From Candidatus Gastranaerophilales bacterium (GTDB lineage Bacteria; Cyanobacteriota; Vampirovibrionia; Gastranaerophilales; Gastranaerophilaceae), in NCBI GenBank assembly GCA_944323255.1, contig CALURU010000004.1:62001-126000 (forward strand): a stretch of DNA of 64,000 nucleotides, written 5' to 3'. The first letter of the stretch is position 1; each line of letters begins with the position of its first letter. Shown piece after piece: positions 1 through 64,000 of this stretch. The notes below the pieces were generated by a model that had not been told where the DNA came from, ran no database searches, and saw only the letters and a list, made by a program, of their open reading frames with translations. The position numbers and the translations under genes are program-made.

Positions 1-804
1 ATTTTTAAGCCCTTTTGATATAAATTCGTCGCTTTTTCTGATGTTTTTAAAAGCCCAGTAGCCGAGCCCGAGAATGGTGAGCAAAGTTACTCCGCCTGCA
101 ATCAAAAGAGAATTATTTTCGTTATTTTTTTCTGTTTTTTTCTTACTTTTAAAAGAAGGATTATTGTTATTATCTGCAAGTTCCTGAGTAAATATTTTTG
201 CTTTAGAGGAGAGCATACTTCTGATAATCTGAATTTTTCCGGAAAATGACTGGGTTTCTACTGCAATTAAATTTTCCTGCAAATTCTTCTGAATATCGGC
301 CTCCTGCTTTTTAACCCAGACTTCCTTAAACCCGTCAATAAAAATTTTACCCATAAAAGCCATTGAGCCGAGAGTGATCACGCCGAGCGATGCTAAAATT
401 GTTTTTCTGCTCGGGGATTGAATCATACTGAAAATACTCTGGTGAATTTCATCGTTTATGCAGTGGTTTCTGGTAATACCCGGAAGTAAATACTCTTTTG
501 AACTTTCCAATCTGCCTTTAGAAAATTTTTTCATCATTGCCGTAAAGCCGCATAAAAGAGCCATTACACCTATTGTTGCACCGCATAAAGGCAGAAGCGG
601 ATTACCTTTTCTTTCTTCCCGTTCATAAACTCTTTCAGGCATATCAATATTTGAATTAGAAATAACCAAAGTGTCATAAGTTTCACCGAGCGGAGGAAGG
701 AAAGGTGCAGATTTCGGTCCGTCAAGCAAAGGATCTTTGACAAACGTGTTTACAATAACACCTTCTTTAACATAGGTGTCATTTTTTATTTGTGTTTTTG
801 TCAT
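1..804 (-). CDS. Unknown membrane protein, 3' end beyond window
   Basis: The leftward frame is open from an ATG at 804 to the window edge (268 codons), so the C-terminus is missing. I do not recognise the family. The N-terminal 60 residues are soluble and proline-rich. A hydrophobic segment follows around residues 73-90 (LLPLCGATIGVMALLCGF), a second around 135-155, and a third near residues 240-257 after an Asn/Lys-rich linker. AGAAG lies 4-8 bases before the ATG. It starts 22 bases after the stop of the neighbouring unknown gene, so the two are probably one transcription unit. Function unknown. Confidence 0.7.
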   Translation of the reverse strand, partial: MTKTQIKNDTYVKEGVIVNTFVKDPLLDGPKSAPFLPPLGETYDTLVISNSNIDMPERVYEREERKGNPLLPLCGATIGVMALLCGFTAMMKKFSKGRLESSKEYLLPGITRNHCINDEIHQSIFSMIQSPSRKTILASLGVITLGSMAFMGKIFIDGFKEVWVKKQEADIQKNLQENLIAVETQSFSGKIQIIRSMLSSKAKIFTQELADNNNNPSFKSKKKTEKNNENNSLLIAGGVTLLTILGLGYWAFKNIRKSDEFISKGLKN

Positions 805-826
805 ATTCTTCTGGTGTCTTGAAGAT

Positions 827-1531
827 TCAAGATCCTGATTGACTTTCGGTATCATCTTTTTTCTTTCTGCGAGTGATTTTGTGTAGTATGGTTTTTAAAT
901 TAAAGATTTTTTTATCTTCATCAATTTTTGTGTCATCGTCTTTTGTGTTATTTCGTTTGAAAATCTTAAAAAGTCCTTCAAATTTTGACTTGATACTGCT
1001 TACAAGTTCGGAAATTTTCTTTTCTACAAAGGCTTTAGCTTCTCCGAATAAAGCATTGAGTTTGTCCTGAATATCGACCAGCTTTTGTTTGAATTGAGAT
1101 AGTTTGTCTGCAATATTGGAAATTACATTCAGGACGGAAGTTATACTTTTGGTTATAACATTATTTATCCCTATAACGATATTACTAATTGTATACGCAA
1201 CAGATTTTAAAATAAAGCTATTTGAATTTTGATTCACAAATTCAATCATTTTTTGAGCCATTTTTTCAAGGTTTTGTTGAAACTGCAAAATCTGTTGAGC
1301 GTGGTTGAGAAGATTTTTTTCGTGAGCTTCAATCCTTTGTTCTCTGGCTCTCATCATTGCGCCAATCATTGCGCATTGATGATAACTCCATTCACCTGCT
1401 TTTTGCGGACGCTCGCCCATTCTTGTGCTCCCGCCTCCGCCCATTCCCGAACAAATGGGACATGCCCCAGGCGACATTCCATGCGGGCAGGTTCCTGTAT
1501 TAACTTTTGTACCTGTACTTACTCCGGTCAA
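827..1531 (-). CDS. Unknown protein with Cys-rich N-terminus and long helical region
   Basis: The family is not recognised. The N-terminus has a CPHG...CPIC arrangement (four residues in the style of a small metal site) followed by a Gly run. The remainder is a long predicted helical, Gln/Lys-rich region with amphipathic stretches, ending in a very basic and acidic tail. The frame can be extended to a TTG at 1561, but a TATAAT sits at 1563-1568 and would start transcription after that codon. I prefer the TTG at 1531 because AAAGGAAG lies just before it. No signal peptide is seen. It probably forms an operon with the membrane protein downstream. A cobalamin riboswitch lies upstream on the same strand, separated by repeats. 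Confidence 0.65.
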   Translation of the reverse strand: MTGVSTGTKVNTGTCPHGMSPGACPICSGMGGGGSTRMGERPQKAGEWSYHQCAMIGAMMRAREQRIEAHEKNLLNHAQQILQFQQNLEKMAQKMIEFVNQNSNSFILKSVAYTISNIVIGINNVITKSITSVLNVISNIADKLSQFKQKLVDIQDKLNALFGEAKAFVEKKISELVSSIKSKFEGLFKIFKRNNTKDDDTKIDEDKKIFNLKTILHKITRRKKKDDTESQSGS

Positions 1532-1593
1532 TAAAAAACTTCCTTTGCTGCTTTTTCCCAATATTATAGTGTTATTTTGAAGATAAATATTTT

Positions 1594-1666
1594 GTCATGC
1601 TGAACTAGTTTCAGCATCTTTGATGTCTGCCTTCTGGCAAAATCCCAAAACTGGTTCGGGATGACA
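1594..1666. repeat. Imperfect palindromic intergenic repeat (TGTCATGCTGAAC type)
   Basis: The segment starts with TGTCATGCTGAAC and ends with a near-complement, GGTTCGGGATGACA, with an internal GTTTCAGCATCTT/ CCCAAAACTG part. This matches the widespread class of small non-coding palindromic elements of this sequence type. It lies between the cobalamin riboswitch and the leftward gene at 1531. Confidence 0.6.
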
Positions 1667-1744
1667 TTTGGATGGTTGATGCCGCAACAAAAGAAAGTCT
1701 ATTTCAATACTGTGACTCGCAGTTTGAAAAAATCTAACGCAATC

Positions 1745-1835
1745 CTCACCCGAATTTCTAAATTCGCTACGCTTATTAAGAAATTCTTCCCTCTCCGCCT
1801 TTCGCAGACGCTCCCCGGAGAGGAGAAATGCACTC
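1745..1835. repeat. Intergenic repeat of the CACCCGAATTTCTAA family
   Basis: It contains TCACCCGAATTTCTAAATTCG, an AAGAAATTCTTCCCTCTCC part and a Gly-rich-codon style CTCCCCGGAGAGG stem. The same module recurs at 29,858-29,925 and at 33,424-33,490, so it is a dispersed non-coding element and not part of a gene. Confidence 0.6.
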
Positions 1836-1886
1836 TTGTAGTTATACAGCAGAGGCAGACTTGTAGAAAGAATTCTTTTATGGAAT

Positions 1887-2062
1887 CTTTTATTGTCTTC
1901 CGGCCATATTCCTACGTACGTAGTATTCCGGCTTTCACGGTTGCGGCACAGTCACGGATTTCCACCGTAGTTTCCTCGTATTTAATTTCCTTTATCGTAT
2001 GATAAGGGTAAATTATTGTCAAAATAAATTTTGGCACTGTCCGGTAGGTTAGTTGAATAAAG
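1887..2062 (-). promoter_or_regulatory. Cobalamin riboswitch, apparently orphaned
   Basis: Read leftward, the segment has the conserved cobalamin core: GAAAC, then CGGTGGAAATCCG, ACTGTGCCGCAACCGTGA, then GCCGGAATAC, a CTACGTACGTAG hairpin, and GGCCGGAAGAC as the B12-box half. A closing stem is possible between CTTTATT at 2056-2062 and AATAAAAG at 1887-1894. These fit the established class of B12-sensing RNAs. The nearest gene in the same direction starts about 350 bases further on, behind two repeat elements. No B12 transport or synthesis gene is adjacent. Confidence 0.8.
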
Positions 2063-2171
2063 CCGCAAATTTCTCTAATCAACTTAATATAATTTAACAA
2101 TTCGCTTTACAAATTTGCGCTAATCAGGATTTTATGATAAATTTTCAATAGAACTAAAGTGGTGAGGATTT

Positions 2172-2732
2172 ATGAAGAGTACAACACTAAGAAGATCAAA
2201 CATTACCAGAGAAAAAGTTGCTATGATGGAGGCTCTGAATCGTTATAACAGAACTCATCAGGATCAGGATTATTACAAAACCCAGAGCAAAAACAGGGAA
2301 CTCGATGCATTATGGCAGTCTTTCGGAGTAAAACCGCAGAAAAGCGAAAAAGCTCCGCAGGTCTATTTTGTAACAGGACTTATTGCCGGGGTTATTATAA
2401 CATTGTTAATCACTACTTTTGTTAGTTTACTTATTAATTTTTCAACACCTAAAGATGACAGCGCCATACCGGCTTCTAAGCCAGTAACTGAATCTTCAGG
2501 AAGATTTTCATTTATCCCGGCAGACAATACATCTTCTAAAAAAGTTGCAGCCCCTGTTACTTTGAACGAAGAATATGTTGTAAAAGAAGGTGATACTTTA
2601 GAAAGTATTGTAATTAGATTTTATGGTGCTTTTGATATGAACAAGGTTAATGCTATTCAGGAAGCAAACAAGATGGCTAATCCAAATGCTTTATCTATCG
2701 GTCAAAAGTTAATTATTCCTATGAATCAATAA
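2172..2732 (+). CDS. Membrane-anchored LysM domain protein
   Basis: 186 aa. A basic, soluble N-terminus of about 65 residues is followed by one strong membrane segment (VYFVTGLIAGVIITLLITTF, about 64-83). A Ser/Pro-rich linker then leads to a C-terminal LysM domain beginning YVVKEGDTLESIVIRFYG and ending SIGQKLIIPM. LysM modules bind peptidoglycan or chitin-type glycans, so this type II topology places the domain at the cell wall. GGTGAGG precedes the ATG. radA starts three bases after the stop, so the two are co-transcribed. The exact cellular role is not known. Confidence 0.85.
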   Translation: MKSTTLRRSNITREKVAMMEALNRYNRTHQDQDYYKTQSKNRELDALWQSFGVKPQKSEKAPQVYFVTGLIAGVIITLLITTFVSLLINFSTPKDDSAIPASKPVTESSGRFSFIPADNTSSKKVAAPVTLNEEYVVKEGDTLESIVIRFYGAFDMNKVNAIQEANKMANPNALSIGQKLIIPMNQ

Positions 2733-2735
2733 TAT

Positions 2736-4100
2736 ATGGCTAAAGTTAAATCAAAGTACGTTTGTCAAAGCTGCGGATACGAAACAGCCGGTTATCTGGG
2801 CAAATGTCCCGAGTGCGGAAGCTGGGGAACTTTTGTGGAGGAGCGGGATGTTCCTGTAAATGTTAAGCAAAAACTTGATATTCCGGACGATTTTCCGCCG
2901 ATGCGTCTTGACGAGATTGAAATGAATTCTGAAATCAGGATGAGCACCAATATTTCAGAATTCGACAGAGTTCTTGGCGGGGGAATTGTTCAGGGCTCAT
3001 TAGTTTTAATCGCAGGAGATCCCGGGATTGGAAAATCTACAATACTTCTCCAGACATCGGGTGAATTGTGCCAAAATAATAAAAAAGTTCTTTATATTTC
3101 TGCCGAAGAATCTGCAGGCCAGATTAAATTGAGAGCGGAAAGACTGGGCGTAAAGTCCGATAACTTGTACATTTACCCCCAGACAAATCTTGAATTAATC
3201 AAAAAGCATATTGAAGAGATGATGCCGGATCTGGTTATTGTAGACAGTATTCAGGCAATTTATACTTCTTCTATCCAAAGTTCTGCGGGAAGCGTTTCAC
3301 AAATCAGAGAATGCTGTAATATGCTTATGCAGATTGCAAAATCTAAAAACATTTCAACAATTGTAATCGGGCATGTTACAAAAGAGGGAAATATTGCAGG
3401 GCCTAAGGTTCTTGAGCACATGGTTGATACGGTTATCCAGTTTGAGGGAGACAAATACAAATCTTACAGAATTTTGCGTTCGATTAAAAACCGTTTCGGA
3501 AACACTTCTGAAGTTGGCATTTTTGAGATGGGAAGCAAAGGGTTAACGGAAGTTATCAATCCGAGCGAACTTTTCTTAAAAGAATACAACCAGACTCAAA
3601 CTCCGGGGAGCACGATTATTGTAACAAGTGAAGGTACAAGACCGATGCTTGTTGAAATTCAGGCGCTTGTGGGCACAACTCCTTACCCTGCACCGAGAAG
3701 AGTTGCAAACGGAGTGGACACTGGAAGGGTTTTGCAGATTCTTGCCGTTCTTGAAAAAAGAATCGGACTGAATTTATCAAAACAGGATGTTTACGTAAAC
3801 GTTATTGGCGGAATCGACGTTAACGAGCCTGCAGCAGACTTGGGGATTGCACTTGCAATTGTTACCTGTGTCAGGGATGTTGTTTTTGATCCTCATACGG
3901 CAATAGTTGGAGAAATCGGACTTTCGGGAGAAATCAGAGCGGTTAATCATATAGAAAGACGAATCACAGAGGCTCAGAAACTTGGCTTTAAGCGGATAAT
4001 TATACCTGCCGCAAACGAGCTTCAGGAAGAAATTAAAGGGATAGAAATTGTGAAAGTCCGAAAGATTTTGGAGGCAATCACAAAGGGTGTAAAAGCGTGA
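2736..4100 (+). CDS. radA: DNA repair protein RadA (Sms)
   Basis: 454 aa, the usual length. The order is a four-Cys zinc finger (C10, C13, C24, C27), a RecA-like ATPase core with Walker A GDPGIGKST at 94-102, the RadA-specific KNRFG motif, and a C-terminal Lon-protease-like domain (VNVIGGIDVNEPAADL). RadA is a hexameric helicase-type factor that drives branch migration of recombination intermediates. It follows the LysM gene with a three-base gap and no strong ribosome site of its own, which suggests translational coupling. The family call is firm. Confidence 0.97.
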   Translation: MAKVKSKYVCQSCGYETAGYLGKCPECGSWGTFVEERDVPVNVKQKLDIPDDFPPMRLDEIEMNSEIRMSTNISEFDRVLGGGIVQGSLVLIAGDPGIGKSTILLQTSGELCQNNKKVLYISAEESAGQIKLRAERLGVKSDNLYIYPQTNLELIKKHIEEMMPDLVIVDSIQAIYTSSIQSSAGSVSQIRECCNMLMQIAKSKNISTIVIGHVTKEGNIAGPKVLEHMVDTVIQFEGDKYKSYRILRSIKNRFGNTSEVGIFEMGSKGLTEVINPSELFLKEYNQTQTPGSTIIVTSEGTRPMLVEIQALVGTTPYPAPRRVANGVDTGRVLQILAVLEKRIGLNLSKQDVYVNVIGGIDVNEPAADLGIALAIVTCVRDVVFDPHTAIVGEIGLSGEIRAVNHIERRITEAQKLGFKRIIIPAANELQEEIKGIEIVKVRKILEAITKGVKA

Positions 4101-4125
4101 AGTGTGAGGGGTGAAGTGTGAAGGA
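4098..4125. repeat. Degenerate GTGAAGN heptamer repeats
   Basis: Four tandem degenerate heptamers (GTGAAGT, GTGAGGG, GTGAAGT, GTGAAGG) start at the radA stop codon. The same heptamers occur at 26,120-26,148 and, as isolated arrays, near 29,690 and 33,300-33,360. Confidence 0.6.
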
Positions 4126-4206
4126 AATGGCAGGTCGGTTGGGCATACTTGCCCAAAAATAAATTTCTCAAAGGTGGGGAAAAATAATCAAAAAGGAAAA
4201 AGCAAA

Positions 4207-5031
4207 ATGATAATAGATGCGCATACACATATCGGAAATTCTTTCTGGGGGCAGTTTTCACCGGAATTTCTGCTTGATATTATAGGTGACAGTATTGACA
4301 TTGCAATTTGTTCAAATCTAGAAGGAATTGACAGTTTTACAGGCAAGGACGAATTAGAATGCAATCTTGATATGCTTAATGCCTGCAAAAAGTACCCTAA
4401 GCTTAAACCGCTTGCGGTTTGCGAAGTTGACAGAACCGAAAATGCTGACAAAATTCGTCAATTGCTATCAAAACACAAAGAATTTGTCGGACTAAAGTTT
4501 CATCCCGAGTTTACAAAACTTGCGGCAGATTCTGATAGGTATGATGATTATCTGAAAACTGCGCAGGAATATAAAATGCCATGCCTTTATCATTCCGGAC
4601 ATATCAAATCCCGTTTTTCTTCGCCGGAATTAATTTACAAGAAAGCAAAAAAGTTTCCTGAAGTTCCGATAATTCTTGGTCATTTGTCAACAACAACACG
4701 TGACTGCCACGAGAGAGCAATAGAAATTATGCTTGAATCAATCGAAAAAGAAACGGCAACTTTGTACGCAGACGTTTCCTGGGTCGGGGTGGAAGATTCC
4801 ATTATGCTGATTGAAAAATTAAAAAATACAAAAAAGGGGGATTTTACTGATAGAATCCTGTGGGCGTCAGATGCGCCTGTCGGTGATTTCAACCAGCGAA
4901 AAGATTTATACAAGAGCAATTTAGAAGAATTTAAGATGGGAATTCTTGAGCATTTTAAAGATGAAGAACTTTTATCAAATCTAATGTATAAGAATGTTGC
5001 AAAGCTCTTCAAACTGCCTCTTGCCGGCTAG
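4207..5031 (+). CDS. Amidohydrolase-family (TIM-barrel) metal hydrolase
   Basis: 274 aa. It starts MIIDAHTHIG, the HxH metal ligands typical of amidohydrolases. Later it shows GLKFHPEF, CLYHSGH and VPIILGHLS (candidate His ligands) and LWASDAPVGDF, the C-terminal Asp of the barrel. The substrate cannot be read from the sequence; amidohydrolase-2-type decarboxylases and TatD-like hydrolases are the nearest ideas. The frame is open from 4111, but the ATG at 4207 follows AAAAAGG and begins the conserved domain. The 5' extension is only heptamer-repeat DNA. Confidence 0.85.
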   Translation: MIIDAHTHIGNSFWGQFSPEFLLDIIGDSIDIAICSNLEGIDSFTGKDELECNLDMLNACKKYPKLKPLAVCEVDRTENADKIRQLLSKHKEFVGLKFHPEFTKLAADSDRYDDYLKTAQEYKMPCLYHSGHIKSRFSSPELIYKKAKKFPEVPIILGHLSTTTRDCHERAIEIMLESIEKETATLYADVSWVGVEDSIMLIEKLKNTKKGDFTDRILWASDAPVGDFNQRKDLYKSNLEEFKMGILEHFKDEELLSNLMYKNVAKLFKLPLAG

Positions 5032-5037
5032 TCTGAC

Positions 5038-5066
5038 TTGTAAAGAACGAATTCACGTGATAAAAT
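5038..5066 (+). promoter_or_regulatory. Sigma-70 promoter placing the start site at the ATG (leaderless)
   Basis: TTGTAA at 5038-5043, a 17-base spacer and TAAAAT at 5061-5066, with TG two bases upstream (extended -10). The ATG at 5073 begins six bases after the -10 box and there is no Shine-Dalgarno sequence, so the mRNA should begin at or next to the start codon. Confidence 0.65.
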
Positions 5067-5072
5067 AACGTT

Positions 5073-6041
5073 ATGCTAAATCAAATTACAACGATTTTGG
5101 AATGCTCAAGAGTATTTTCGCTTCCGATGACAATAATGTCCTGGCTTGTTATTTTTACATACTCAACACTTGTTGCGGGACATACAAAGTATGGACTTCT
5201 TGCTCTTCTGGGAATCTGTCTTGCGCATCTTGCGGCAAATGTTTTTGATGATTATTTTGATTATAAATCACTGATAAAACAGGTTGGGTTCAGCAAGAGA
5301 GAATACTTGAAAAATTCACAAAAAACAAAATGCAGATATTTAATTGCAGGACTGATGAGACCGGGAGATATCTTTATTCTCGCCTGTGTTTATCTCTTGC
5401 TTGCAGGAATTATAGGATTGTATTTATTTTTTAAGTGTGGAATTGGAGTTATTTATTTTGCGCTAATCGGCGGCGTGCTGACTTTAGCATATTCGTTTAT
5501 GTCAAAAAACAGGCTTTCTGAACTGGCGGTAGCTCTTGCTTACGGACCTGCATTGTTCGGAGGAGTCTATTATGTAATGACAAAAACTTTTTCGTGGGAA
5601 GCTTTGTTGTTATCCGTTCCTTCGATGCTGATTACTGTTATTCTTTTATATGTTCATACAGTTATGGATTACGATTTTGACATTAATGAAGGGCATAAAA
5701 CTATCGCAAATTCTTTTAACTCAAGATTAGATTCACTTGTTGTTCTCAAATGGCTTTTAATACTTGCATACACAACTCCTGTTTTATTATGCATTTTTGA
5801 TATTCTTGACTGGCAGGTTTTTGGAGTCTTGCTGACGTTACCGCTTGCTATAGATTTGTATAAATCCATGGTTGATTTTGCTGCAGATCCGGAATCCATT
5901 CCGGAACACAAGTGGTATCATTTTCCTATGGAAAACCTGATGGGAGAAGCAAGTTTTATGGTAAGAATTTACCAGTCAAGGAATCTTATGATTTATTATT
6001 CGCTAATATTGTCTGCCGCAGTTGTTTTATCGTTGATTTAA
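5073..6041 (+). CDS. UbiA-family prenyltransferase (MenA-like)
   Basis: 322 aa with about eight or nine membrane segments. The two Asp-rich motifs of the UbiA superfamily are visible: ANVFDDYFDYKS (about residues 57-68) and HTVMDYDFDINEGHKT (about 194-209). These bind the Mg-prenyl diphosphate while an aromatic acceptor is prenylated in the membrane. The layout resembles 1,4-dihydroxy-2-naphthoate prenyltransferase of menaquinone synthesis, but no other quinone gene is nearby, so the acceptor is uncertain. The start follows a predicted leaderless promoter. Confidence 0.85.
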   Translation: MLNQITTILECSRVFSLPMTIMSWLVIFTYSTLVAGHTKYGLLALLGICLAHLAANVFDDYFDYKSLIKQVGFSKREYLKNSQKTKCRYLIAGLMRPGDIFILACVYLLLAGIIGLYLFFKCGIGVIYFALIGGVLTLAYSFMSKNRLSELAVALAYGPALFGGVYYVMTKTFSWEALLLSVPSMLITVILLYVHTVMDYDFDINEGHKTIANSFNSRLDSLVVLKWLLILAYTTPVLLCIFDILDWQVFGVLLTLPLAIDLYKSMVDFAADPESIPEHKWYHFPMENLMGEASFMVRIYQSRNLMIYYSLILSAAVVLSLI

Positions 6042-6140
6042 TTATTGTTTAGGTTTATAAAACAGTCTAAAGATTATATAAAGACGCTAATTTAGTGTGT
6101 TAAACTATATAGTATAGAGAGGAATTAACAGGAGGGAAAT

Positions 6141-7259
6141 ATGATACCAATTTTAGATTCAAAAAGACAATATGCCAAAATAGGTAATGAAATTGAAAAA
6201 GCAGTATGTGAAGTATTGCGTTCAGGCTCATACATTTTAGGACCAAATTGCAAAGCTCTTGAGGTTGAACTTGCAAAATACATCGGATGCAACTATACAG
6301 TAGCATTGAACTCCGGAACCGATGCACTTCATCTGGCTCTAAGAGCTCTTGATATAGGAAAAGGTGATGAAGTAATAACAACTGCATTTACATTTGTTGC
6401 AACAACCGAGGCAATTGGTATTGTAGGAGCAACTCCGGTATTTGCAGATATTGATCCGGATACATTTAACATTGATCCGAAAAAAATTGAAGAAAGAATT
6501 ACTCCAAAAACAAAAGCGATAATTCCGGTACATTTGTATGGACAGCCTTGTGATATGGATACAATTATGGATATTGCAAAACGTTACAACCTTTATGTAA
6601 TTGAAGATTGCTGCCAGGCAATAGGCGCAGAATACAAAGGTCAAAAGGTTGGTACATTCGGTGATATCGGCTGCTACAGCTTCTATCCTACCAAGAACCT
6701 CGGCGGTATGGGCGACGGCGGCTTAATCACAGTAAACAGTGAAAACTTGAGAAACAGAATTATCGCACTCAGAAATCACGGCGGTGCTGTAAGATATTAC
6801 CACGATGAAATAGGCGTAAACTCACGTTTAGATGAAATTCAGGCAGCGATTTTAAGAGTAAAACTTAATTATATTGATGAATGGAATAAATTAAGAAGAG
6901 AGCACGCAAAAACTTACAATGAATTGTTTGCAAATTGCCCTGATATTCAAACTCCGAAAGAATTGCCAAATACATACTGTGTTTACCATCAGTATACAGT
7001 TAAGATTCCTAACAGAGATAATATCCATAAAATGCTTCAGGAAGCTGGAATTGGTGCAATGCTTTATTATCCGGTACCTCTTCACCTTCAGAAAGTTCAT
7101 GCTCATCTCGGCTGGACTAAGGGAATGCTTCCTAATACAGAAAAAGATACTGAATGCGTTATTTCTCTTCCAATGTTCCCGGAATTGACGCTTGAAGAAC
7201 AAAAAACAGTTGCTTCTACGCTTATTGAATGTATTGAAAAATCAAAAGCAGCTGTATAA
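6141..7259 (+). CDS. DegT/DnrJ/EryC1-family sugar aminotransferase
   Basis: 372 aa, standard length. PLP-dependent aminotransferase of the fold type I sugar group. It shows the substrate-binding ALNSGTDALHLAL, VIEDCCQAIGA, and the PLP lysine in SFYPTKNLGGMGDGG; HGG and NSRLDEIQAAIL follow. These enzymes put an amino group on a keto-sugar nucleotide for polysaccharide or O-antigen precursors. A WbpE or ArnB-like role is possible but the precise sugar cannot be set. AGGAGGG before the ATG is a strong ribosome site. It stands alone, closed by a terminator, far from the polysaccharide operon at 42-48 kb. Confidence 0.9.
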   Translation: MIPILDSKRQYAKIGNEIEKAVCEVLRSGSYILGPNCKALEVELAKYIGCNYTVALNSGTDALHLALRALDIGKGDEVITTAFTFVATTEAIGIVGATPVFADIDPDTFNIDPKKIEERITPKTKAIIPVHLYGQPCDMDTIMDIAKRYNLYVIEDCCQAIGAEYKGQKVGTFGDIGCYSFYPTKNLGGMGDGGLITVNSENLRNRIIALRNHGGAVRYYHDEIGVNSRLDEIQAAILRVKLNYIDEWNKLRREHAKTYNELFANCPDIQTPKELPNTYCVYHQYTVKIPNRDNIHKMLQEAGIGAMLYYPVPLHLQKVHAHLGWTKGMLPNTEKDTECVISLPMFPELTLEEQKTVASTLIECIEKSKAAV

Positions 7260-7278
7260 TAATTCAAATGTTGCATGA

Positions 7279-7314
7279 TTAAACCCCTCTTCTTAAATAA
7301 GAAGAGGGGTTTAA
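7279..7314. terminator. Bidirectional intrinsic terminator
   Basis: A perfect 17-base stem (TTAAACCCCTCTTCTTA and its complement) with a two-base loop, flanked by A/T-rich sequence on both sides. It lies between the convergent aminotransferase and aspS genes. Confidence 0.9.
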
Positions 7315-7348
7315 TATTATTATATTAATTTATTAATTTAAAATCCTA

Positions 7349-9136
7349 CTAACCTTCTTTTTTAACAGTGCTTTTTATATGGAGTTCTCTCATTTGCTGT
7401 AAAGAAGCTTCACCCGGAGCATCGCTCATCAAGTCCTTTGCACTCGCATTTTTAGGAAACGCAATAACATCACGGATTGAATCAGTTCTGCAAAGAAGGG
7501 CAACAAGTCTGTCCAAACCGATTGCAAGACCTGCATGAGGCGGAGTACCATATTGAAGAGCATTAACCATAAATCCGAATTTTTCTGTGGCTTCTTCTTC
7601 TGTTAAGCCCAGAGCTTTGAAGATTTTCTTCTGAACCTCGGAAGAGTGTATTCTGACAGAGCCGCCTCCGAGTTCGGTACCGTTGTAAACAATATCGTAA
7701 GCGATTGATTTAACTTTGCCGAGATCGCCGCTGTCAAGCTTATCAAGGTCATTAAGGTTTGGAGAAGTAAACGGATGGTGCATTGCCATATATCTGCCTT
7801 CTTCATCTGACCATTCAAACATAGGGAAGTCCACAACCCAGAGAAGATTGTGTTTGTTTTCGTCAATCAGATTAAGAGATTTACCGAAATGGAGTCTTAA
7901 TCTGCCCATAATGTCATAAACGAGTTTCGGCTTATCTGCAACAAAGAAAATTATATCTCCAGCTTCTGCGCCTGCTCTTTTTTGAATAGCTTTTGCCTGT
8001 TCTTCGGTTACAAACTTCAATACAGGTGATTTAGCTGTACCATCTTCGTTGTAGATGATATTTGCAAGCGCTTTTGCGCCGAATGAAACCGCAAGTTTTG
8101 TAATATCATCTATATCCTTTCTTGAATACTTAGCACCGCCAGGAATTCTTATACCTCTTACAATGCCGCCGTTTTGGAGTGTGCTTTTTACAATTTCAAA
8201 ATTAGATTCCAGAATAATATCACCTATATCAAATAACTCCAGTCCGAATCTTGTATCAGGTTTGTCTGAGCCGAATCTGTCCATAGCTTCCTGCCAAGAA
8301 ATTTGAATAAACGGAGGCTTAATCTCAACTCCCGCAGCCTTGAATGCGTCTACAAGAAGCCCTTCAACAACTTTGATTACATCAGGCTGTTCTACAAATG
8401 ACATTTCCATATCAATCTGTGTGAATTCCGGTTGTCTGTCTGCTCTTAAATCTTCGTCACGGAAGCATTTTGCGATTTGATAATACTTTTCGATACCGCC
8501 TACCATCAATAATTGCTTAAAAATCTGCGGAGATTGAGGAAGTGCAAAGAATTTGCCCGGCTGAACACGTGACGGAACAAGATAATCTCTTGCGCCTTCC
8601 GGAGTTGTTTTAATCAATATTGGTGTTTCAACTTCCAAAAAGTCCTGATTGTTCAAATAATTTCTTACTGCCTGAACAATGTTGTGCCTGGTTTTCAGGT
8701 TATGAAGCATTTTTTCGTTTCTGATATCAAGATATCTATATTTTAGTCTGATATCTTCTGAAACATTATCATCACCGAGAACGAAAGGAAGAACTTTTGA
8801 TTCTGCAAGAACTTCAACAGTTTCAGGATACATTTCTACCTGACCTGTAGGGTATTTTTCGTTATATGTTTCTTCCGGTCTCTTTGTAACTTTTCCCTTA
8901 ACCATAATTACATACTCGCTTCTAATTTTCTCGAAAGCCTTATGTACATTAGGATTAATCTGAGGATTTGCTACAAGCTGAAAAAATCCGCTTCTGTCAC
9001 GGAGTTCTATAAACAAAATACCGCCCAAGTCTCTTACTGTAGAAACCCAGCCGGATAAAGTTACTTCTTCATTTAAATTGCTTAGATTTAATTCTCCGCA
9101 ATTATTTGATTTCATTCTGGTTTTCAATTTATTCAT
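7349..9136 (-). CDS. aspS: Aspartyl-tRNA synthetase
   Basis: 595 aa, typical of the long bacterial form. It has an N-terminal OB anticodon-binding domain (VTLSGWVSTVRDLGGILF), class II motif 2 FRDEDLRADRQPEF, the bacterial GAD insertion in the middle, and motif 3 GLAIGLDRLVALL near the end. It charges tRNA-Asp in the cytoplasm. Whether it is discriminating or also charges tRNA-Asn cannot be judged here, because gatCAB and asnS are not in view. GGGAG precedes the ATG. Confidence 0.98.
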   Translation of the reverse strand: MNKLKTRMKSNNCGELNLSNLNEEVTLSGWVSTVRDLGGILFIELRDRSGFFQLVANPQINPNVHKAFEKIRSEYVIMVKGKVTKRPEETYNEKYPTGQVEMYPETVEVLAESKVLPFVLGDDNVSEDIRLKYRYLDIRNEKMLHNLKTRHNIVQAVRNYLNNQDFLEVETPILIKTTPEGARDYLVPSRVQPGKFFALPQSPQIFKQLLMVGGIEKYYQIAKCFRDEDLRADRQPEFTQIDMEMSFVEQPDVIKVVEGLLVDAFKAAGVEIKPPFIQISWQEAMDRFGSDKPDTRFGLELFDIGDIILESNFEIVKSTLQNGGIVRGIRIPGGAKYSRKDIDDITKLAVSFGAKALANIIYNEDGTAKSPVLKFVTEEQAKAIQKRAGAEAGDIIFFVADKPKLVYDIMGRLRLHFGKSLNLIDENKHNLLWVVDFPMFEWSDEEGRYMAMHHPFTSPNLNDLDKLDSGDLGKVKSIAYDIVYNGTELGGGSVRIHSSEVQKKIFKALGLTEEEATEKFGFMVNALQYGTPPHAGLAIGLDRLVALLCRTDSIRDVIAFPKNASAKDLMSDAPGEASLQQMRELHIKSTVKKEG

Positions 9137-9228
9137 CTCCCTATTAAAACTAATTCGCTCTAAAATCGTAACAAAAACAGGTGCAAATGTAAATATTAAG
9201 CTTAAATAACTGTATAGTTATCCTTAGA

Positions 9229-9564
9229 TTATTTAATTAATCCTCTTTTAACATTTGCAGTTTGTCTTTTCAGAACCACTTTTGCATTTTTATAATTGTT
9301 ATTCAGTGAATCAACATACATATTATCAAAATCTGTCATGAAACTCTTAATTATTTTAACCAAACCGGTTCTTTGCCTTTGTTCAACAAAGCCGTCTGTT
9401 CTCTGGAAAAAATCTGCAGGATTAGAGTTTGAGACAGTACTTAGCATATCTCTGTGAAACATAAGTTTATCAATTAATTCGGCAGTTTTCTTATTATCCT
9501 TATCCTGCCAGAATTCGGCAGACTGCATATAACGTCTATTATTGTTATAATCTATTTTCAGCAT
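9229..9564 (-). CDS. Unknown small protein
   Basis: 111 aa, no recognised family. It is charged and helical, Asn-rich at the N-terminus, with no signal peptide or membrane segment and a basic C-terminus. AGAGGAAA lies before the ATG at 9564, which supports real expression. It sits 46 bases downstream of another unknown leftward gene; the two may be co-transcribed. Confidence 0.6.
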   Translation of the reverse strand: MLKIDYNNNRRYMQSAEFWQDKDNKKTAELIDKLMFHRDMLSTVSNSNPADFFQRTDGFVEQRQRTGLVKIIKSFMTDFDNMYVDSLNNNYKNAKVVLKRQTANVKRGLIK

Positions 9565-9609
9565 AGTGTTTTCCTCTTGTTTATTGTTAAATTCATCGTG
9601 TATATTTTA

Positions 9610-10119
9610 TTATTTAACGGTATCTATTCCAACTTTTGATAAAAATTTAATTTCTTGTGGCTCTGGATTTGTGACAACAAATTTAGAATTACCGTTCATT
9701 TTTCTCAAACATTCAAGCATTGTGAATGCAATATGTTTTATGGAACGCTTTGTGCGTTTTTGTTCATAAGCATACTGCGGATTTGTACCAATTTTAAACA
9801 ATTCTGTTGCTTTACCTTTTGTAACTTCTCCTGTTGTTACAAGTCCAAGGACTTTTGAGCTGTCAATATTTCTAAAATTATTTTGTTGTGTTGTAAGACC
9901 GTATATTTGAGAATCCTTACCTAAAATTCTTGCTTCTTCTGCAATTCCGCCGGAAAGGTTTTTGCCGCCCCAGAGCTTTTCAACATTTTCAAGTGCTTTG
10001 ACATCTTTTTGAGAGCCGGTATTAAATTTTATAAAATTGTATCCGCTTTTCCCATTAATTTTTACACGCTGTATAAGACTTGCGCAAAAATTTATATTAT
10101 TTGTTCTTTGTATTTCCAT
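9610..10119 (-). CDS. Unknown protein with N-terminal NINFCA motif
   Basis: 169 aa, family not recognised. It begins MEIQRTNNINFCASL, a short N-terminal motif seen in variant form in two other unrelated proteins of this window (ITFQGK at 21,680 and VSFNGC at 31,071). The rest is mixed alpha/beta with a segment that resembles a small acetyltransferase-like core (ERSIK-IAF-LE), but this is not strong enough for a call. The ribosome site is weak (AAGAAAG). Confidence 0.6.
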   Translation of the reverse strand: MEIQRTNNINFCASLIQRVKINGKSGYNFIKFNTGSQKDVKALENVEKLWGGKNLSGGIAEEARILGKDSQIYGLTTQQNNFRNIDSSKVLGLVTTGEVTKGKATELFKIGTNPQYAYEQKRTKRSIKHIAFTMLECLRKMNGNSKFVVTNPEPQEIKFLSKVGIDTVK

Positions 10120-10207
10120 AAACTATTCTTTCTTCCATTTTTTAATAAACAAACCCCGTAAATAAAAAAATTTGCTACCTGAAAAATTTATATTTAAAAA
10201 TAAATAG

Positions 10208-10224
10208 GTCAGGCAATGCCTGAC
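10208..10224. terminator. Small GTCAGGCA hairpin after tag
   Basis: GTCAGGCA and its exact complement TGCCTGAC with a one-base centre, 16 bases after the tag stop codon. The following T-tract is weak, so termination is only likely. Confidence 0.4.
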
Positions 10225-10239
10225 AAAAACTTTTTGTTA

Positions 10240-10782
10240 TTAATACCTGAAACAGCCCCGCTCGTGGTCGTTAACTACTCCTATTGCCTGAAGATAAGAA
10301 TAAATAATTACCGAGCCTGTATATTTCATTCCACGCTTTTTTAAATCTTTTGAGATTCTGTCAGACAGTTCCGTTTTTACGGGAAATTCATCGGTCATAT
10401 TTTTTATAACTTTATTATCCGTAAAACCCCAGATATAATTGGAAAAACTCCCAAATTCTTTCTGAATCTGCATAAATATTTTTGCGTTATTTATGGCAGC
10501 TTCTATTTTACTCCTGCTTCTTATTATTCTGTCGTTCATAAGAAGTTCGTCCACTCTGGTTTTATCATATTCAGAAACTTTTTTGACATCAAAATTATCA
10601 AATGCCTTTCTGAAAGCTTCACGTTTTTTGAGCACAGTAATCCAGGCAAGTCCGGCTTGAAAACCTTCTAAAATAAGGAGTTCAAATAAATCTCTGTCAT
10701 CGTATTTAGGAACGCCCCATTCTTCATCATGGTATTTTGTGTAAATTTCTGATTTTTCATCAACCCAAAAACATCTTTTCAT
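10240..10782 (-). CDS. tag: DNA-3-methyladenine glycosylase I
   Basis: 180 aa, typical of Tag. The N-terminal MKRCFWVDEK, YHDEEWGVP, DLFELLILEGFQAGLAW and the C-terminal VNDHERGCFRY carry the Cys/His ligands of the structural zinc site known in this family. It removes 3-methyladenine from alkylated DNA in base excision repair. I choose the ATG at 10,782, eight bases after AAGGAG, over the GTG two codons upstream. Last gene of the leftward operon behind the Xer recombinase. Confidence 0.95.
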   Translation of the reverse strand: MKRCFWVDEKSEIYTKYHDEEWGVPKYDDRDLFELLILEGFQAGLAWITVLKKREAFRKAFDNFDVKKVSEYDKTRVDELLMNDRIIRSRSKIEAAINNAKIFMQIQKEFGSFSNYIWGFTDNKVIKNMTDEFPVKTELSDRISKDLKKRGMKYTGSVIIYSYLQAIGVVNDHERGCFRY

Positions 10783-10817
10783 AATCACAACTCCTTAATT
10801 ATTTTAAAAATATTGTG

Positions 10818-11669
10818 CTATTCATTATTAACAGAAAAATAAACATCTTTTAGTCTCTTTTTGCTTATATGCGTATAAAGCTGGGTGGTCGAAACATCGC
10901 TATGCCCGAGAAGTTCCTGCACCACTCGCAAATCCGCCCCATTTTCCAGAAGATGAGTCGCAAAACTATGGCGGAGCGTATGCGGGGAAATGTTTTTATG
11001 AATAAGTTTTCCCTGAGCATGAATAAATGTATAAACGTCCTGTCTTGTAATCTGTCTGCCGTTTGACATAATAAGAAGATTTTTTGTACTTAGGTTATAT
11101 TTTTTTATCAGCAAATCTCTTTCGGGCAAATACTCTTTTATAATATTTTTAGCCATCTCTCCCATAGGAATAATTCTTTCCTTGGAGCCTTTTCCAAAAC
11201 AGCGGACATATTTGGAATTTAAATCAATATCATTGAGCTTTAAATTAACAAGTTCTGAAACTCTTAAACCGCAGCTGTATAAAAGTTCCATAATTACATG
11301 CTCCAGTGGATTCAGGTTATTATGAAGCATCTCTTCTATTTCTTTTAGAGAAATGACTTTGGGCAGTCTCTGCGGTACTTTCGGCTGTTCAAGAGTTGCA
11401 GCAGGATTTTTCGTAATTATTCCGGTAGATGATGCCCATTTGAAAAAACCTCTTAATGATGCGATTTTTCTTATTACGCTTGAAGCTGCAAGTTTATCTT
11501 CCCTAAGTTTTCTTACAAAAGTATTTATTGTCATTCTGTCTATTTTTTGAATATCATCTAAACCTTTAGAAAACTCTGAAAGATCACGCCTGTATGCGTC
11601 TATCGTGTTTTGCGAAAGACCCTTTTCCAATTCTAGATATTCCAGATATTGAGCAATTATTTGGTACAT
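10818..11669 (-). CDS. Tyrosine recombinase of the XerC/XerD type
   Basis: 283 aa, close to Xer length. It has an N-terminal SAM-like core-binding domain (YLEYLELEKGLSQNTIDAYRRDL, first 16 or so residues diagnostic) and the catalytic domain with Arg in CGLRVSELVNL, Lys in GKGSKERIIP, HTLRHSFATHLLENGADL and Tyr in STTQLYTH. This is a complete active-site set. Xer enzymes resolve chromosome dimers at dif. No integrase-like element surrounds it, and it sits two bases after dacB in a housekeeping operon, so a cellular role fits better than a mobile one. XerC versus XerD cannot be decided. Confidence 0.92.
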   Translation of the reverse strand: MYQIIAQYLEYLELEKGLSQNTIDAYRRDLSEFSKGLDDIQKIDRMTINTFVRKLREDKLAASSVIRKIASLRGFFKWASSTGIITKNPAATLEQPKVPQRLPKVISLKEIEEMLHNNLNPLEHVIMELLYSCGLRVSELVNLKLNDIDLNSKYVRCFGKGSKERIIPMGEMAKNIIKEYLPERDLLIKKYNLSTKNLLIMSNGRQITRQDVYTFIHAQGKLIHKNISPHTLRHSFATHLLENGADLRVVQELLGHSDVSTTQLYTHISKKRLKDVYFSVNNE

Positions 11670-11671
11670 AA

Positions 11672-13009
11672 TTATAATCTCAAATATGCTTCTCTTAAAA
11701 TATAATCTTCAAGCGATTTCATATCAGATACAGTTGCTGTTGCGTCATTAATCATTATACAAAAGGCATATTTATTTCCCTTTTTTGTTGTTAAAAATCC
11801 TGCGATCGAACTTGAATCACTATGCGTACCTGTTTTGGCTCTTACATTATCTTTAAGCGGAAGCATTCTATGCGTCAGTGTTCCCTCGCCAGGTATCGGT
11901 AACTTTTCCATAACCGGTGCATCTTTTGTTTTAATAAAAAATTCTGTAATAAAATCAGCACTTATTAGATTATTTTTAGAAACTCCGCTTGCATCAACAA
12001 TTCTTATTTTAGAATTATCAAGACCTATTTTTTTGCAATATGCATTAAAAACTTTTATTCCGTTAATATCAGTTCCTTTATCGTCATACATCTTTCCGCC
12101 GGCAAGTTTTGATACAGTTTCGGAAACCATATTGTTGCTGTTTTTTAAAATATCATCTATTGCCTGTGAAATCGGATGGGTTATTGAATCAAGCTTTTCA
12201 TCCTCCGGCAAAATCTTATCCACTATAAAATTCTGCTTCATATAGATTTTTTTATCCTGCAAAACATTCATAAACCTGATATCAAAGTATCGTTTAAGAT
12301 TGTTTGTAGGAATATAAATTATCTGCGGTCTGCTAACTGTTCCGCTTAAAGAAAGAGTGTTGGCAGAAATAGAATTATCACGGGATACCTTAACTTCATT
12401 TTTATCACCGCCTACTACATTATTCAAAAACACAAGCGGGTATTTGCTTGGATTAAGAATCACTGCCGGCTTTCCTTTTCCCTCCGGCAGAATTGTAATT
12501 TTTATAAGATTGCCATCCAGATTGTACGAATTGAATCTTGGCATAAGAACATTCATATCGTCATCCCACTGCCAGCCTTCACCCCAGCTCTTTTTCTCCA
12601 AAATACTGTCATCTATGTAAACTTTTTGTGTATCAAGCCCTATATTGCTTGCAAGGTTTTTTAAATCCGAAGTTGTTAAGTAAGGATCTGCGCCCAGTTT
12701 TACAACATAGCTGTTATCGCTTCTTTTATAAACCGTTGTCGTAAATTCGTAATCCTCGCCGAGTGTATCTACTGCCGGTATAAGTGTTAGAACTTTTTGC
12801 ACAGATGCCGGATGCATAAGAATTTTTTCGTTCAATTCATAAACAGGTTTTCCGGTATTCAAATCTTTAATTGAAATTGCTATAGAATTTTTTTCTATTC
12901 CGGAATCATTTATAACAGATGAAAAATTAGCTTTTTCACTTTTTATTCCACGTGCCTGAGCGGATAAAGCCATAAATAAAACTAATATTGCTGCAAAAAG
13001 TTTTTTCAT
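11672..13009 (-). CDS. dacB: D-Ala-D-Ala carboxypeptidase/endopeptidase, PBP4 type
   Basis: 445 aa. A signal peptide (MKKLFAAILVLFMALSAQA) precedes the S13 penicillin-binding domain. Its motifs are SVQK at 69-72 (nucleophile Ser69), SGVSKNN as the SxN motif, and KTGTHSDSS as the KTG motif. It trims or cleaves peptidoglycan cross-links in the periplasm. The start overlaps the nitrilase stop by four bases, which implies translational coupling. Confidence 0.93.
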   Translation of the reverse strand: MKKLFAAILVLFMALSAQARGIKSEKANFSSVINDSGIEKNSIAISIKDLNTGKPVYELNEKILMHPASVQKVLTLIPAVDTLGEDYEFTTTVYKRSDNSYVVKLGADPYLTTSDLKNLASNIGLDTQKVYIDDSILEKKSWGEGWQWDDDMNVLMPRFNSYNLDGNLIKITILPEGKGKPAVILNPSKYPLVFLNNVVGGDKNEVKVSRDNSISANTLSLSGTVSRPQIIYIPTNNLKRYFDIRFMNVLQDKKIYMKQNFIVDKILPEDEKLDSITHPISQAIDDILKNSNNMVSETVSKLAGGKMYDDKGTDINGIKVFNAYCKKIGLDNSKIRIVDASGVSKNNLISADFITEFFIKTKDAPVMEKLPIPGEGTLTHRMLPLKDNVRAKTGTHSDSSSIAGFLTTKKGNKYAFCIMINDATATVSDMKSLEDYILREAYLRL

Positions 13010-13830
13010 TTTTTTATTACCTCGTATGAGTTTTTAATATCTTTTAAGATTGTGCATTTTTCTCTAAATTCGTACATTTTATCCAGACTAACCTCTGCAT
13101 AAATTCCGCCTTCTACTTCTTCAATTTCATCAAGGATTTTTCCGTTGTAGTCAATAATCATTGAATGCCCGAGATTTTCCGAACCATCAGCAAGAAGCCC
13201 CGTCTGTGTAAGCGCAACAAAATAGGACTGGTTTTCTATAGCTCTTGCCATCGCAAGCGTATCCCAGTGAACTTTTCTGGACTTTGGCCAGGCTGCCATA
13301 TCAACCAGAATATCAGCGCCTGCTTTTCTGTATGCCCTGTATATTTCAGGAAAACGAATATCATAACATATTGATATTCCGATTTTTACTCCCTCAAGCT
13401 CCACCATGACAGGATTTTTCCCCGCCGTTATATAGCTGTTTTCAGTATCTCCGTTATAAGAATACAGATGGTTTTTGTCATAAATACAAACAATTTCACC
13501 TTCTCTGTTAATAACCGGCGAGCTGTTAAAAAGTTTGTTTCCGTATTTTCTTACAAAACTTCCGCCTAAGATATTAACTTCAAACTCTTTTGCAATACCT
13601 TTAAGCATTTTAACTGCCTTTGAATCTTCAAGAGTTTCTGCGGAACCAGGAAATGACGGGCAATCCCAGCCAACTGTCCATAATTCAGGTAGAAAAACAA
13701 AATCAACCTGCGGATATTTTCCTAAATGAGCCATTAGTAGATTTTTTACGGTTTCAATATTTAAATCAACGTTTCCGATTGCAGATTCCATCTGAATTGC
13801 AAGTAATCTGACTACTTTCTTCTTCTCCAT
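13006..13830 (-). CDS. Carbon-nitrogen hydrolase (nitrilase superfamily)
   Basis: 274 aa. The Glu-Lys-Cys triad is visible in FLPELWTVGWD, YDKNHLYSYNGD and GISICYDIRFPE. The length and motif context resemble omega-amidases of the Nit2/YafV group that remove 2-oxoglutaramate-type products, but the substrate is not provable. It overlaps the DUF374 gene by 19 bases and dacB by four, so it is a middle gene of one operon. Confidence 0.9.
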   Translation of the reverse strand: MEKKKVVRLLAIQMESAIGNVDLNIETVKNLLMAHLGKYPQVDFVFLPELWTVGWDCPSFPGSAETLEDSKAVKMLKGIAKEFEVNILGGSFVRKYGNKLFNSSPVINREGEIVCIYDKNHLYSYNGDTENSYITAGKNPVMVELEGVKIGISICYDIRFPEIYRAYRKAGADILVDMAAWPKSRKVHWDTLAMARAIENQSYFVALTQTGLLADGSENLGHSMIIDYNGKILDEIEEVEGGIYAEVSLDKMYEFREKCTILKDIKNSYEVIKK

Positions 13831-14483
13831 ATTCCGAATTTGTATACCTCATCAAACGCTTTCGGAGCTTTTTGTTCAAGTTCTTCGAGACTTTTCTGTA
13901 ACTTTTGGCGTGCTTCTTCTTCATCCCCGTCAGGAGAAATATAAATCGGCTCACCGTAAATATTAATTAAGTTGGTTGCAAAAACTGGACACCTTAACGT
14001 ATCCCAGGACGGGAATTTTGCCCAGGTAAAGTTTTTAGAATACCAGTAAACAGGGACAACCGGCACACCCGCAAGTTTTGCAATCTTAATTGCACCGTCT
14101 TTTGCGACTCTTGCGGGTCCTCTTGGACCATCAACCATCATTGCACAATTTTCACCTCGTTTTAAGGCTTCTATCATTTGCATGCTGGCTTCTACAGCGC
14201 CTTTTTTACCTTTGGATCCTCTTATTGTCTTAAAGCCCCATCTTTCTACAACATCTGCAATAACATCACCATCTTTTGAACGGCTTATCAAAACATTTGT
14301 GTTAGCCCTGTTTGGAAGTCCGTGAATACAAAATTGGTGGGCATGCCACATTGCATAAAGACAAGGAACGACATTAGGATTATCAACTTCTAAAATCCTT
14401 GTAAAAATCTCCTGTGTCTTTAAAACCCTAAATACCACTTTTGAGATTATTTCTGTATTTTTTCCGTCTAAAATTCTTACCAT
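13812..14483 (-). CDS. DUF374 lysophospholipid-acyltransferase-like protein
   Basis: 223 aa. It carries the DUF374 pattern: MWHAHQFCIHG, ISRSKDGDVIADVVERWG, MMVDGPRGPARVAKDG and VPVVPVYWYS. The family is related to LpxL-type acyltransferases and is expected to act on lipid precursors at the inner membrane. It is the first gene of a five-gene leftward operon. No Shine-Dalgarno sequence is present; TATAAT at 14,491-14,496 ends seven bases before the ATG, which predicts a leaderless mRNA. Confidence 0.88.
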   Translation of the reverse strand: MVRILDGKNTEIISKVVFRVLKTQEIFTRILEVDNPNVVPCLYAMWHAHQFCIHGLPNRANTNVLISRSKDGDVIADVVERWGFKTIRGSKGKKGAVEASMQMIEALKRGENCAMMVDGPRGPARVAKDGAIKIAKLAGVPVVPVYWYSKNFTWAKFPSWDTLRCPVFATNLINIYGEPIYISPDGDEEEARQKLQKSLEELEQKAPKAFDEVYKFGIWRRRK

Positions 14484-14490
14484 AAATGTT

Positions 14491-14496
14491 ATTATA
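14491..14496 (-). promoter_or_regulatory. -10 box seven bases before ATG (leaderless)
   Basis: TATAAT read leftward, then seven bases to the ATG at 14,483. No ribosome-binding sequence between or before. Confidence 0.5.
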
Positions 14497-14554
14497 CTAT
14501 AAAATTATTGAAATATGCTATACTTAATGATATTAGGAGAAAAAGGATTTAAGT

Positions 14555-15151
14555 ATGAAAAAAATTTTACTTTTATTATTGTTGTCTGTGCCATTAGCAG
14601 TTTTTGCGAACTATAACGATATCTACATTGCTGATATTCAATATGACTGGATAGATAAATCTGCAATGGAGAAAGAAGCTATAATCAGCGAAGTTAAAGA
14701 CATTATTTTTGAAACTCCTGTTGAAAAACAAAAAGATTTTAAGCAGCAGTTTAAAGACCGATTAAAAGACAAAAATCATCTCGACCACTACTTTGCGGCT
14801 TCTGCCGGCTATAAGGAACTTGGAGATTATAATATTTCCGCTTTTTACTATAAGAAAATGAAAAATATTTATATGTATGCTCTTCAAGACAAAAAAGATG
14901 TTTCAAAAGCATACTACTATGATGCTATGGGTAAGCTCAGATACGTAGATTTTATCTACGGAGAATATCCGGACTATCCATATTATTCAATTCAATACAG
15001 GATTTCCGGCAAACCCGTAAGTGCAATTTATTTTGTCTCAAAGGACTGCCAGTACCTATTTAAGCCTGATGGAGAATTTGAAGGCGTTTGGTACAAACAC
15101 AATTTGTACAACAAAGAATCTGAAATAATTCTTACAAGAACAACTTATTAA
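14555..15151 (+). CDS. Unknown secreted protein
   Basis: 198 aa with a clear signal peptide (MKKILLLLLLSVPLAVFA, cleavage near residue 18). The mature part is Tyr/Lys/Asp-rich and lacks recognisable domains; the spacing of YKELGDYNISAFYYKKM could be a single TPR-like helix pair. AGGAG plus AAAGGA precede the ATG. Its stop codon overlaps the convergent glgC stop by four bases. Function unknown, likely periplasmic. Confidence 0.75.
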   Translation: MKKILLLLLLSVPLAVFANYNDIYIADIQYDWIDKSAMEKEAIISEVKDIIFETPVEKQKDFKQQFKDRLKDKNHLDHYFAASAGYKELGDYNISAFYYKKMKNIYMYALQDKKDVSKAYYYDAMGKLRYVDFIYGEYPDYPYYSIQYRISGKPVSAIYFVSKDCQYLFKPDGEFEGVWYKHNLYNKESEIILTRTTY

Positions 15152-16386
15152 GACAATCTTGCATTTTTTCTTACAACAGTAACTCCACCTTCTGAAACAT
15201 AGAATCCTCTTGCAAGGTCATCTTCTCTATTAACGCCTATTTGCGTGTATGGAGGAATTTGAACGTTCTTGTCGATAATAGCTTTCCTTATTTCAGAATA
15301 TCTGCCGACATTAACATTTTCCATAAGTATACTGTCAGATATTTGCGAATAACTGTTTATTTTAACCTCAGGAGAAAGCACGCATCTTGACAGCATTCCG
15401 CCTGATACAATACAGCCTTCCGAAACCATGGAATTTGTCGCCATACCAACCCTGTCGCCCTGCTGCCATATGAATTTTGCAGGAGGATAATTATAATTAA
15501 ATGTTCTTATCGGCCATTCTTTTGAATAAAGATTCAATTCCGGTTCATATTCCAGCAAATCCATATTTGCCTGCCAATAAGCATCAATACTTCCGACATC
15601 ACGCCAGTAACCTTTTTCTCTTTCCGTCATATCAGGCAACTTATTTTCATTAAAGTTATATATGAACACTCGTTTCCCCTGTTCCAAAAGCATTGGGATA
15701 ACATTTTTGCCAAAATCGTGATTAGAAGTTTCTATCTTTGCATCTTCTTCAAGAGCATTTAGAAGAATTTCCCTATTAAATATATAATTTCCCATAGACG
15801 CCAGACACTTTTTAGGGTTATTCGGCATAGTTTTCGGGCGGGACTTTGGTTTTTCTATAAACCCGGTAAGCCTCCAATCATCATCAACTTCTATAATACC
15901 AAATTCTGACGCCTCCTCTATCGGAATCGGAATTGCAGAAATTGTTAAATCCGCATTGTTTTGTTTATGAAATTTCAACATTTGTGAAACATCCATTTTA
16001 TAAACGTGATCCCCGCCAAATACGCACACATAATCCGGTTCTTCATCATGAATATGAAAAGCATTCTGATATACAGCATCCGCCGTTCCCTGATACCAGG
16101 CACCTCCTGTTCTCATCTGCGCCGGTACAAGATCTACATACTGGTTTAAAAACGGAGATAACGCCCAGCCTTTTGAGATATGTTTGTTTAAAGAATCAGA
16201 CTTATACTGCGTTAAAACTTTTATCTTAAAAAATCCGGAGTTAATAAAATTATTTAGAACGAAATCAATAATTCGATATCTTCCGCCAAACGGTACTGCA
16301 GGTTTTGCCCTATCTTGAGTAAGCGGGAAAAGACGCTTGCCCTCTCCTCCGGCTAATATCATAACCAGTGCGTCATCTATTGACAT
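15148..16386 (-). CDS. glgC: Glucose-1-phosphate adenylyltransferase
   Basis: 412 aa. The N-terminal nucleotidyltransferase core begins MILAGGEGKRLFPLTQDRAKP, with KPAVPFGGRYRIIDF, WYQGTADAVYQN, VFGGDHVYKMD and GFIEKPK. A left-handed beta-helix follows at the C-terminus (CIVSGGMLSRCVLSP). It makes ADP-glucose for glycogen. No glgA or glgB is adjacent. AATAGGAGG precedes the ATG. Confidence 0.96.
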   Translation of the reverse strand: MSIDDALVMILAGGEGKRLFPLTQDRAKPAVPFGGRYRIIDFVLNNFINSGFFKIKVLTQYKSDSLNKHISKGWALSPFLNQYVDLVPAQMRTGGAWYQGTADAVYQNAFHIHDEEPDYVCVFGGDHVYKMDVSQMLKFHKQNNADLTISAIPIPIEEASEFGIIEVDDDWRLTGFIEKPKSRPKTMPNNPKKCLASMGNYIFNREILLNALEEDAKIETSNHDFGKNVIPMLLEQGKRVFIYNFNENKLPDMTEREKGYWRDVGSIDAYWQANMDLLEYEPELNLYSKEWPIRTFNYNYPPAKFIWQQGDRVGMATNSMVSEGCIVSGGMLSRCVLSPEVKINSYSQISDSILMENVNVGRYSEIRKAIIDKNVQIPPYTQIGVNREDDLARGFYVSEGGVTVVRKNARLS

Positions 16387-16599
16387 ATAACCTCCTATTC
16401 CGTTTTGATGCAGAGAAAATATTTCCCTCTGATTCTGTTTACTCTATTCTATCAAATTTTAACAAATATTGCACTCATCCTTTAGAATGGTTAATGCACC
16501 AATTAATACTATATATAGATACTCTTTTTATATGATTTTTCTGTTACAATAAATCTTATATAATGTATTTCAGTTTAGTATATTTAAAAGGATTATTGT

Positions 16600-17124
16600 A
16601 TGAAATTAAACAGTAAAGCGGTTTTGATTATTGCAGCAGTAGTAATATTCTGCATATTTGCAATTATTGATTTGAGAATACTTTTAGACGGTAAAGTTAA
16701 AAGCAGCGTAAAAGTTGAAGGTTTAAACGAAGAAGTAAAAACGGTCAAGAAAATGATTCCTGATAATGTTATGGAATACATTATGAATCAAAGGGATATT
16801 GCACAGGGTGACGGTCGTACAAAGATTGTAATGTATTATACAGGTTATGACTGTCCGTTTGCTAAAGCTTTAACAAAGGCTATGGAGACTGCTGCAAAAG
16901 ACCAAAAGCTGGCTTCTAAATTTGTTTTCCATCCTGAAGCTGCTGCCGGTTCAAAATTCTTCTTATCAGAAGATGCTGCACTTACTTATATGGAATTTAA
17001 TGATATGTGCCAGCAGTTCTGTATTGTTAGCCCGTCAAAGAAAATGCTTATCAGAGTTAATGATATGGATGCTCAAAAAGCAGAAAAAGCTGCTGAAATT
17101 TTAGAACATTATAAAAACTGGTAA
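16600..17124 (+). CDS. Membrane-anchored protein with thioredoxin-like motif
   Basis: 174 aa. One N-terminal membrane segment (residues 6-28) is followed by an extracytoplasmic domain. The stretch KIVMYYTGYDCPFAKALTK resembles the strand-turn-helix of a thioredoxin fold, with a single Cys (DCPF) instead of CxxC; two further Cys occur in MCQQFC. A redox or sulfur-transfer role is possible but not shown. AAAAGGA precedes the ATG. I do not recognise a named family. Confidence 0.65.
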   Translation: MKLNSKAVLIIAAVVIFCIFAIIDLRILLDGKVKSSVKVEGLNEEVKTVKKMIPDNVMEYIMNQRDIAQGDGRTKIVMYYTGYDCPFAKALTKAMETAAKDQKLASKFVFHPEAAAGSKFFLSEDAALTYMEFNDMCQQFCIVSPSKKMLIRVNDMDAQKAEKAAEILEHYKNW

Positions 17125-17148
17125 CAATAAAATAATCTGCGCTTGTGC

Positions 17149-17154
17149 TATAAT
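17149..17154 (+). promoter_or_regulatory. Extended -10 six bases before ATG (leaderless)
   Basis: TGC-TATAAT followed by TGTCTT and then the ATG at 17,161. No Shine-Dalgarno sequence. Confidence 0.55.
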
Positions 17155-17160
17155 TGTCTT

Positions 17161-18153
17161 ATGAGCAGGATTAGAAAGCTTTATTATTTTGATAAAAAGA
17201 ATATGCAGGAGATGATTTCGTTTCTGAACAACAGAGACGCTTACATAGGACATGTAATGTTTAATCCTCTCCTGCCTTTACATCATCTGCTTCCACTAAA
17301 GTGTAAATTTCTGCCTGAATCATATGTCTTGAAAGATAAAAAAGAGATTAAAGGCTTAATTACAATTGCACCTTCAAAGTATCCGGTTAAGCGGTTGGAA
17401 ATTTTACGTTTATTCTTTGAAGAAAATTGTTACGAAGATGCATATGAACTAATTCAATATGCCGTATCCAAATACAAAGCGCTGGGAGCAATTTCTTTTA
17501 TTGTTCGAGTAGAAGATTCCCTGCCTGATTTGTTGAGAGTATTTGTAGCAAGATGCGGTTTTAGCCAGCTTTCTTATGAAAGATTGTGGAAAATTCCGGA
17601 GCAAGTGAATACTGAATTTAATGAAAAAGATTACAGAGAGTTCAGAAATTCAGACTCCACAACCGTATCGAATTTATACAACGAGTCATTACTTCCGCAC
17701 TTTCGACCTTTATTAAGCAGTGATCCGAGAGAATTTAAGGAATCAGTTTTTAAAGGCTTATCGTATTTTAACGAATATAAATATGTGATTTTAGATAGAA
17801 AAACAAAAAATATTACAGGATATATTTCAATAAAAACTTCAGACAATCAAAATTACATTCTTGATATTATTCAGTCATCCTGGCAGGAGATTGACGTGAA
17901 ATCAGTAATAGATTTTGGAATCAGCAGAATAAAAAAACGCCAGAAAGAATTTAATCTTTTTATTAAGACAAAAAAATATACACAATTGGGAGAAAAATAC
18001 GAACAATTGTTTATGGAACACCGTTTTGAATGCGTACAAAACCAGATTGTGCTTACAAATTCTTCGGCAAAAATTATAAAAGAACGTGTAAGTACGGGAA
18101 GATTTACGATATTAAACCGTTTTTGCGACGGCAGCATTAATGTTCCCGGCTAA
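17161..18153 (+). CDS. GNAT-like acetyltransferase-related protein
   Basis: 330 aa. The sequence is consistent with two degenerate GNAT (N-acetyltransferase) halves: an N-terminal part with KEIKGLITIAPSKYPVKRLEI and VARCGFSQLSYERLW, and a second part with EYKYVILDRKTKNITGYISI. The acetyl-CoA loop (Q/RxxGxG/A) is not clear, so activity is uncertain. The frame opens at a TTG at 17,143, but that codon overlaps the -10 box; the ATG at 17,161 is the better start. Confidence 0.6.
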   Translation: MSRIRKLYYFDKKNMQEMISFLNNRDAYIGHVMFNPLLPLHHLLPLKCKFLPESYVLKDKKEIKGLITIAPSKYPVKRLEILRLFFEENCYEDAYELIQYAVSKYKALGAISFIVRVEDSLPDLLRVFVARCGFSQLSYERLWKIPEQVNTEFNEKDYREFRNSDSTTVSNLYNESLLPHFRPLLSSDPREFKESVFKGLSYFNEYKYVILDRKTKNITGYISIKTSDNQNYILDIIQSSWQEIDVKSVIDFGISRIKKRQKEFNLFIKTKKYTQLGEKYEQLFMEHRFECVQNQIVLTNSSAKIIKERVSTGRFTILNRFCDGSINVPG

Positions 18154-18219
18154 ATACAATATATTTTTATCAATATCATTATTTGCTTTACTCTATTTAT
18201 ATAATACAATAGTGTCATT

Positions 18220-19548
18220 ATGCTAGTCAGAAGTTTTTATATAAAAGACATTGCAAATATTGCAGGACCTATTATTCTGGGGAATTTAGGCTTCATTATG
18301 ATAGGTGTAGGAGACGTAATAGTTGCGGGAAGGTATTCTACTGATACGCTTGCAGCAGTTAGTCTTGCAACTGCAATCATTAATTGTATTATGATTTTCG
18401 GAATCGGAATTTTAGGGAGCACCTCCGCAATTCTTTCAAATTACCGGGGAGCAGGAAAGGAAGCAGAAAAATATTTTTATCCGTCACTAAAATTCGCCTC
18501 AATTTTGTCTATAATAATGTCATTGGCAATAGCGGCGTTTATTCCGCTTATTGATAAATTCGGGTTTGAGGCAAAGCTTGTGCCTTTAATTAAGGACTAT
18601 TTCTGGATAACGGCGTTTTCTGTATTTGGTGCTTATATTCACTGTGTTGTAAAAGAATTTTTGCAGGCGTTTGAAATAGTTGTTTTTCCGAATATTTTGA
18701 CTGTTATTTGTATCTTCGTAAACCTCGGTTTAAACGTTATTCTGGCTTTCGGCTGGGGAATAATTCCAGAGATGGGAACGGCAGGGCTTGCGCTTGCAAG
18801 TTTGATTACAAGATATATTATGGGAATTGTGCTTTTGATTTACTGCTATAAAAAAGTAAATATAAAACACCACAAGGACAAAAATTATTACAAAGATATG
18901 CTGAGAGTTGGCGTTCCGGCGTCACTTGCAGTTATGATAGAATTTATCGGATTTAATGCTATTACAATAATTTTAGGCAGAATTTCGGGAATTTATGCGG
19001 CAGCACAGAACATAGTTTGTACACTTACAAGCGTCTCGTTTATGGTTCCGCTTGCAATTTCAAACGCTACGGCAGTTAAGGTAGGATTTGCAAACGGAGC
19101 AAAGTATTTTAAATCACTCAAAACTTATGCCTGCACGGGGATTGTAATGTGCGTTGCTTTTATGGCTTGTTCTGCAATAGTTGTAGGAATTTTTCCTGAA
19201 TTTTTATTGAGTTTGTTTACAAAGGATGCGGAACTGGTAAAAGTTTGTATACCCGTTGTTTATATGTTGTGCGCTTTTCAAGTCTTTGACGGATTACAGG
19301 TTGCACTTGCTGGTGTATTTAAGGGCATTAAACAAACCGGAGTCGTTATGCTTGCGAATTTTATTGCCTACTGGCTCGTCTCAATTCCGCTCGGATGTTA
19401 TTTCGGACTAAAGCTTAAATTAAATCTTTTAGGTTTCTGGTACAGCCTTGGTGTTTCTGCCGTTGTTTTGTGTACAATAATGTTAGTGACACTTATTAAA
19501 AAATTCAAAACGGAGTACAGAGAAACATCATGCCGCACTTCTATATAA
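18220..19548 (+). CDS. MATE-family efflux transporter
   Basis: 442 aa, twelve predicted membrane helices in two related halves. Typical MATE features include an early GPIILGNLGFIMIGVGDVIVAG segment (first helices) and an internal repeat after about residue 230. MATE proteins export cationic drugs or metabolites with Na+ or H+. TATAAT and TACAAT lie 15 and 9 bases before the ATG and no ribosome site is seen, so the leader is very short. rsmE overlaps its end by 19 bases. Confidence 0.92.
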   Translation: MLVRSFYIKDIANIAGPIILGNLGFIMIGVGDVIVAGRYSTDTLAAVSLATAIINCIMIFGIGILGSTSAILSNYRGAGKEAEKYFYPSLKFASILSIIMSLAIAAFIPLIDKFGFEAKLVPLIKDYFWITAFSVFGAYIHCVVKEFLQAFEIVVFPNILTVICIFVNLGLNVILAFGWGIIPEMGTAGLALASLITRYIMGIVLLIYCYKKVNIKHHKDKNYYKDMLRVGVPASLAVMIEFIGFNAITIILGRISGIYAAAQNIVCTLTSVSFMVPLAISNATAVKVGFANGAKYFKSLKTYACTGIVMCVAFMACSAIVVGIFPEFLLSLFTKDAELVKVCIPVVYMLCAFQVFDGLQVALAGVFKGIKQTGVVMLANFIAYWLVSIPLGCYFGLKLKLNLLGFWYSLGVSAVVLCTIMLVTLIKKFKTEYRETSCRTSI

Positions 19549-20285
19549 ACAGAGGGGTAAATCCTGGGGTAAATAAGGAAGAAAATCCCAACACAATTCA
19601 GCCGCCTCTGATTACAATAAAAGATACCGATAATTACCGCCATATAGCACGCTCGCTGCGGGCAAGGGCAGGCGAAAAGCTTCTGCTTATTGACGATAAA
19701 CAAATTCAATACGAAACTGTTATAAAAGAGATTAACTCAAAGGAAATCATTTGCGAGATTCAAAAATCTTATCCGTCTAAAAGAGATCTGGATTTTGATT
19801 TGTATTTAGCGCAAAGTCCACTGAGGAGTGATTCGCAGCTTACGATTATGGAAAAAGCAACAGAGCTTGGAATAAGGGAGATTTTTCCTGTTGCAACGGA
19901 TAACTGCGCATTAAAAGTTGACAAACACGAAAAGTGGCAGCGGGTTATGTATGAAGCTTCCAAACAGTGCGAAAGGGCAAAAATTCCTACCTGCCATGAA
20001 CTTTCCACTCTGCCGGAGGTTTTGGATAAAGACTTTGACAGGGTTATAGTTTTTGCGGAGCGCTCTACAGAAAAAAGTTTGAAGCAGTATTTGAGAGAAC
20101 ATCCTATCAAAAAAGGAGATAAGTTTCTTGTAATCATAGGACCGGAAGGCGGGTTCTCGGAGAGAGAATTTCAATATTTCAGAGAGAAAAATCTGCCATT
20201 AATAAGTCTCGGTGATTTAATTTTAAAAGCCGATACCGCAGTAATTACCGCACTTGGAGATATTATTTATGAATATCAGGGATGA
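19530..20285 (+). CDS. rsmE: 16S rRNA (uracil-1498-N3)-methyltransferase
   Basis: 251 aa. An N-terminal PUA-like domain (RSLRARAGEKLLLID) precedes a SPOUT methyltransferase domain with the trefoil-knot motifs VIIGPEGGFSEREF and ISLGDLILKADTAVITAL. It methylates U1498 of 16S rRNA using S-adenosylmethionine. It overlaps the MATE gene upstream and the cca gene downstream, so the three are one operon. Confidence 0.93.
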   Translation: MPHFYINRGVNPGVNKEENPNTIQPPLITIKDTDNYRHIARSLRARAGEKLLLIDDKQIQYETVIKEINSKEIICEIQKSYPSKRDLDFDLYLAQSPLRSDSQLTIMEKATELGIREIFPVATDNCALKVDKHEKWQRVMYEASKQCERAKIPTCHELSTLPEVLDKDFDRVIVFAERSTEKSLKQYLREHPIKKGDKFLVIIGPEGGFSEREFQYFREKNLPLISLGDLILKADTAVITALGDIIYEYQG

Positions 20286-21693
20286 AATTTTATCAAAAAT
20301 ACACGACGGATATCTGGTCGGCGGCGCAATCCGTGATGCTTTGCTTGACAAAACCACAACAGATAAGGATATTGCCATAAAAGGTGCGGAAAATTTTGCA
20401 AAAAAACTGGCGGAGGAGTTCAACGGGACTTTTATTACTCTCGATTCCGAAAACAAAATCTACCGTGTAGTTTTGGAGGATAAAATAAATTTCTTTGACC
20501 TCTCTGAGCTTCAGGGAGAAACGATTCAAGAGGATTTAAAAAGGCGAGATTTTACTATAAACGCAATAGCGTATGACCTTAAAACGAATGAAATTATTGA
20601 TATTACAGGCGGAAGAAAGGACTTGAAAAACGGAATATTAAGGCACATTGATGAAAAAAACTTTGAGGAAGATCCGCTAAGAATCCTTAGAGCATTCCGG
20701 TTTGCCGCAACAACCGGCTTCAAAATGACTCCTGAATTAGAAGAGGCAATTAAAAAATACTTGCCGCTTGCCCTCAATCCCGCACCGGAGCGGATTCATT
20801 ATGAGATTATGAAACTCTTTGGCGGTGCTTACACCTCTCAAACACTTTTGAAATTGGATGATTTCGGACTCCTTGAAAGGATTTTTCCCTGCATAATTGA
20901 TATGAAGAAAGTTCCGCCGAATACCCACCATCATTTGGATTTATTCCATCACGTCGTAGAAACAGTGAGACAAATTGAAATACAGTACGCAAATGCAGAT
21001 GAAAAAATAAAAGAGCACTTAGACAGAATTGATTTTGGCGGATTCCCGCGGATAAATCATCTTAAACTTGCAGGATTTTTGCACGATATTGGCAAGTTTT
21101 CCACCTGGACAATTGAAGGGGGGAAATGCGACAAGTTCGAATGCTTATACAATAAGCCTGAATGCGTCTCATGTAACGCCCGCCACAGGTTTATCAAGCA
21201 CGACGATACCGGCTCAAAAATGGTCGTTCCGCTATTAAAAGAGCTGAAATTTTCCAAAAAACAAATAGAATACATATCCTGCATGATAAAAAATCATATT
21301 TACCCTTCTGGCGTGCTGGCTGCGCCGGATTTTAACGAAAAAGTCAAAATGCGATATATCAGAAAAATGGAAGATAATGTTATAGATAATATTATCCTTG
21401 CCTGTGCCGACAGGCTTTCGGCAAGAGGGGGGGATGTGACTGACGAGATGGTAAAAAATAATCTCGACGGGCTGGAAGCTTTGTTAAACTTTTATTTAGA
21501 AAAGCGTGAAACGCTGGAACCTTTGCCAAAACTGCTTGATGGGAATGAAATTATGAGTATACTTAATATACAACCCTCACCTCTTCTCGGAAAGATAGTT
21601 AATGCTCTCCATGAAGCCCAGCTAAACGGGGATATTATCGACAAAAATCAAGCAGCGGCGTTTATAAAGGATTTCTATAATGCAAATATTTAA
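20269..21693 (+). CDS. cca: CCA tRNA nucleotidyltransferase with HD domain
   Basis: 474 aa. The head domain has YLVGGAIRDALL and the catalytic DKDIAIKG. The neck continues with RRDFTINAIAYDL and EDPLRILRAFRFAA. An HD domain follows (HHLDLFHHVVETV, FLHDIGKFSTW). It adds or repairs the 3' CCA of tRNAs; the HD part can give phosphohydrolase activity. A four-Cys insertion (KCDKFECLYNKPECVSC) lies right after the HD residues and looks like a small metal site. The ATG at 20,269 is chosen over the TTG at 20,254. Confidence 0.93.
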   Translation: MNIRDEILSKIHDGYLVGGAIRDALLDKTTTDKDIAIKGAENFAKKLAEEFNGTFITLDSENKIYRVVLEDKINFFDLSELQGETIQEDLKRRDFTINAIAYDLKTNEIIDITGGRKDLKNGILRHIDEKNFEEDPLRILRAFRFAATTGFKMTPELEEAIKKYLPLALNPAPERIHYEIMKLFGGAYTSQTLLKLDDFGLLERIFPCIIDMKKVPPNTHHHLDLFHHVVETVRQIEIQYANADEKIKEHLDRIDFGGFPRINHLKLAGFLHDIGKFSTWTIEGGKCDKFECLYNKPECVSCNARHRFIKHDDTGSKMVVPLLKELKFSKKQIEYISCMIKNHIYPSGVLAAPDFNEKVKMRYIRKMEDNVIDNIILACADRLSARGGDVTDEMVKNNLDGLEALLNFYLEKRETLEPLPKLLDGNEIMSILNIQPSPLLGKIVNALHEAQLNGDIIDKNQAAAFIKDFYNANI

Positions 21694-22171
21694 CATTACA
21701 TTTCAAGGCAAACCAAATAATTATGCAAGAATTGATAATTTTCTTTCTCGCTCGGCACAGCCGCAAAAAGATGATTTTAAGTGGCTTAAAGAACAAGGAG
21801 TTACGGATATCATAAATTTTAGAACAATGACTGTTTCCGGTCTGAATTTTTCTGAAAAAGATACCGTTGAAGCTCTCGGGATGAAATACCACAATATTCC
21901 GACAGTTTCTGCCAAACCGGAAGAGGGCGGGATAATAAAATTTCTAAACCTTATCAAAAATATTCGTCAAAATAACGGCAAAGCTCATATCCACTGCAAA
22001 GCCGGAGCTGACAGAACCGGAATGTACTCTTTTGTTTACAAAACTCTAAAAGGTATCGGTTCAAAAGAAGAAAACGAGCAAGAATGGATTCAAAGGGGAC
22101 ATAATACCAAAAGATATCCAAATATGATGAGGTGGACAGAAGATTTCTTGAACAAGTTAACAAAAAAATAG
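21680..22171 (+). CDS. Dual-specificity/tyrosine phosphatase-like protein
   Basis: 163 aa. The CX5R phosphatase loop is present in HIHCKAGADRTGMY, preceded by a typical SRSAQPQKDDFKWLKEQGV start and a FRTMTVS loop. A bacterial cysteine-based phosphatase acting on protein or phosphoinositide-like substrates is likely. It begins MQIFNITFQGKPNN, one of three proteins here with a short N-terminal F-x-G/A motif. AAAGGA lies before the ATG; it overlaps cca by 14 bases. Confidence 0.85.
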   Translation: MQIFNITFQGKPNNYARIDNFLSRSAQPQKDDFKWLKEQGVTDIINFRTMTVSGLNFSEKDTVEALGMKYHNIPTVSAKPEEGGIIKFLNLIKNIRQNNGKAHIHCKAGADRTGMYSFVYKTLKGIGSKEENEQEWIQRGHNTKRYPNMMRWTEDFLNKLTKK

Positions 22172-22202
22172 AACCGCAATAATACTTGCGGTTCTATTTT
22201 TT
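22163..22202. terminator. Intrinsic terminator overlapping a stop codon
   Basis: A 17-base stem AAAAAATAGAACCGCAA with its complement and a six-base loop, ending in a T-run. The phosphatase stop codon lies inside the left arm. It serves both convergent genes (phosphatase and rpsP). Confidence 0.9.
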
Positions 22203-22214
22203 ATAATTATTTTA

Positions 22215-22607
22215 CTACTCAGCAGCAGCTTCTTCAGCCGGAGCTTCTGCAGCAGCCTCAGCTTCAGCCTTTGCAGCTTCTTCTGCTGCTCTTTTAGCTT
22301 CTTCTTCAGCAGCTTTCTTTGCCTGAGCTTTCTTTGATAATTTAACAACTTCTGATTTTTTGTAGTTCAAAGTACCATCATCGTTGCAATTTGTAATCAA
22401 ATACTTAACTGTATCAGTAGGCTGAGCACCTTTAGAAATCCAAGCAAGAGCGCTTTCTTTGTTAAGCTTCATTTCTTTTGTCTTAGGATTGTAGTGACCT
22501 AATTCTTCAATAGGTTTACCTTCTCTTTTTGTAGTAGAGTTGATAACAATTATTCTGTAAGTTGGAGCTTTTTTAGCGCCTAATCTTTTTAATCTGATTT
22601 TTAACAT
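22215..22607 (-). CDS. rpsP: 30S ribosomal protein S16 with Ala/Glu-rich tail
   Basis: 130 aa. Residues 1-80 are a normal S16 (MLKIRLKRLGAKKAPTYRII, EELGHYNPKTKE). The usual length is about 80-90 aa; here a tail of about 45 residues follows, made almost only of Ala, Glu and Lys, and would form a charged helix. AAGGAA precedes the ATG. An upstream 8-base hairpin lies in the leader. No rimM or trmD follows, unlike the classical operon. Confidence 0.95.
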   Translation of the reverse strand: MLKIRLKRLGAKKAPTYRIIVINSTTKREGKPIEELGHYNPKTKEMKLNKESALAWISKGAQPTDTVKYLITNCNDDGTLNYKKSEVVKLSKKAQAKKAAEEEAKRAAEEAAKAEAEAAAEAPAEEAAAE

Positions 22608-22676
22608 ATTTATATTCCTTCTTTAATTTTTAAGAGATGCTAACTTGACTATTCACACCTCTTTAATTTAATACTC

Positions 22677-22701
22677 CTAAGAATCAAGCCGCTATTCTTA
22701 G
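22677..22701 (-). promoter_or_regulatory. Hairpin in the rpsP leader
   Basis: CTAAGAAT and its exact complement ATTCTTAG with a nine-base loop, about 70 bases before the rpsP ATG. A TATAAT lies further upstream on the same strand, so the hairpin is in the transcribed leader. It could be a ribosomal-protein autoregulatory structure; this is inference. Confidence 0.4.
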
Positions 22702-22780
22702 ACCGGACAAACTCAAGAGGATACAGTCTGCCCAATTATAGATAAACACAAATATGTTCTATAATCAAGTGTTTACAGCC

Positions 22781-23464
22781 TCAATTGGTTAAGAAATGTT
22801 TCATTAATTCTTCTACTATAATCCAATCAGACTCTTCATCAATTTCGTACGCAGTGTATGCCGGAAGTTCATATACGCCAATCTTACCTGAAAGTCTGCA
22901 TTTGTCTTGCAAAACATTCTTAACGGAATTGATATAGCAAGCACCGTTTTCGGCAATTAAACCTTCAAAATCCTGCCGCCTCGGGCGATTTTGATAATCA
23001 TAATTTACAGGCTCTACAATATTTCCGTCTCTAAATCGCCAGTGAAATTGCTTTTCTCTTACACCGCTAAACATAGAATCAACTTTACTTCTAATGAAAG
23101 ATTCATACATTCCGTCAATATCCCTTGCCCTAAGCATCGGAGAAGTTGCCTGTATAAGAAAGAATAAATCATCCCCGCATAAATTTCTCTTTGAGAGGTA
23201 TTCCAGCATAACACTTTCGGTAGACGCAGAATCGGAAGCATTTTCCGGCTCTCTATCATAAACGCTTACTTTTGGAAGTTTAAAATCTTCTACAGTCCGC
23301 TTAATCTCATTACTATCAGTTGCCACAATAACTTCATCTATACAGTCTGCCTCAGATGCAGCCTTTGCCGTCCAATAAACAAGCGGTCTAGCGTTCAATA
23401 ACTTTATATTCTTTCCCGGAATCGACTTACTTCCGCCTCTAACAGGTATGAAAGCTATATTCAT
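22781..23464 (-). CDS. CMP-sugar (acylneuraminate-type) cytidylyltransferase
   Basis: 227 aa. It starts MNIAFIPVRGGSKSIPGKNI, the CTP-binding loop of the NeuA/LegF/PseF/KdsB group. DEVIVATDSNEI and QATSPMLRARDID follow. It activates a nonulosonic acid (sialic, legionaminic or pseudaminic type) with CTP for surface glycans. Other nonulosonate genes are not in view. The ATG at 23,464 has AGGA at the right distance; a TTG at 23,479 is less likely. It overlaps the PanE-like gene by 26 bases. Confidence 0.88.
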   Translation of the reverse strand: MNIAFIPVRGGSKSIPGKNIKLLNARPLVYWTAKAASEADCIDEVIVATDSNEIKRTVEDFKLPKVSVYDREPENASDSASTESVMLEYLSKRNLCGDDLFFLIQATSPMLRARDIDGMYESFIRSKVDSMFSGVREKQFHWRFRDGNIVEPVNYDYQNRPRRQDFEGLIAENGACYINSVKNVLQDKCRLSGKIGVYELPAYTAYEIDEESDWIIVEELMKHFLTN

Positions 23465-24335
23465 TATTTTTTTCCTCAATCTTTATCAAATCATATAAAA
23501 CCTGATTATAAGGAGTTGGTATACCATATTCATTTCCGAGTTTAATAACTTCTCCTGCAAACATGTCAACCTCGGTTTTCCTTCCTGCAAGAATATCCTG
23601 ATGCATAGAAGTTTTTCCCTCATCACACATTCTATCCAGTGCTGCCATTGCGTCCGACTCCAAATTCTCAAGATTTTTTATCCCTCTAACCTCTGCAATT
23701 TGACGTACCTCCCGGATAATCTTTCTTGCCATTTCCCTAAATTTCTTATTACGTTTCAATTCCCCGAATGTCATTTTTAAAACCGCAGAAGTCTGGTTAG
23801 AAAAAATATTCATAGTAAATTTCAGCCATAAAGCATAATCAATATCTTCCGGTATGGAATAATTTATTCCGCACTCATCCAAAATCTCTGTAGCAGCCCT
23901 GTCATACTCCATCACAATTTCACCGACACCGTCCTGCGTAACAGAATTTCCCGAACGCACCGCACTATGACCGATAAAATAAGATTTTAAAACCCTTGCA
24001 TCAGGATAACTACGACTGATTATCTCCTCAGAAGAAATTCCATTTAACAAAGAAATTATCCGGGTATTGCTCCCAACAAAATTCTTAATATTTTTAACAG
24101 CAGATTCCAACCCCTGAAACTTTGTAGCAATAATTATTAAATCCGCTTTAAACGCCATCTCATCAGAAAGAACATACTCAAAATTCTGTTCAAAACCGTT
24201 AAAAACAGGCTTGGAATTCATATACCTTTCATAACGCTCTTTATCAACGAGTATTCTTAAATTACACTTATCCCTGAACCGGACGGCATAAGTAAGCCCC
24301 ACCGCTCCCAAACCACATATCAAAACATTTGCCAT
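23439..24335 (-). CDS. Ketopantoate reductase-family oxidoreductase (ApbA/PanE)
   Basis: 298 aa. The N-terminal NADP-binding Rossmann motif is VLICGLGAVGLTYAVRF. Later come LIIATKFQGLESAV, ISLLNGISSEEII and the C-terminal helical domain with KTSMHQDILAGRKTEVD, the family's substrate and hinge motif. It could be 2-dehydropantoate 2-reductase for pantothenate, but paralogs act on other 2-oxo acids. Its overlap with the CMP-sugar synthetase is unusual for panE. A leaderless promoter precedes it. Confidence 0.85.
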   Translation of the reverse strand: MANVLICGLGAVGLTYAVRFRDKCNLRILVDKERYERYMNSKPVFNGFEQNFEYVLSDEMAFKADLIIIATKFQGLESAVKNIKNFVGSNTRIISLLNGISSEEIISRSYPDARVLKSYFIGHSAVRSGNSVTQDGVGEIVMEYDRAATEILDECGINYSIPEDIDYALWLKFTMNIFSNQTSAVLKMTFGELKRNKKFREMARKIIREVRQIAEVRGIKNLENLESDAMAALDRMCDEGKTSMHQDILAGRKTEVDMFAGEVIKLGNEYGIPTPYNQVLYDLIKIEEKNNEYSFHTC

Positions 24336-24341
24336 ATCGAT

Positions 24342-24369
24342 ATTTTACACCATTCCTCTATTAAGTCAA
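24342..24369 (-). promoter_or_regulatory. Leaderless promoter of the PanE-like gene
   Basis: Read leftward: TTGACT (24,364-24,369), a 16-base spacer, TAAAAT (24,342-24,347), then six bases to the ATG at 24,335. No Shine-Dalgarno sequence. Confidence 0.6.
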
Positions 24370-24378
24370 CAATGACAA

Positions 24379-25134
24379 TCAATTTATTACAACAATTTCC
24401 GGCACGGCACAAAATCTTACGGGCAGAATACTTGTTCCGATACCCTTTGTTATAATCATAGTATTATGAGTTTCATTAATAACCCGCCTCGCAAACTTTG
24501 AACCGTAATCCGACGGTACAACCGGAGCACCAAAAGGCGGAAAACTAACCTGTCCGCCATGCGTATGCCCGGCTAAAATTAAACTAACCGGCTCTTTTAC
24601 GTCATAATAAACATCCGGACTATGCGAGATTAGAATTCTCGGCAATTCTGTACCTGCTAAAGCAGCCTTTATATCAGGTTTTCCGGTTTGTATATCCTCC
24701 AGCCCCACAAAATAAATTCCTTTAATTTTTGTATTGGAATTTTCAAGAACCGTAAATCCGCTGTCTTTTAAAACCTTTGTCACCCTTGCTCTGTCATACC
24801 AGCCGTCATGGTTTCCAAGTACAGTGATAAAAGGCGCATTTAGTCCCTTTAAAATCTCTGCCTGCTCTTCTATTCCAAGCGTATTTTTCCCGTCATGACC
24901 TTTTATAAAATCCCCGCCCGATAAAACAAGATCAGGATTCTGTTTGTTAATTAAATCTACAACCCTCTTTAACCGGCTTTTTTCATATTTTGAAATATGG
25001 AAATCACTTACAAAAACAATCCGCAAATTATCAAGTGCAGAAACCTTATAATGCTTCACAACAAGCAAATTCGGTTCTACAACAAAAGCCCATAGAAAAA
25101 GAATTATAAATAAAATGATTACAATTTTTGGCAT
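24379..25134 (-). CDS. Membrane-anchored metallophosphoesterase
   Basis: 251 aa. A single N-terminal membrane helix (residues 3-20) leads into a calcineurin-like phosphoesterase. The metal motifs are SDFH, GGDF, GNHDGWYD, SHSPD and LAGHTHGGQ. It resembles YaeI/LpxH-like phosphodiesterases that act on membrane lipids or nucleotides. Substrate unknown. A -10 box lies six bases before the ATG. Confidence 0.9.
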   Translation of the reverse strand: MPKIVIILFIILFLWAFVVEPNLLVVKHYKVSALDNLRIVFVSDFHISKYEKSRLKRVVDLINKQNPDLVLSGGDFIKGHDGKNTLGIEEQAEILKGLNAPFITVLGNHDGWYDRARVTKVLKDSGFTVLENSNTKIKGIYFVGLEDIQTGKPDIKAALAGTELPRILISHSPDVYYDVKEPVSLILAGHTHGGQVSFPPFGAPVVPSDYGSKFARRVINETHNTMIITKGIGTSILPVRFCAVPEIVVIN

Positions 25135-25140
25135 GTAATC

Positions 25141-25146
25141 ATTTTA
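25141..25146 (-). promoter_or_regulatory. Extended -10 six bases before ATG (leaderless)
   Basis: TGA-TAAAAT read leftward, then GATTAC and the ATG at 25,134. No ribosome-binding sequence. Confidence 0.55.
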
Positions 25147-25249
25147 TCAAATTAGTGCTAAAATTAAAAGTGAAGGATAGTTATACAGGAAAGCTTAAAT
25201 TATTATTTTATTTATAGTCGAATAACAGAGAGCAGAAAGGATTACAAGT

Positions 25250-25759
25250 ATGATGAATGAAAAACTGCAAGAAGCATTCAATGATCAAATTAACAAAGAA
25301 CTTTATTCCGAATACCTTTATTATGCAATGAAAGTATATTTTCAAGAACTCAACCTTCAAGGTTTTGTAAACTGGTTTGACGTACAGGTTCAGGAAGAAA
25401 GAGCCCACGCAGTCGGCATGATAGATTACCTGAACAGCAGAGGCGCTAAAGTTGATTTAAGAGCGATTGAAAAACCTGTTGTAGAAGGTACTACACCGCT
25501 TGAAGTATTTGAACACGTTTTAAGACACGAAGAATTTGTAACTCTAAGAATAAATCACGTTATGGACGTAGCAGAAGAAGTAAGAGACAGAGCTGCAATG
25601 CACCTTCTGGATTGGTACATAAAAGAACAAGTTGAAGAAGAATCAAATGTCGGAGGCGTTTTAGCAACTCTTAGACTCATAGGAGATGACAAAAAAGCCC
25701 TCTTAATGCTTGATAAAGATCTTGCAGCAAGAACATTTGTTGCTCCTGTAATCGGTTAA
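25250..25759 (+). CDS. Ferritin (non-heme, bacterial FtnA type)
   Basis: 169 aa, the normal size. The ferroxidase ligands are visible in NKELYSEYLYYAM, QEERAHAVGM and EQVEEESNVGG. It forms a 24-mer shell that oxidises and stores iron. AAAGGA lies eight bases before the first of two adjacent ATGs, so I use the first. It is monocistronic and closed by a strong terminator. Confidence 0.95.
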   Translation: MMNEKLQEAFNDQINKELYSEYLYYAMKVYFQELNLQGFVNWFDVQVQEERAHAVGMIDYLNSRGAKVDLRAIEKPVVEGTTPLEVFEHVLRHEEFVTLRINHVMDVAEEVRDRAAMHLLDWYIKEQVEEESNVGGVLATLRLIGDDKKALLMLDKDLAARTFVAPVIG

Positions 25760-25772
25760 TTTTCTATTAAAC

Positions 25773-25810
25773 AAACCAAATGGCGGTGCAAATGCACCGC
25801 CATTTGGTTT
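25773..25810. terminator. Strong intrinsic terminator
   Basis: A perfect 18-base stem (AAACCAAATGGCGGTGCA and complement) with a two-base loop and a T-rich tail. It serves ferritin and the convergent kor operon. Confidence 0.92.
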
Positions 25811-25824
25811 ATTTATTGAATTTA

Positions 25825-26097
25825 CTATTTCCTTACAATCCTGATCGCACTATCCGGACAGGTCATTTCACACTGTCCGCAGGCTATACAAATTTCAGGA
25901 TCCGGGGCAACGGCAGGAGTCTGATACAAACCAACTTCCTTAGACCATTGCAGGCAATTTTTACCGGCTTTGTTCATCGGGCACTTTGCGATACAAAGCC
26001 CGCAGCCTTTGCAAAGATCTGTATAAACATAATAATCTGCCTTACCTTTGCCAACACCTTCTATTTTATATCCTTTATATTGTTTTTCTTCTGTCAT
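25825..26097 (-). CDS. 2-oxoacid:ferredoxin oxidoreductase, delta (ferredoxin) subunit
   Basis: 90 aa. Two 4Fe-4S motifs are present: CKGCGLCIAKCPM and CIACGQCEMTCPD. It passes electrons from the thiamine-dependent catalytic subunits to ferredoxin. Last gene of the leftward alpha-beta-gamma-delta operon. AAAGGA precedes the ATG. The separate subunits point to an anaerobic enzyme of the four-subunit KOR/VOR class. Confidence 0.93.
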   Translation of the reverse strand: MTEEKQYKGYKIEGVGKGKADYYVYTDLCKGCGLCIAKCPMNKAGKNCLQWSKEVGLYQTPAVAPDPEICIACGQCEMTCPDSAIRIVRK

Positions 26098-26119
26098 TGT
26101 TTTGTCCTTTCTGTTATTA

Positions 26120-26282
26120 GTGAAGGGTGAGGTGTGAAGGGTGAAGAGATTTTATAGCAGCTTATTTACCTTTTATATGTAAGTTGGGTTTACTTATTAA
26201 CCTTTTATAATTGTTTAACCCGAGCTGCATTCTATACTCTCTGCATTAACGTTCTCTTCACCTTTCACACCTCACTCTTCAC
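26120..26282. repeat. Palindromic element with heptamer arms (GTGAAGG type)
   Basis: The left arm at 26,120-26,148 is four tandem heptamers (GTGAAGG, GTGAGGT, GTGAAGG, GTGAAGA). The right arm at 26,254-26,282 is its inverted copy with two mismatches in 29 bases. The element fills the delta-gamma gap of the kor operon. Confidence 0.75.
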
Positions 26283-26286
26283 CGTT

Positions 26287-26850
26287 TTAAACCACCGCTC
26301 TGTCTTTAACCAAACCCATTCCCATCTCAAGAGCTTTGTAGTTCAAATCTCTTAGTTCAGGTTTTGCGTCAAACTTCTTGCCGAGAGCTTTTTCCATTGC
26401 GTTTTTAATATCGCTAAGCTCAAGAACGTGAGTTGCTTCCAATAATACACCCAGAATGATTATATTGAAAACTCTGGCGCTCAACTGTTCATTTGCAATT
26501 TTATTAGCATCCACACCAATGATTTCCCTGCATTTTACTTCAGGTTTTTTGGTACATACAGAAGTATCATAAACAACAACAGAATTTTCATCAACATAAG
26601 TTGAGCATCTGTCTATTGCTCTGTCTGAGAGCATTATTATAATATCGCCTTTAGCGAATCTAGGCTCACCTATTGTTGTATCGGCAATCTGGCAGAAAGC
26701 AATGGAGACACCGCCTCTTTGTTCAACACCGAAATTCGGAATATAAAGAACCTGTCTGCCTGCTTCATACCCTGCTTCTACAAGGATTTTTGCAATAGAT
26801 TGAACACCCTGTCCGCCTTCGCCGGCTAATACGATTTTTGTTCTGGTCAT
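26287..26850 (-). CDS. 2-oxoacid:ferredoxin oxidoreductase, gamma subunit
   Basis: 187 aa. It begins with the family motif KIVLAGEGGQGVQSIAKIL, then QRGGVSIAF and GDIIIMLSD. The gamma subunit helps bind coenzyme A and completes the catalytic core. ATAAGAAAGGATATA precedes the ATG. Belongs with the alpha, beta and delta genes around it. Confidence 0.93.
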   Translation of the reverse strand: MTRTKIVLAGEGGQGVQSIAKILVEAGYEAGRQVLYIPNFGVEQRGGVSIAFCQIADTTIGEPRFAKGDIIIMLSDRAIDRCSTYVDENSVVVYDTSVCTKKPEVKCREIIGVDANKIANEQLSARVFNIIILGVLLEATHVLELSDIKNAMEKALGKKFDAKPELRDLNYKALEMGMGLVKDRAVV

Positions 26851-26869
26851 GTTTATATCCTTTCTTATT

Positions 26870-27111
26870 AGTTGAAAAGTGGAGGAGTTGAATAGTTGAA
26901 TAGTTTGTTATAGATATTTATTATTTATAATTGCATCAACCATTATTATAGTTGAAAGGTGGATAAGTTGAACCGTTGAATAGTTTGTTATAAATATTTC
27001 CTTTTTATAAATGCGCCCGATAAATGTCCTATACTTTATAAATCTATGAGCGTCAGCGAATTTAAAGAACTCTTCAACCTTTCAACTTACTCAACTCTTC
27101 AACTCTTCTAC
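26870..27111. repeat. Palindromic element with AGTTGAA heptamer arms, copy A
   Basis: Two copies of the left arm (TAGTTGAAAAGTGGAGGAG.. at 26,869 and TAGTTGAAAGGTGGATAAG.. at 26,949) precede a core at about 26,986-27,085. An inverted arm (CAACCTTTCAACTTACTCAA) ends the element. The core is nearly identical to that of copy B at 28,323-28,495. It lies between the beta and gamma genes. Confidence 0.75.
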
Positions 27112-27857
27112 CCCTCCGGAACCAAAAATTCCTTCACTTCAAAAAACTCTTCCATCTGCGCCAGTCTTCCGAAAGTATCAACATTATTGGTTCTCCAGTT
27201 GAGAGGACAGATTGAAAGAACTTCTACAAAAGAAAATCCGCCGTTTGCGACATTCTTGAGTGCTTTAACAAAAGTTTGTTTAAGCTTCATCATATTAGAA
27301 ACGGAAGAACGTGCAACGAAAGATTTTTGAGGATCTGCAATTGCCGCAACCATTTCAGCAGCTTTAGCAGGTTTTCCTGTAACAGAACAATCTCTTCCGT
27401 AAGGAGTTGTTTCTGTTTTCTGCCCTGGCATTGTTGTCGGGGACATTTGACCGCCTGTCATACCGTAGTTTGTGTTGTTAACAACAATAATCATCATTCT
27501 TTCGCCTCTGACCGTTGCGTTAACAAGGTGCTGCGCACCGATTGCAAGACCGCCGCCATCTCCCATATAGGCAATACCTATCGCTTCAGGATTAGCCCTT
27601 GTAAATCCATAAATAACAGGGGTTGTTCTTCCGTGGTGGGTTTGAACCGTATCTAAATCCATATAATTCCACGCCAGCAAAGAGCATCCTATATCGCAGC
27701 CAAAGACTGTTTTTTGCTTGATTCCAAGTTCATCAACAGCTTTTGCCAATGCTTTTAAAGTTATACCGTGTCCACAACCCGGACAAAATTTACTTGCTCC
27801 GACCTCCGCATTTTGCGCTTCAGGTAAATTTGGAGGAAGGGTTAATATTTCTGCCAT
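27108..27857 (-). CDS. 2-oxoacid:ferredoxin oxidoreductase, beta (TPP) subunit
   Basis: 249 aa. Thiamine diphosphate binding is shown by YMGDGGGLAIGAQHL and NNTNYGMTGGQMSPTT; KFCPGCGHGITL is the N-terminal signature of the beta subunit. It decarboxylates a 2-oxoacid together with the alpha subunit to give an acyl-CoA. The substrate (2-oxoglutarate, branched-chain 2-oxoacid or pyruvate) is not decidable by eye. CTTTTAATAAAAGGAGAA-type ribosome site. Confidence 0.93.
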   Translation of the reverse strand: MAEILTLPPNLPEAQNAEVGASKFCPGCGHGITLKALAKAVDELGIKQKTVFGCDIGCSLLAWNYMDLDTVQTHHGRTTPVIYGFTRANPEAIGIAYMGDGGGLAIGAQHLVNATVRGERMMIIVVNNTNYGMTGGQMSPTTMPGQKTETTPYGRDCSVTGKPAKAAEMVAAIADPQKSFVARSSVSNMMKLKQTFVKALKNVANGGFSFVEVLSICPLNWRTNNVDTFGRLAQMEEFFEVKEFLVPEG

Positions 27858-27919
27858 TGTTATTCTCCTTTTATTAAGTAGTTGAATAATTGAACCGTTG
27901 AAAAGTTGAATAGTTCATT

Positions 27920-28303
27920 TTATTCGCCTTGCTCATTATTTTTTGATTTTCTTAATGCATTTAACATTCTTGAAATATCATCTATAGAAGGTCTTATAAT
28001 ATTATAATCTTTTTCTGATACATAACCGATTTTTCTGACTAAGATCATTTGACTTAAAACTTCCATTAAGCTGCCAAATGCCATTTCATAAAAACGTATT
28101 TGCTCTTTTGACGAAAATCTTACAGAACCTTCTGCAATATTTGATGATACCGAAACTGCTGCACGTTGCATTTGTGAAGATATTCCGAATGTTTCATGCT
28201 TGGGAAAAGTTGAAGTAATTTGATAAATAGATTCAGCTAATTCAATTGCTCGTTTCCATACTTCTAATTTCTCGAATGGAAATTGATAATTGTTTTTTAA
28301 CAA
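27920..28303 (-). CDS. Four-helix-bundle protein (23S rRNA intervening-sequence family)
   Basis: 127 aa. It shows the family signature FEKLEVWKRAIELAESIY, FGISSQMQRAAVSVSSNIAEG and FYEMAFGSLMEVLSQ. Members were first seen in 23S rRNA intervening sequences and occur widely as single genes with unknown function. It begins at TTG 28,303 after AAAGG. It sits between the alpha and beta genes of the kor operon, on the same strand, with repeat elements on both sides, which looks like an insertion. Confidence 0.88.
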   Translation of the reverse strand: MLKNNYQFPFEKLEVWKRAIELAESIYQITSTFPKHETFGISSQMQRAAVSVSSNIAEGSVRFSSKEQIRFYEMAFGSLMEVLSQMILVRKIGYVSEKDYNIIRPSIDDISRMLNALRKSKNNEQGE

Positions 28304-28322
28304 ATTTAACCTTTCTTTATTA

Positions 28323-28495
28323 TAGTTGAAAAGTGGAGGAGTTGAATAGTTTGTTATAAATACTTTCTGTTTATTAATGCACCCGATAAACGTCCTATAT
28401 TTTATTAATTTATGAGCGTTAGCAAATTTAAAGAACTTTTCAACCTTTCAACTCTTCAGCTTTTTAACACCTCAACTTCTAAACTCCTAAACTAT
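28323..28495. repeat. Palindromic element with AGTTGAA heptamer arms, copy B
   Basis: Left arm TAGTTGAAAAGTGGAGGAG at 28,323; core from about 28,350 to 28,435 with ACCCGATAAACGTCCTATA and TTATGAGCGTTAGC; inverted right arm CTTTTCAACCTTTCAACTC. It matches copy A along the whole core apart from scattered substitutions. Confidence 0.75.
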
Positions 28496-28496
28496 T

Positions 28497-29594
28497 TTAC
28501 ACCACTGCTACCGCCATTGATTCAACTTTATTAACAATATCATCGCCGGTTACGCCAACACCCATTTTGAAGAGTGTTGAGTACGGTGTATTTAATCCGT
28601 AAAGTTTTTCAAGTACCATTTGAGCAAGCTGTCCGTTTGCAGATTCCGTAAACAGAATTTGTTTTGCTCTTGAAACAGCAGCTCTCAATGGTTTAACGGC
28701 AAGCGGTCTGATTGTTATTGGTCTGAAGAGCCCTGCTTTGATTCCTTTTTCTCTAAGCTCATCAATAGCGGTTCTTGCGGAACGTGCAACTATACCGTGT
28801 GCGATGACAAGAATCTCGGCATCTTCTGCTTTGTATTCTTCCCATTCAGCCACTTCTTCGGACATTTTTTCATAATCCGCCTTGTATCCCTCAAGAACTT
28901 CCATAAGCTCTTCTTCCATGTTGTAAGTATTTCTCAGGTGAGCGGATTTTCTGTCAACTCCGATCTGACCGTCAGCGAGAAGTGCTTTTGTCGTAGGAAC
29001 CATTGTTATACCGCGAGAAGCAGGATCGTATAAAGTTACAGGTTCTCTCATTTTGCCTTGATAACCGTCAGCTAAAACATAGGTAGGGAATCTGTATTTC
29101 CAAGCGGTGTTGAATGCTTTAATCATATAATCGTAAAGATCCTGATGCCCCGCAGTAGAATATACGATTCTGAACCCTTCGCCATTTCCGCCAAAGCAGG
29201 TTAATCTTGTTTCCTGCTGTGCATAAATTACTGTAGCAGTGGAAGGTCCGCCTCTTTGCATAACTGCGCATACAAACGGAATTCGCATCATCTCTGCCAT
29301 TGATTGCGCATCCTGCATAATTACATTGCCCGGACCTGCCGTTGCAGTGAATGCTCTTTTGCCGGCTAAGATACCACCAATAGTCGAAAATCCTGCAGAG
29401 ATTTCATCTTCTGTCTGCAAAAATCCTGCTTCCGTTTTAGGAAGCAGTTTACACCACGTGTGCATAATCTCATTCTGCGGTGTAATCGGATAGCCGTACA
29501 TAAATTCGGCCTCCGCAGAGTTTGCTGCATAAGCAAGTACTTCATTTCCGGTTAAGAACATTTTTGTGTCTTCTTTAATAAGTTTGTTTACCAT
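28497..29594 (-). CDS. 2-oxoacid:ferredoxin oxidoreductase, alpha subunit
   Basis: 365 aa. LTGNEVLAYAANSAEAEFM and YGYPITPQNEIMHTW begin the pyrimidine-binding domain; AGPGNVIMQDAQSMAEM, RGGPSTATVIYAQQE and the C-terminal FTESANGQLAQMVLE follow. The length and the GPSTA motif fit the KorA/VorB alpha subunit. First gene of the operon. A second in-frame ATG lies at 29,561; the first one is kept, with GGAAGG upstream. Confidence 0.92.
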   Translation of the reverse strand: MVNKLIKEDTKMFLTGNEVLAYAANSAEAEFMYGYPITPQNEIMHTWCKLLPKTEAGFLQTEDEISAGFSTIGGILAGKRAFTATAGPGNVIMQDAQSMAEMMRIPFVCAVMQRGGPSTATVIYAQQETRLTCFGGNGEGFRIVYSTAGHQDLYDYMIKAFNTAWKYRFPTYVLADGYQGKMREPVTLYDPASRGITMVPTTKALLADGQIGVDRKSAHLRNTYNMEEELMEVLEGYKADYEKMSEEVAEWEEYKAEDAEILVIAHGIVARSARTAIDELREKGIKAGLFRPITIRPLAVKPLRAAVSRAKQILFTESANGQLAQMVLEKLYGLNTPYSTLFKMGVGVTGDDIVNKVESMAVAVV

Positions 29595-29679
29595 ACTAAT
29601 AACCTTCCATAAAAATCTACACCATTATTTTACTACAATTTTTGATTTAATAAAAGAAGTATTTTGGGGTAAATGGATG

Positions 29680-29716
29680 GTAAGCGTGAAGGGTGATGGG
29701 TGAAGCGTGAGGGGGA
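29680..29716. repeat. GTGAAGN heptamer array
   Basis: AGCGTGAAGGGTGATGGG then TGAAGCGTGAGGGGG: about four degenerate heptamers of the same type as at 4,098 and 26,120. Confidence 0.5.
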
Positions 29717-29814
29717 ATTTAAAACAGCCATGTAGGTTTTGGTAATCTTGATTACCGAAACAATAATTTTATTGATGTTGTAAATTTTTAATTTACCACA
29801 TCCTACTTCTTCAT

Positions 29815-29945
29815 GTCATTGCGAGGAGCGAAAGCGACGAAGCAATCCAGCACCCCTCACCCGAATTTCTAAGCTCGCACAGCTCGCAAAGAAATTCTTC
29901 CCTCTCCCGCAAGGGGCAAGGGGAAAGAGCGTAGCAATGTCACCC
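29815..29945. repeat. Intergenic element with TGTCATTGC ends and a nested repeat
   Basis: It starts TGTCATTGCGAGGAGCG and ends in GTAGCAATGTCACCCG, so the termini are inverted (TGTCATTGC / GCAATGTCA). Inside is a copy of the CACCCGAATTTCTAA module also seen at 1,745 and 33,424. The ends match a dispersed repeat type found in many bacteria. This explains most of the 417-base gap before the gene at 30,012. Confidence 0.65.
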
Positions 29946-30011
29946 GACAAGTCAAAGTTAAAAAATTAAGATGAAATATTTTAGGAGTATAATTAAATTA
30001 TAGGAGGCAAA

Positions 30012-30680
30012 ATGAGAGTTGTAGAAGTTTATGCAGGGGCATACGCAAGCGGAAAATCTGAAACTTCAATTAATCGGGCAAGACAGTATGCTAAAATGAA
30101 CAAACCTATTACGCTGGTAGATCTTGATACTGTTGAGCCGGCATATACATTAAGACCGATTGCATCTCAATTAAAAGACATGAATATTAATGTCATTACC
30201 CAGCCTGACAACTTCGGACTCGGTGAGGCTGCAAGTTATGTCACTCCGGCGCAAATAAACTGCCTCTCTCAAGATGGTGATATAATTATTGATGTCGGCT
30301 ATGGAGCAGGCGGACTCGATATTCTGGATATCGTAAACAATATAGATAAAGAAAAAAATCTAAAAATATATCTTGTAGTTAATACCGCAAAATTTGAAAC
30401 TTCTACTGTTGAAAACATTATAGAATATGTGGATTTTGCAAAAGGTTCAAAAAAACAATACTCATTCTGCGGCGTAATCTCCAACACTCATTTCGGTGAT
30501 GAAACAACGAAAGAAGATATTATAAACGGGTACAACAAATTAAAAGAAGCTTGCCTGAAAATCAATTTACCAATACGTGCCATAGGAGTTGACGAAAAGC
30601 TTGCACCGCAATTTGACCTTGAATATGACGGAACAGAAATCTGGGTTTATAAACGTATGATGCCAAAAGCTTTCTGGTAA
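30012..30680 (+). CDS. P-loop ATP/GTP-binding protein
   Basis: 222 aa. The N-terminus MRVVEVYAGAYASGKSET carries a Walker A loop (GAYASGKS). Then TLVDLDTVEPAYTLR and IIIDVGYGAGGLDIL look like the switch and Walker B parts of a CobQ/ParA-type or Clp1-like nucleotide-binding domain. Role unknown; no partner gene is adjacent. AGGAGG precedes the ATG. Confidence 0.75.
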   Translation: MRVVEVYAGAYASGKSETSINRARQYAKMNKPITLVDLDTVEPAYTLRPIASQLKDMNINVITQPDNFGLGEAASYVTPAQINCLSQDGDIIIDVGYGAGGLDILDIVNNIDKEKNLKIYLVVNTAKFETSTVENIIEYVDFAKGSKKQYSFCGVISNTHFGDETTKEDIINGYNKLKEACLKINLPIRAIGVDEKLAPQFDLEYDGTEIWVYKRMMPKAFW

Positions 30681-30693
30681 ACCCCGATGAAAA

Positions 30694-31071
30694 TTATTTC
30701 TTACCGAAAAATCCTTTAAATTTACCATATCCGTCAAGACAAAGTGTTTTAACTTTTCTGCAAATATTGTAACAAGGCTCGGTTATTCGGTTAGCTTTGT
30801 TCATAATATTTTTGATTTTTGCATTCTTAAATTTCCCCGCAAGATTAGCCTTATGTGCAAGTCCTAAACCTCCAACAACAACTGCAATAGATGCCAACGC
30901 TTTAAACAATACAGAGCCGGCTGAAGAATCATTATCATCCCTGCCTCTGAAACTTACTGTATCTGATTTTGGAGAAGTTTGTACTATTCCAACGCCATCC
31001 CGCACTACATTAAGATTTCGTTTCCCAATACTGCCGGATGTTTCGCAGCCGTTAAATGATACATAATTCAT
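30694..31071 (-). CDS. Unknown small protein with VSFNG/VSFRG motifs
   Basis: 125 aa, family not recognised. It starts MNYVSFNGCETSG and has a second copy, DTVSFRGRDDND. A hydrophobic segment at about 60-80 (SVLFKALASIAVVVGGLGLA) could be a membrane anchor. The C-terminus is basic. The ATG at 31,071 lies five bases after AAGGAGG; the ATG at 31,098 lacks such a site. Confidence 0.65.
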   Translation of the reverse strand: MNYVSFNGCETSGSIGKRNLNVVRDGVGIVQTSPKSDTVSFRGRDDNDSSAGSVLFKALASIAVVVGGLGLAHKANLAGKFKNAKIKNIMNKANRITEPCYNICRKVKTLCLDGYGKFKGFFGKK

Positions 31072-31152
31072 ACAAACCTCCTTGGAGTTTAAACACATCT
31101 AATTCATGTAAAACCCGTTTGTATGAAAAACTTGCGTTTTTGTTACAAAAAT

Positions 31153-31776
31153 TTACATAATCGATTTTCGCTTGTCGGCAAGCTGCTTTTGGATACAACG
31201 CTGAGAGATAATGTCTCTGGAAGTTTCAGACAGATTAACATAGTAAAATGAAGCCTTTAAAACCCCGTCCTCATTATCCGTTCTGACATACTTTGCCTTA
31301 GTTTTAACATTTTTTGGCGAAAACAGAATATTTATTGCAACCTCTTGCGGAATCTTGATATCCTTATCGAGCTTTAGCCTGATACCGTTTGCAGAAATAT
31401 CATAAACTTTGCACGGTATAACTCTTTCTGCAAAACTCAAAATAGCATCCTCTTCCATTTTTACTCTAAAGTACTCTCTATTTTGCTGATATTCAACTTC
31501 GTGAGGAGTTTTAAGAGTAAAGTAGATATAAGGATCGGCATTTTCTACAAGCTTTAAAAGAGTTGTTGCGTTATAAAGCCCGTTGTCACAGGCAAAGCTG
31601 ACTGTTACTTCCTGCGGAGTCGGAACTTTCAGCTCCTTTTCATACTTAACGCATGCAAAAATATCTCTTTCCCCGAGGCGTTTTATTGCAGCCTTTGTAT
31701 AATGACCTACTCCGTCAGAATCATTGTAAACAATTTTTATGTAATTTATATTATCTAAATTAAGATTAAATTTCAT
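31153..31776 (-). CDS. PilZ-domain protein
   Basis: 207 aa. An N-terminal YcgR-N-like half is followed by a PilZ domain with QNREYFRVKMEEDA (the RxxxR-type c-di-GMP loop is partly kept: NREYFR) and VYDISANGIRLKL (the D/NxSxxG motif). It probably binds cyclic di-GMP to tune motility, adhesion or polysaccharide output. It overlaps the small secreted protein gene upstream by four bases. Confidence 0.85.
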   Translation of the reverse strand: MKFNLNLDNINYIKIVYNDSDGVGHYTKAAIKRLGERDIFACVKYEKELKVPTPQEVTVSFACDNGLYNATTLLKLVENADPYIYFTLKTPHEVEYQQNREYFRVKMEEDAILSFAERVIPCKVYDISANGIRLKLDKDIKIPQEVAINILFSPKNVKTKAKYVRTDNEDGVLKASFYYVNLSETSRDIISQRCIQKQLADKRKSIM

Positions 31777-32009
31777 TTTACCTTTTTATAATTATTATTT
31801 TCCAGTTTATATTCACCAATTTTTTTACCTTTGTCATCGTACTGGACAATAGTACCGTCTTTTTTCTTTTTGAAAGTACCGACAGGCGGATTTTTCATTC
31901 TGTTTACAGGTACATATTTCCTCTGTTGCCGCTGTGTCTGCTGCTGAATCTGTGCAAAAGCAGGCAAACTACAGCATAGTATTATTAAAACCGATAAAAA
32001 TTTCCTCAT
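31773..32009 (-). CDS. Small secreted basic protein
   Basis: 78 aa. Signal peptide MRKFLSVLIILCCSLPAFA, then a Gln-rich stretch and a short repeat-like unit (GTFKKKKDGTIVQYDDKGKKIGEYK) resembling toxin-antidote or YwqK-type MORN-like repeats by eye only. The ATG at 32,009 follows a leaderless-type -10 box and so beats the upstream frame opening at 32,075. PilZ overlaps its end. Confidence 0.65.
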   Translation of the reverse strand: MRKFLSVLIILCCSLPAFAQIQQQTQRQQRKYVPVNRMKNPPVGTFKKKKDGTIVQYDDKGKKIGEYKLENNNYKKVK

Positions 32010-32015
32010 ACAAAT

Positions 32016-32042
32016 ATTATACCACGTTTTTTGTAGTATAAT
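32016..32042. promoter_or_regulatory. Two divergent leaderless -10 boxes in a 40-base gap
   Basis: Leftward: TGG-TATAAT (32,016-32,021 on the + strand as ATTATA), six bases, ATG at 32,009. Rightward: TATAAT at 32,037-32,042, seven bases, ATG at 32,050. Neither gene has a Shine-Dalgarno sequence. The two -10 boxes are 15 bases apart, so the polymerases should exclude each other. Confidence 0.6.
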
Positions 32043-32049
32043 CATACTT

Positions 32050-32733
32050 ATGAAAGGTGTTATTTTTGATTTCAACGGAACTTTATACTGGGACTCGCAG
32101 CTTCATTATGATGCTTGGATTGAGTACTCAAAAATTCTTCGGGGGACGCCGTTTACGAAGGAAGAAATGCGTGACAATATGTTCGGGCATACAAATGAAG
32201 ACATTATAGAGTATGCAATCGGCAAAAAACCAACTCCCGAAATGGTTGAGAAATATGCCAAAGAAAAAGAAGAATTGTATAGAAAAAGATGCCTGAAAGA
32301 TAGGGCAAACTTCAAACTTGCACCGGGAGCAGAAGAGTTTTTAGATTATTTAAAATCCAATAATATTCCAATGACAATTGCTACAATGTCAGAGTGGGAT
32401 AATGTTGAATTTTACATAAAAGAATTTAATCTTGCCAGATGGTTTGATATAGATAAGATTGTATATTCAAACGGTAAAATTCCGGGGAAACCTGCACCGG
32501 ACATTTTTCTAATAGCGGCAGATAAAATTGGCTTAGCTCCGAAAGATTGTCTGGTGTTTGAAGATGCAATCGCCGGAATTAATGCCGCAAAATCAGCAGG
32601 TATCGGAAAAATTATTGCAGTCGATTCATTAGAACCGGTTGAATTTTATCAAAATATAGATGGTTTATCCGCAATTATTAAAGATTTCAGGGAAGTTGAT
32701 AAAAATCTTTTTCAGCCTTGTGTTTTGAATTAA
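32050..32733 (+). CDS. HAD-superfamily phosphatase/phosphomutase-like
   Basis: 227 aa. HAD motifs: FDFNGTLY (motif I, DxN/DG), TIATMSE (motif II), KPAPDIF (motif III Lys) and VFEDAIAGINAAKSAG (motif IV). The cap is of the beta-phosphoglucomutase type. In motif I the second Asp is Asn (DFNGT), a known variation that may favour phosphatase over mutase activity. Substrate unknown. It converges on the next gene with a four-base overlap. Confidence 0.88.
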   Translation: MKGVIFDFNGTLYWDSQLHYDAWIEYSKILRGTPFTKEEMRDNMFGHTNEDIIEYAIGKKPTPEMVEKYAKEKEELYRKRCLKDRANFKLAPGAEEFLDYLKSNNIPMTIATMSEWDNVEFYIKEFNLARWFDIDKIVYSNGKIPGKPAPDIFLIAADKIGLAPKDCLVFEDAIAGINAAKSAGIGKIIAVDSLEPVEFYQNIDGLSAIIKDFREVDKNLFQPCVLN

Positions 32734-32999
32734 AATATTTTATTCCAGAGCCATTTTGCACCCTTGCAAACACCCTCAATCACTCCGGGTATCATCATTC
32801 CGGCGGCAAAGCCCAGTCCGGCGCCGGCACCGAAAGCCCACGGATTTCCACATACAGGATTAAACCCAAACCCGAAGCAGCCGGGAGAAAATCTGCTGTA
32901 CCCCCAACATCCGCCAAACGGACTTAAACTGTTATAATGAATCCGAACAGAATGACCATTGGCATTTATATAAGTATTTGAAATCGTTCCGAATCCCAT
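32730..32999 (-). CDS. Gly/aromatic-rich small protein
   Basis: 89 aa from the ATG at 32,999, with AAAGGGAT upstream. Very rich in Gly, Phe and Trp (FGGCWGYSRFSPGCFGFGF), with a hydrophobic C-terminal segment (GLGFAAGMMIPGVIEGV). Not recognised; could be a small membrane or bacteriocin-like peptide, but no export genes are adjacent. Confidence 0.5.
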   Translation of the reverse strand: MGFGTISNTYINANGHSVRIHYNSLSPFGGCWGYSRFSPGCFGFGFNPVCGNPWAFGAGAGLGFAAGMMIPGVIEGVCKGAKWLWNKIF

Positions 33000-33114
33000 A
33001 ATAATATCCCTTTTATATATAAAAAACATACAAAGCTTTAAAAATTGCCTAAAATTTAACTTCTTGTAACATAAATTTACATAAGTAACTAACTCACTGC
33101 TTGGCGGTTACTTT

Positions 33115-33560
33115 TTCTAATAAACGTATCCCCTCGCCCCTTGTAGAAGGGGTAAATGTATTGGGCTGGTTGGTCACTTTCCCCTCGCCCTTTGAGGGAG
33201 AGGGAAAATGTGTTGAATTGGTTAATTTCTACCCCTCGCCCCTTGGGGGAGAGGGAGCAGTCGTGCGTGAGCCGTCAGGCGAAGGCTACGAATGCGGGTG
33301 AGGGGTGAAGAATATGTTATTCAGGTTAAGGTGAAGCGTGAAGTATGAAGCGTGAAGGGAGAATTGTAGGTAGGTTTTAGCTGACAATAACTTTTTCTAA
33401 TAAACTTTAATTTTTATACCCCACACCCGAATTTCTAAGTTTCGCTAACGCTCAACTTGAAATTCTACCCTCTCCCTCAAGGGGCGAGGGATGGCGACCA
33501 ACCAGCCCAATACATTTACCCCCTCCCTCAAAGAGCGAGGGAATATCAGATTGCAAATTC
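33115..33560. repeat. Nested intergenic repeats with a 27-base perfect inverted repeat
   Basis: GGGGTAAATGTATTGGGCTG.. at 33,149-33,175 recurs inverted at 33,496-33,522 without mismatch. Around the arms are CCCCTCGCCC/GAGGGAGAGGG stems, a GTGAAGN array (33,297-33,362) and a CACCCGAATTTCTAA module (33,424). Apparent reading frames here share a peptide only because of the inverted repeat. I see no gene between 33,000 and 33,808. Confidence 0.75.
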
Positions 33561-33808
33561 GGGTAAAACTGTCTCTACAAGCGGCCCCCCATAATAGCTG
33601 AAAGCATTGCGGGGAATGCATTGAAGCACTTTTATTTTCCGTCAAGTCTACCATTAATTCCATTCTGATAACATATCCTTGTACCATTATATAGTATATA
33701 TTCCACATGTAACGACATCTGTAACACTTTTTATTACTTTTTGTTACAAAAATTTACATTAACTTGGAACACAACTACCACCTTTTCATTTGTGCTAATA
33801 TAATTGAT

Positions 33809-34057
33809 ATGATTAAGAAGTTGGTTTTAGATTTAATACTGTTTTACCAGAAAATATCCGCTCACACTCCGGCAAGATGCAGATTTTACCCGACTTGCTC
33901 CGAATATACACGTGAAGCAATTATTCGCTTTGGTTTGCTTAAAGGGGGCTGGCTTGGAGTAAAAAGAATCTGTAAATGCCACCCGCTAAATGAAGGCGGG
34001 TATGACCCCGTACCAGATAAATCAATTAGCGGCTGTGTCATAGAAAAGAAAATTTAA
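33809..34057 (+). CDS. yidD: Membrane protein insertion factor YidD
   Basis: 82 aa. Characteristic sequence [20 protein letters not shown] and EGGYDPVP, with the conserved Cys residues. YidD assists YidC in inserting membrane proteins; here it is not next to rnpA or yidC. The ATG at 33,809 is the normal start; a TTG at 33,764 would add 15 unrelated residues. TATAAT ends four bases before the ATG and there is no ribosome site. Confidence 0.93.
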
Positions 34058-34094
34058 ACCTTCATCTAAAAATACTCAAAAAGGAATAACTATA

Positions 34095-35318
34095 ATGAAT
34101 TATGATTTTAGATCGGCCGAAAAAAGTTTAGAAAAAGAATTTGAAAGAGTAAATGAAATAAGAGACTTTAATCAACGCAAAGTTTTAAAAGCATTTTATG
34201 ACAACCGGGTAGCACCAGAACATTTCTATACCGTATCCGGATACGGTCATGATGATTTGGGAAGAGAAGTGCTGGACAAAGTCTTTGCACAAGTATTTTG
34301 TGCGGAAAAGGCTCTTGTCAGAATACATTTTGCATCCGGCACTCACACACTTGCCTGCGCACTATTCGGGAATTTGAAATACGGCGACAAGCTCCTATCA
34401 GCAGCCGGAACTCCTTATGACACAATGCAGGAAGTTATCGGAACTGCAGGAGACGAAGAAACTAAACGCTCTTCACTTATCGGAAACGGAGTCCTATATG
34501 AAGAAGTTCCCCTAAAAGCCGGAATTGAAGTTGATTTTGAAAAACTTGAAAAAATGGTTGATAAAACGACTACAATGGTTCTAATCCAACGCTCCAAAGG
34601 GTATTCTACAAGAAAATCGCTTTCAATAGAAACGATTGAACAAATTTGCAAAATCGTAAAATCTAAAAATCCAAACTGCATATGTTTTGTTGACAATTGT
34701 TACGGCGAATTTGTAGATAGCCGGGAACCATTGGAAGCTGGTGCAGACTTAATAGCAGGTTCACTAATCAAAAACCCCGGCGGCGGTATTGTAGAAGCCG
34801 GAGGCTACATTGCCGGAAAAGAACTTCTTGTAGAAAGAGCCGCCAATCGACTTACAGCTCCGGGCATCGGCTCCGAGGGCGGCGCTATGTTTAACCAGCA
34901 CAGACTAATATTTCAAGGATTGTTTATGGCTCCATCCGTTGTTTCTGAAGCCGTAAAAGGTGCCATCTTAGCTGCAAAAGTTTTTGAAGATATCGGGTTT
35001 AATTCCGCACCACGCCACGACGAGAAACGTACTGATATAATACAAAATATAATCTTTGGGAAACCGGAACATCTAGAAGAGTTCTGCCGGACTATACAAT
35101 CGCTTTCACCAATAAACGGCTACGTAACTCCGATTCCGGAATACATTCCTGGATATGAAGATAAAGTAATTATGGCAGGCGGTACATTTATAGAAGGCTC
35201 AACAATCGAACTCTCAGCAGATGGTCCAATGCGAGAACCTTACGTTGCATATATGCAAGGCGGCTTAAATTATGCACACGTAAAGATTTGCCTTGAAGAA
35301 ATCGTGAAAAAACTATAA
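34095..35318 (+). CDS. Methionine gamma-lyase-family PLP enzyme (aluminium-resistance type)
   Basis: 407 aa. It matches the family by RIHFASGTHTLACALFGNL, CFVDNCYGEFVDSREP and the PLP lysine in AGSLIKNPGGGIVEAGGY. Members are fold type I enzymes, often annotated as methionine gamma-lyase or aluminium-resistance protein, with unsettled substrates. AAAAGGAAT precedes the ATG. It stands just before the tRNA-Ala island boundary. Confidence 0.9.
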   Translation: MNYDFRSAEKSLEKEFERVNEIRDFNQRKVLKAFYDNRVAPEHFYTVSGYGHDDLGREVLDKVFAQVFCAEKALVRIHFASGTHTLACALFGNLKYGDKLLSAAGTPYDTMQEVIGTAGDEETKRSSLIGNGVLYEEVPLKAGIEVDFEKLEKMVDKTTTMVLIQRSKGYSTRKSLSIETIEQICKIVKSKNPNCICFVDNCYGEFVDSREPLEAGADLIAGSLIKNPGGGIVEAGGYIAGKELLVERAANRLTAPGIGSEGGAMFNQHRLIFQGLFMAPSVVSEAVKGAILAAKVFEDIGFNSAPRHDEKRTDIIQNIIFGKPEHLEEFCRTIQSLSPINGYVTPIPEYIPGYEDKVIMAGGTFIEGSTIELSADGPMREPYVAYMQGGLNYAHVKICLEEIVKKL

Positions 35319-35455
35319 CATAATTTCTTTTGCCGGCTGCCAGAAGTTTATTTGCGCCTTTTATCCACAATTTTCTATTTACCCCTTTACAAAAAAAAAT
35401 CACCATGTACAATAATAAATGTAGCCGAGGAGTAAATGCCGAAGGGCAAAGATTT

Positions 35456-35484
35456 TTAACTATTACAACTTGGTTATGTATAAT
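35456..35484 (+). promoter_or_regulatory. Promoter of the tRNA-Ala unit
   Basis: TTAACT at 35,456-35,461, a 17-base spacer, TATAAT at 35,479-35,484. Transcription should start near 35,491 and include the tRNA-like remnant before tRNA-Ala. Confidence 0.6.
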
Positions 35485-35501
35485 TAAAATACATAGAATT
35501 T

Positions 35502-35574
35502 GGGGTTAGCTCAGCACTCCAAAATATCTGAAAGGATATCATATAGAGATTTGAAACTTTATTAGCTGAGCAAA
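35502..35574 (+). other. tRNA-like remnant upstream of tRNA-Ala
   Basis: GGGGTTAGCTCAG at 35,502-35,514 repeats the first bases of a tRNA (acceptor plus D-arm start), but no anticodon or T-arm follows. GCTCAGC at 35,508 can pair with GCTGAGC near 35,567. It could be a decayed tRNA copy or a processed leader. Confidence 0.4.
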
Positions 35575-35602
35575 GTGAAAATTAAATATTCACGTAAAAC
35601 GT

Positions 35603-35678
35603 GGGGGTTTAGCTCAGCTGGTAGAGCACCTGCTTTGCACGCAGGGGGTCAGGAGTTCGAATCTCCTAACCTCCACCA
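35603..35678 (+). tRNA. tRNA-Ala (anticodon TGC)
   Basis: 76 bases with CCA encoded. Acceptor GGGGGTT pairs with AACCTCC; D-arm AGCTCAGCTGGTAGAGC; anticodon arm CCTGCTTTGCACGCAGG with TGC in the loop; T-arm AGGAGTTCGAATCTCCT. All arms are complete. The 3' end of a serine recombinase frame overlaps it on the other strand. Confidence 0.97.
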
Positions 35679-36638
35679 TTTAAAACAAATAGAACTATTA
35701 AAATCAGAGCCTTCGGGCTCTTTTTTAGTATGTTCGAGTCCACTCCCCCATGAAGAAATTATGTTTTGCTTGAATTCAGCCAGTCCAATTTCTGCAATTC
35801 CTTGTTTTGCAAGCTTAATCAGTTTTTCTATCGTTGCAAAGGGTTCACGGAAAATAACTTTAACCTTTTTGTTTTTTACCATTGCTGATAAATAAACTTC
35901 TCTAATGATTTGAGCTACTTCTTCCGCTTTTAGTTCGATGGCTGGTAAGCTTGCCCTATGGCATAAATCAAGGATTTTTAGCCCTGTATCTAAATAATTT
36001 GTATTAGCACTATTATGTTTTTGCAGCTCTGCAGATAATCGGTTTAATTTTACCTCATATTCATTCTTCAAATTAACCCACAAATCGTATTCTAAGACAT
36101 TATTTAACTGGTCAAGGTACATTTTCTTCAAAATCTCTTTGCATTCTTCAATTTCAGAATTTATGCGTGATGTTTCTTCCTTGTGAAATGTTTGCTCATC
36201 ACCCAAACAAATTTGTAAAGAAAGCTTTATTAACTCATATATATCTTCATTCAAGCCAATTCTTTTGAGATGCATTCTAAAAGATTGGGTAAGCTCTTTT
36301 TCTGAAAGATATACCATATTCGGACAGCTTCTGTCATAGTGGGAACATCTGTAATAAATATTATTTTTCTTCTGTCTTTCTCCGCAGAAAGAATATCCGC
36401 AAACCCCGCATTTTAAGATTCCCGGATAGAGAAAATCAAAGTTTTTCCGAACCTTTGATTTATCCACTTTAAGAAAAGCAAGCTGTGCTTTATCAAATAT
36501 TTCACGGTTAATAATTGACGGGTGTTTTCCCTGATATACTACACCATTGCAATTCATCTGACCTACATAAATAACATTTTTCAGCATACATTCAAGCACG
36601 CATTGAGTAATTAATATTATTCTTGTTGAAAAAATCAA
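35649..36638 (-). pseudogene. Large serine recombinase remnant, catalytic domain missing
   Basis: 329 codons. What is left is the C-terminal half of the recombinase domain (IYVGQMNCNGVVYQGKHPSI), a zinc-ribbon (LKCGVCGYSFCGE, YRCSHYDRSC) and a long coiled coil. The N-terminal resolvase domain with its catalytic Ser, about 150-300 residues, is absent; upstream sequence is unrelated. The last residues (WWRLGDSNS) are a reading of the tRNA-Ala T-arm, and KKEPEGSD comes from the tRNA terminator. So the gene integrated next to the tRNA and was then truncated. It cannot be active. Confidence 0.85.
35706..35726 (+). terminator. Terminator of tRNA-Ala
   Basis: AGAGCC-TTCG-GGCTCT followed by a T-run. 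It lies inside the reverse frame of the recombinase remnant. Confidence 0.9.
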
Positions 36639-36728
36639 ACTTTGTATTATTTTTCAGTAGTTTTAACTCTAAAATTGTTAAAAAAATATTGATAAAAGTT
36701 TTGAGAGTCACTGAGTTCTATTTCAATA

Positions 36729-36977
36729 TTATTTGTTTGATTCTTTCATTAATTCTTCATCTGTTAAATTTGCTTTTAACATTGGTTCCCACAATAAAAG
36801 TTTATCTTTTCCCTCTACTAAATGCCAGATATAACCAGTTTTAGTATCTAACAAATATTGGTCTGCTCGAAAAGTAGGATGTATAACAATTTGATATCTG
36901 CCATTATTTGTTTTCGTTAAAATTGTAATCAGGCAAAGACAAATAATACACAATGTAATAATTAAAAACTTTTTCAT
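36729..36977 (-). CDS. Small membrane-anchored protein
   Basis: 82 aa. A signal anchor (residues 4-22) is followed by GRYQIVIHPTFRADQYLLD and TKTGYIWHLVEG, a GRYQ...DTKTG-W layout seen in many small bacterial proteins of unknown function. AAAGGAT precedes the ATG. Confidence 0.7.
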   Translation of the reverse strand: MKKFLIITLCIICLCLITILTKTNNGRYQIVIHPTFRADQYLLDTKTGYIWHLVEGKDKLLLWEPMLKANLTDEELMKESNK

Positions 36978-37030
36978 GATACTATCCTTTCTTATGAATA
37001 AATGATATCATATAAATACTTGGAGTTAGT

Positions 37031-37264
37031 ATGGAAAATATGAATATTAATTTTATTGAAACTATTTTGCCAATTTTGGCATTTATTTTTATTTTGTTTA
37101 TTGTAATTAAAATTTTTATGTTACCAATCAATATGGCAAACAATAAGAATCTTGCTCATAATGAAATTATGACTATCAAAATTCTAACTTGGTGTGGACT
37201 TTTTGCAGGCATCACTTGGGTTATTGCTCTTTGTTTAGCAATTGCGTATAAAAGATGTAATTAG
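37031..37264 (+). CDS. Small two-helix membrane protein
   Basis: 77 aa. Two membrane segments (about 10-32 and 50-70) with a short polar loop. TTGGAG precedes the ATG. It ends 13 bases before the start of the CoiA-like nuclease and is likely co-transcribed with it. Family not recognised. Confidence 0.65.
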   Translation: MENMNINFIETILPILAFIFILFIVIKIFMLPINMANNKNLAHNEIMTIKILTWCGLFAGITWVIALCLAIAYKRCN

Positions 37265-37277
37265 GATACCTTTTAGA

Positions 37278-38564
37278 ATGAAATATGCTTTATTTAACAA
37301 TCAAAGAATAATACCAACTAAAAATGTAAATGAAGCTATTTGTCCTATATGTGGAGAAGTAGTTATACCAAAATGTGGAAAAATAAAAATACATCACTGG
37401 GCGCACAAAACTTCTCAAAATTGTGACCCTTGGTGGGAAAATGAAACAGAGTGGCATCGCAAATGGAAAGAACATTTTCCCGAAGATTTTCAAGAATATC
37501 TTATGATTGATTCAAACACAGGAGAAAAACACATAGCTGATATTAGAACCAATAAAGGATTTGTTATCGAATTTCAACATTCTTCAATAAAATATGAAGA
37601 ACGACAAGCAAGAGAAATTTTTTATAAAAATATGGTATGGGTAGTAGATGCAAAAAAATACTATGACAAATTTAAACAGGCGTTGAGTTCAAACTCTTTA
37701 CTTCATTGTAAAACAAATAAGAACTATTTTTATATAAAAGAAAATTATTATGATAACAAAGTGAATTTTTTGCCAAGAACTTGGCTAGAATCATCAGTCC
37801 CTGTACTTTTTGATTTTGGGGTTAATGATATAATTAATAATGATTTTGATAAACAAAAGGGATGGCTTTATTGTATTTTTCCTGAAAAATATTATGAAAA
37901 ATATGGTTTTGGCACAAGTTATTGTGGGATTTATCTAAGAAAAGAGGTATTTATAAATAAAATTGTGACTGAAAACTATTTTTATCCAAATATTGTTTTA
38001 CAAGAATTAGAAATTAACGAACAAGCAGCTCAAATACAAAGGCACAAATGGGAACAAGAACAGCTTAAACAACAAAGAGAATATCATAAAAAACTGCTTC
38101 AAACGAAATATGTAAACGAAAAATCTTGGCGTAATGCTATTCATGATATAAGATTAGCCTTTGAAAATAATATTTTTAAACCATTAAAAATATACATTAC
38201 AGATGATGGTAAAATTACTGATTATAGTAAAAAAAATATTTATAATTACTCTGACTTCATGATTCTTGGCACTAAATCTTATGAAGACATTTATAAAGAA
38301 AAAACTTATACTAAAAATGAACTTTTATTGTTGATTAAATATAATGAAAGGTTTATTCCTGCCTTAACAACAATGCCCAATAATTTGTTATACATATTGC
38401 TTGATATGAAAATAAATTTTTATATCATGAAATTAGACATAATTGAATATTATTCAAAATATAAGATATTCCCTTCTGACTTTGATAGAATTTATTCGGA
38501 TTTTAATGTTAAAAACGATTTAAACTATATTTTTGAAAATTTTAAACAAAATCGACAAAGTTAA
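37278..38564 (+). CDS. CoiA-like competence/nuclease-domain protein
   Basis: 428 aa. It has an N-terminal zinc-binding part (CPICGEVVIPKCG, HHWAHK), then a CoiA-type nuclease core with GEKHIADIRTNKGFVIEFQHS, where D and ExQ fit a PD-(D/E)xK site, and MVWVVDAK. The C-terminal half is Lys/Asn/Tyr-rich and unassigned. CoiA acts on incoming DNA in competence; in islands such proteins may also serve in defence. The TTG at 37,242 would overlap the upstream gene; the ATG at 37,278 is used. Confidence 0.75.
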   Translation: MKYALFNNQRIIPTKNVNEAICPICGEVVIPKCGKIKIHHWAHKTSQNCDPWWENETEWHRKWKEHFPEDFQEYLMIDSNTGEKHIADIRTNKGFVIEFQHSSIKYEERQAREIFYKNMVWVVDAKKYYDKFKQALSSNSLLHCKTNKNYFYIKENYYDNKVNFLPRTWLESSVPVLFDFGVNDIINNDFDKQKGWLYCIFPEKYYEKYGFGTSYCGIYLRKEVFINKIVTENYFYPNIVLQELEINEQAAQIQRHKWEQEQLKQQREYHKKLLQTKYVNEKSWRNAIHDIRLAFENNIFKPLKIYITDDGKITDYSKKNIYNYSDFMILGTKSYEDIYKEKTYTKNELLLLIKYNERFIPALTTMPNNLLYILLDMKINFYIMKLDIIEYYSKYKIFPSDFDRIYSDFNVKNDLNYIFENFKQNRQS

Positions 38565-38648
38565 AACTTCACAAGGTGTTAATATTTAGGAAGAAAATTT
38601 TTTGATTGCTGTGCTATAATAATGATAAAGCTTATCCTGGAAGATATG

Positions 38649-40289
38649 TTAATCCAAGCTAATAAAATCCAAGAAACTTTTTTCAGATATATCAACTTTA
38701 ATAGCTTTGCCTATAGGTTTTAAATCAGAACTTTTAAGATTAAATCGCCTGTCATTAGCTAATCTTAACTTTAACTGTGCAGTATTGAGTTTTTGCTTAT
38801 CGTTTAAGCTGTTAAAAATATCGCAGTATTTTTTAAGATTTATCCGCAAAAATTTTCCCTTTGTAATAACAAAATCACGCCCATACATAAGTTCTTGCTT
38901 AACAAAAAATCTGTATACATCACTCAAAAAAATGTCGCCATACCGCAGTTCTGTTTCAAGATAGCGTTCAAAGTATTCAAAATACTCTTTTGCAAGTATT
39001 TCAGTATTAACAAGTTTGAAGCCCAGAACTTCATTAATTATACTCCACACAGCCATTCCAATCGCAGTGTTATTACATAATCTTGAATGAGAGCAGTATT
39101 TCTGTGCTATTATATACTGTTCTTGGTATCTGGTAAGGATTTCACCTCTATAGTCCAAAATTAGGGGTAAAAATGCAGACAGCCTCTTTAGATTCTCCTT
39201 GGAATGGTATTTAAACCTTTCTAAGTTAAATTTTCCGGCAGGTATATCAACAAGAATACTTCTTGAAAAGTTTGCAAAAGTCATATTTTCAAAGAAATTA
39301 TTAGTTGTAATACAGAATGTTGTATTAATATCTGTTACTTTCTCAGTACCGTCTTTAGAAGATTTCTTTCTAGGAGTAGCAGAAAAAGTGTCTTTGCCCA
39401 GGTTTTCAAGCTTTTCTATTAATGTCCTATCCATTTCATCAATAAACAGCGGAATATTGTTAAGCTTTGAAAGTCCTTCACGAATAGCTGTAATTGTAGA
39501 AGTACCGCTCATAAATTCTGTATGATTAGTAAATCCAAAGATAGCAGCTAGGCAATACAAAAGAGTAGTTTTGCCGGAAGTTGGCTCTCCGAATAAAACT
39601 ATGTAAGGAAATCCCTGAGCATACCGGATAAATAAATCATAAAAAAGAATTCCTATACATACTCCAACAGCTATAAGGACAGCTGCATCATTGTAAACGG
39701 TTGTTATCTCGAAGAAAAACTCGGACATTATCTGTTTGGGATTTTCTGCTTCATAAAAAATCGGTACGGAGCGATTATTAGAGAAAATTTGGAGATTTTC
39801 TTTTGCAGTAAGATATAAATTATCGGGAATTGCAGGATAATTTTCAAACTCAGAATAATTAAGATTATAAATTCTGTTTCCGAAAACAAAAATGTTATCA
39901 GAAAACTGGTAGCCATAATTTTTATAAAGATTAACTGTTGAAATATTTGTATACAGCATATCCTTAATCAGTCAGAATATCCGCTTAGAAAAGCTTTCCG
40001 AGAGCCCTACAATTCCTTTATGCAGAGCTTTAATAAAACTCTTTACGTCGTCCTCATCGCTTCCTTGTATAAGTTTAATAAACCGCTTGTCCGGCTGCTG
40101 TTCCTTTGTAATAATTACAGCAAGCTGTTCTTCTGTTTCATATTTATTTTGGGTAGATAAAATTTGATTAATAATAGCAATCGGTTTAAGCGTATAATTA
40201 GCTATTTTTTCATCTTTCTCAGCAGCTGCAGTGTTCTCTTTATCAGATAGGTATAAACCGTCTGGTTTATTGATTATTTCTTTTGTCAT
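38649..40289 (-). pseudogene. DUF927-type helicase gene split by an in-frame TGA
   Basis: Two frames, 40,289-39,972 (105 codons) and 39,959-38,649 (436 codons), are in the same phase; only a TGA at 39,972-39,974 lies between them. The first part (KPDGLYLSDKE, PIAIINQIL) fits the start of a DUF927 protein. The second part continues it (YGYQFSDNIFVFGNRIYN) and carries the P-loop FGEPTSGKTTLLYCLAA and Walker B IPLFIDEMDR. DUF927 proteins are replicative-helicase or primase-like ATPases of mobile elements. The second part could still be translated alone from the ATG at 39,959. Either a nonsense mutation or stop readthrough; other genes here use TGA as stop. Confidence 0.75.
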
Positions 40290-40345
40290 ACATTCTCCTT
40301 AAAAAGGGGCTCAGGATAAAACCTGAGCCCCCACTGTTACTTGAT

Positions 40346-40747
40346 TTAGATACTAACATCAAAGATTAAATAATTATCATCCGGTTTTTCCTTTAATGGT
40401 ACCAGGATTAGTTCTAAATACTTTGAAACATATGCTGCAAAATATTTTCCATCAAACAGAATAAAGGGAGATATCCTGTTGAAATCTAACAGAAAAGGAA
40501 CAAGCTCTTTTGGCATTTCCATTTCAATTAAGTTATCACTAAAATCATCTTCTTCGAGGTTGTATTTTAGCTGAGTTCCAAGAATGAGCTTAAGAAAGAA
40601 TTCTCCGTCTTTTTCAAAATCAATAGCATACGCATCTATTTCATTGCCATTGATATAATTTTGTTTTTTAAGCTCTTGAGCCATTTCTACTGTTAAGAAA
40701 CCGTTTGATTTGATTTCTTCGATGTTCTGAAAAGTTATTTCTGACAT
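40346..40747 (-). CDS. Unknown acidic protein
   Basis: 133 aa, start chosen at the ATG 9-10 bases after GGAGGT. Acidic, no membrane segments. Not recognised. Probably part of the same element as the DUF927 gene that follows 56 bases downstream. Confidence 0.6.
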   Translation of the reverse strand: MSEITFQNIEEIKSNGFLTVEMAQELKKQNYINGNEIDAYAIDFEKDGEFFLKLILGTQLKYNLEEDDFSDNLIEMEMPKELVPFLLDFNRISPFILFDGKYFAAYVSKYLELILVPLKEKPDDNYLIFDVSI

Positions 40748-40789
40748 CTTTTTATACCTCCACATGTGTATCATGCACACATGTTTGTT

Positions 40790-41250
40790 ATAGTATTACT
40801 AGTAGAGCATGATTCTACTCTGCTCTTAAGGGGAGCAATCCCTGTGGGAGAGGTTAAACAGTTAAAATCGAGCGAAAAATGATTTTAAGCAGCTGTTTAA
40901 TCTCTTCTTTTTCTTGAAGGGTTAATCCCTTCTTCTGTTGAGCATTTCAACTTGTATCTTTGCTTATTCTTCTCATAAGCGTTCTCCTTTCTGCCTGTAT
41001 TCACAGACGTTTTGTATCTGTTCTTATTTTGTTGTCAATGAGCAGCTCAAATAAGCAGATAAAAATTATACTGCCAACTTGAATTGTACTAGAATTTAAT
41101 ATTTAAAAAGCTTTTCTTTTTAAAATCTAGTTGATACTTTTATGATAAAGCATTATTTTTAGAGTGCAACCCCTGCCCTTTTGTTTGAAACATAAAAATG
41201 TGCCTGTATATTAATACAGGAATAAACTTCAACAATAGTGTTGAGATCTT
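40790..41250 (-). other. Structured non-coding stretch with three hairpins
   Basis: No convincing gene. Read leftward it contains GAAGGGATTAACCCTTC (near 40,918-40,934), a stem TTAAACAG..CTGTTTAA with an inner TTAAAATC/GATTTTAA (about 40,853-40,901), and AGTAGA-ATCATGC-TCTACT (about 40,800-40,818). A nine-codon frame (MRRISKDTS) follows AAAGGAGA at about 40,980. It could be a replication or regulatory region, or an RNA, of the integrated element. Confidence 0.45.
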
Positions 41251-41258
41251 AATATTTG

Positions 41259-41609
41259 TTAATAACGATAATATGGCTTGTTTTTATACTTAACACATAA
41301 CTTTTTCAAACACTCTGTCTGAAAAGCAATCAGCTCAGTATTTCCTATACCGTAAGTCTTGGGATAATGCCAAACTTCTACGATTAAGCCTTGTTGAACT
41401 AAAAATTTTATATCTTCATCTACGTTAGAATTATTAGTTATCACTTTTAACTGTTGCCTTGTAAGATATCCGTAAGGGTTAGGCTTTTGTTGTTCTTCTA
41501 GCAATGCTTTCAGTACTTTCCAATGTGAAACTCTTGCAAGTCTGCCAATAACATCACACATATTTTCAATTTCTGTATCATTCATATTTAATAGATCAAG
41601 TGTAATCAT
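41259..41609 (-). CDS. Winged-helix-like unknown protein
   Basis: 116 aa. The layout (RVSHWKVLKALLEEQ, YLTRQQLKVITNNSNVDEDIK, FLVQQGLIVEVW) resembles an ArsR/MarR-type winged helix with a wing near the C-terminus, so DNA binding is plausible. AAGGAA precedes the ATG. No named family. Confidence 0.55.
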   Translation of the reverse strand: MITLDLLNMNDTEIENMCDVIGRLARVSHWKVLKALLEEQQKPNPYGYLTRQQLKVITNNSNVDEDIKFLVQQGLIVEVWHYPKTYGIGNTELIAFQTECLKKLCVKYKNKPYYRY

Positions 41610-41679
41610 GCTTATTCCTTAATTTTATTTCCAGCTATATAAAAAACTATGAAAATTTTTTTTGTCTGCAAAGTTTGTA

Positions 41680-42219
41680 TTATAATTTTGAAATTATTTG
41701 ATAATTTTTCAAATCAAAAACCTTAAGTTCTTCTTTTTTTATTCTTGCAATGGGACTTACTGGGTGCCCCAATTTTGTTAAGCCTAAACACTTGATTTTT
41801 TGTGTTGGTACATTTACTAAAGCCTTTTTTAATCGTTCAATTGCCAATTGAGGTTTCGTCCTCAACATAATATCATTGCCCCAACCACATAAAATTGTAT
41901 AATCGATATTCTCTAACTTTTTACTAAAAAGTTCACCAATAAGGGCAAAATTTTTGTTATTTACAAAAGTCGCAATTTCTGAATTTTCGTTATCGACTGT
42001 ATGATTTTCTTCATTATGGATAACTTTCGGAAATAAATTAACAATTATTAAACCATCGTAACCTTTTCTGTTGCACATTCCACTTAAAATATTCCATGTC
42101 ATATCAGGGTGTTTGGGTATAGCAATACTTGGATTAAGCCCAATATAAACTAATGGATTTTTTCCTTCCACTCCCAAAACATACCTGTATGTATCCAGTT
42201 CCCACAAATAACTTCTCAC
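41680..42219 (-). CDS. DUF1643-family protein
   Basis: 179 aa. The family signature is visible: YIGLNPSIA, DMTWNILSGMCNRKGYDGLIIVN (first part), LFPKV and a later CGWGNDI. DUF1643 proteins occur often in mobile regions and their function is unknown. It starts with GTG at 42,219 and a weak AAAGAAG site. It precedes nothing obvious; the glycan operon ends just upstream. Confidence 0.8.
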   Translation of the reverse strand: MRSYLWELDTYRYVLGVEGKNPLVYIGLNPSIAIPKHPDMTWNILSGMCNRKGYDGLIIVNLFPKVIHNEENHTVDNENSEIATFVNNKNFALIGELFSKKLENIDYTILCGWGNDIMLRTKPQLAIERLKKALVNVPTQKIKCLGLTKLGHPVSPIARIKKEELKVFDLKNYQIISKL

Positions 42220-42240
42220 AGCAATTCTTCTTTCAATCTT

Positions 42241-43380
42241 CTAATCTAACTCGTTTGGCATAGCATAAAGCACGGTTTCGGATAATCTCGGAGAATAATG
42301 TCCAAGTCGGAATTTGTAATTCTCAAGATTTTCTTTTAAATATAGCGGGATATTAACAAAATCTTCACTTGAGTGATAAATTGAAATTGCAAGCTGCGGG
42401 CGGCATTTTTTAATTGTACTTATTCCGCCTTTAAGCGCAGAAAGTTCAGCTCCTTCAATATCCATCTTAATAAAATCAGGAAAAATATTTCTTTCTTCAC
42501 AGAACTTGTCCATTGTTATTACATCGACTATTCTTTGTTCCCAATTCGGAGAATTTTCTGGACATCTTTTGCCGGTGATTTCTTCTGCAAAGGAGGCGCC
42601 TAAATGTGTCTTATCAATACAGAATTTAATTTTTTTACAGCAATCGCCCAGAGCAAGAGGTACAATTTCAAGTTTGTCATTGAGAATAAAATCTTCTATG
42701 TAGGATTTTTTTGCATAATCATATATAACTTCAAATCCATAAACTTTTTTCAAATTTTTACACTGTTGTTGACTTGCAATTACATTGAATCCATCATTTA
42801 GACCTAAATCGAAAATTATTTTTACAGCCTCTTTATTTATTTTTTCTAAATAATGTTTTTTAACAACAAAATTAGTTTTGTATTTCTTTGAAACATTGTT
42901 ATAAAAATACTCTGAGATTTCATCCGTATCACAAAGATTTTTTCGTATATTAAAAATCTTATTATATAATGCTTTATCATCAGAATTATCAAACATATTT
43001 ATAATGTTGGTATAAACTTCATCTCCTAATATAGACCAATTATTCCGATAATAATTACTTATAAAAGTTGTTTGAGGTATGACAGGTATATCAAAAATGT
43101 CAAAAACATTCAACATTCGGCACTCGTCTGTTTTAGTAGACATTATAACTAAATCATAATTTTCTTTTAGTTCTACTGCTTGTTTTAATTTCCAAACAGG
43201 AAGATTACAAAATTTTCCCTTAATATTGTTATCAATGAATCCTATAACCTGGGTATTAGGTTTAAATACTAATAAATCATTTTTTATTTTCTCTCCGGTC
43301 GGACAGGCTCCAAAAATAACAATTTTACTGTTTTCCGGTACTTTATTATACAAATCAGCTAATAATTTTTCTTTATACAT
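42241..43380 (-). CDS. FkbM-family methyltransferase with N-terminal Rossmann-like module
   Basis: 379 aa. Residues 15-100 are a nucleotide-binding-like module (KIVIFGACPTGEKIKNDLL, VIGFIDNN). The C-terminal half is a SAM-dependent FkbM methyltransferase (IIFDLGLNDGFNV, FIKMDIEGAELSALKGG). These typically O-methylate sugars. It is the last gene of the leftward glycan operon. The module resembles the C-terminal module of the three glycosyltransferases upstream. AAAGGAG precedes the ATG. Confidence 0.85.
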   Translation of the reverse strand: MYKEKLLADLYNKVPENSKIVIFGACPTGEKIKNDLLVFKPNTQVIGFIDNNIKGKFCNLPVWKLKQAVELKENYDLVIMSTKTDECRMLNVFDIFDIPVIPQTTFISNYYRNNWSILGDEVYTNIINMFDNSDDKALYNKIFNIRKNLCDTDEISEYFYNNVSKKYKTNFVVKKHYLEKINKEAVKIIFDLGLNDGFNVIASQQQCKNLKKVYGFEVIYDYAKKSYIEDFILNDKLEIVPLALGDCCKKIKFCIDKTHLGASFAEEITGKRCPENSPNWEQRIVDVITMDKFCEERNIFPDFIKMDIEGAELSALKGGISTIKKCRPQLAISIYHSSEDFVNIPLYLKENLENYKFRLGHYSPRLSETVLYAMPNELD

Positions 43381-43381
43381 A

Positions 43382-44614
43382 CTACATCTCCTTTAAAATT
43401 GGCTTTATACTTATTTGTTTTTTTACATTCATATTTAAATATTCTTTTATTTCTAATATTCTTTTTTCTGCATAGTGGACTATACTGACTACAACTATAT
43501 CTGGATTAAGTTTCTCTATATCTTCTGGCTGCCAAATTTTGTATTTGCCAAAATGTTTTCCCCACAATTGAGGATTTTTATCAATAATCCCAACAATATT
43601 ATCATCATCCAAATTAAATCTTTGAATAAAGTCTTTAAGAAATTCACTTGCACCCCAAAATACAATTCTGTTTTTTTCTAGTATTTTATTAAGATAACTG
43701 TATGCTATTTCTTTATGATTTATTATGCATTCATATTCTTGCCAATCATCTAAAGCCTTTAATTGTCTCATAAATTCGGTATAAAGACTCCCATAAATAT
43801 TTTTATATATACATTTCATCTTCAACCAAGATGTAAATTGTTTTTTGTAACTTTTGTCCAGAATGCTATATAAATTATGCTTTATGAGATAATTCTTTAA
43901 TTCTAAATATTGTTTTAATCCATTTGCAGGATTACTATTTGAAGTTATACTTCCAGGACGCAAACATCTGTAATTTATAAATGCTTTGTTCAAAATAACA
44001 ATTTTAGAAGCGCATATTCTTGCAATATATCCTAATGCGGCTCCGTTACTGGATGTCAAATCCGGGAAACGTAGTCCGTTTTTATCTAATAACTCTTTTT
44101 TATATAGAACTTGCCAAGATTCTGGCGAAAACATGTTGAATATCTTATCCGGACAATCTTTCCAATTGAAGGGTGTATTAAATATAGCAAGATTTTTATT
44201 AACAGGGACTATGTCATTTTCTTCAATAAAAGTTCCATCGGGAGCTCTTCTGACAGCTGTACATACAACCATATCTGTATCATATTTAACGGCTGTATCA
44301 TACATTTCTTTGAGCATTTCCGGTTCAATGAAATCATCCGAATCAAGAAATTGAATGTATTTACTTTTGGCGAGGCTTAAAGCTAAATTTCTTGCTGCTC
44401 CTACTCCTTTGTGTTCCTGTCTGATTACAGAGAAGCGTTTATCCTTTTTTTGATATTCCTGAAGAATTTCAAAAGATTTATCATCAGAGCCGTCATCAAC
44501 ACAAATTACTTTAAAATCTTGAAACGTCTGTGCAATAATACTATCCAGACATTCTCTAAGATAATTTTCTACATTATATACAGGTATTAAAATACTTATT
44601 TTTGTGTCCTTCAT
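43382..44614 (-). CDS. GT2 glycosyltransferase with C-terminal Rossmann-like module
   Basis: 410 aa. N-terminal GT-A domain: SILIPVYNVENYLRECLDSI, VDDGSDDKSFEIL and the metal-binding FLDSDDFIEPEML. A helical middle follows, then a C-terminal module (RIVFWGASEFLKDFI, VGIIDKNP, LNPDIVVVSI). It transfers a nucleotide-activated sugar to a surface polysaccharide. AAGGAA precedes the ATG; the next gene starts two bases after its stop. Confidence 0.9.
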   Translation of the reverse strand: MKDTKISILIPVYNVENYLRECLDSIIAQTFQDFKVICVDDGSDDKSFEILQEYQKKDKRFSVIRQEHKGVGAARNLALSLAKSKYIQFLDSDDFIEPEMLKEMYDTAVKYDTDMVVCTAVRRAPDGTFIEENDIVPVNKNLAIFNTPFNWKDCPDKIFNMFSPESWQVLYKKELLDKNGLRFPDLTSSNGAALGYIARICASKIVILNKAFINYRCLRPGSITSNSNPANGLKQYLELKNYLIKHNLYSILDKSYKKQFTSWLKMKCIYKNIYGSLYTEFMRQLKALDDWQEYECIINHKEIAYSYLNKILEKNRIVFWGASEFLKDFIQRFNLDDDNIVGIIDKNPQLWGKHFGKYKIWQPEDIEKLNPDIVVVSIVHYAEKRILEIKEYLNMNVKKQISIKPILKEM

Positions 44615-44622
44615 TTGATTCC

Positions 44623-46830
44623 TTATATGGTTTTTATACTAATATCATGCAGTTTATGGAATTTAATATATTCCCGCACCTCCTGTGCTCTTTCTCTTGC
44701 AGAATTAACTATTGTTATAATTATCTCGTCCGGCTTGAGTGTAATTAAATCTTCCGGCGTAAAGATTTCATACTGTCCCAGAAATTTCCCCGTTTTTGCT
44801 GGATTTTTATCTATAATTCCGATAACATTTGTATTCAAAATATTATATTTTTTGATAAATTCTTCAAGAAAAAGACTTGCCCCCCAAAACACAATTTTCT
44901 TGTCATTTTGTATCTGTAAATAAAGATTAGTAAATTTTGCCCCTTCTATGATTGTGTCTAGTGCAATTTCTTTATTTCTTATATATAAAATGTCTTCGTA
45001 AAAAGCCGTTTTTCTGGCGTATTCCCAAAATAAATCGTAATACAGCTCTAGTTCTAAATTCCATGGCTTTCTAGGAGAAATATAATGTATAATACCCGGA
45101 TTTTTAAGAGAAGATGTTATATCCGATAAATAATCGTCTTTTAAATAGCTTACAAAATTTTTATTCCATATAAAAATCCCGCAGCAAAAATTCCATTTTG
45201 AAGATATCAGCTTAACCTTATTTTCAAATATGATATTTAAAATATCTTGATCCGGATAGAGCAGTTTTTCTTGTTTAAACGCTTGTTCGATTGAGTATTT
45301 GTACCCTCTCTTATCAATTGCCGGAATATTGAACATAATCATACCGGAATTAAAATAATCTGTTTCTTCTTTTATTCCCAGACAATTTTTAATATGTTCA
45401 TAACGTTCTTTAAATTCTTTAATATACAAAATCTGTGCTGTAGCATCTTTGACGGCAAGAATTTGATTGTTTTCAAAATCTATATTAAAAAGCTCTGTTA
45501 AAGGCTGGTTGATTATAATATCTGTATCGAGATAAAGCACTTTTTTATATAAAGGCATTAAAAGCGGAATAAAAATTCTGTTATAAATTTCTATAGACCA
45601 GTTATTTATACTTTTTAATTTTATTTCAGGGAAATTAGTTGAAATAAAATCTGATATATCGAAAAACCTGAGGCTAAAATTATCAGGCAGCATATTAAAA
45701 AGATGCTTACGATTATTTTCTGTAATGTCAGAATTAAAAACGATAATATCAAATTTCTCGCCGTGAGAATTTTCAATAAGAGATTTTAAAAGTACCGCAA
45801 AATACTTGCAATATTTATTATCAAAAGAAAATACTATCGAATAATAATCTCCTTCAAAAACCGGCTGGATTGTAAACTCTTCAACTATTTCCCAACTCTG
45901 TTTTATCGGAAAGGTATTTGCAAGAATAGTCTTAAGTTTCCTTCTATCCTCATCATGCGTATCTTCGGTATCATTTATACATAAAATCTTCGGAGCAAAC
46001 TTTTTTATTACATCTTCAATATAATATTTTGATTCTAATTTTAAATACAAATTATCAAGATTACTGTAAAATTCCTGCTCAGCTATCGGCGGATTAAGCT
46101 TAAGTATCCCTTGATTTTTTTCTATCATAAAAAGACTAAAGATGATTCTTTGAATAGTATTCGAGCATCTGAATTTCTGGTGTATTAATTTGTCAAATTC
46201 TTCTTGAAATAATTTTTTACAAGCTTTAAAAGAACTTTTTCTATAAGCATCAATACAATGCGACGGCTCAAACTTATTTACCGCTTTTTGTCTGTCGAAA
46301 GTTTTATCAAATAAATCCTGAGTGTACAAAATTCTTTGAGTATACAAATTGTTCGGTTCTGTCCATTTACGGGTCCGAAGGTTCACAATCGGCTTATTTT
46401 CTTCATCATAAAAATATTCCGGTTCAACAGGCGAAGCAAAAAACATATCGTCATTTGCGTAGAGAAAATATTCCGATAAATCCGGAATATTATCAATACA
46501 GACTTCTATTGATGCGCTGTTAAAGCAAGGCAGACAATTTTCCGGCATGATGTCTTTATGGTTTACTATTTTTATTTTGGGATGATTTGTATCAAGCCAT
46601 TTAGGAGTCTGATCGTCCGTTACTATAAAAATTTTATTAATCCACGGTGCGTACATTTCGGCAGAGCGGAGGGAATATTTAAGCTCATCATTATTTGAAT
46701 AACGACAGTCGCTATTTTCTTCTGAACTTACAACTCCGAGCTCATTCGCCCAGAATCTTCGTTTCTTTTGCCAATCTTCATCTTTATCGTTTACCCAGAG
46801 ATAAACCAAATCAATTTTTATATCCTTCAA
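44623..46830 (-). CDS. Stealth-GT8-Rossmann three-domain glycan enzyme
   Basis: 735 aa. Residues 1-310 carry the Stealth conserved regions of capsule hexose-1-phosphotransferases (IDLVYLWVNDKDEDW, RYSNNDELKYSLRSAEMYAP, YANDDMFF). Residues about 325-610 are a GT8 domain with VLYLDTDIIIN (DxD), YFNSGMIMFN and YPDQDILN. The end repeats the module of the neighbours (KIVFWGASLFLEEFI, IGIIDKNP). Two catalytic units in one chain suggest a phosphodiester-linked repeat unit. It starts with TTG at 46,830, overlapping the upstream stop, after GAGGAG. Confidence 0.85.
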   Translation of the reverse strand: MKDIKIDLVYLWVNDKDEDWQKKRRFWANELGVVSSEENSDCRYSNNDELKYSLRSAEMYAPWINKIFIVTDDQTPKWLDTNHPKIKIVNHKDIMPENCLPCFNSASIEVCIDNIPDLSEYFLYANDDMFFASPVEPEYFYDEENKPIVNLRTRKWTEPNNLYTQRILYTQDLFDKTFDRQKAVNKFEPSHCIDAYRKSSFKACKKLFQEEFDKLIHQKFRCSNTIQRIIFSLFMIEKNQGILKLNPPIAEQEFYSNLDNLYLKLESKYYIEDVIKKFAPKILCINDTEDTHDEDRRKLKTILANTFPIKQSWEIVEEFTIQPVFEGDYYSIVFSFDNKYCKYFAVLLKSLIENSHGEKFDIIVFNSDITENNRKHLFNMLPDNFSLRFFDISDFISTNFPEIKLKSINNWSIEIYNRIFIPLLMPLYKKVLYLDTDIIINQPLTELFNIDFENNQILAVKDATAQILYIKEFKERYEHIKNCLGIKEETDYFNSGMIMFNIPAIDKRGYKYSIEQAFKQEKLLYPDQDILNIIFENKVKLISSKWNFCCGIFIWNKNFVSYLKDDYLSDITSSLKNPGIIHYISPRKPWNLELELYYDLFWEYARKTAFYEDILYIRNKEIALDTIIEGAKFTNLYLQIQNDKKIVFWGASLFLEEFIKKYNILNTNVIGIIDKNPAKTGKFLGQYEIFTPEDLITLKPDEIIITIVNSARERAQEVREYIKFHKLHDISIKTI

Positions 46831-48074
46831 AATTTTAACTCCTCTTCAAATATGTTCGGCAAAAGCTCCACATTCGGATACTTTTCTCTGAACTCCTTTT
46901 TTAATGATTCATAAATAGATTCGTTATTGGATAGAACTGTCAAAATCACTCCGTCCGGTTTTAGCTCGTTTATCGCATCAGGTGGGTAAATTGTATATCG
47001 GCAGAAAGGTTTGCCAGCCGAGGCTGCGTTTCTGTCAATAATCCCTAAAATATTAGGGTTCTTTTCTGTTTCCCTTTCCAGCACCTGCTTGATAAACAGA
47101 CTCCCGCCCCAGAGCATAACTTTTTTGTTCCCAATAAATTTCTTGAGATATTCGGGTGTGATGTAATCTTTCCTTAAAGCAGATTGATATTTTTGCCAAT
47201 CTTCTGGCATGAGAGCCTTAAATTCTTCCAAAAACTTTTTATACTCATTATCGTTACAATAACTAATTTCCGCTCTTATGTGGTTAATGAAAACTTTTCT
47301 GTATGCATTTTCATACTCAGGTAGAAATCCTCTTGATTTAAGAAAATCCCCTAAATACATACAGGATTTAACGGCATCAATTGTATGCTTAGAGCGTGTG
47401 CTCACTAAACTCCCCGGACGGTTAAACCTGTAATTGACTAGTTCTTTATTAAATGCAACAATCTTATTTGCACAAATAACTAAACTGTGCATAAAAGCAA
47501 TATCTTCATAAATCGTAAGCGGAGGAAATTCAAGATTATTCTCTCTAAGAAACGATTTTCTGATTAATTTATTCCAAACAACAGGGGTAAACAGAGAAAA
47601 TATATCGTCTTTAAAATCTTCTCGGTTAAAAACTTTTTCCATCGGAACTTTATCAATGTTTATAGGGAAATTCGGACTTCCTGTCTCTGTTATATTACCC
47701 TTATCATCAATTTTTCTTGATGAACAAACCGTTAAATCAGTGTCAAATTTTTCTGCGTAGTTGTACATCTTTTCCAGCAATGACGGCTCAAAATAATCGT
47801 CCGAGTCAAGAAATTGAATATATTTACCCTCCGCAAGTCTTATTCCGTTATTTCTTGCACTTCCCGCACCTGAATGCCTTTGCTGCAAAATTACAAACCT
47901 GTCGTCTTTTTTCTTATACTCCTGCAAAATCTCCAGAGACTTATCAGTTGATCCGTCATCCACACAAATTATCTCAAAATCCTGAAAAGTTTGGTTCAAG
48001 ATACTATCCAAACACTCCCTCAGGTATTTTTCTACATTAAAGACCGGAATAACTATACTGATTTTTACGTCCAC
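46827..48074 (-). CDS. GT2 glycosyltransferase with C-terminal Rossmann-like module
   Basis: 415 aa. GT-A motifs IVIPVFNVEKYLRECLDSI, VDDGSTDKSLEIL and FLDSDDYFEPSLL, then a helical region and the C-terminal module KVMLWGGSLFIKQVL, LGIIDRNAA, LKPDGVILTVLSN. It is clearly a paralog of the GT2 at 43,382. First gene of the four-gene glycan operon (GT2, Stealth-GT8, GT2, FkbM). Confidence 0.9.
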   Translation of the reverse strand: MDVKISIVIPVFNVEKYLRECLDSILNQTFQDFEIICVDDGSTDKSLEILQEYKKKDDRFVILQQRHSGAGSARNNGIRLAEGKYIQFLDSDDYFEPSLLEKMYNYAEKFDTDLTVCSSRKIDDKGNITETGSPNFPINIDKVPMEKVFNREDFKDDIFSLFTPVVWNKLIRKSFLRENNLEFPPLTIYEDIAFMHSLVICANKIVAFNKELVNYRFNRPGSLVSTRSKHTIDAVKSCMYLGDFLKSRGFLPEYENAYRKVFINHIRAEISYCNDNEYKKFLEEFKALMPEDWQKYQSALRKDYITPEYLKKFIGNKKVMLWGGSLFIKQVLERETEKNPNILGIIDRNAASAGKPFCRYTIYPPDAINELKPDGVILTVLSNNESIYESLKKEFREKYPNVELLPNIFEEELKF

Positions 48075-48224
48075 CGCTAATTCCTTATCAAGAACATATT
48101 ATGACTAGATTTTACCATATTAAATATAGAAATACAATATTTAATATAGATATTTCGTTAAAAAAATGTTTTAAATACGGTTTATAAGTTTTACTACTCC
48201 GTTTATTCTCATGGGGAGGTACTT

Positions 48225-48542
48225 ATGGACTTAAAAAAAGATTTCGGACTAAGACTAAAGGAACTAAGAAATAAAAAAGGTATTACACAATATCAACTTG
48301 CTGAGATGGTTGGCATTGACCCTAAACACATGAGTCATATTGAAACAGGAAGAAGTTTTCCAAAAGCTGATTTAATAGAGAAATTTGCTGAAGCATTGGA
48401 TGTTGATTATACAAAACTATTTAAGACAGAACATTTGCAAGACAGAGCCAGTTTATACAATAAAATAACTAATCTGATGAATCAAGCTACAGATGAAGAA
48501 TTAAGAATAATCTATAAAATTGTTGTAGGCTGTTTAGATTAA
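48225..48542 (+). CDS. Xre-family helix-turn-helix regulator
   Basis: 105 aa. A Cro/CI-type HTH occupies residues 8-62 (LRLKELRNKKGITQYQLAEM, IDPKHMSHIETGRSFPKADL). The C-terminal 40 residues may dimerise. GGGGAGG lies before the ATG. It is divergent from the glycan operon with a 150-base gap and could control it or a neighbouring element. Confidence 0.92.
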   Translation: MDLKKDFGLRLKELRNKKGITQYQLAEMVGIDPKHMSHIETGRSFPKADLIEKFAEALDVDYTKLFKTEHLQDRASLYNKITNLMNQATDEELRIIYKIVVGCLD

Positions 48543-49102
48543 AATTTCAAACTTAAACCGGAATTGGGTTTTAAAAATGGTATGCCGGAATTTGCGGAGA
48601 ATAACAATCTATAATCCCTTATAACAAATAGCATGCGTTGGAGAGTTATTTTATCAAAATAAGTTTTCATAAGAGCTGCTTCGGACTCTTGTCTTTCATT
48701 AACCGATTGTTTAGCTCTATAGACTGTTACGGATTTATTTTCTTCAATTGCCCGAACTAAAATAGCCCTAACATAGTATCGGTTAAAATCAGAGAAGGCA
48801 AGCATTTCACGAATATTTGAAGGAATTTTCTTACCATTTTTGTCCTTGTCTTTGAAAAAGTTCGGAATAAGATTCCTCATCAAACTGTCTACATCTCCCC
48901 TTTCAAAAGCATTTCTAAGTATTCTTTTATAAGCACATACAAAATCCGGCTTTATTGATTTAGGAATATAAAACAAACCTTTAACAGGTGGAGTAGTTTT
49001 CCTGTTGAGCTCACTAGCTTCATTTGCCTTATTTAAATCTCGCTCTAATTCAGCAATCATAATTAAGCGTGTTGTGTTATCAAGGTTTGGGAAATAGTAC
49101 AT
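48539..49102 (-). CDS. Unknown protein
   Basis: 187 aa from the ATG five bases after AAAGGAG; the frame extends to 49,144 without a start signal. Helical and basic, with KSIKPDFVCAYKRILRNAFERG and a pattern of Tyr/Arg. No recognised family. It converges with the Xre gene, overlapping by four bases. Confidence 0.6.
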   Translation of the reverse strand: MYYFPNLDNTTRLIMIAELERDLNKANEASELNRKTTPPVKGLFYIPKSIKPDFVCAYKRILRNAFERGDVDSLMRNLIPNFFKDKDKNGKKIPSNIREMLAFSDFNRYYVRAILVRAIEENKSVTVYRAKQSVNERQESEAALMKTYFDKITLQRMLFVIRDYRLLFSANSGIPFLKPNSGLSLKF

Positions 49103-49307
49103 AAAAACTCCTTTTGTAAAATAATTTAAGGAATTCAGGTACAAAAAAAGAAATAAGCTAGCCCTTGGTGCAAAGGAGTTCTAATCCTTTCCCAATTCTT
49201 ATTTGAGAATCACGCTTTCACTCTTTATGAGTTGGGTATAACATTATAATATATTACAAGATTTGGGATTAACAATAAAGTTTTATATTAACAAAACTAT
49301 AATAATT

Positions 49308-50213
49308 ATGTATAATTATTTGGGGAGTATATTTAAATTGAAATTTTTTATAAAAGTAAAACAATCTGCGATTTCAGTTATATCTAAATTATTAGATAGT
49401 TTGGGGTGGATAAAAATAATATTTCAATCTGGTGCAACTATCTTTGGTATGCTTGCCGCATGTGATTTGACAAAATTTTTAAATAATTCCCACCCCGCAA
49501 CGATATTTGTGCATTGGTTACTTTTTTCACATCCATTAAGAATATGTCTTTTACTGCAAGTAATTCTATTACTTATTGCGATCTTAGAAAAAGCTCAAAT
49601 AGGCTCTTATTCAAAATTGCGAAAAGAACTAGATAATACTCAGAAGAAATTAGATATTTTAAATAATTGTATAAAAGAACTTTTTGAAGGAATTTTAATG
49701 TCTTTTGCAATTGCGGAACTAGGCTTTGGAAATAATCAAGAAAACGGAGAAAGAATTTCTCTGTATATAGCAAAGCAGGACTCAAATTCAAGCGTATCTT
49801 ATTTATATCCAATAGGAAGATACTCTAGTAATCCAATCTATCGACAAATTCGAAGAAAAAAATATAGTGTTCATAAAGGATGTATCGGAGAAGCTTATCG
49901 TAACGATTATTGTTATAATGGATATGTTACAGAAACTGTTTGTACGAATCTTTATTCATACTCCCCAGCTGAATTTCAAGAAATGAGGATGAAATCTCGC
50001 ACTCTGGCTGCTATCTCATTAACGGATCGACAAAATCATGTAATAGGAGTTTTAGTTGCAGAATCAAAAGAACAAGATTGGCAAAAAAACTCAATTAAGA
50101 AAAAACTAGAAAAACAAGCACAATATTTAACGGACATGTATTTAACTTTAAAAAATTATATTGATGATAAAGTTGATAATACTATTTCAGAAAATGGAGG
50201 AATGCCATGGTAG
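49308..50213 (+). CDS. Two-helix membrane protein with GAF-like domain
   Basis: 301 aa from the ATG at 49,308. Two membrane segments (about 38-60 and 75-95) are followed by a short coiled coil and a GAF-like domain (about 130-270) with CIGEAYRNDYCYNGY, RMKSRTLAAISLTDRQNHVIGVLV. GAF domains bind small molecules. The start is uncertain: TTG at 49,263, this ATG (TATAAT ends four bases before it) or TTG at 49,338 after GGGGAG. The next gene overlaps its end by seven bases, so the pair acts as one unit. Confidence 0.7.
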   Translation: MYNYLGSIFKLKFFIKVKQSAISVISKLLDSLGWIKIIFQSGATIFGMLAACDLTKFLNNSHPATIFVHWLLFSHPLRICLLLQVILLLIAILEKAQIGSYSKLRKELDNTQKKLDILNNCIKELFEGILMSFAIAELGFGNNQENGERISLYIAKQDSNSSVSYLYPIGRYSSNPIYRQIRRKKYSVHKGCIGEAYRNDYCYNGYVTETVCTNLYSYSPAEFQEMRMKSRTLAAISLTDRQNHVIGVLVAESKEQDWQKNSIKKKLEKQAQYLTDMYLTLKNYIDDKVDNTISENGGMPW

Positions 50214-50698
50214 AATTGATTGACATTATTTCCTATATTTTAAAAAATTATCCATATAAAGGGGAACTTTCTAATGCACGTTTAACTAAAATGATTTATC
50301 TTATTGACTGGCGTTCAGCTTTTGATTATGGAGAACAGGTTACTTCTATTAATTGGTATTTTGACAATTATGGACCATTTGTACATGATATAGAGGATGT
50401 AATTTCTCATAATCCAGATATCATAGAACAAATTACAACTAGAACTATATATGGCAGTAAAAAAAATCTTTTCATTCTCAGAAATGAAAAGATGCAGATA
50501 AATTTATTACCTGAGAATGTTACATCAACGATTGACCTAATCATAGAAAAAACAAAGGGTTTATATTGGCAACAATTTATAAATTTTGTTTATTCTACAT
50601 ATCCAATAATTACATCTGAAAGATATACACATCTTAATCTGGTAGAAAAAGCAGAAAACTATAGGAAAGAACTATCTTTTGAAAATGCGCTAACATAA
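50207..50698 (+). CDS. Panacea/SocA-like (DUF4065) protein, likely antitoxin
   Basis: 163 aa. The family core is visible: RLTKMIYLIDWRSAFDYGEQV, WYFDNYGPFVHDI, then a C-terminal helical part. Panacea-domain proteins act as antitoxins for many unrelated toxin partners, or as adaptors such as SocA. GGAGGAATGCC overlaps the end of the upstream gene, giving coupled translation. Its partner would be the membrane-GAF protein; this is inference. Confidence 0.82.
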   Translation: MVELIDIISYILKNYPYKGELSNARLTKMIYLIDWRSAFDYGEQVTSINWYFDNYGPFVHDIEDVISHNPDIIEQITTRTIYGSKKNLFILRNEKMQINLLPENVTSTIDLIIEKTKGLYWQQFINFVYSTYPIITSERYTHLNLVEKAENYRKELSFENALT

Positions 50699-50910
50699 AA
50701 GGAATACTCTATTGAGAAATATTTTTGAATAAGTATAGAAAAATTTTTGTATGTTTTAAAATTAGGACAAAATGAGTTTTATTTAGTGCATTTTTACAAT
50801 CCTGACTTTTGTAATACGTTTTTGATTTTATAAGAAAATTATGCCCAATGCATAGGCTTAGTTACAAATTTGTTCTACTAAGTTGAAAAAATTACTATAT
50901 TCTATTTTGA

Positions 50911-50916
50911 TATAAT
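50911..50916 (+). promoter_or_regulatory. Extended -10 six bases before ATG (leaderless)
   Basis: TGA-TATAAT, then AGGTCT and the ATG at 50,923. Confidence 0.55.
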
Positions 50917-50922
50917 AGGTCT

Positions 50923-51678
50923 ATGGGATATTGTCATTACTGTAAACAGGATAAGAAATTAATAAAAGCACATATAATTCCACGTAATTTTTATTTAGAC
51001 TACGTAAATGAACATTTTGTTCTTGTTAATGCAGATACGGGTAAAATAACCCAAAAACAATCTGGCTCTTATGATAAAGATATTTTATGTGCTGATTGTG
51101 ATGGTAAAATCTTAAAGAAATTTGATGATGAGGGTTACAGAATTTTATTAGGTGATATTACCAAATATTTAATTAATAGAAGCGGTACAAATTCTATATA
51201 TTATTTAGAAAAAGAAGAATTTAATTATGAGTATATAAGAAAGTTTTTTATTTCAATAATATGGAGGGCATCTATTTCAAAGCTAGATGAATATTTATAT
51301 ATTGATCTCGGTCCTTATGAAGAAAAAGCTTTAGAAATTTTAAAAGATGAAAAAACATACAGTAATTTATTTAAAGTTTTAATTTTTAAAGCTCCCAGTA
51401 ATCGTGATTACAATAAATTAGTTTATATTGCAAAAGCAAAATGGGGAAACTGCACAACATATGTAATAAGTATGGCAGGATATTTTATAAATGTTATAGT
51501 TAATATTAAAAAACTTAATCCTAATTTATGTAAATTATATAAAAATCTATTTTTAAACGAAGATAAGTTATGTATTATAGAGTCTGAACAGGTATACCTC
51601 AGCCAAATAAATGGAATAACAAATAAAATGTCTAAGATGTGGGAAAAAGGTTTTAGACCACCGAAATTAAAATATTAA
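50923..51678 (+). CDS. HNH-like zinc-binding protein, possible nuclease
   Basis: 251 aa. The N-terminus CHYCKQDKKLIKAHIIPRNF and the later CADCDGKIL give two CxxC pairs with an AHIIP motif, the layout of HNH-like endonuclease families. The following 180 residues are Tyr/Lys-rich and unassigned. It is monocistronic and lies among defence-type genes, so an anti-phage role is plausible. Catalytic residues cannot be confirmed by eye. Confidence 0.65.
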   Translation: MGYCHYCKQDKKLIKAHIIPRNFYLDYVNEHFVLVNADTGKITQKQSGSYDKDILCADCDGKILKKFDDEGYRILLGDITKYLINRSGTNSIYYLEKEEFNYEYIRKFFISIIWRASISKLDEYLYIDLGPYEEKALEILKDEKTYSNLFKVLIFKAPSNRDYNKLVYIAKAKWGNCTTYVISMAGYFINVIVNIKKLNPNLCKLYKNLFLNEDKLCIIESEQVYLSQINGITNKMSKMWEKGFRPPKLKY

Positions 51679-51830
51679 AAGACTTTAAAAATAGAAAACA
51701 AATGGCAATTGTATAAATAAAACCTTTTACATAATATTTTAACTGTGTTAGGATTTATCATTGTTCATAAAGACTTTATTTTGCTATGAAAAATCAAAGA
51801 AATCTGTTATAATATAATAAAGGCAATAAT

Positions 51831-52982
51831 ATGCGTTATGATGTTGAAATATCCACAAATATACTAGATTGGGTACTCTCTATTCTAAATCCAAGCGAAA
51901 CAAATCCTCAAGTCTTTGAAATTTTAATCGCTTGGCAAAAAGGAGAAAAGACCCCGACATATAATAAGGTACTTGAAATTAGTCGAGCTACTGGCATTCC
52001 GCTTGGATATTTTTTCCTAAAAAAACCACCCAAGGAAGATATATCTTTGGTTAACTACCGTACTATAAAAAGTATTGAGTTAAAACAGCCAAGTAGAGCA
52101 TTGCAAACAACAATTCTTGATATGGAACTTATACAAGATTGGCTAAATAAACAATTAACAAAAGATGGCTATGATAAAAATGATTATGTTAAATCTCTAA
52201 ATGTAGATACTGATATTATCACATTAAGTCAAATCGTTCGTAAGAAGTTAAGTATTAAAATTGATTGGTTTATAAGTTGTAAAAATGCCGAAGATTCTTT
52301 TAAATTCTTGCGAAAAGCAATTAGCGATAGTGGTGTTATAGTTATGACTAATGGTATTGTTAGAAATAATACTAGCAAACCTCTTTCAATTGATGAATTT
52401 AGAGCTTTTGCATTAATTGATGACTATGCACCATTAATCTTTATTAATACTAATGATTCTATCAATGGAAGATTATTCTCTTTATTACATGAATATATTC
52501 ATATAGGATTGGGAGAAAACAGTCTTTATAATGATAGATGTAGTTGTCATCATGAGATAAATATTACAGAACAAATCTGTAATGCAGTTGCTGCAGAAAT
52601 TCTTGTTCCACAAACAATATTCCATAATCAATGGAATATTTTAAATATTGATGAAGATATAGTAAAAACTATAAATAAATTGGCTCATTACTTTAAATGT
52701 GGTGTAGTTGTAGTTGCAAGAAAAGCTCTGGAAAATCATTATATAAGTAAAAAGCAGTATTCTTTAATTGCGAATAATGCGGTTCAAAACTTTAAAAAGA
52801 AAAAATCAAAAGGTGGGGAATTTTATCGTTCTCTTAACTCCAAAATTGATACTAATTTTTTGAATTATTTGATTAGAAGTGTAGAAAAAGGAAATACTCT
52901 ATATACGGAAGCTTTTCGTTTGACCAATACAAACAGTAAAACCTTTAATACCTTAAGAACACATCTTGAAGGAGGTTTTTAA
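51831..52982 (+). CDS. Xre-like ImmA/IrrE metallopeptidase
   Basis: 383 aa. A divergent HTH-like N-terminus (LIAWQKGEKTPTYNKVLEIS, ATGIPLGYFFLKKPP) leads to an ImmA/IrrE peptidase with the zinc motif LLHEYIHIGLG and a downstream Glu in NAVAAEILVPQ. Such proteins are typical partners of DUF4411 toxins. TGT-TATAAT lies 17 bases before the ATG and AAAGG between. The stop overlaps the next ATG by one base. Confidence 0.88.
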   Translation: MRYDVEISTNILDWVLSILNPSETNPQVFEILIAWQKGEKTPTYNKVLEISRATGIPLGYFFLKKPPKEDISLVNYRTIKSIELKQPSRALQTTILDMELIQDWLNKQLTKDGYDKNDYVKSLNVDTDIITLSQIVRKKLSIKIDWFISCKNAEDSFKFLRKAISDSGVIVMTNGIVRNNTSKPLSIDEFRAFALIDDYAPLIFINTNDSINGRLFSLLHEYIHIGLGENSLYNDRCSCHHEINITEQICNAVAAEILVPQTIFHNQWNILNIDEDIVKTINKLAHYFKCGVVVVARKALENHYISKKQYSLIANNAVQNFKKKKSKGGEFYRSLNSKIDTNFLNYLIRSVEKGNTLYTEAFRLTNTNSKTFNTLRTHLEGGF

Positions 52983-53497
52983 TGTCAGATGAAAAATTCC
53001 TAATAGATACTAACTCTTTTATTGAACCTTATAATAAATATTATTCATTTGATTTAGCAGCAAATTTCTGGAAACAACTAAAATATCATATTGAGATAGG
53101 AAACATTGCATTACTAGATGTGGTAAAAGATGAAATAAGCAAAGGCAAAGATGAATTATCACAGTGGTTAAATGACATAGATATATTAGAAGAAATAGAC
53201 CATAGGACTCCTGACATCATTTCAAATTATAGTAGAGTACTACAAGAAATACAAGATAATCCAAATTATAAAGAAACTGCTTTAGCGAATTGGGCACAAG
53301 AAACCGTTGCGGATGCGTGGTTAATTGCAACTGCGTTAACTAATAATTATACAATTATTACATTTGAAAGAGGACAGCGTATTCCCAATAGAAAAGATGT
53401 ATTTAAGAATGCTAAAATACCTGACGTTGCAGAAGATTTAGGGGTAAAGGTTGCGGATTTATACTACTTAATGCGGACATTAGGAATAAAACTATAA
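52982..53497 (+). CDS. DUF4411 PIN-like toxin candidate
   Basis: 171 aa. The PIN-type acidic residues appear in FLIDTNSFIEPYN, VVKDEISKG, ADAWLIATAL and TIITFERG. DUF4411 proteins pair with ImmA/IrrE or Xre antitoxins and are predicted ribonucleases. It overlaps the upstream gene as TAATG with GGAGG in front. Confidence 0.88.
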   Translation: MSDEKFLIDTNSFIEPYNKYYSFDLAANFWKQLKYHIEIGNIALLDVVKDEISKGKDELSQWLNDIDILEEIDHRTPDIISNYSRVLQEIQDNPNYKETALANWAQETVADAWLIATALTNNYTIITFERGQRIPNRKDVFKNAKIPDVAEDLGVKVADLYYLMRTLGIKL

Positions 53498-53504
53498 GAT
53501 TATT

Positions 53505-53639
53505 ATGCAAGAAGATAAGAAAATGTTTACCTGCATTTTTTCACGCAAAACTTTTCTTAACTTCAAATCTAAAAACTGCGGATTTCTGACATACTCTAAT
53601 CCTATGCTGTCAGGCGATTTTAACTATTTCGAGTTTTAA
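53505..53639 (+). CDS. Small doubtful frame after the toxin gene
   Basis: 44 codons from ATG (MQEDKKMFTCIFSRK...) to TAA, eight bases after the DUF4411 stop. No ribosome site. A frame of similar length exists on the other strand. The 292-base gap otherwise holds only a terminator. Confidence 0.2.
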   Translation: MQEDKKMFTCIFSRKTFLNFKSKNCGFLTYSNPMLSGDFNYFEF

Positions 53640-53654
53640 GTCGTATGTCAAGCT

Positions 53655-53699
53655 CCAAAAAATAAGAGATACATCAAAGGTGTACCTCTTATTTTTTGG
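53655..53699. terminator. Intrinsic terminator
   Basis: CCAAAAAATAAGAG pairs perfectly with CTCTTATTTTTTGG at 53,686-53,699. It separates the toxin pair from the convergent lipase gene. Confidence 0.85.
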
Positions 53700-53789
53700 T
53701 TTACTTTATCGTGTCATAGATTTTGTGAAAAAGTATTAAAAGCATAGTTGGAAGTTGTAAAATCTTACATCTCTCAAAATTTTGTAAAT

Positions 53790-54734
53790 TTATTTACGTG
53801 GATATGCTCTATAATATCCTGAAACTTTTGTTTCGTCAGAGCGGGTGTATTCTTTTACATAAATTAACTCGCCGATTCTTGTCCGTTTATCCAATTCTTT
53901 TTTCGCAGGCATTGGATTTTTATCAAGCAATTGGTCTAAATATAAATCATACAAAGGGGTTCCTTCTTCCAAATCTTTAGGATTAATTTCTCCCTGATAT
54001 AATACTCTGTTCTTGATATCAAAAATTTCATCAGGATTATAATTATTATATTTAACTCCAAGTTTAAATAAAGGGGCGTTTTCATCTTCAAAAATTTCTT
54101 TTTTGTATTCTACTCCTTTTGATAAATCCCCTAAATTTTGAATATAATGTGGATTAAAATTGTACGAATAAAATTCTTTATTATTTTTTGTAACTTTATT
54201 AGAGTCGATTTTTGTATTTAGAACAACTGTCTTACCAATATGAGCATCTATATTCCCGACAAAAACTGGGTCTTGAGCATTACCGTAGTTTGTAATGTTA
54301 TTTGAGTATTTAAATGTCGGACTATGTATATCTGCAATTCCATATGCAGAGAATGTAACTGTTTCTGCTCCCGTTTCAGCCCCAAGTGCCTGTGCGATAC
54401 TTCCGCCCAAAGAGTGTCCAGTTAAAATAATATTAGCGTCTGGAAAATCTCTTGTATATATATCGTAGATCTGTCTTGCATTTTTAATTTGATTGGGTAA
54501 ATATTTTGCACCCATTTGTGTATTCGACAGCATATCTTTAACGCCCTCTTTTATACCTTTTTTAACATCTGTTCCCTTGAATACTATTATAATATTATTT
54601 TCATTTTTATATACTTCAGAATAAAAACCGTTTGAATCATACCATGTCCAATTATTTATTATTTGGGGTTTGTTTTCTTTATATACATATCCTGATAAAA
54701 TTTTACAATCTTCGTGTAATTGATACCTATTCAT
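53790..54734 (-). CDS. Class 3-type lipase without signal peptide
   Basis: 314 aa. It shows IIVFKGTDVKKG (oxyanion side), the nucleophile elbow ILTGHSLGGSIAQALG, a candidate Asp in YGNAQDPVFVGN and a candidate His near NAHIG. So it is an alpha/beta-hydrolase of the lipase-3 group. No signal sequence or membrane segment, so it acts in the cytoplasm or leaves by a special route. GAAAGGAAAA precedes the ATG. It diverges from a small membrane protein gene with a 36-base gap. Confidence 0.85.
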   Translation of the reverse strand: MNRYQLHEDCKILSGYVYKENKPQIINNWTWYDSNGFYSEVYKNENNIIIVFKGTDVKKGIKEGVKDMLSNTQMGAKYLPNQIKNARQIYDIYTRDFPDANIILTGHSLGGSIAQALGAETGAETVTFSAYGIADIHSPTFKYSNNITNYGNAQDPVFVGNIDAHIGKTVVLNTKIDSNKVTKNNKEFYSYNFNPHYIQNLGDLSKGVEYKKEIFEDENAPLFKLGVKYNNYNPDEIFDIKNRVLYQGEINPKDLEEGTPLYDLYLDQLLDKNPMPAKKELDKRTRIGELIYVKEYTRSDETKVSGYYRAYPRK

Positions 54735-54758
54735 CTTTTATTTTCCTTTCTTTTTTTT

Positions 54759-54764
54759 TATAAT
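54759..54764 (+). promoter_or_regulatory. -10 box six bases before ATG (leaderless)
   Basis: TATAAT followed by ACAGAT and the ATG at 54,771. Confidence 0.55.
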
Positions 54765-54770
54765 ACAGAT

Positions 54771-55118
54771 ATGAAATTTTTTGATAGTACAAGCTGTTTA
54801 CATGAAAAGTTTAGTTTTAATATATTTGCAATTTGTGGTTACCTAATTCTATTAGGTAATTTTATTAATTTTATACAAAGTAAACTGCTAGATTCTTATG
54901 CATTACTATGGCAAACATTATTGTCTAATGTTATTTACGCAATTATTTTACTTATATCTGCTATAACTTTTATTTTTGAAAAAGTATTGGGTATAAACAT
55001 AAAAAATAAGTTTATAGTAAATAATCGTATTATATGTATAATTCGTTATTTTGGAGCATCAATATCAACAACTTATGCTGTTTTAACTGTCATTTTTTTG
55101 TTAATGCTGCTATTTTAA
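54771..55118 (+). CDS. Small three-helix membrane protein
   Basis: 115 aa with about three membrane segments (15-35, 50-70, 90-112). Divergent from the lipase. It could protect the membrane against that lipase, by analogy with effector-immunity pairs, but this is speculation. The frame from 54,720 has no start signal. Confidence 0.6.
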   Translation: MKFFDSTSCLHEKFSFNIFAICGYLILLGNFINFIQSKLLDSYALLWQTLLSNVIYAIILLISAITFIFEKVLGINIKNKFIVNNRIICIIRYFGASISTTYAVLTVIFLLMLLF

Positions 55119-55372
55119 TAAGATTAAAGATTGCACATACTTACTTCCTTTCTATACGAAAACAAGTACTTCTAAAATAATTGTTAAAAGTAACTTCTAG
55201 TATTTTGACCTATCCTACGCAGTTATAATTGGTATAATTTATATTATTCCGAAACTTTGTTTCAAGGTGAATATATTTGTATTATATAAGTTTTTAAATT
55301 TTATCTATGGATTATTAAGGAAATTTTACATCTAAATCTAAAACATAATAATCGTATGTCAAAGTCTACCAT

Positions 55373-55399
55373 AAAAAAGAGCCATAAAGGCTCTTTTTT
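55373..55399. terminator. Intrinsic terminator
   Basis: AAAAAAGAGCC-ATAAA-GGCTCTTTTTT. Confidence 0.85.
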
Positions 55400-55401
55400 A
55401 T

Positions 55402-55581
55402 CTATTTTTTAAAATACAGTCTGCCGCCGGCTTTTTGAATAATCTTTACCGGAAATAGCTTTTTATTTTCTACTCTATTATACGCCTGCGGACTAAAGTG
55501 AGTTGGGCTGCCACTGCATGAATCCTTACTGAGAATAGATTTTAAATAAATTTTACCATGTTGAAGGATGAAAAACAACAA
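55402..55581 (-). CDS. Short HTH/excisionase-like frame, possibly a remnant
   Basis: 59 codons, only a TTG start. The peptide ends SPQAYNRVENKKLFPVKI then IQKAGGRLYFKK, a pattern like the C-terminal part of AlpA/excisionase-type winged helices (recognition helix, then a basic wing). No ribosome site, so it may be a fragment left by an element. The rest of the 55,119-55,634 gap holds a terminator and no other gene. Confidence 0.35.
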   Translation of the reverse strand: MLFFILQHGKIYLKSILSKDSCSGSPTHFSPQAYNRVENKKLFPVKIIQKAGGRLYFKK

Positions 55582-55634
55582 TTACAATAGAAAGCGTTTA
55601 TTCCTTTTCCCCTTGTGATTACAAATACAAAAAC

Positions 55635-56858
55635 CTATTCCCTTTCAGTTTCTCCGGCTTGCTTTAAGGCTGCAAATTTAGCCTCCATAGTCGGATTATT
55701 TTTCGTAAGCCGTTTTATGCTTAAATCCTCAGCCTTGTTATTTGCAAGCCGCAAATTGTTTTCTGAAGAAAGTAAAGCCTCTTTTGTTTTCTGCAAATGA
55801 TCGATTGTTTTATCAATTTCTTCGATTGCCGTTTTAAACTTCTTGCTTGCAAGCTCATAATTTCTTGCAAATTTTTCTTTAAAGTCATTCATTTCCGCTT
55901 CAAAATTTGATATATCAATATTTTGTGACTTAATTACCGCAAGTTCTTTTCTGTATTCGAGCGAATTTAAAGCGGCATTTCTTAACAGAGTTATAATAGG
56001 AATAAAAAATTGCGGTCTTACTACATACATTTTGGGATAATGATGAGACATATCAACAATTCCCGTATTATATAACTCATTTTCCGGCTCCAGCAAAGAA
56101 ACAAGAACCGCATATTCACAATTTTTCTCTTTTCTGTCTTTATCCAATTCTTTTAAAAAATCTGTATTTTTCTTTTTTGTAGAAGTTGTGTCCATTTCGT
56201 TTTTCATCTCAAACATTATTGAGATAAATTCACCGCCTTCTTCATCTGTATCTCTGTATATATAATCCCCTTTGCTTCCGCTTCTTGCATCATTATCTTT
56301 TTCAAAATAAGCCCGCTGGAATCCTGTTGCTCGAAGCCGGTTAAATTCTATTTCACAGTGCTGTTCAAGGCTTTCTCCTATCATTTTTGTTGACATTCTG
56401 GATTTAAAATTTTTAAGCCGTGTGATTTCATCATCCTTAAATCTCAAAGCGCTTTCATAACGATCTTTCAATGATTGTTCCTTTAGTTGGAATTCTTTTT
56501 CGGAAAGTTCTTTTTCACCGTTCAATTTTGTAATACAATTTTCTTTTTCAGAAAGCTCGGCATTCATTTTATTTACAATTTTATTAATCTCTAATTCTTT
56601 ATCTTTATCAAACGCTGACAAGCGGTTTTTCAGCTCCGCAATTTCTTTATCTTTTTGATTTAACCATTCGTTATACTGTTTTTCGGATTCAAGCTTCACA
56701 AGCTGAATAGCATTCTCTTTGTCAGATTCAAACTGAAGTTCACGGCTCTGAATTTCTTTTGAAAACTCTTTATCTCTCACCTGCTTGACAATTGCAGCAT
56801 ACCCTGATTCGTCAACCTGAAAAATTTCACCGCATTTGGGACATTTAATTTCCTGCAT
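55635..56858 (-). CDS. DUF2130 protein with PD-(D/E)xK nuclease-like core
   Basis: 407 aa from the ATG after AAGGAG; an upstream frame to 56,930 lacks a site. It has an N-terminal zinc-ribbon ([17 protein letters not shown]), a long coiled coil (about 30-170), a DUF2130 core with [19 protein letters not shown] (D...ExK) and a coiled C-terminus. Family members are related to RmuC-like nucleases. It follows res with an 86-base gap on the same strand. Confidence 0.85.
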
Positions 56859-56944
56859 TATCTTACTCCTTAATCTCGAATAAAAATCATCCCTGTAGAT
56901 ACAGTATAACAGTTTATTTACCTGCGTCAACAGTACAAAAAATA

Positions 56945-59935
56945 TTAATTTTTTGTAGTATTTTGAATAAAAGTTTCAAAATTTGTAATCGTTTCAAATT
57001 GAACACCTGTATCAAGAGCCGCAAAATGTTTTTTACCGCAAAATATTTTATCCTTCTCATTTTGTCTCAAATCATCATCAAGAGAAACGTACAAATTTTC
57101 TTTTTTTGTCTCAACGACAAAATACAATTTGTGTTCTCCTCTCACCTCTACCAGAATAGCCCAATCCGGATTATAAGGTCCGAGAGGAGTCGGGACTTTA
57201 AACGCAGACGGCAGTTTAACATATTTTAGAATATTTTTGTTATTCTCAAATTTTTGAGCGAAATTCGCTTCGTTATCAGAATCATAGACAAGATGAGTAA
57301 ACGGATATTTGTTGCTGTTAACTTCCAGCATATTACGTTCAAGATATCCCGTAAGCGGATTTTCCCTCAAAAGTTCCTGCGTATAAAAATAATCATCACC
57401 GAGCTTTGTATACTTAATTCCCGCAAGAATCAAATCTCTCATAACCCGCAGAATAATTACCGCAGCTTCTGACATATATTTTTGTGGATTTTTTCTAAAA
57501 ATATGCAATGTCCTGCTCTTTATCAAAATATCTGCAATTGTTTTTCGTGTAAGATTCGTTTTGTTTTGCAAAAATGTAATTATATCCGGATAATATGATA
57601 CATCATTAATTATTCCGCTGATTGTATCATCTACAATTGTTGAGCAATCAATTCCCGCATCAGTAATTTTAAGCCTTGCCGTTTTTGTTACGATTATGGC
57701 AGAATCGCATTCCATCCTGGAATTTATAGCCTTAGAGCACTCCTCTATCAGCTTTGGTGTATCAAATTCTATCGAATATCTCGTTTTGTATTTAATATTA
57801 TTCCACAACTCAATAAATTCCGGATCCAGAAAAACTTCATTTTTTAATTTCACAACCCGTTTTTTAGAGTTATCTTTAATATTAAGATTTCCTGAATGTC
57901 TTTTTACGATTAATTGTATTTGATCTTTCAAGAACAAATATTCTGCCGGTAAATCCAAATTATCTTCCCTTAAATCTAATTTCAAAGCCTGCTGCACCTT
58001 TCCCGCAGAATCAATATACCCCTTATTAACAAAGTAATCGAATATTTGCTTTGAATGAAATTCTCCCAGATATCCAGTAGAACCGTCTGAATGTTTTACA
58101 GGAATATTTGCAAAAGAATGAAATTCCAGAGTTCCAAATTTTATATCGTGGTTGTTCTCTTCAATTTCGTGCTGAAGATTTTTTGCAAAATCCTCATAAC
58201 TTTCATTTGCAATAACAGTAAGAGTATTGATATCAAACCCCTTGACTCTTTCCCCCCTCTGGTTAACACAAAGCCGCAGCCCTCTGCCTATCTTCTGACG
58301 CCTGTCAACCTCCTGTCTGTTTTCCGCAAGTGTACATATCTGAAACACATTCGGATTATCCCAGCCGACACCTAGCGCAGAGTGTGAAAAAATAAACCTC
58401 AACTTGTTATCCAATTTGAGCAATTCTTCTTTATCTTTCATAATCAGATTATAAGTACTCTCTTCTGCCTTTGCTCCGGATTTTTCCGTTAATTCCGAAT
58501 ACGGAGTCACAACTTTTTTATCTATAGAAAAATAACCGTTGTGAACCTCCTCAGCCGGCGTGTCAACTATAAAATCTCTGTACTGTCGCTGTGAAACTAA
58601 TGATTTATATTCCTCTTCAAAAATTCGGGCATATTCGCCTTTTTGCGGTTTACCATTTTCATCATAATAACGGTATTTTTCAACCCTGTCTACAAAAAAC
58701 AAACTCAAAACTTTTATTCCCAAATTTCTTTTTGCAAACATTTTTTCCTTATCCAAATGCTCCTGAATAGTTTTTCTTATCTGCTGTCTTTTTAAATCCG
58801 TATCATCAATATCTCCGACAGCCTGCCCTTCCGCAATTTCTACCCCGTTTAGAAACTCAATATATCTTTCGTCTCCCAAACAGTAAATATCCTTCACTCT
58901 GTATTCCGAATATATTTCTCTGCCGCCGGATAAAGTGTATAAACTGTTTTTCCTATATTTATCAGCCTCTACAACTTTTCTGGTAATTTTTCCCCGGCTG
59001 TCTAATGCGCTAATTTCCAGTTTTGCTTTTATGCTGCCCTTGCTCGATTTTATTGAAAGAAGTTTAATGTATGCAGTGTTATCGTAATCTCTGGCAGAAA
59101 ATGAAGCAACTTCTATTTGCTTTACATATTCACCCTCGTAAGCATCAATAGCATCAAAACTATAGATTAAGTTGCTTTTTCTGTTATGAGTCGCACTGTA
59201 TCTGAAGCTTATAAGCGGGTTTAAGAGCTTAATAGATTTTTGGGAATTTAGAGTATTATCTACAAGCTGTGGTTCATCAATAATCAAAATCGGTCTTGCA
59301 GCGCTGATTAAATCCACGAGCTTGCCCGTCTCTCTTTCCTCCTGATGAATAATATTTTTATCTTTATTAAAAGCTGCAATAGTAATCACCATAATAGAAA
59401 GATTTCTGTTCCCCGAAAAATCACGTACAAGTTCCGGTCTTGAACTGTCATAAACAAAATAGCTGGATTCGCTGTATGGTATCTCCGGATAATCTTTTTT
59501 AAACTGTTCAAATGTAATATCCAAAGACTTTTTTACTCCCTCTTTTATTGCGACCGATGGAACAACAATTATGAACTTGGAAAAACCGTACTTTTTCTTT
59601 AACTCAAAAATAGTTTTAAGATATACGTAAGTTTTACCCGTTCCGGTTTCCATATTTATGTCAAATTCCGGATACTCATTGCTCATCTCGGAAGTCTGCG
59701 CAAGTCCGTTATGCAATTGAACCTCGTGCATATTATCCATCAGCTCTTCTATCGTCAAATCGAGACTGTTGGAGACAACTCCGGAATATTCCGTCAGATT
59801 TTCCCTAATTCCGGGCTGATAAAAGGAATTTCCGGCAGAAAATGCCGTTAGACAGCTCTGCTGACCTTCAAATAATTTTAGTACCGAATTTATTGCTTTT
59901 TTTTGATAATCTAATTCTTCAAACTTAAATTTCAC
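56945..59935 (-). CDS. Type III restriction enzyme, Res subunit
   Basis: 996 aa. An SF2 helicase core with [20 protein letters not shown] (Walker A), ILIIDEPQ (Walker B, DEPQ), SATHNRKS and a late [16 protein letters not shown] (motif VI). The C-terminal nuclease part has [10 protein letters not shown]...VVETK (D-ExK). It needs the Mod subunit to recognise and cut unmethylated DNA. It starts with GTG after GGAGG, 17 bases after mod. Confidence 0.95.
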
Positions 59936-59951
59936 AAAAACCTCCGGTTGT

Positions 59952-61835
59952 TTAAACCGTTACAAATTTATCAATACCAAAACTTTTCAGAGTTTCTTTG
60001 ACATTAGTTTTTACACTGTCATCAGCAAACCCGTTATCTTTAAAAACAACCGCAATCCGCCCTTTGTTTTCGGATTCCGTACATAATTTTACAATATCTG
60101 CCGCAGTCTCAAATGTAATATCGTTATCCAGACATACAATTATCTCACAGTCTCCTGCCAAAAAGACTTTTCTTCCATTCAGATTCATCTCTGTTACTGG
60201 AATCGTAAGCGGAAGTCCGTTTTTTAGAATTATCTCATACAAAGCATCTTCCTCACTCCGCCCTTCTACAAAATTATCAATCTGCTCCAGCAAACTCTGC
60301 TCAAGATTCTTAGTATCAAGACTCCACTTCTTTATATTAGAAGAATCTAATTTAAAAACCCTAAACCCGATATCCGGCGTCGTTTCCGGGTTTGCTCCCA
60401 AAATTCTGTCTCCCGCACGTCTGATTCTCTCTTTTCCTATTTCAGACAACAAAGGCGGCTTTTTAAGTCCACATAAGAAATCAAAAGCGGTCTTATCTTC
60501 TTTGGATTCAGGATTTAAAACCTCCGGAAGCTGTATTAGAATATAGCGGCAATTTGTATTATTTTCCAGATTAAACTGCATGCAAGCATGCGCAGTAGTC
60601 GCAGAACCGGAAAAGAAATCCAGTATAATATCATCATTATCCGCTGCCAATTCTATTATTCTTTTTATGAACCCTACAGGTTTCGGATTGTCAAACACAA
60701 TATTTCCGTCAAATAAATTTTTCACCTGCTGCGTTCCGTTTGTTGTTGTTTCCACATCATCCCATAAAGTCTTAGTGACTCTTCCTCTTTCTTCCGCCTC
60801 ATAAATAAATCTTTTTCTCTGCGGTCCTCCTTCTCCCCCGATACCAAAAACAATCCTGTCATCCGCCAGAAGTTCCTGAAACTTTTCATAATCGTTCTTC
60901 CAGCTGCAATTTGGATTCGGTCTGTAAACAACACCCGTTTTCGGATTTATAATCTCATACTGCTGGTTAGGTCGCCAGCCGCCAACCTGAAAAGGATCAG
61001 CTTTCCAAGGACCTCTCGGATCATTGTCCGGATTCGCAAAACCTGAACCGTCCTCTCTAAGACGAAATTCCTCCCTGTGTTTTATATAATATTTAGCATC
61101 TTTAAAATACACAAGAGTATGAGTATGCGATACAGAAATCAGAGCCGTATTGGTAACCGATTTTGTCGAATTCCAAATAATATCCGCAGCAAAGTTTGTT
61201 TCTCCAAAAATTTCATTACATATCTTTTTTAAATTATCCAACTCCGTATCAGATATAGAAATAAAAATCACACCATTCTCTTTTAAAAGATTTCTTGCCA
61301 GCATAAGCCTCGGATACATCATATTCAGCCAGTTTGTATGAAACCTTCCGTCAGATTCCTTGTTTGTGGAAGTCGCATTACCCTCACCATCAATCTGACC
61401 CGTTATCCTTTTATAGTTTTTTATATTATCTTTAAAATCATCTTTATAAACAAAATCATTCCCGGTATTGTATGGCGGATCAATGTAAATCAGTTTTATC
61501 TTATTCAGATAAGAATTTTGAAGCAGCTTTAAAACCTCCAGATTATCTCCCTCAATATAGATATTATTTGTCGAATCCCAATTGCGGCTCTCTTCCCTGC
61601 ATGGTCTTAAAGTCCCGCAGGATGGCGATTGAGCCAGCCTTAATGAATTGAGCTTTCCCTTCCAGGTAAAACGGTATTTCTCTTCACCGTCATCCGTATA
61701 ATTTCCGAGAATATTCTGCAATTTATTAAAATCAATCTTGTCCTCCGTAAATACTTCCGGAAAAATCTGCCGCAGCTGATTTATATTGTACTCAACAACA
61801 TCCATACTGTCTGCTCTCATCTGAACTTCTTGCAC
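59952..61835 (-). CDS. Type III DNA methyltransferase, Mod subunit
   Basis: 627 aa. The catalytic IYIDPPYNTGNDF motif comes first and DFFSGSATTAHACMQ later, the beta-group order. The middle is the target recognition domain. It methylates adenine in an asymmetric site and guides Res. It starts with GTG after AAAGGAG. No repeat tract for phase variation was seen in the gene. Confidence 0.95.
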   Translation of the reverse strand: MQEVQMRADSMDVVEYNINQLRQIFPEVFTEDKIDFNKLQNILGNYTDDGEEKYRFTWKGKLNSLRLAQSPSCGTLRPCREESRNWDSTNNIYIEGDNLEVLKLLQNSYLNKIKLIYIDPPYNTGNDFVYKDDFKDNIKNYKRITGQIDGEGNATSTNKESDGRFHTNWLNMMYPRLMLARNLLKENGVIFISISDTELDNLKKICNEIFGETNFAADIIWNSTKSVTNTALISVSHTHTLVYFKDAKYYIKHREEFRLREDGSGFANPDNDPRGPWKADPFQVGGWRPNQQYEIINPKTGVVYRPNPNCSWKNDYEKFQELLADDRIVFGIGGEGGPQRKRFIYEAEERGRVTKTLWDDVETTTNGTQQVKNLFDGNIVFDNPKPVGFIKRIIELAADNDDIILDFFSGSATTAHACMQFNLENNTNCRYILIQLPEVLNPESKEDKTAFDFLCGLKKPPLLSEIGKERIRRAGDRILGANPETTPDIGFRVFKLDSSNIKKWSLDTKNLEQSLLEQIDNFVEGRSEEDALYEIILKNGLPLTIPVTEMNLNGRKVFLAGDCEIIVCLDNDITFETAADIVKLCTESENKGRIAVVFKDNGFADDSVKTNVKETLKSFGIDKFVTV

Positions 61836-62031
61836 GTATGACTCCTTTCTGAAAAATTGAGCCTTTTAAATATTTAGAAACGTTGATTTATGGGACTTCT
61901 TCTCTTGCAATAACCGGCTTACCTGACAAAGACAGCCGAAAAACGGGGGTTCTAAAAGTTTAAACTATCTGATTGTTTGTCATGATAGTATATTAACAAC
62001 ATATTGTCAAATACAAATCCTTATTCAACAA

Positions 62032-63021
62032 TTACCCCGCCTGTTTATTTTTATCTCCCCTATAGCCGATACCAGCCCGATAACCGGAAATAGAATACAA
62101 TGCAGGAAGCGCAGGCTCTATCCATTTCAACCCGGACATAACCGCAACTGTCGCAATATCATCTGTATGCAGACAAATATCTAAAGCCTCCGGCTTCCGC
62201 TCTTTCGTATCAGTCTCCTTAAAACACTTATTAATAACTTTTTTTCCAATAAGATTAGCTATCGCACTCCCGCCGATAACTCCCGTTAAAATAATACCGC
62301 TTACCATACCAAATGCACGTGCTGCTTTGGATTTTATATTCATTTTCTCTAAAACAGCAAGCGCCACACCCGCACCTACATTACATAAGAAAATATTTGC
62401 AAGATATTGATAAGCCCCCTCCTTAACTTTGTTTGGTATCTTCTTTTTATACTCTCTATCAGTAAGACCATCACCTAAAATACCGCCTGCAATTCCCCCT
62501 AACACGGGAATTAATCCAAACACTGACAACCGCCCGATTTCTGAAAATATTTCCTTTGAAGTTATATTCTCAGGCTCCGGAATAAGATTATTAAATAAAG
62601 CTCTTCCGTCATTTGTATGTAGATTTTCTGAAAGGTTTTTAATTTCACTGACATTTAGAACCTTGGATTTAATCTTATGCAAAAGCTGCTCCGTTTTGGA
62701 ATTTACTTTATTTTTTGCAAGAAAGTCATTTACCAATTCAGAATTGTATTTCTCCAATTTGTTAAATTTGACTGCCTCCGGAGCAGTGCGGAATATCCTG
62801 GAAGTAATCGTTGGCGCATAAAGAGAAGATGCAACTGCCCCAAACATAGTCAAACCATTCTGTATAAAAACTCTCTTTCTTTTTTCTTTCGGAGCATTAT
62901 ACGTATCATTAATCACCATAGCCCCTGCACCCGCAGCAAGAAGCGGCGGCAGTGTTTTGGAAAAATTCCCGACCAGCCTCGGCTGATCCAGAAACTTTGC
63001 AAATGCTTGTATTTTACCCAT
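62032..63021 (-). CDS. Unknown multi-segment membrane protein
   Basis: 329 aa. About six hydrophobic segments (LPPLLAAGAGAMVI, GLIPVLGGIAGGILG, LCNVGAGVALAVLE, GMVSGIILTGVIGGSAIA among them) with charged loops. Glycine-rich helices could form a packed membrane bundle. AGGA precedes the ATG. Not recognised; no operon partner. Confidence 0.65.
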   Translation of the reverse strand: MGKIQAFAKFLDQPRLVGNFSKTLPPLLAAGAGAMVINDTYNAPKEKRKRVFIQNGLTMFGAVASSLYAPTITSRIFRTAPEAVKFNKLEKYNSELVNDFLAKNKVNSKTEQLLHKIKSKVLNVSEIKNLSENLHTNDGRALFNNLIPEPENITSKEIFSEIGRLSVFGLIPVLGGIAGGILGDGLTDREYKKKIPNKVKEGAYQYLANIFLCNVGAGVALAVLEKMNIKSKAARAFGMVSGIILTGVIGGSAIANLIGKKVINKCFKETDTKERKPEALDICLHTDDIATVAVMSGLKWIEPALPALYSISGYRAGIGYRGDKNKQAG

Positions 63022-63113
63022 TGTTCGGCATTCCTAACAAATTAACTCGTAAATATTGTAAGTGATACCTAACATTTTGTCAAGTAGCATTTTGTCGACC
63101 CGCCCTAAGGGAC

Positions 63114-64000
63114 TCAATTCTTGAATAAATCATAAAAATTATAAAATTGGTGCGGATACTTGAGGGTAAATTTCTCTAAAAACTGCACATAAGCTTTTTG
63201 CATGTCTGATAAGATTTCGTTCTTTTTTTCTTTTTGAGTTACAAATCTTTCAGTATAAACTTTGAATTTCTTACCGGCTTTAACACATACAATAAAGTAT
63301 ATCGGCACCTGCATCATTAAGGCAAAACGAAGAGTTCCTAGCGGAAACTCAACCCTATGGTGTAAAAACTCTGCTTCATACACTTTGTTAGTATTTTCTG
63401 ATGAAACTCTATCGCCCGCCATAAAAACAATCTCGCCTTGTTTTAGTCTGTCAGCTACCATAATAGAAGTATCTGCACTTACTTTTTCTACCGGAAATGC
63501 ATCAATGTTTAATTTCAACTCTAAAGAATGCAAAAAATTGTTAAATCTTTCACAGGCGCTCGCTTGCAGAAAAACATTAACCCTTCTGGGATGATCGAGC
63601 TTTTCATCCTGAAAAAGGGATCTTAAAATCTCAACATTACCTACGTGAGTAGTAATAAAAAATGCACCGTGGTAAATTTCCGGATCAGGAAGTTCGATTC
63701 TTGCAGGATCAAGCCTGCCAAGAAACGAAATAAATTTATCTACCAGAGCATTTCCATAATTCAAAAACTGTAAAAAAGAGTGAAATAAAACAAATTTTTT
63801 ATTCAGAATTTTAAAGAATTTTTCGGAGGCTCTGCGTCTTTCTTTTGCCGTCAAAAACACAGTGAGAGTTACAAAAAATGCAATAATTCTCACCGGAATT
63901 TCACCAAAATACTGATAAATATATTTTGTTAAAATAAGCCTTATTCTTCCTGCACCCTGTTCGGAAAGCTGGAACCAGTTTTTAGTCTTGCTACTTGAGC
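63114..64000 (-). CDS. LpxL/HtrB-like lipid acyltransferase, 5' end beyond window
   Basis: At least 295 codons; the frame runs past the window edge, so the start is missing. Core motifs of the lipid A acyltransferase family are present: GAFFITTHVGNVEILRSL (HxxxxE-type catalytic motif, TTHVGNVE), FMAGDRVSS and FPLGTLRFALMM. The upstream part has NWFQLSEQGAGRIRL, typical of the N-terminus of these enzymes. It transfers an acyl chain to a lipid or glycolipid at the inner membrane. Confidence 0.88.
   Translation of the reverse strand, partial: SSSKTKNWFQLSEQGAGRIRLILTKYIYQYFGEIPVRIIAFFVTLTVFLTAKERRRASEKFFKILNKKFVLFHSFLQFLNYGNALVDKFISFLGRLDPARIELPDPEIYHGAFFITTHVGNVEILRSLFQDEKLDHPRRVNVFLQASACERFNNFLHSLELKLNIDAFPVEKVSADTSIMVADRLKQGEIVFMAGDRVSSENTNKVYEAEFLHHRVEFPLGTLRFALMMQVPIYFIVCVKAGKKFKVYTERFVTQKEKKNEILSDMQKAYVQFLEKFTLKYPHQFYNFYDLFKN

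Follow-up and report, generated by a model that had tools for sequence, protein, structure and literature searches.

The closest described system to the locus studied here is toxFtsL of Gelidibacter mesophilus (NetFlax node D9), a toxin of 281 amino acids that combines a GAF domain with a membrane-located FtsL-like helix and was published in PNAS in 2023 (PMC10440598). It is neutralized by a stand-alone Panacea protein (PanA), and both toxicity and rescue were shown in Escherichia coli, where toxFtsL blocks colony formation, causes filamentation, and delocalizes FtsZ; growth stops after a delay and the culture then collapses, and partial membrane depolarization was excluded by the authors as the cause (PMC10440598). 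The published claim to FtsL is one of partial homology (PMC10440598). In Caulobacter, the Panacea-domain antitoxin SocA works as an adaptor for proteolysis, delivering SocB to ClpXP (PMC8832971). Linkage to a Panacea gene is no guarantee of toxicity, since eight Panacea-linked candidates studied in 2022 and ten NetFlax systems from the 2023 work (PMC10440598) were not toxic in E. coli.

Gene layout and neighborhood of the pair

In the window, the whole stretch of 64,000 nucleotides that was analyzed, which comes from a gut bacterium of the Gastranaerophilales, two open reading frames on the forward strand (49263-50213 and 50207-50698) share 7 bp (50207-50213), and the same 7-bp overlap is found in the nearest relative, L040. 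The features of the pair are as follows.

49288-49316, forward strand: probable promoter of the pair, TTAACA-17-TATAAT, matching 11 of 12 consensus positions (consensus match only)
49338-50213, forward strand: putative toxin of 291 amino acids, with two membrane segments, a long helix, and a GAF-fold C-terminal domain (start inferred; AlphaFold2 model, hydropathy, and purifying selection)
50196-50200, forward strand: GGAGG, ribosome-binding site of the Panacea gene, within the toxin gene and six bases 5' of the Panacea ATG (read from the sequence)
50207-50698, forward strand: putative antitoxin of 163 amino acids, a stand-alone Panacea protein (SocA_Panacea, PF13274; Pfam match and confident model)

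The promoter site, which scored best in a scan of 48100-51000, lies 3' of TTG 49263, the start of the longest toxin frame (316 amino acids), and overlaps ATG 49308. GGGGAG at 49322-49327 stands ahead of TTG 49338, and the L040 relative of the toxin, which has 290 amino acids, begins at the position matching TTG 49338, with its –10 element and gene start placed much as in the window. Because the promoter-like site, the GGGGAG, and the L040 start all fit, the toxin probably starts at TTG 49338 (291 amino acids) rather than at TTG 49263. Comparison with L040, the closest relative, gave dN/dS values of about 0.24 for the toxin and about 0.08 for Panacea, with synonymous change near saturation, indicating purifying selection on both genes that acts more strongly on the Panacea gene.

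The pair is flanked by an ImmA/IrrE and DUF4411/PIN pair and by a type III restriction-modification system. In the former (51831-53497), the ImmA/IrrE-type peptidase gene overlaps the DUF4411/PIN gene by one base in a toxin-antitoxin-like arrangement; the latter occupies 55635-61835 on the reverse strand, with mod at 59952-61835 and res at 56945-59935, then a DUF2130 gene. Elsewhere in the window, a tRNA-Ala gene and the remnant of a serine recombinase lie side by side on opposite strands (35603-36638), a possible integration site; a second copy of the tRNA-Ala end, which would mark an island boundary, was not found in the window or in the genome. Four successive genes at 42241-48074, mostly glycosyltransferase-like, seem to share a GIIDKNP-type stretch close to one of their ends, perhaps a repeated accessory domain.

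Domain structure of the two proteins

The second protein matches the Panacea family PF13274 with an E value of 2.1e-12 and 48.4 bits, above the curated cut-off of 25.7, and its structure model has a mean pLDDT of 96.6. The first protein has two hydrophobic segments with hydropathy peaks of 1.46 and 2.32. Its AlphaFold2 model (mean pLDDT 83.5, mostly >90 in the GAF region) has GAF domains as its top structure matches (best VIA Z 15.5, rmsd 2.8, 140 residues aligned), and the C-terminal domain adopts, in this model, a GAF fold. These results agree with the first-pass annotation, which had described two genes overlapping by seven bases with a coupled ribosome site, the second of the Panacea/SocA type and the first with two membrane helices and a GAF-like domain, lying among defense-like genes.

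Profile searches recognize the first protein poorly. Its score against Pfam GAF (PF01590) falls below the cut-off (E value of 0.02, 15.8 bits versus 22.4); across 19 family members, only 2 reach an E value of 0.1 or better, the best being 0.02, and none passes the cut-off, nor does any of the 19 match the Pfam FtsL family at 0.1 or better. No model naming the membrane-GAF partner was found in Pfam, NCBIfam, or PADLOC, and one annotated record calls it a "hypothetical protein"; in PADLOC, the window toxin is unmatched and the Panacea protein is matched only weakly (E values of 0.005 and 0.012). Searches of solved structures by sequence gave no meaningful match to either protein of the pair. By structure, the best solved match that VIA gives to the Panacea model is 7yk3_D, from the DarTG toxin-antitoxin complex of M. 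tuberculosis (Z 9.2 with 125 residues aligned; next match, Z 6.8), and Foldseek alone gave no significant match with this model. Panacea and the antitoxin DarG may be related in fold, a possibility worth checking.

Seven residues of the first protein (R139, R161, R173, G181, M218, E242, and S243 in the 291-residue numbering) are conserved in 27 to 31 of 31 sequences. All seven lie in the GAF part, the membrane part drifting, which suggests that the functional core, whether it serves sensing, partner binding, or both, is the GAF domain. One lysine-rich stretch precedes the first membrane segment and another follows the second, which suggests that both ends of the protein are cytoplasmic and within reach of Panacea. 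Ligand control through the GAF domain is speculation.

When the membrane-GAF model was compared with predicted viral structures, several unnamed phage proteins and T4-type holins were among the matches. The holins stand among the lower matches (the T holin of Serratia phage PS2, target TM 0.61, and Proteus phage holins), and together with the delayed growth stop and later culture collapse published for toxFtsL (PMC10440598) they bring in a holin-like membrane protein with its inhibitor, in which the GAF-fold domain would govern the assembly of a lethal membrane lesion and Panacea would be antiholin-like. Similarity to GAF-like folds is common, however, and ordinary GAF domains head the list of matches. 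The T holin has one membrane segment and a periplasmic domain, whereas the hairpin of the membrane-GAF family should keep the GAF domain in the cytoplasm, and we regard a holin-like function as quite unlikely.

Pairing across genomes

The Panacea protein and its relatives were searched in genomes, proviruses, and plasmids, yielding 38 distinct loci of one subfamily, in which Panacea scores are at least 177 bits apart from broken copies (fragments in L069), whereas other Panacea loci score <60 bits. A membrane-GAF gene lies directly upstream in 37 of the 38, mostly overlapping or a few bases away, and the single exception is a locus of Planctomycetaceae (L062); among the other Panacea loci, 0 of 33 have such a gene upstream. 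The count is not circular, because loci were picked by Panacea similarity, whether or not the partner was there. Scans that began with the toxin retrieved 16 viral loci; each was an already known pair, and no lone toxin was among them. Genome, plasmid, and phage collections yielded no hit in single-sequence searches with the first protein, its relatives being reached via Panacea; three Panacea queries gave zero matches in INPHARED phages, and two member loci, searched as DNA against E. coli genomes, had no match.

The two proteins also diverge together. A Mantel comparison of their distance matrices over 31 pairs gave an r of 0.715, against a permutation maximum of 0.24 (0 of 5000), and with the toxin divided, the correlation with Panacea was 0.72 for the membrane part and 0.71 for the GAF part, so that the parts are not separated. 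The two genes form an obligate pair, faithful to one partner, across phyla; the possibility raised beforehand that they might not be linked in other genomes did not materialize. Panacea is known for partner swapping, and the present subfamily does the opposite: in bacteria and in an archaeon alike, it stays with a single membrane-GAF partner.

In L041, L062, L066, L068, and L099, the toxin is damaged or missing beside an intact Panacea gene; both genes are damaged in L069, and none of the collected loci combines an intact toxin with damage to Panacea. Toxin-only damage fits a toxin role, with the reservation that Panacea-led sampling favors such loci and that some of the damage may be assembly error. 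The L041 locus (5874-7300) carries a frameshift that splits the toxin between its membrane part and its GAF part and leaves Panacea intact.

A non-toxic, ligand-responsive signaling pair is a rival reading: the GAF domain would sense a small molecule, and Panacea would serve as an adaptor, for example, in proteolysis as SocA does for SocB. GAF domains commonly bind small ligands, and the seven conserved residues lie in the GAF part and not in the drifting membrane part. The patchy mobile distribution (proviruses, plasmid), the strict pairing, and the fact that the counterpart of like architecture is a validated toxin favor toxin-antitoxin instead, and a signaling pair seems improbable to us.

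The toxin-antitoxin reading is well supported because of obligate linkage, co-divergence, and a published, validated pair of the same architecture; counted against it are the rarity of the pair in its own family, the absence of a GAF match over the Pfam cut-off, and the absence of a Pfam FtsL match. We consider it likely that the two genes are a type II toxin-antitoxin pair of the toxFtsL(D9):PanA kind. The first-pass annotation had proposed a toxin-antitoxin pair of a new design whose first gene belonged to no toxin class that could be named. The pair itself is upheld by linkage, co-divergence, and the published counterpart; the novelty of the design has to be given up, since toxFtsL, NetFlax D9, is already a membrane-GAF toxin with a stand-alone Panacea partner and provides the class that was missing (PMC10440598).

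Proviral loci and their repressor neighbors

In its own bacterial family, the pair is present in 3 of 288 genomes, from two genera. Hosts of the pair, as named in the records, include Alphaproteobacteria, Legionella, Dehalococcoidia, Sulfurovum, Flavobacterium, Bacillota, Arthrobacter, and the archaeon Methanocalculus, and the pair is also carried on one conjugative plasmid of Vibrio harveyi. Two samples of the family of the Flavobacterium relative (397 and 349 genomes) returned nothing beyond the known locus and some weak, generic matches. Predicted proviruses hold 22 of the loci. In L098, L102, and L058, the pair and a tRNA gene for Ser or Pro are no more than about 0.7 kb apart.

A phage repressor lies just upstream on the same strand in 8 of the 22 proviral loci (L072, L092, L095, L096, L097, L101, L103, and L104, the last counted through near identity to L103), or in 7 of 21 without one near-duplicate; the count covers proviral loci, several of which are related, and hence is not one of independent events. 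The repressors belong to two families, Phage_CI_repr with Phage_CI_C or S24 peptidase-like (S24/LexA-type), mostly with a helix-turn-helix match, and the gaps between repressor and pair range from –4 to 205 bp. This placement of the pair, directly downstream of a CI/LexA-like repressor in proviral loci, seems to be new. In the window, no repressor adjoins the pair; a small helix-turn-helix gene lies about 700 bp upstream, with a convergent gene in between.

Genes just downstream of a prophage repressor on its strand are normally expressed in the lysogen, lambda rexAB being the classic example. The 8 of 22 proviral pairs directly downstream of a repressor suggest a possible role in excluding superinfecting phages: like rexAB, the pair would be expressed from the prophage, with the membrane-GAF protein as an abortive-infection effector and Panacea as the phage sensor. 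Phage defense of this kind is the toxin-antitoxin pair with a specific function added. Besides the CI-type or S24/LexA-type repressors, the Vibrio conjugative plasmid and the defense genes that surround the window pair argue for it. On the other hand, the window lacks the repressor linkage, the related loci are not independent events, and a prophage location may also come from simple cargo or addiction. Weighing these points, we hold superinfection exclusion to be a serious candidate, with chances somewhat below even.

Proposed mechanism

For a toxin-antitoxin pair of the toxFtsL(D9):PanA kind, we infer the toxicity, neutralization, topology, dimerization, trigger, and target as follows. The N-terminal hairpin of the first protein would insert in the inner membrane and continue as a long helix, which probably dimerizes, leaving the GAF-fold domain in the cytoplasm. 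Panacea, made from the overlapping gene, would bind the membrane-GAF protein directly and hold it inactive. Disturbance of the complex, most likely by a phage or other invader that either Panacea or the GAF domain senses, would free the membrane protein, which would stop growth, probably by acting on cell division and the envelope in the manner of its published counterpart, so that the cell would be sacrificed or stalled.

A more specific and doubtful version would make the pair a widespread exclusion module encoded by the lysogen, in which a membrane-anchored GAF effector is co-expressed with the prophage repressor, restrained by its dedicated Panacea subfamily, and freed by infecting phages. 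It would then kill or arrest the cell via the envelope or the divisome, and its GAF domain would serve as a further, small-molecule check.

Comparison with known systems

Beyond the published kind, the present analysis adds three points: the family is broad, it is faithful to one partner, and it recurs beside prophage repressors. The pair is a good system for studying how a membrane toxin is recognized by Panacea, which signal the GAF domain detects, and whether proviruses use such a module against other phages.

Likened by architecture and partner alone, the pair probably belongs to the toxFtsL(D9):PanA kind. In both systems, a single protein of about 280 to 290 amino acids (291 here) contains a membrane segment, a long helix, and a GAF domain, and both have a stand-alone Panacea partner in the adjacent gene; they differ in phylum, in the membrane hairpin present here, and in FtsL similarity, which Pfam does not find here. 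The PanT of Burkholderia prophage phi52237 could be a further relative, as its reported adenylate/guanylate cyclase similarity may mean a GAF domain. Other PanAT systems (PMC8832971) share the Panacea antitoxin and the adjacent unrelated toxin gene, and several of their toxins act on membranes; however, the validated membrane toxins among them are mostly small, with no GAF domain reported, and the Panacea proteins described here form a separate subfamily, faithful to one partner. SocAB of Caulobacter has the Panacea-domain antitoxin in common with the pair but does not include a membrane-GAF protein. With lambda rexAB, the pair shares an arrangement of two genes beside a prophage repressor, one of them encoding a membrane protein, a likeness of position that holds in some of the proviruses.
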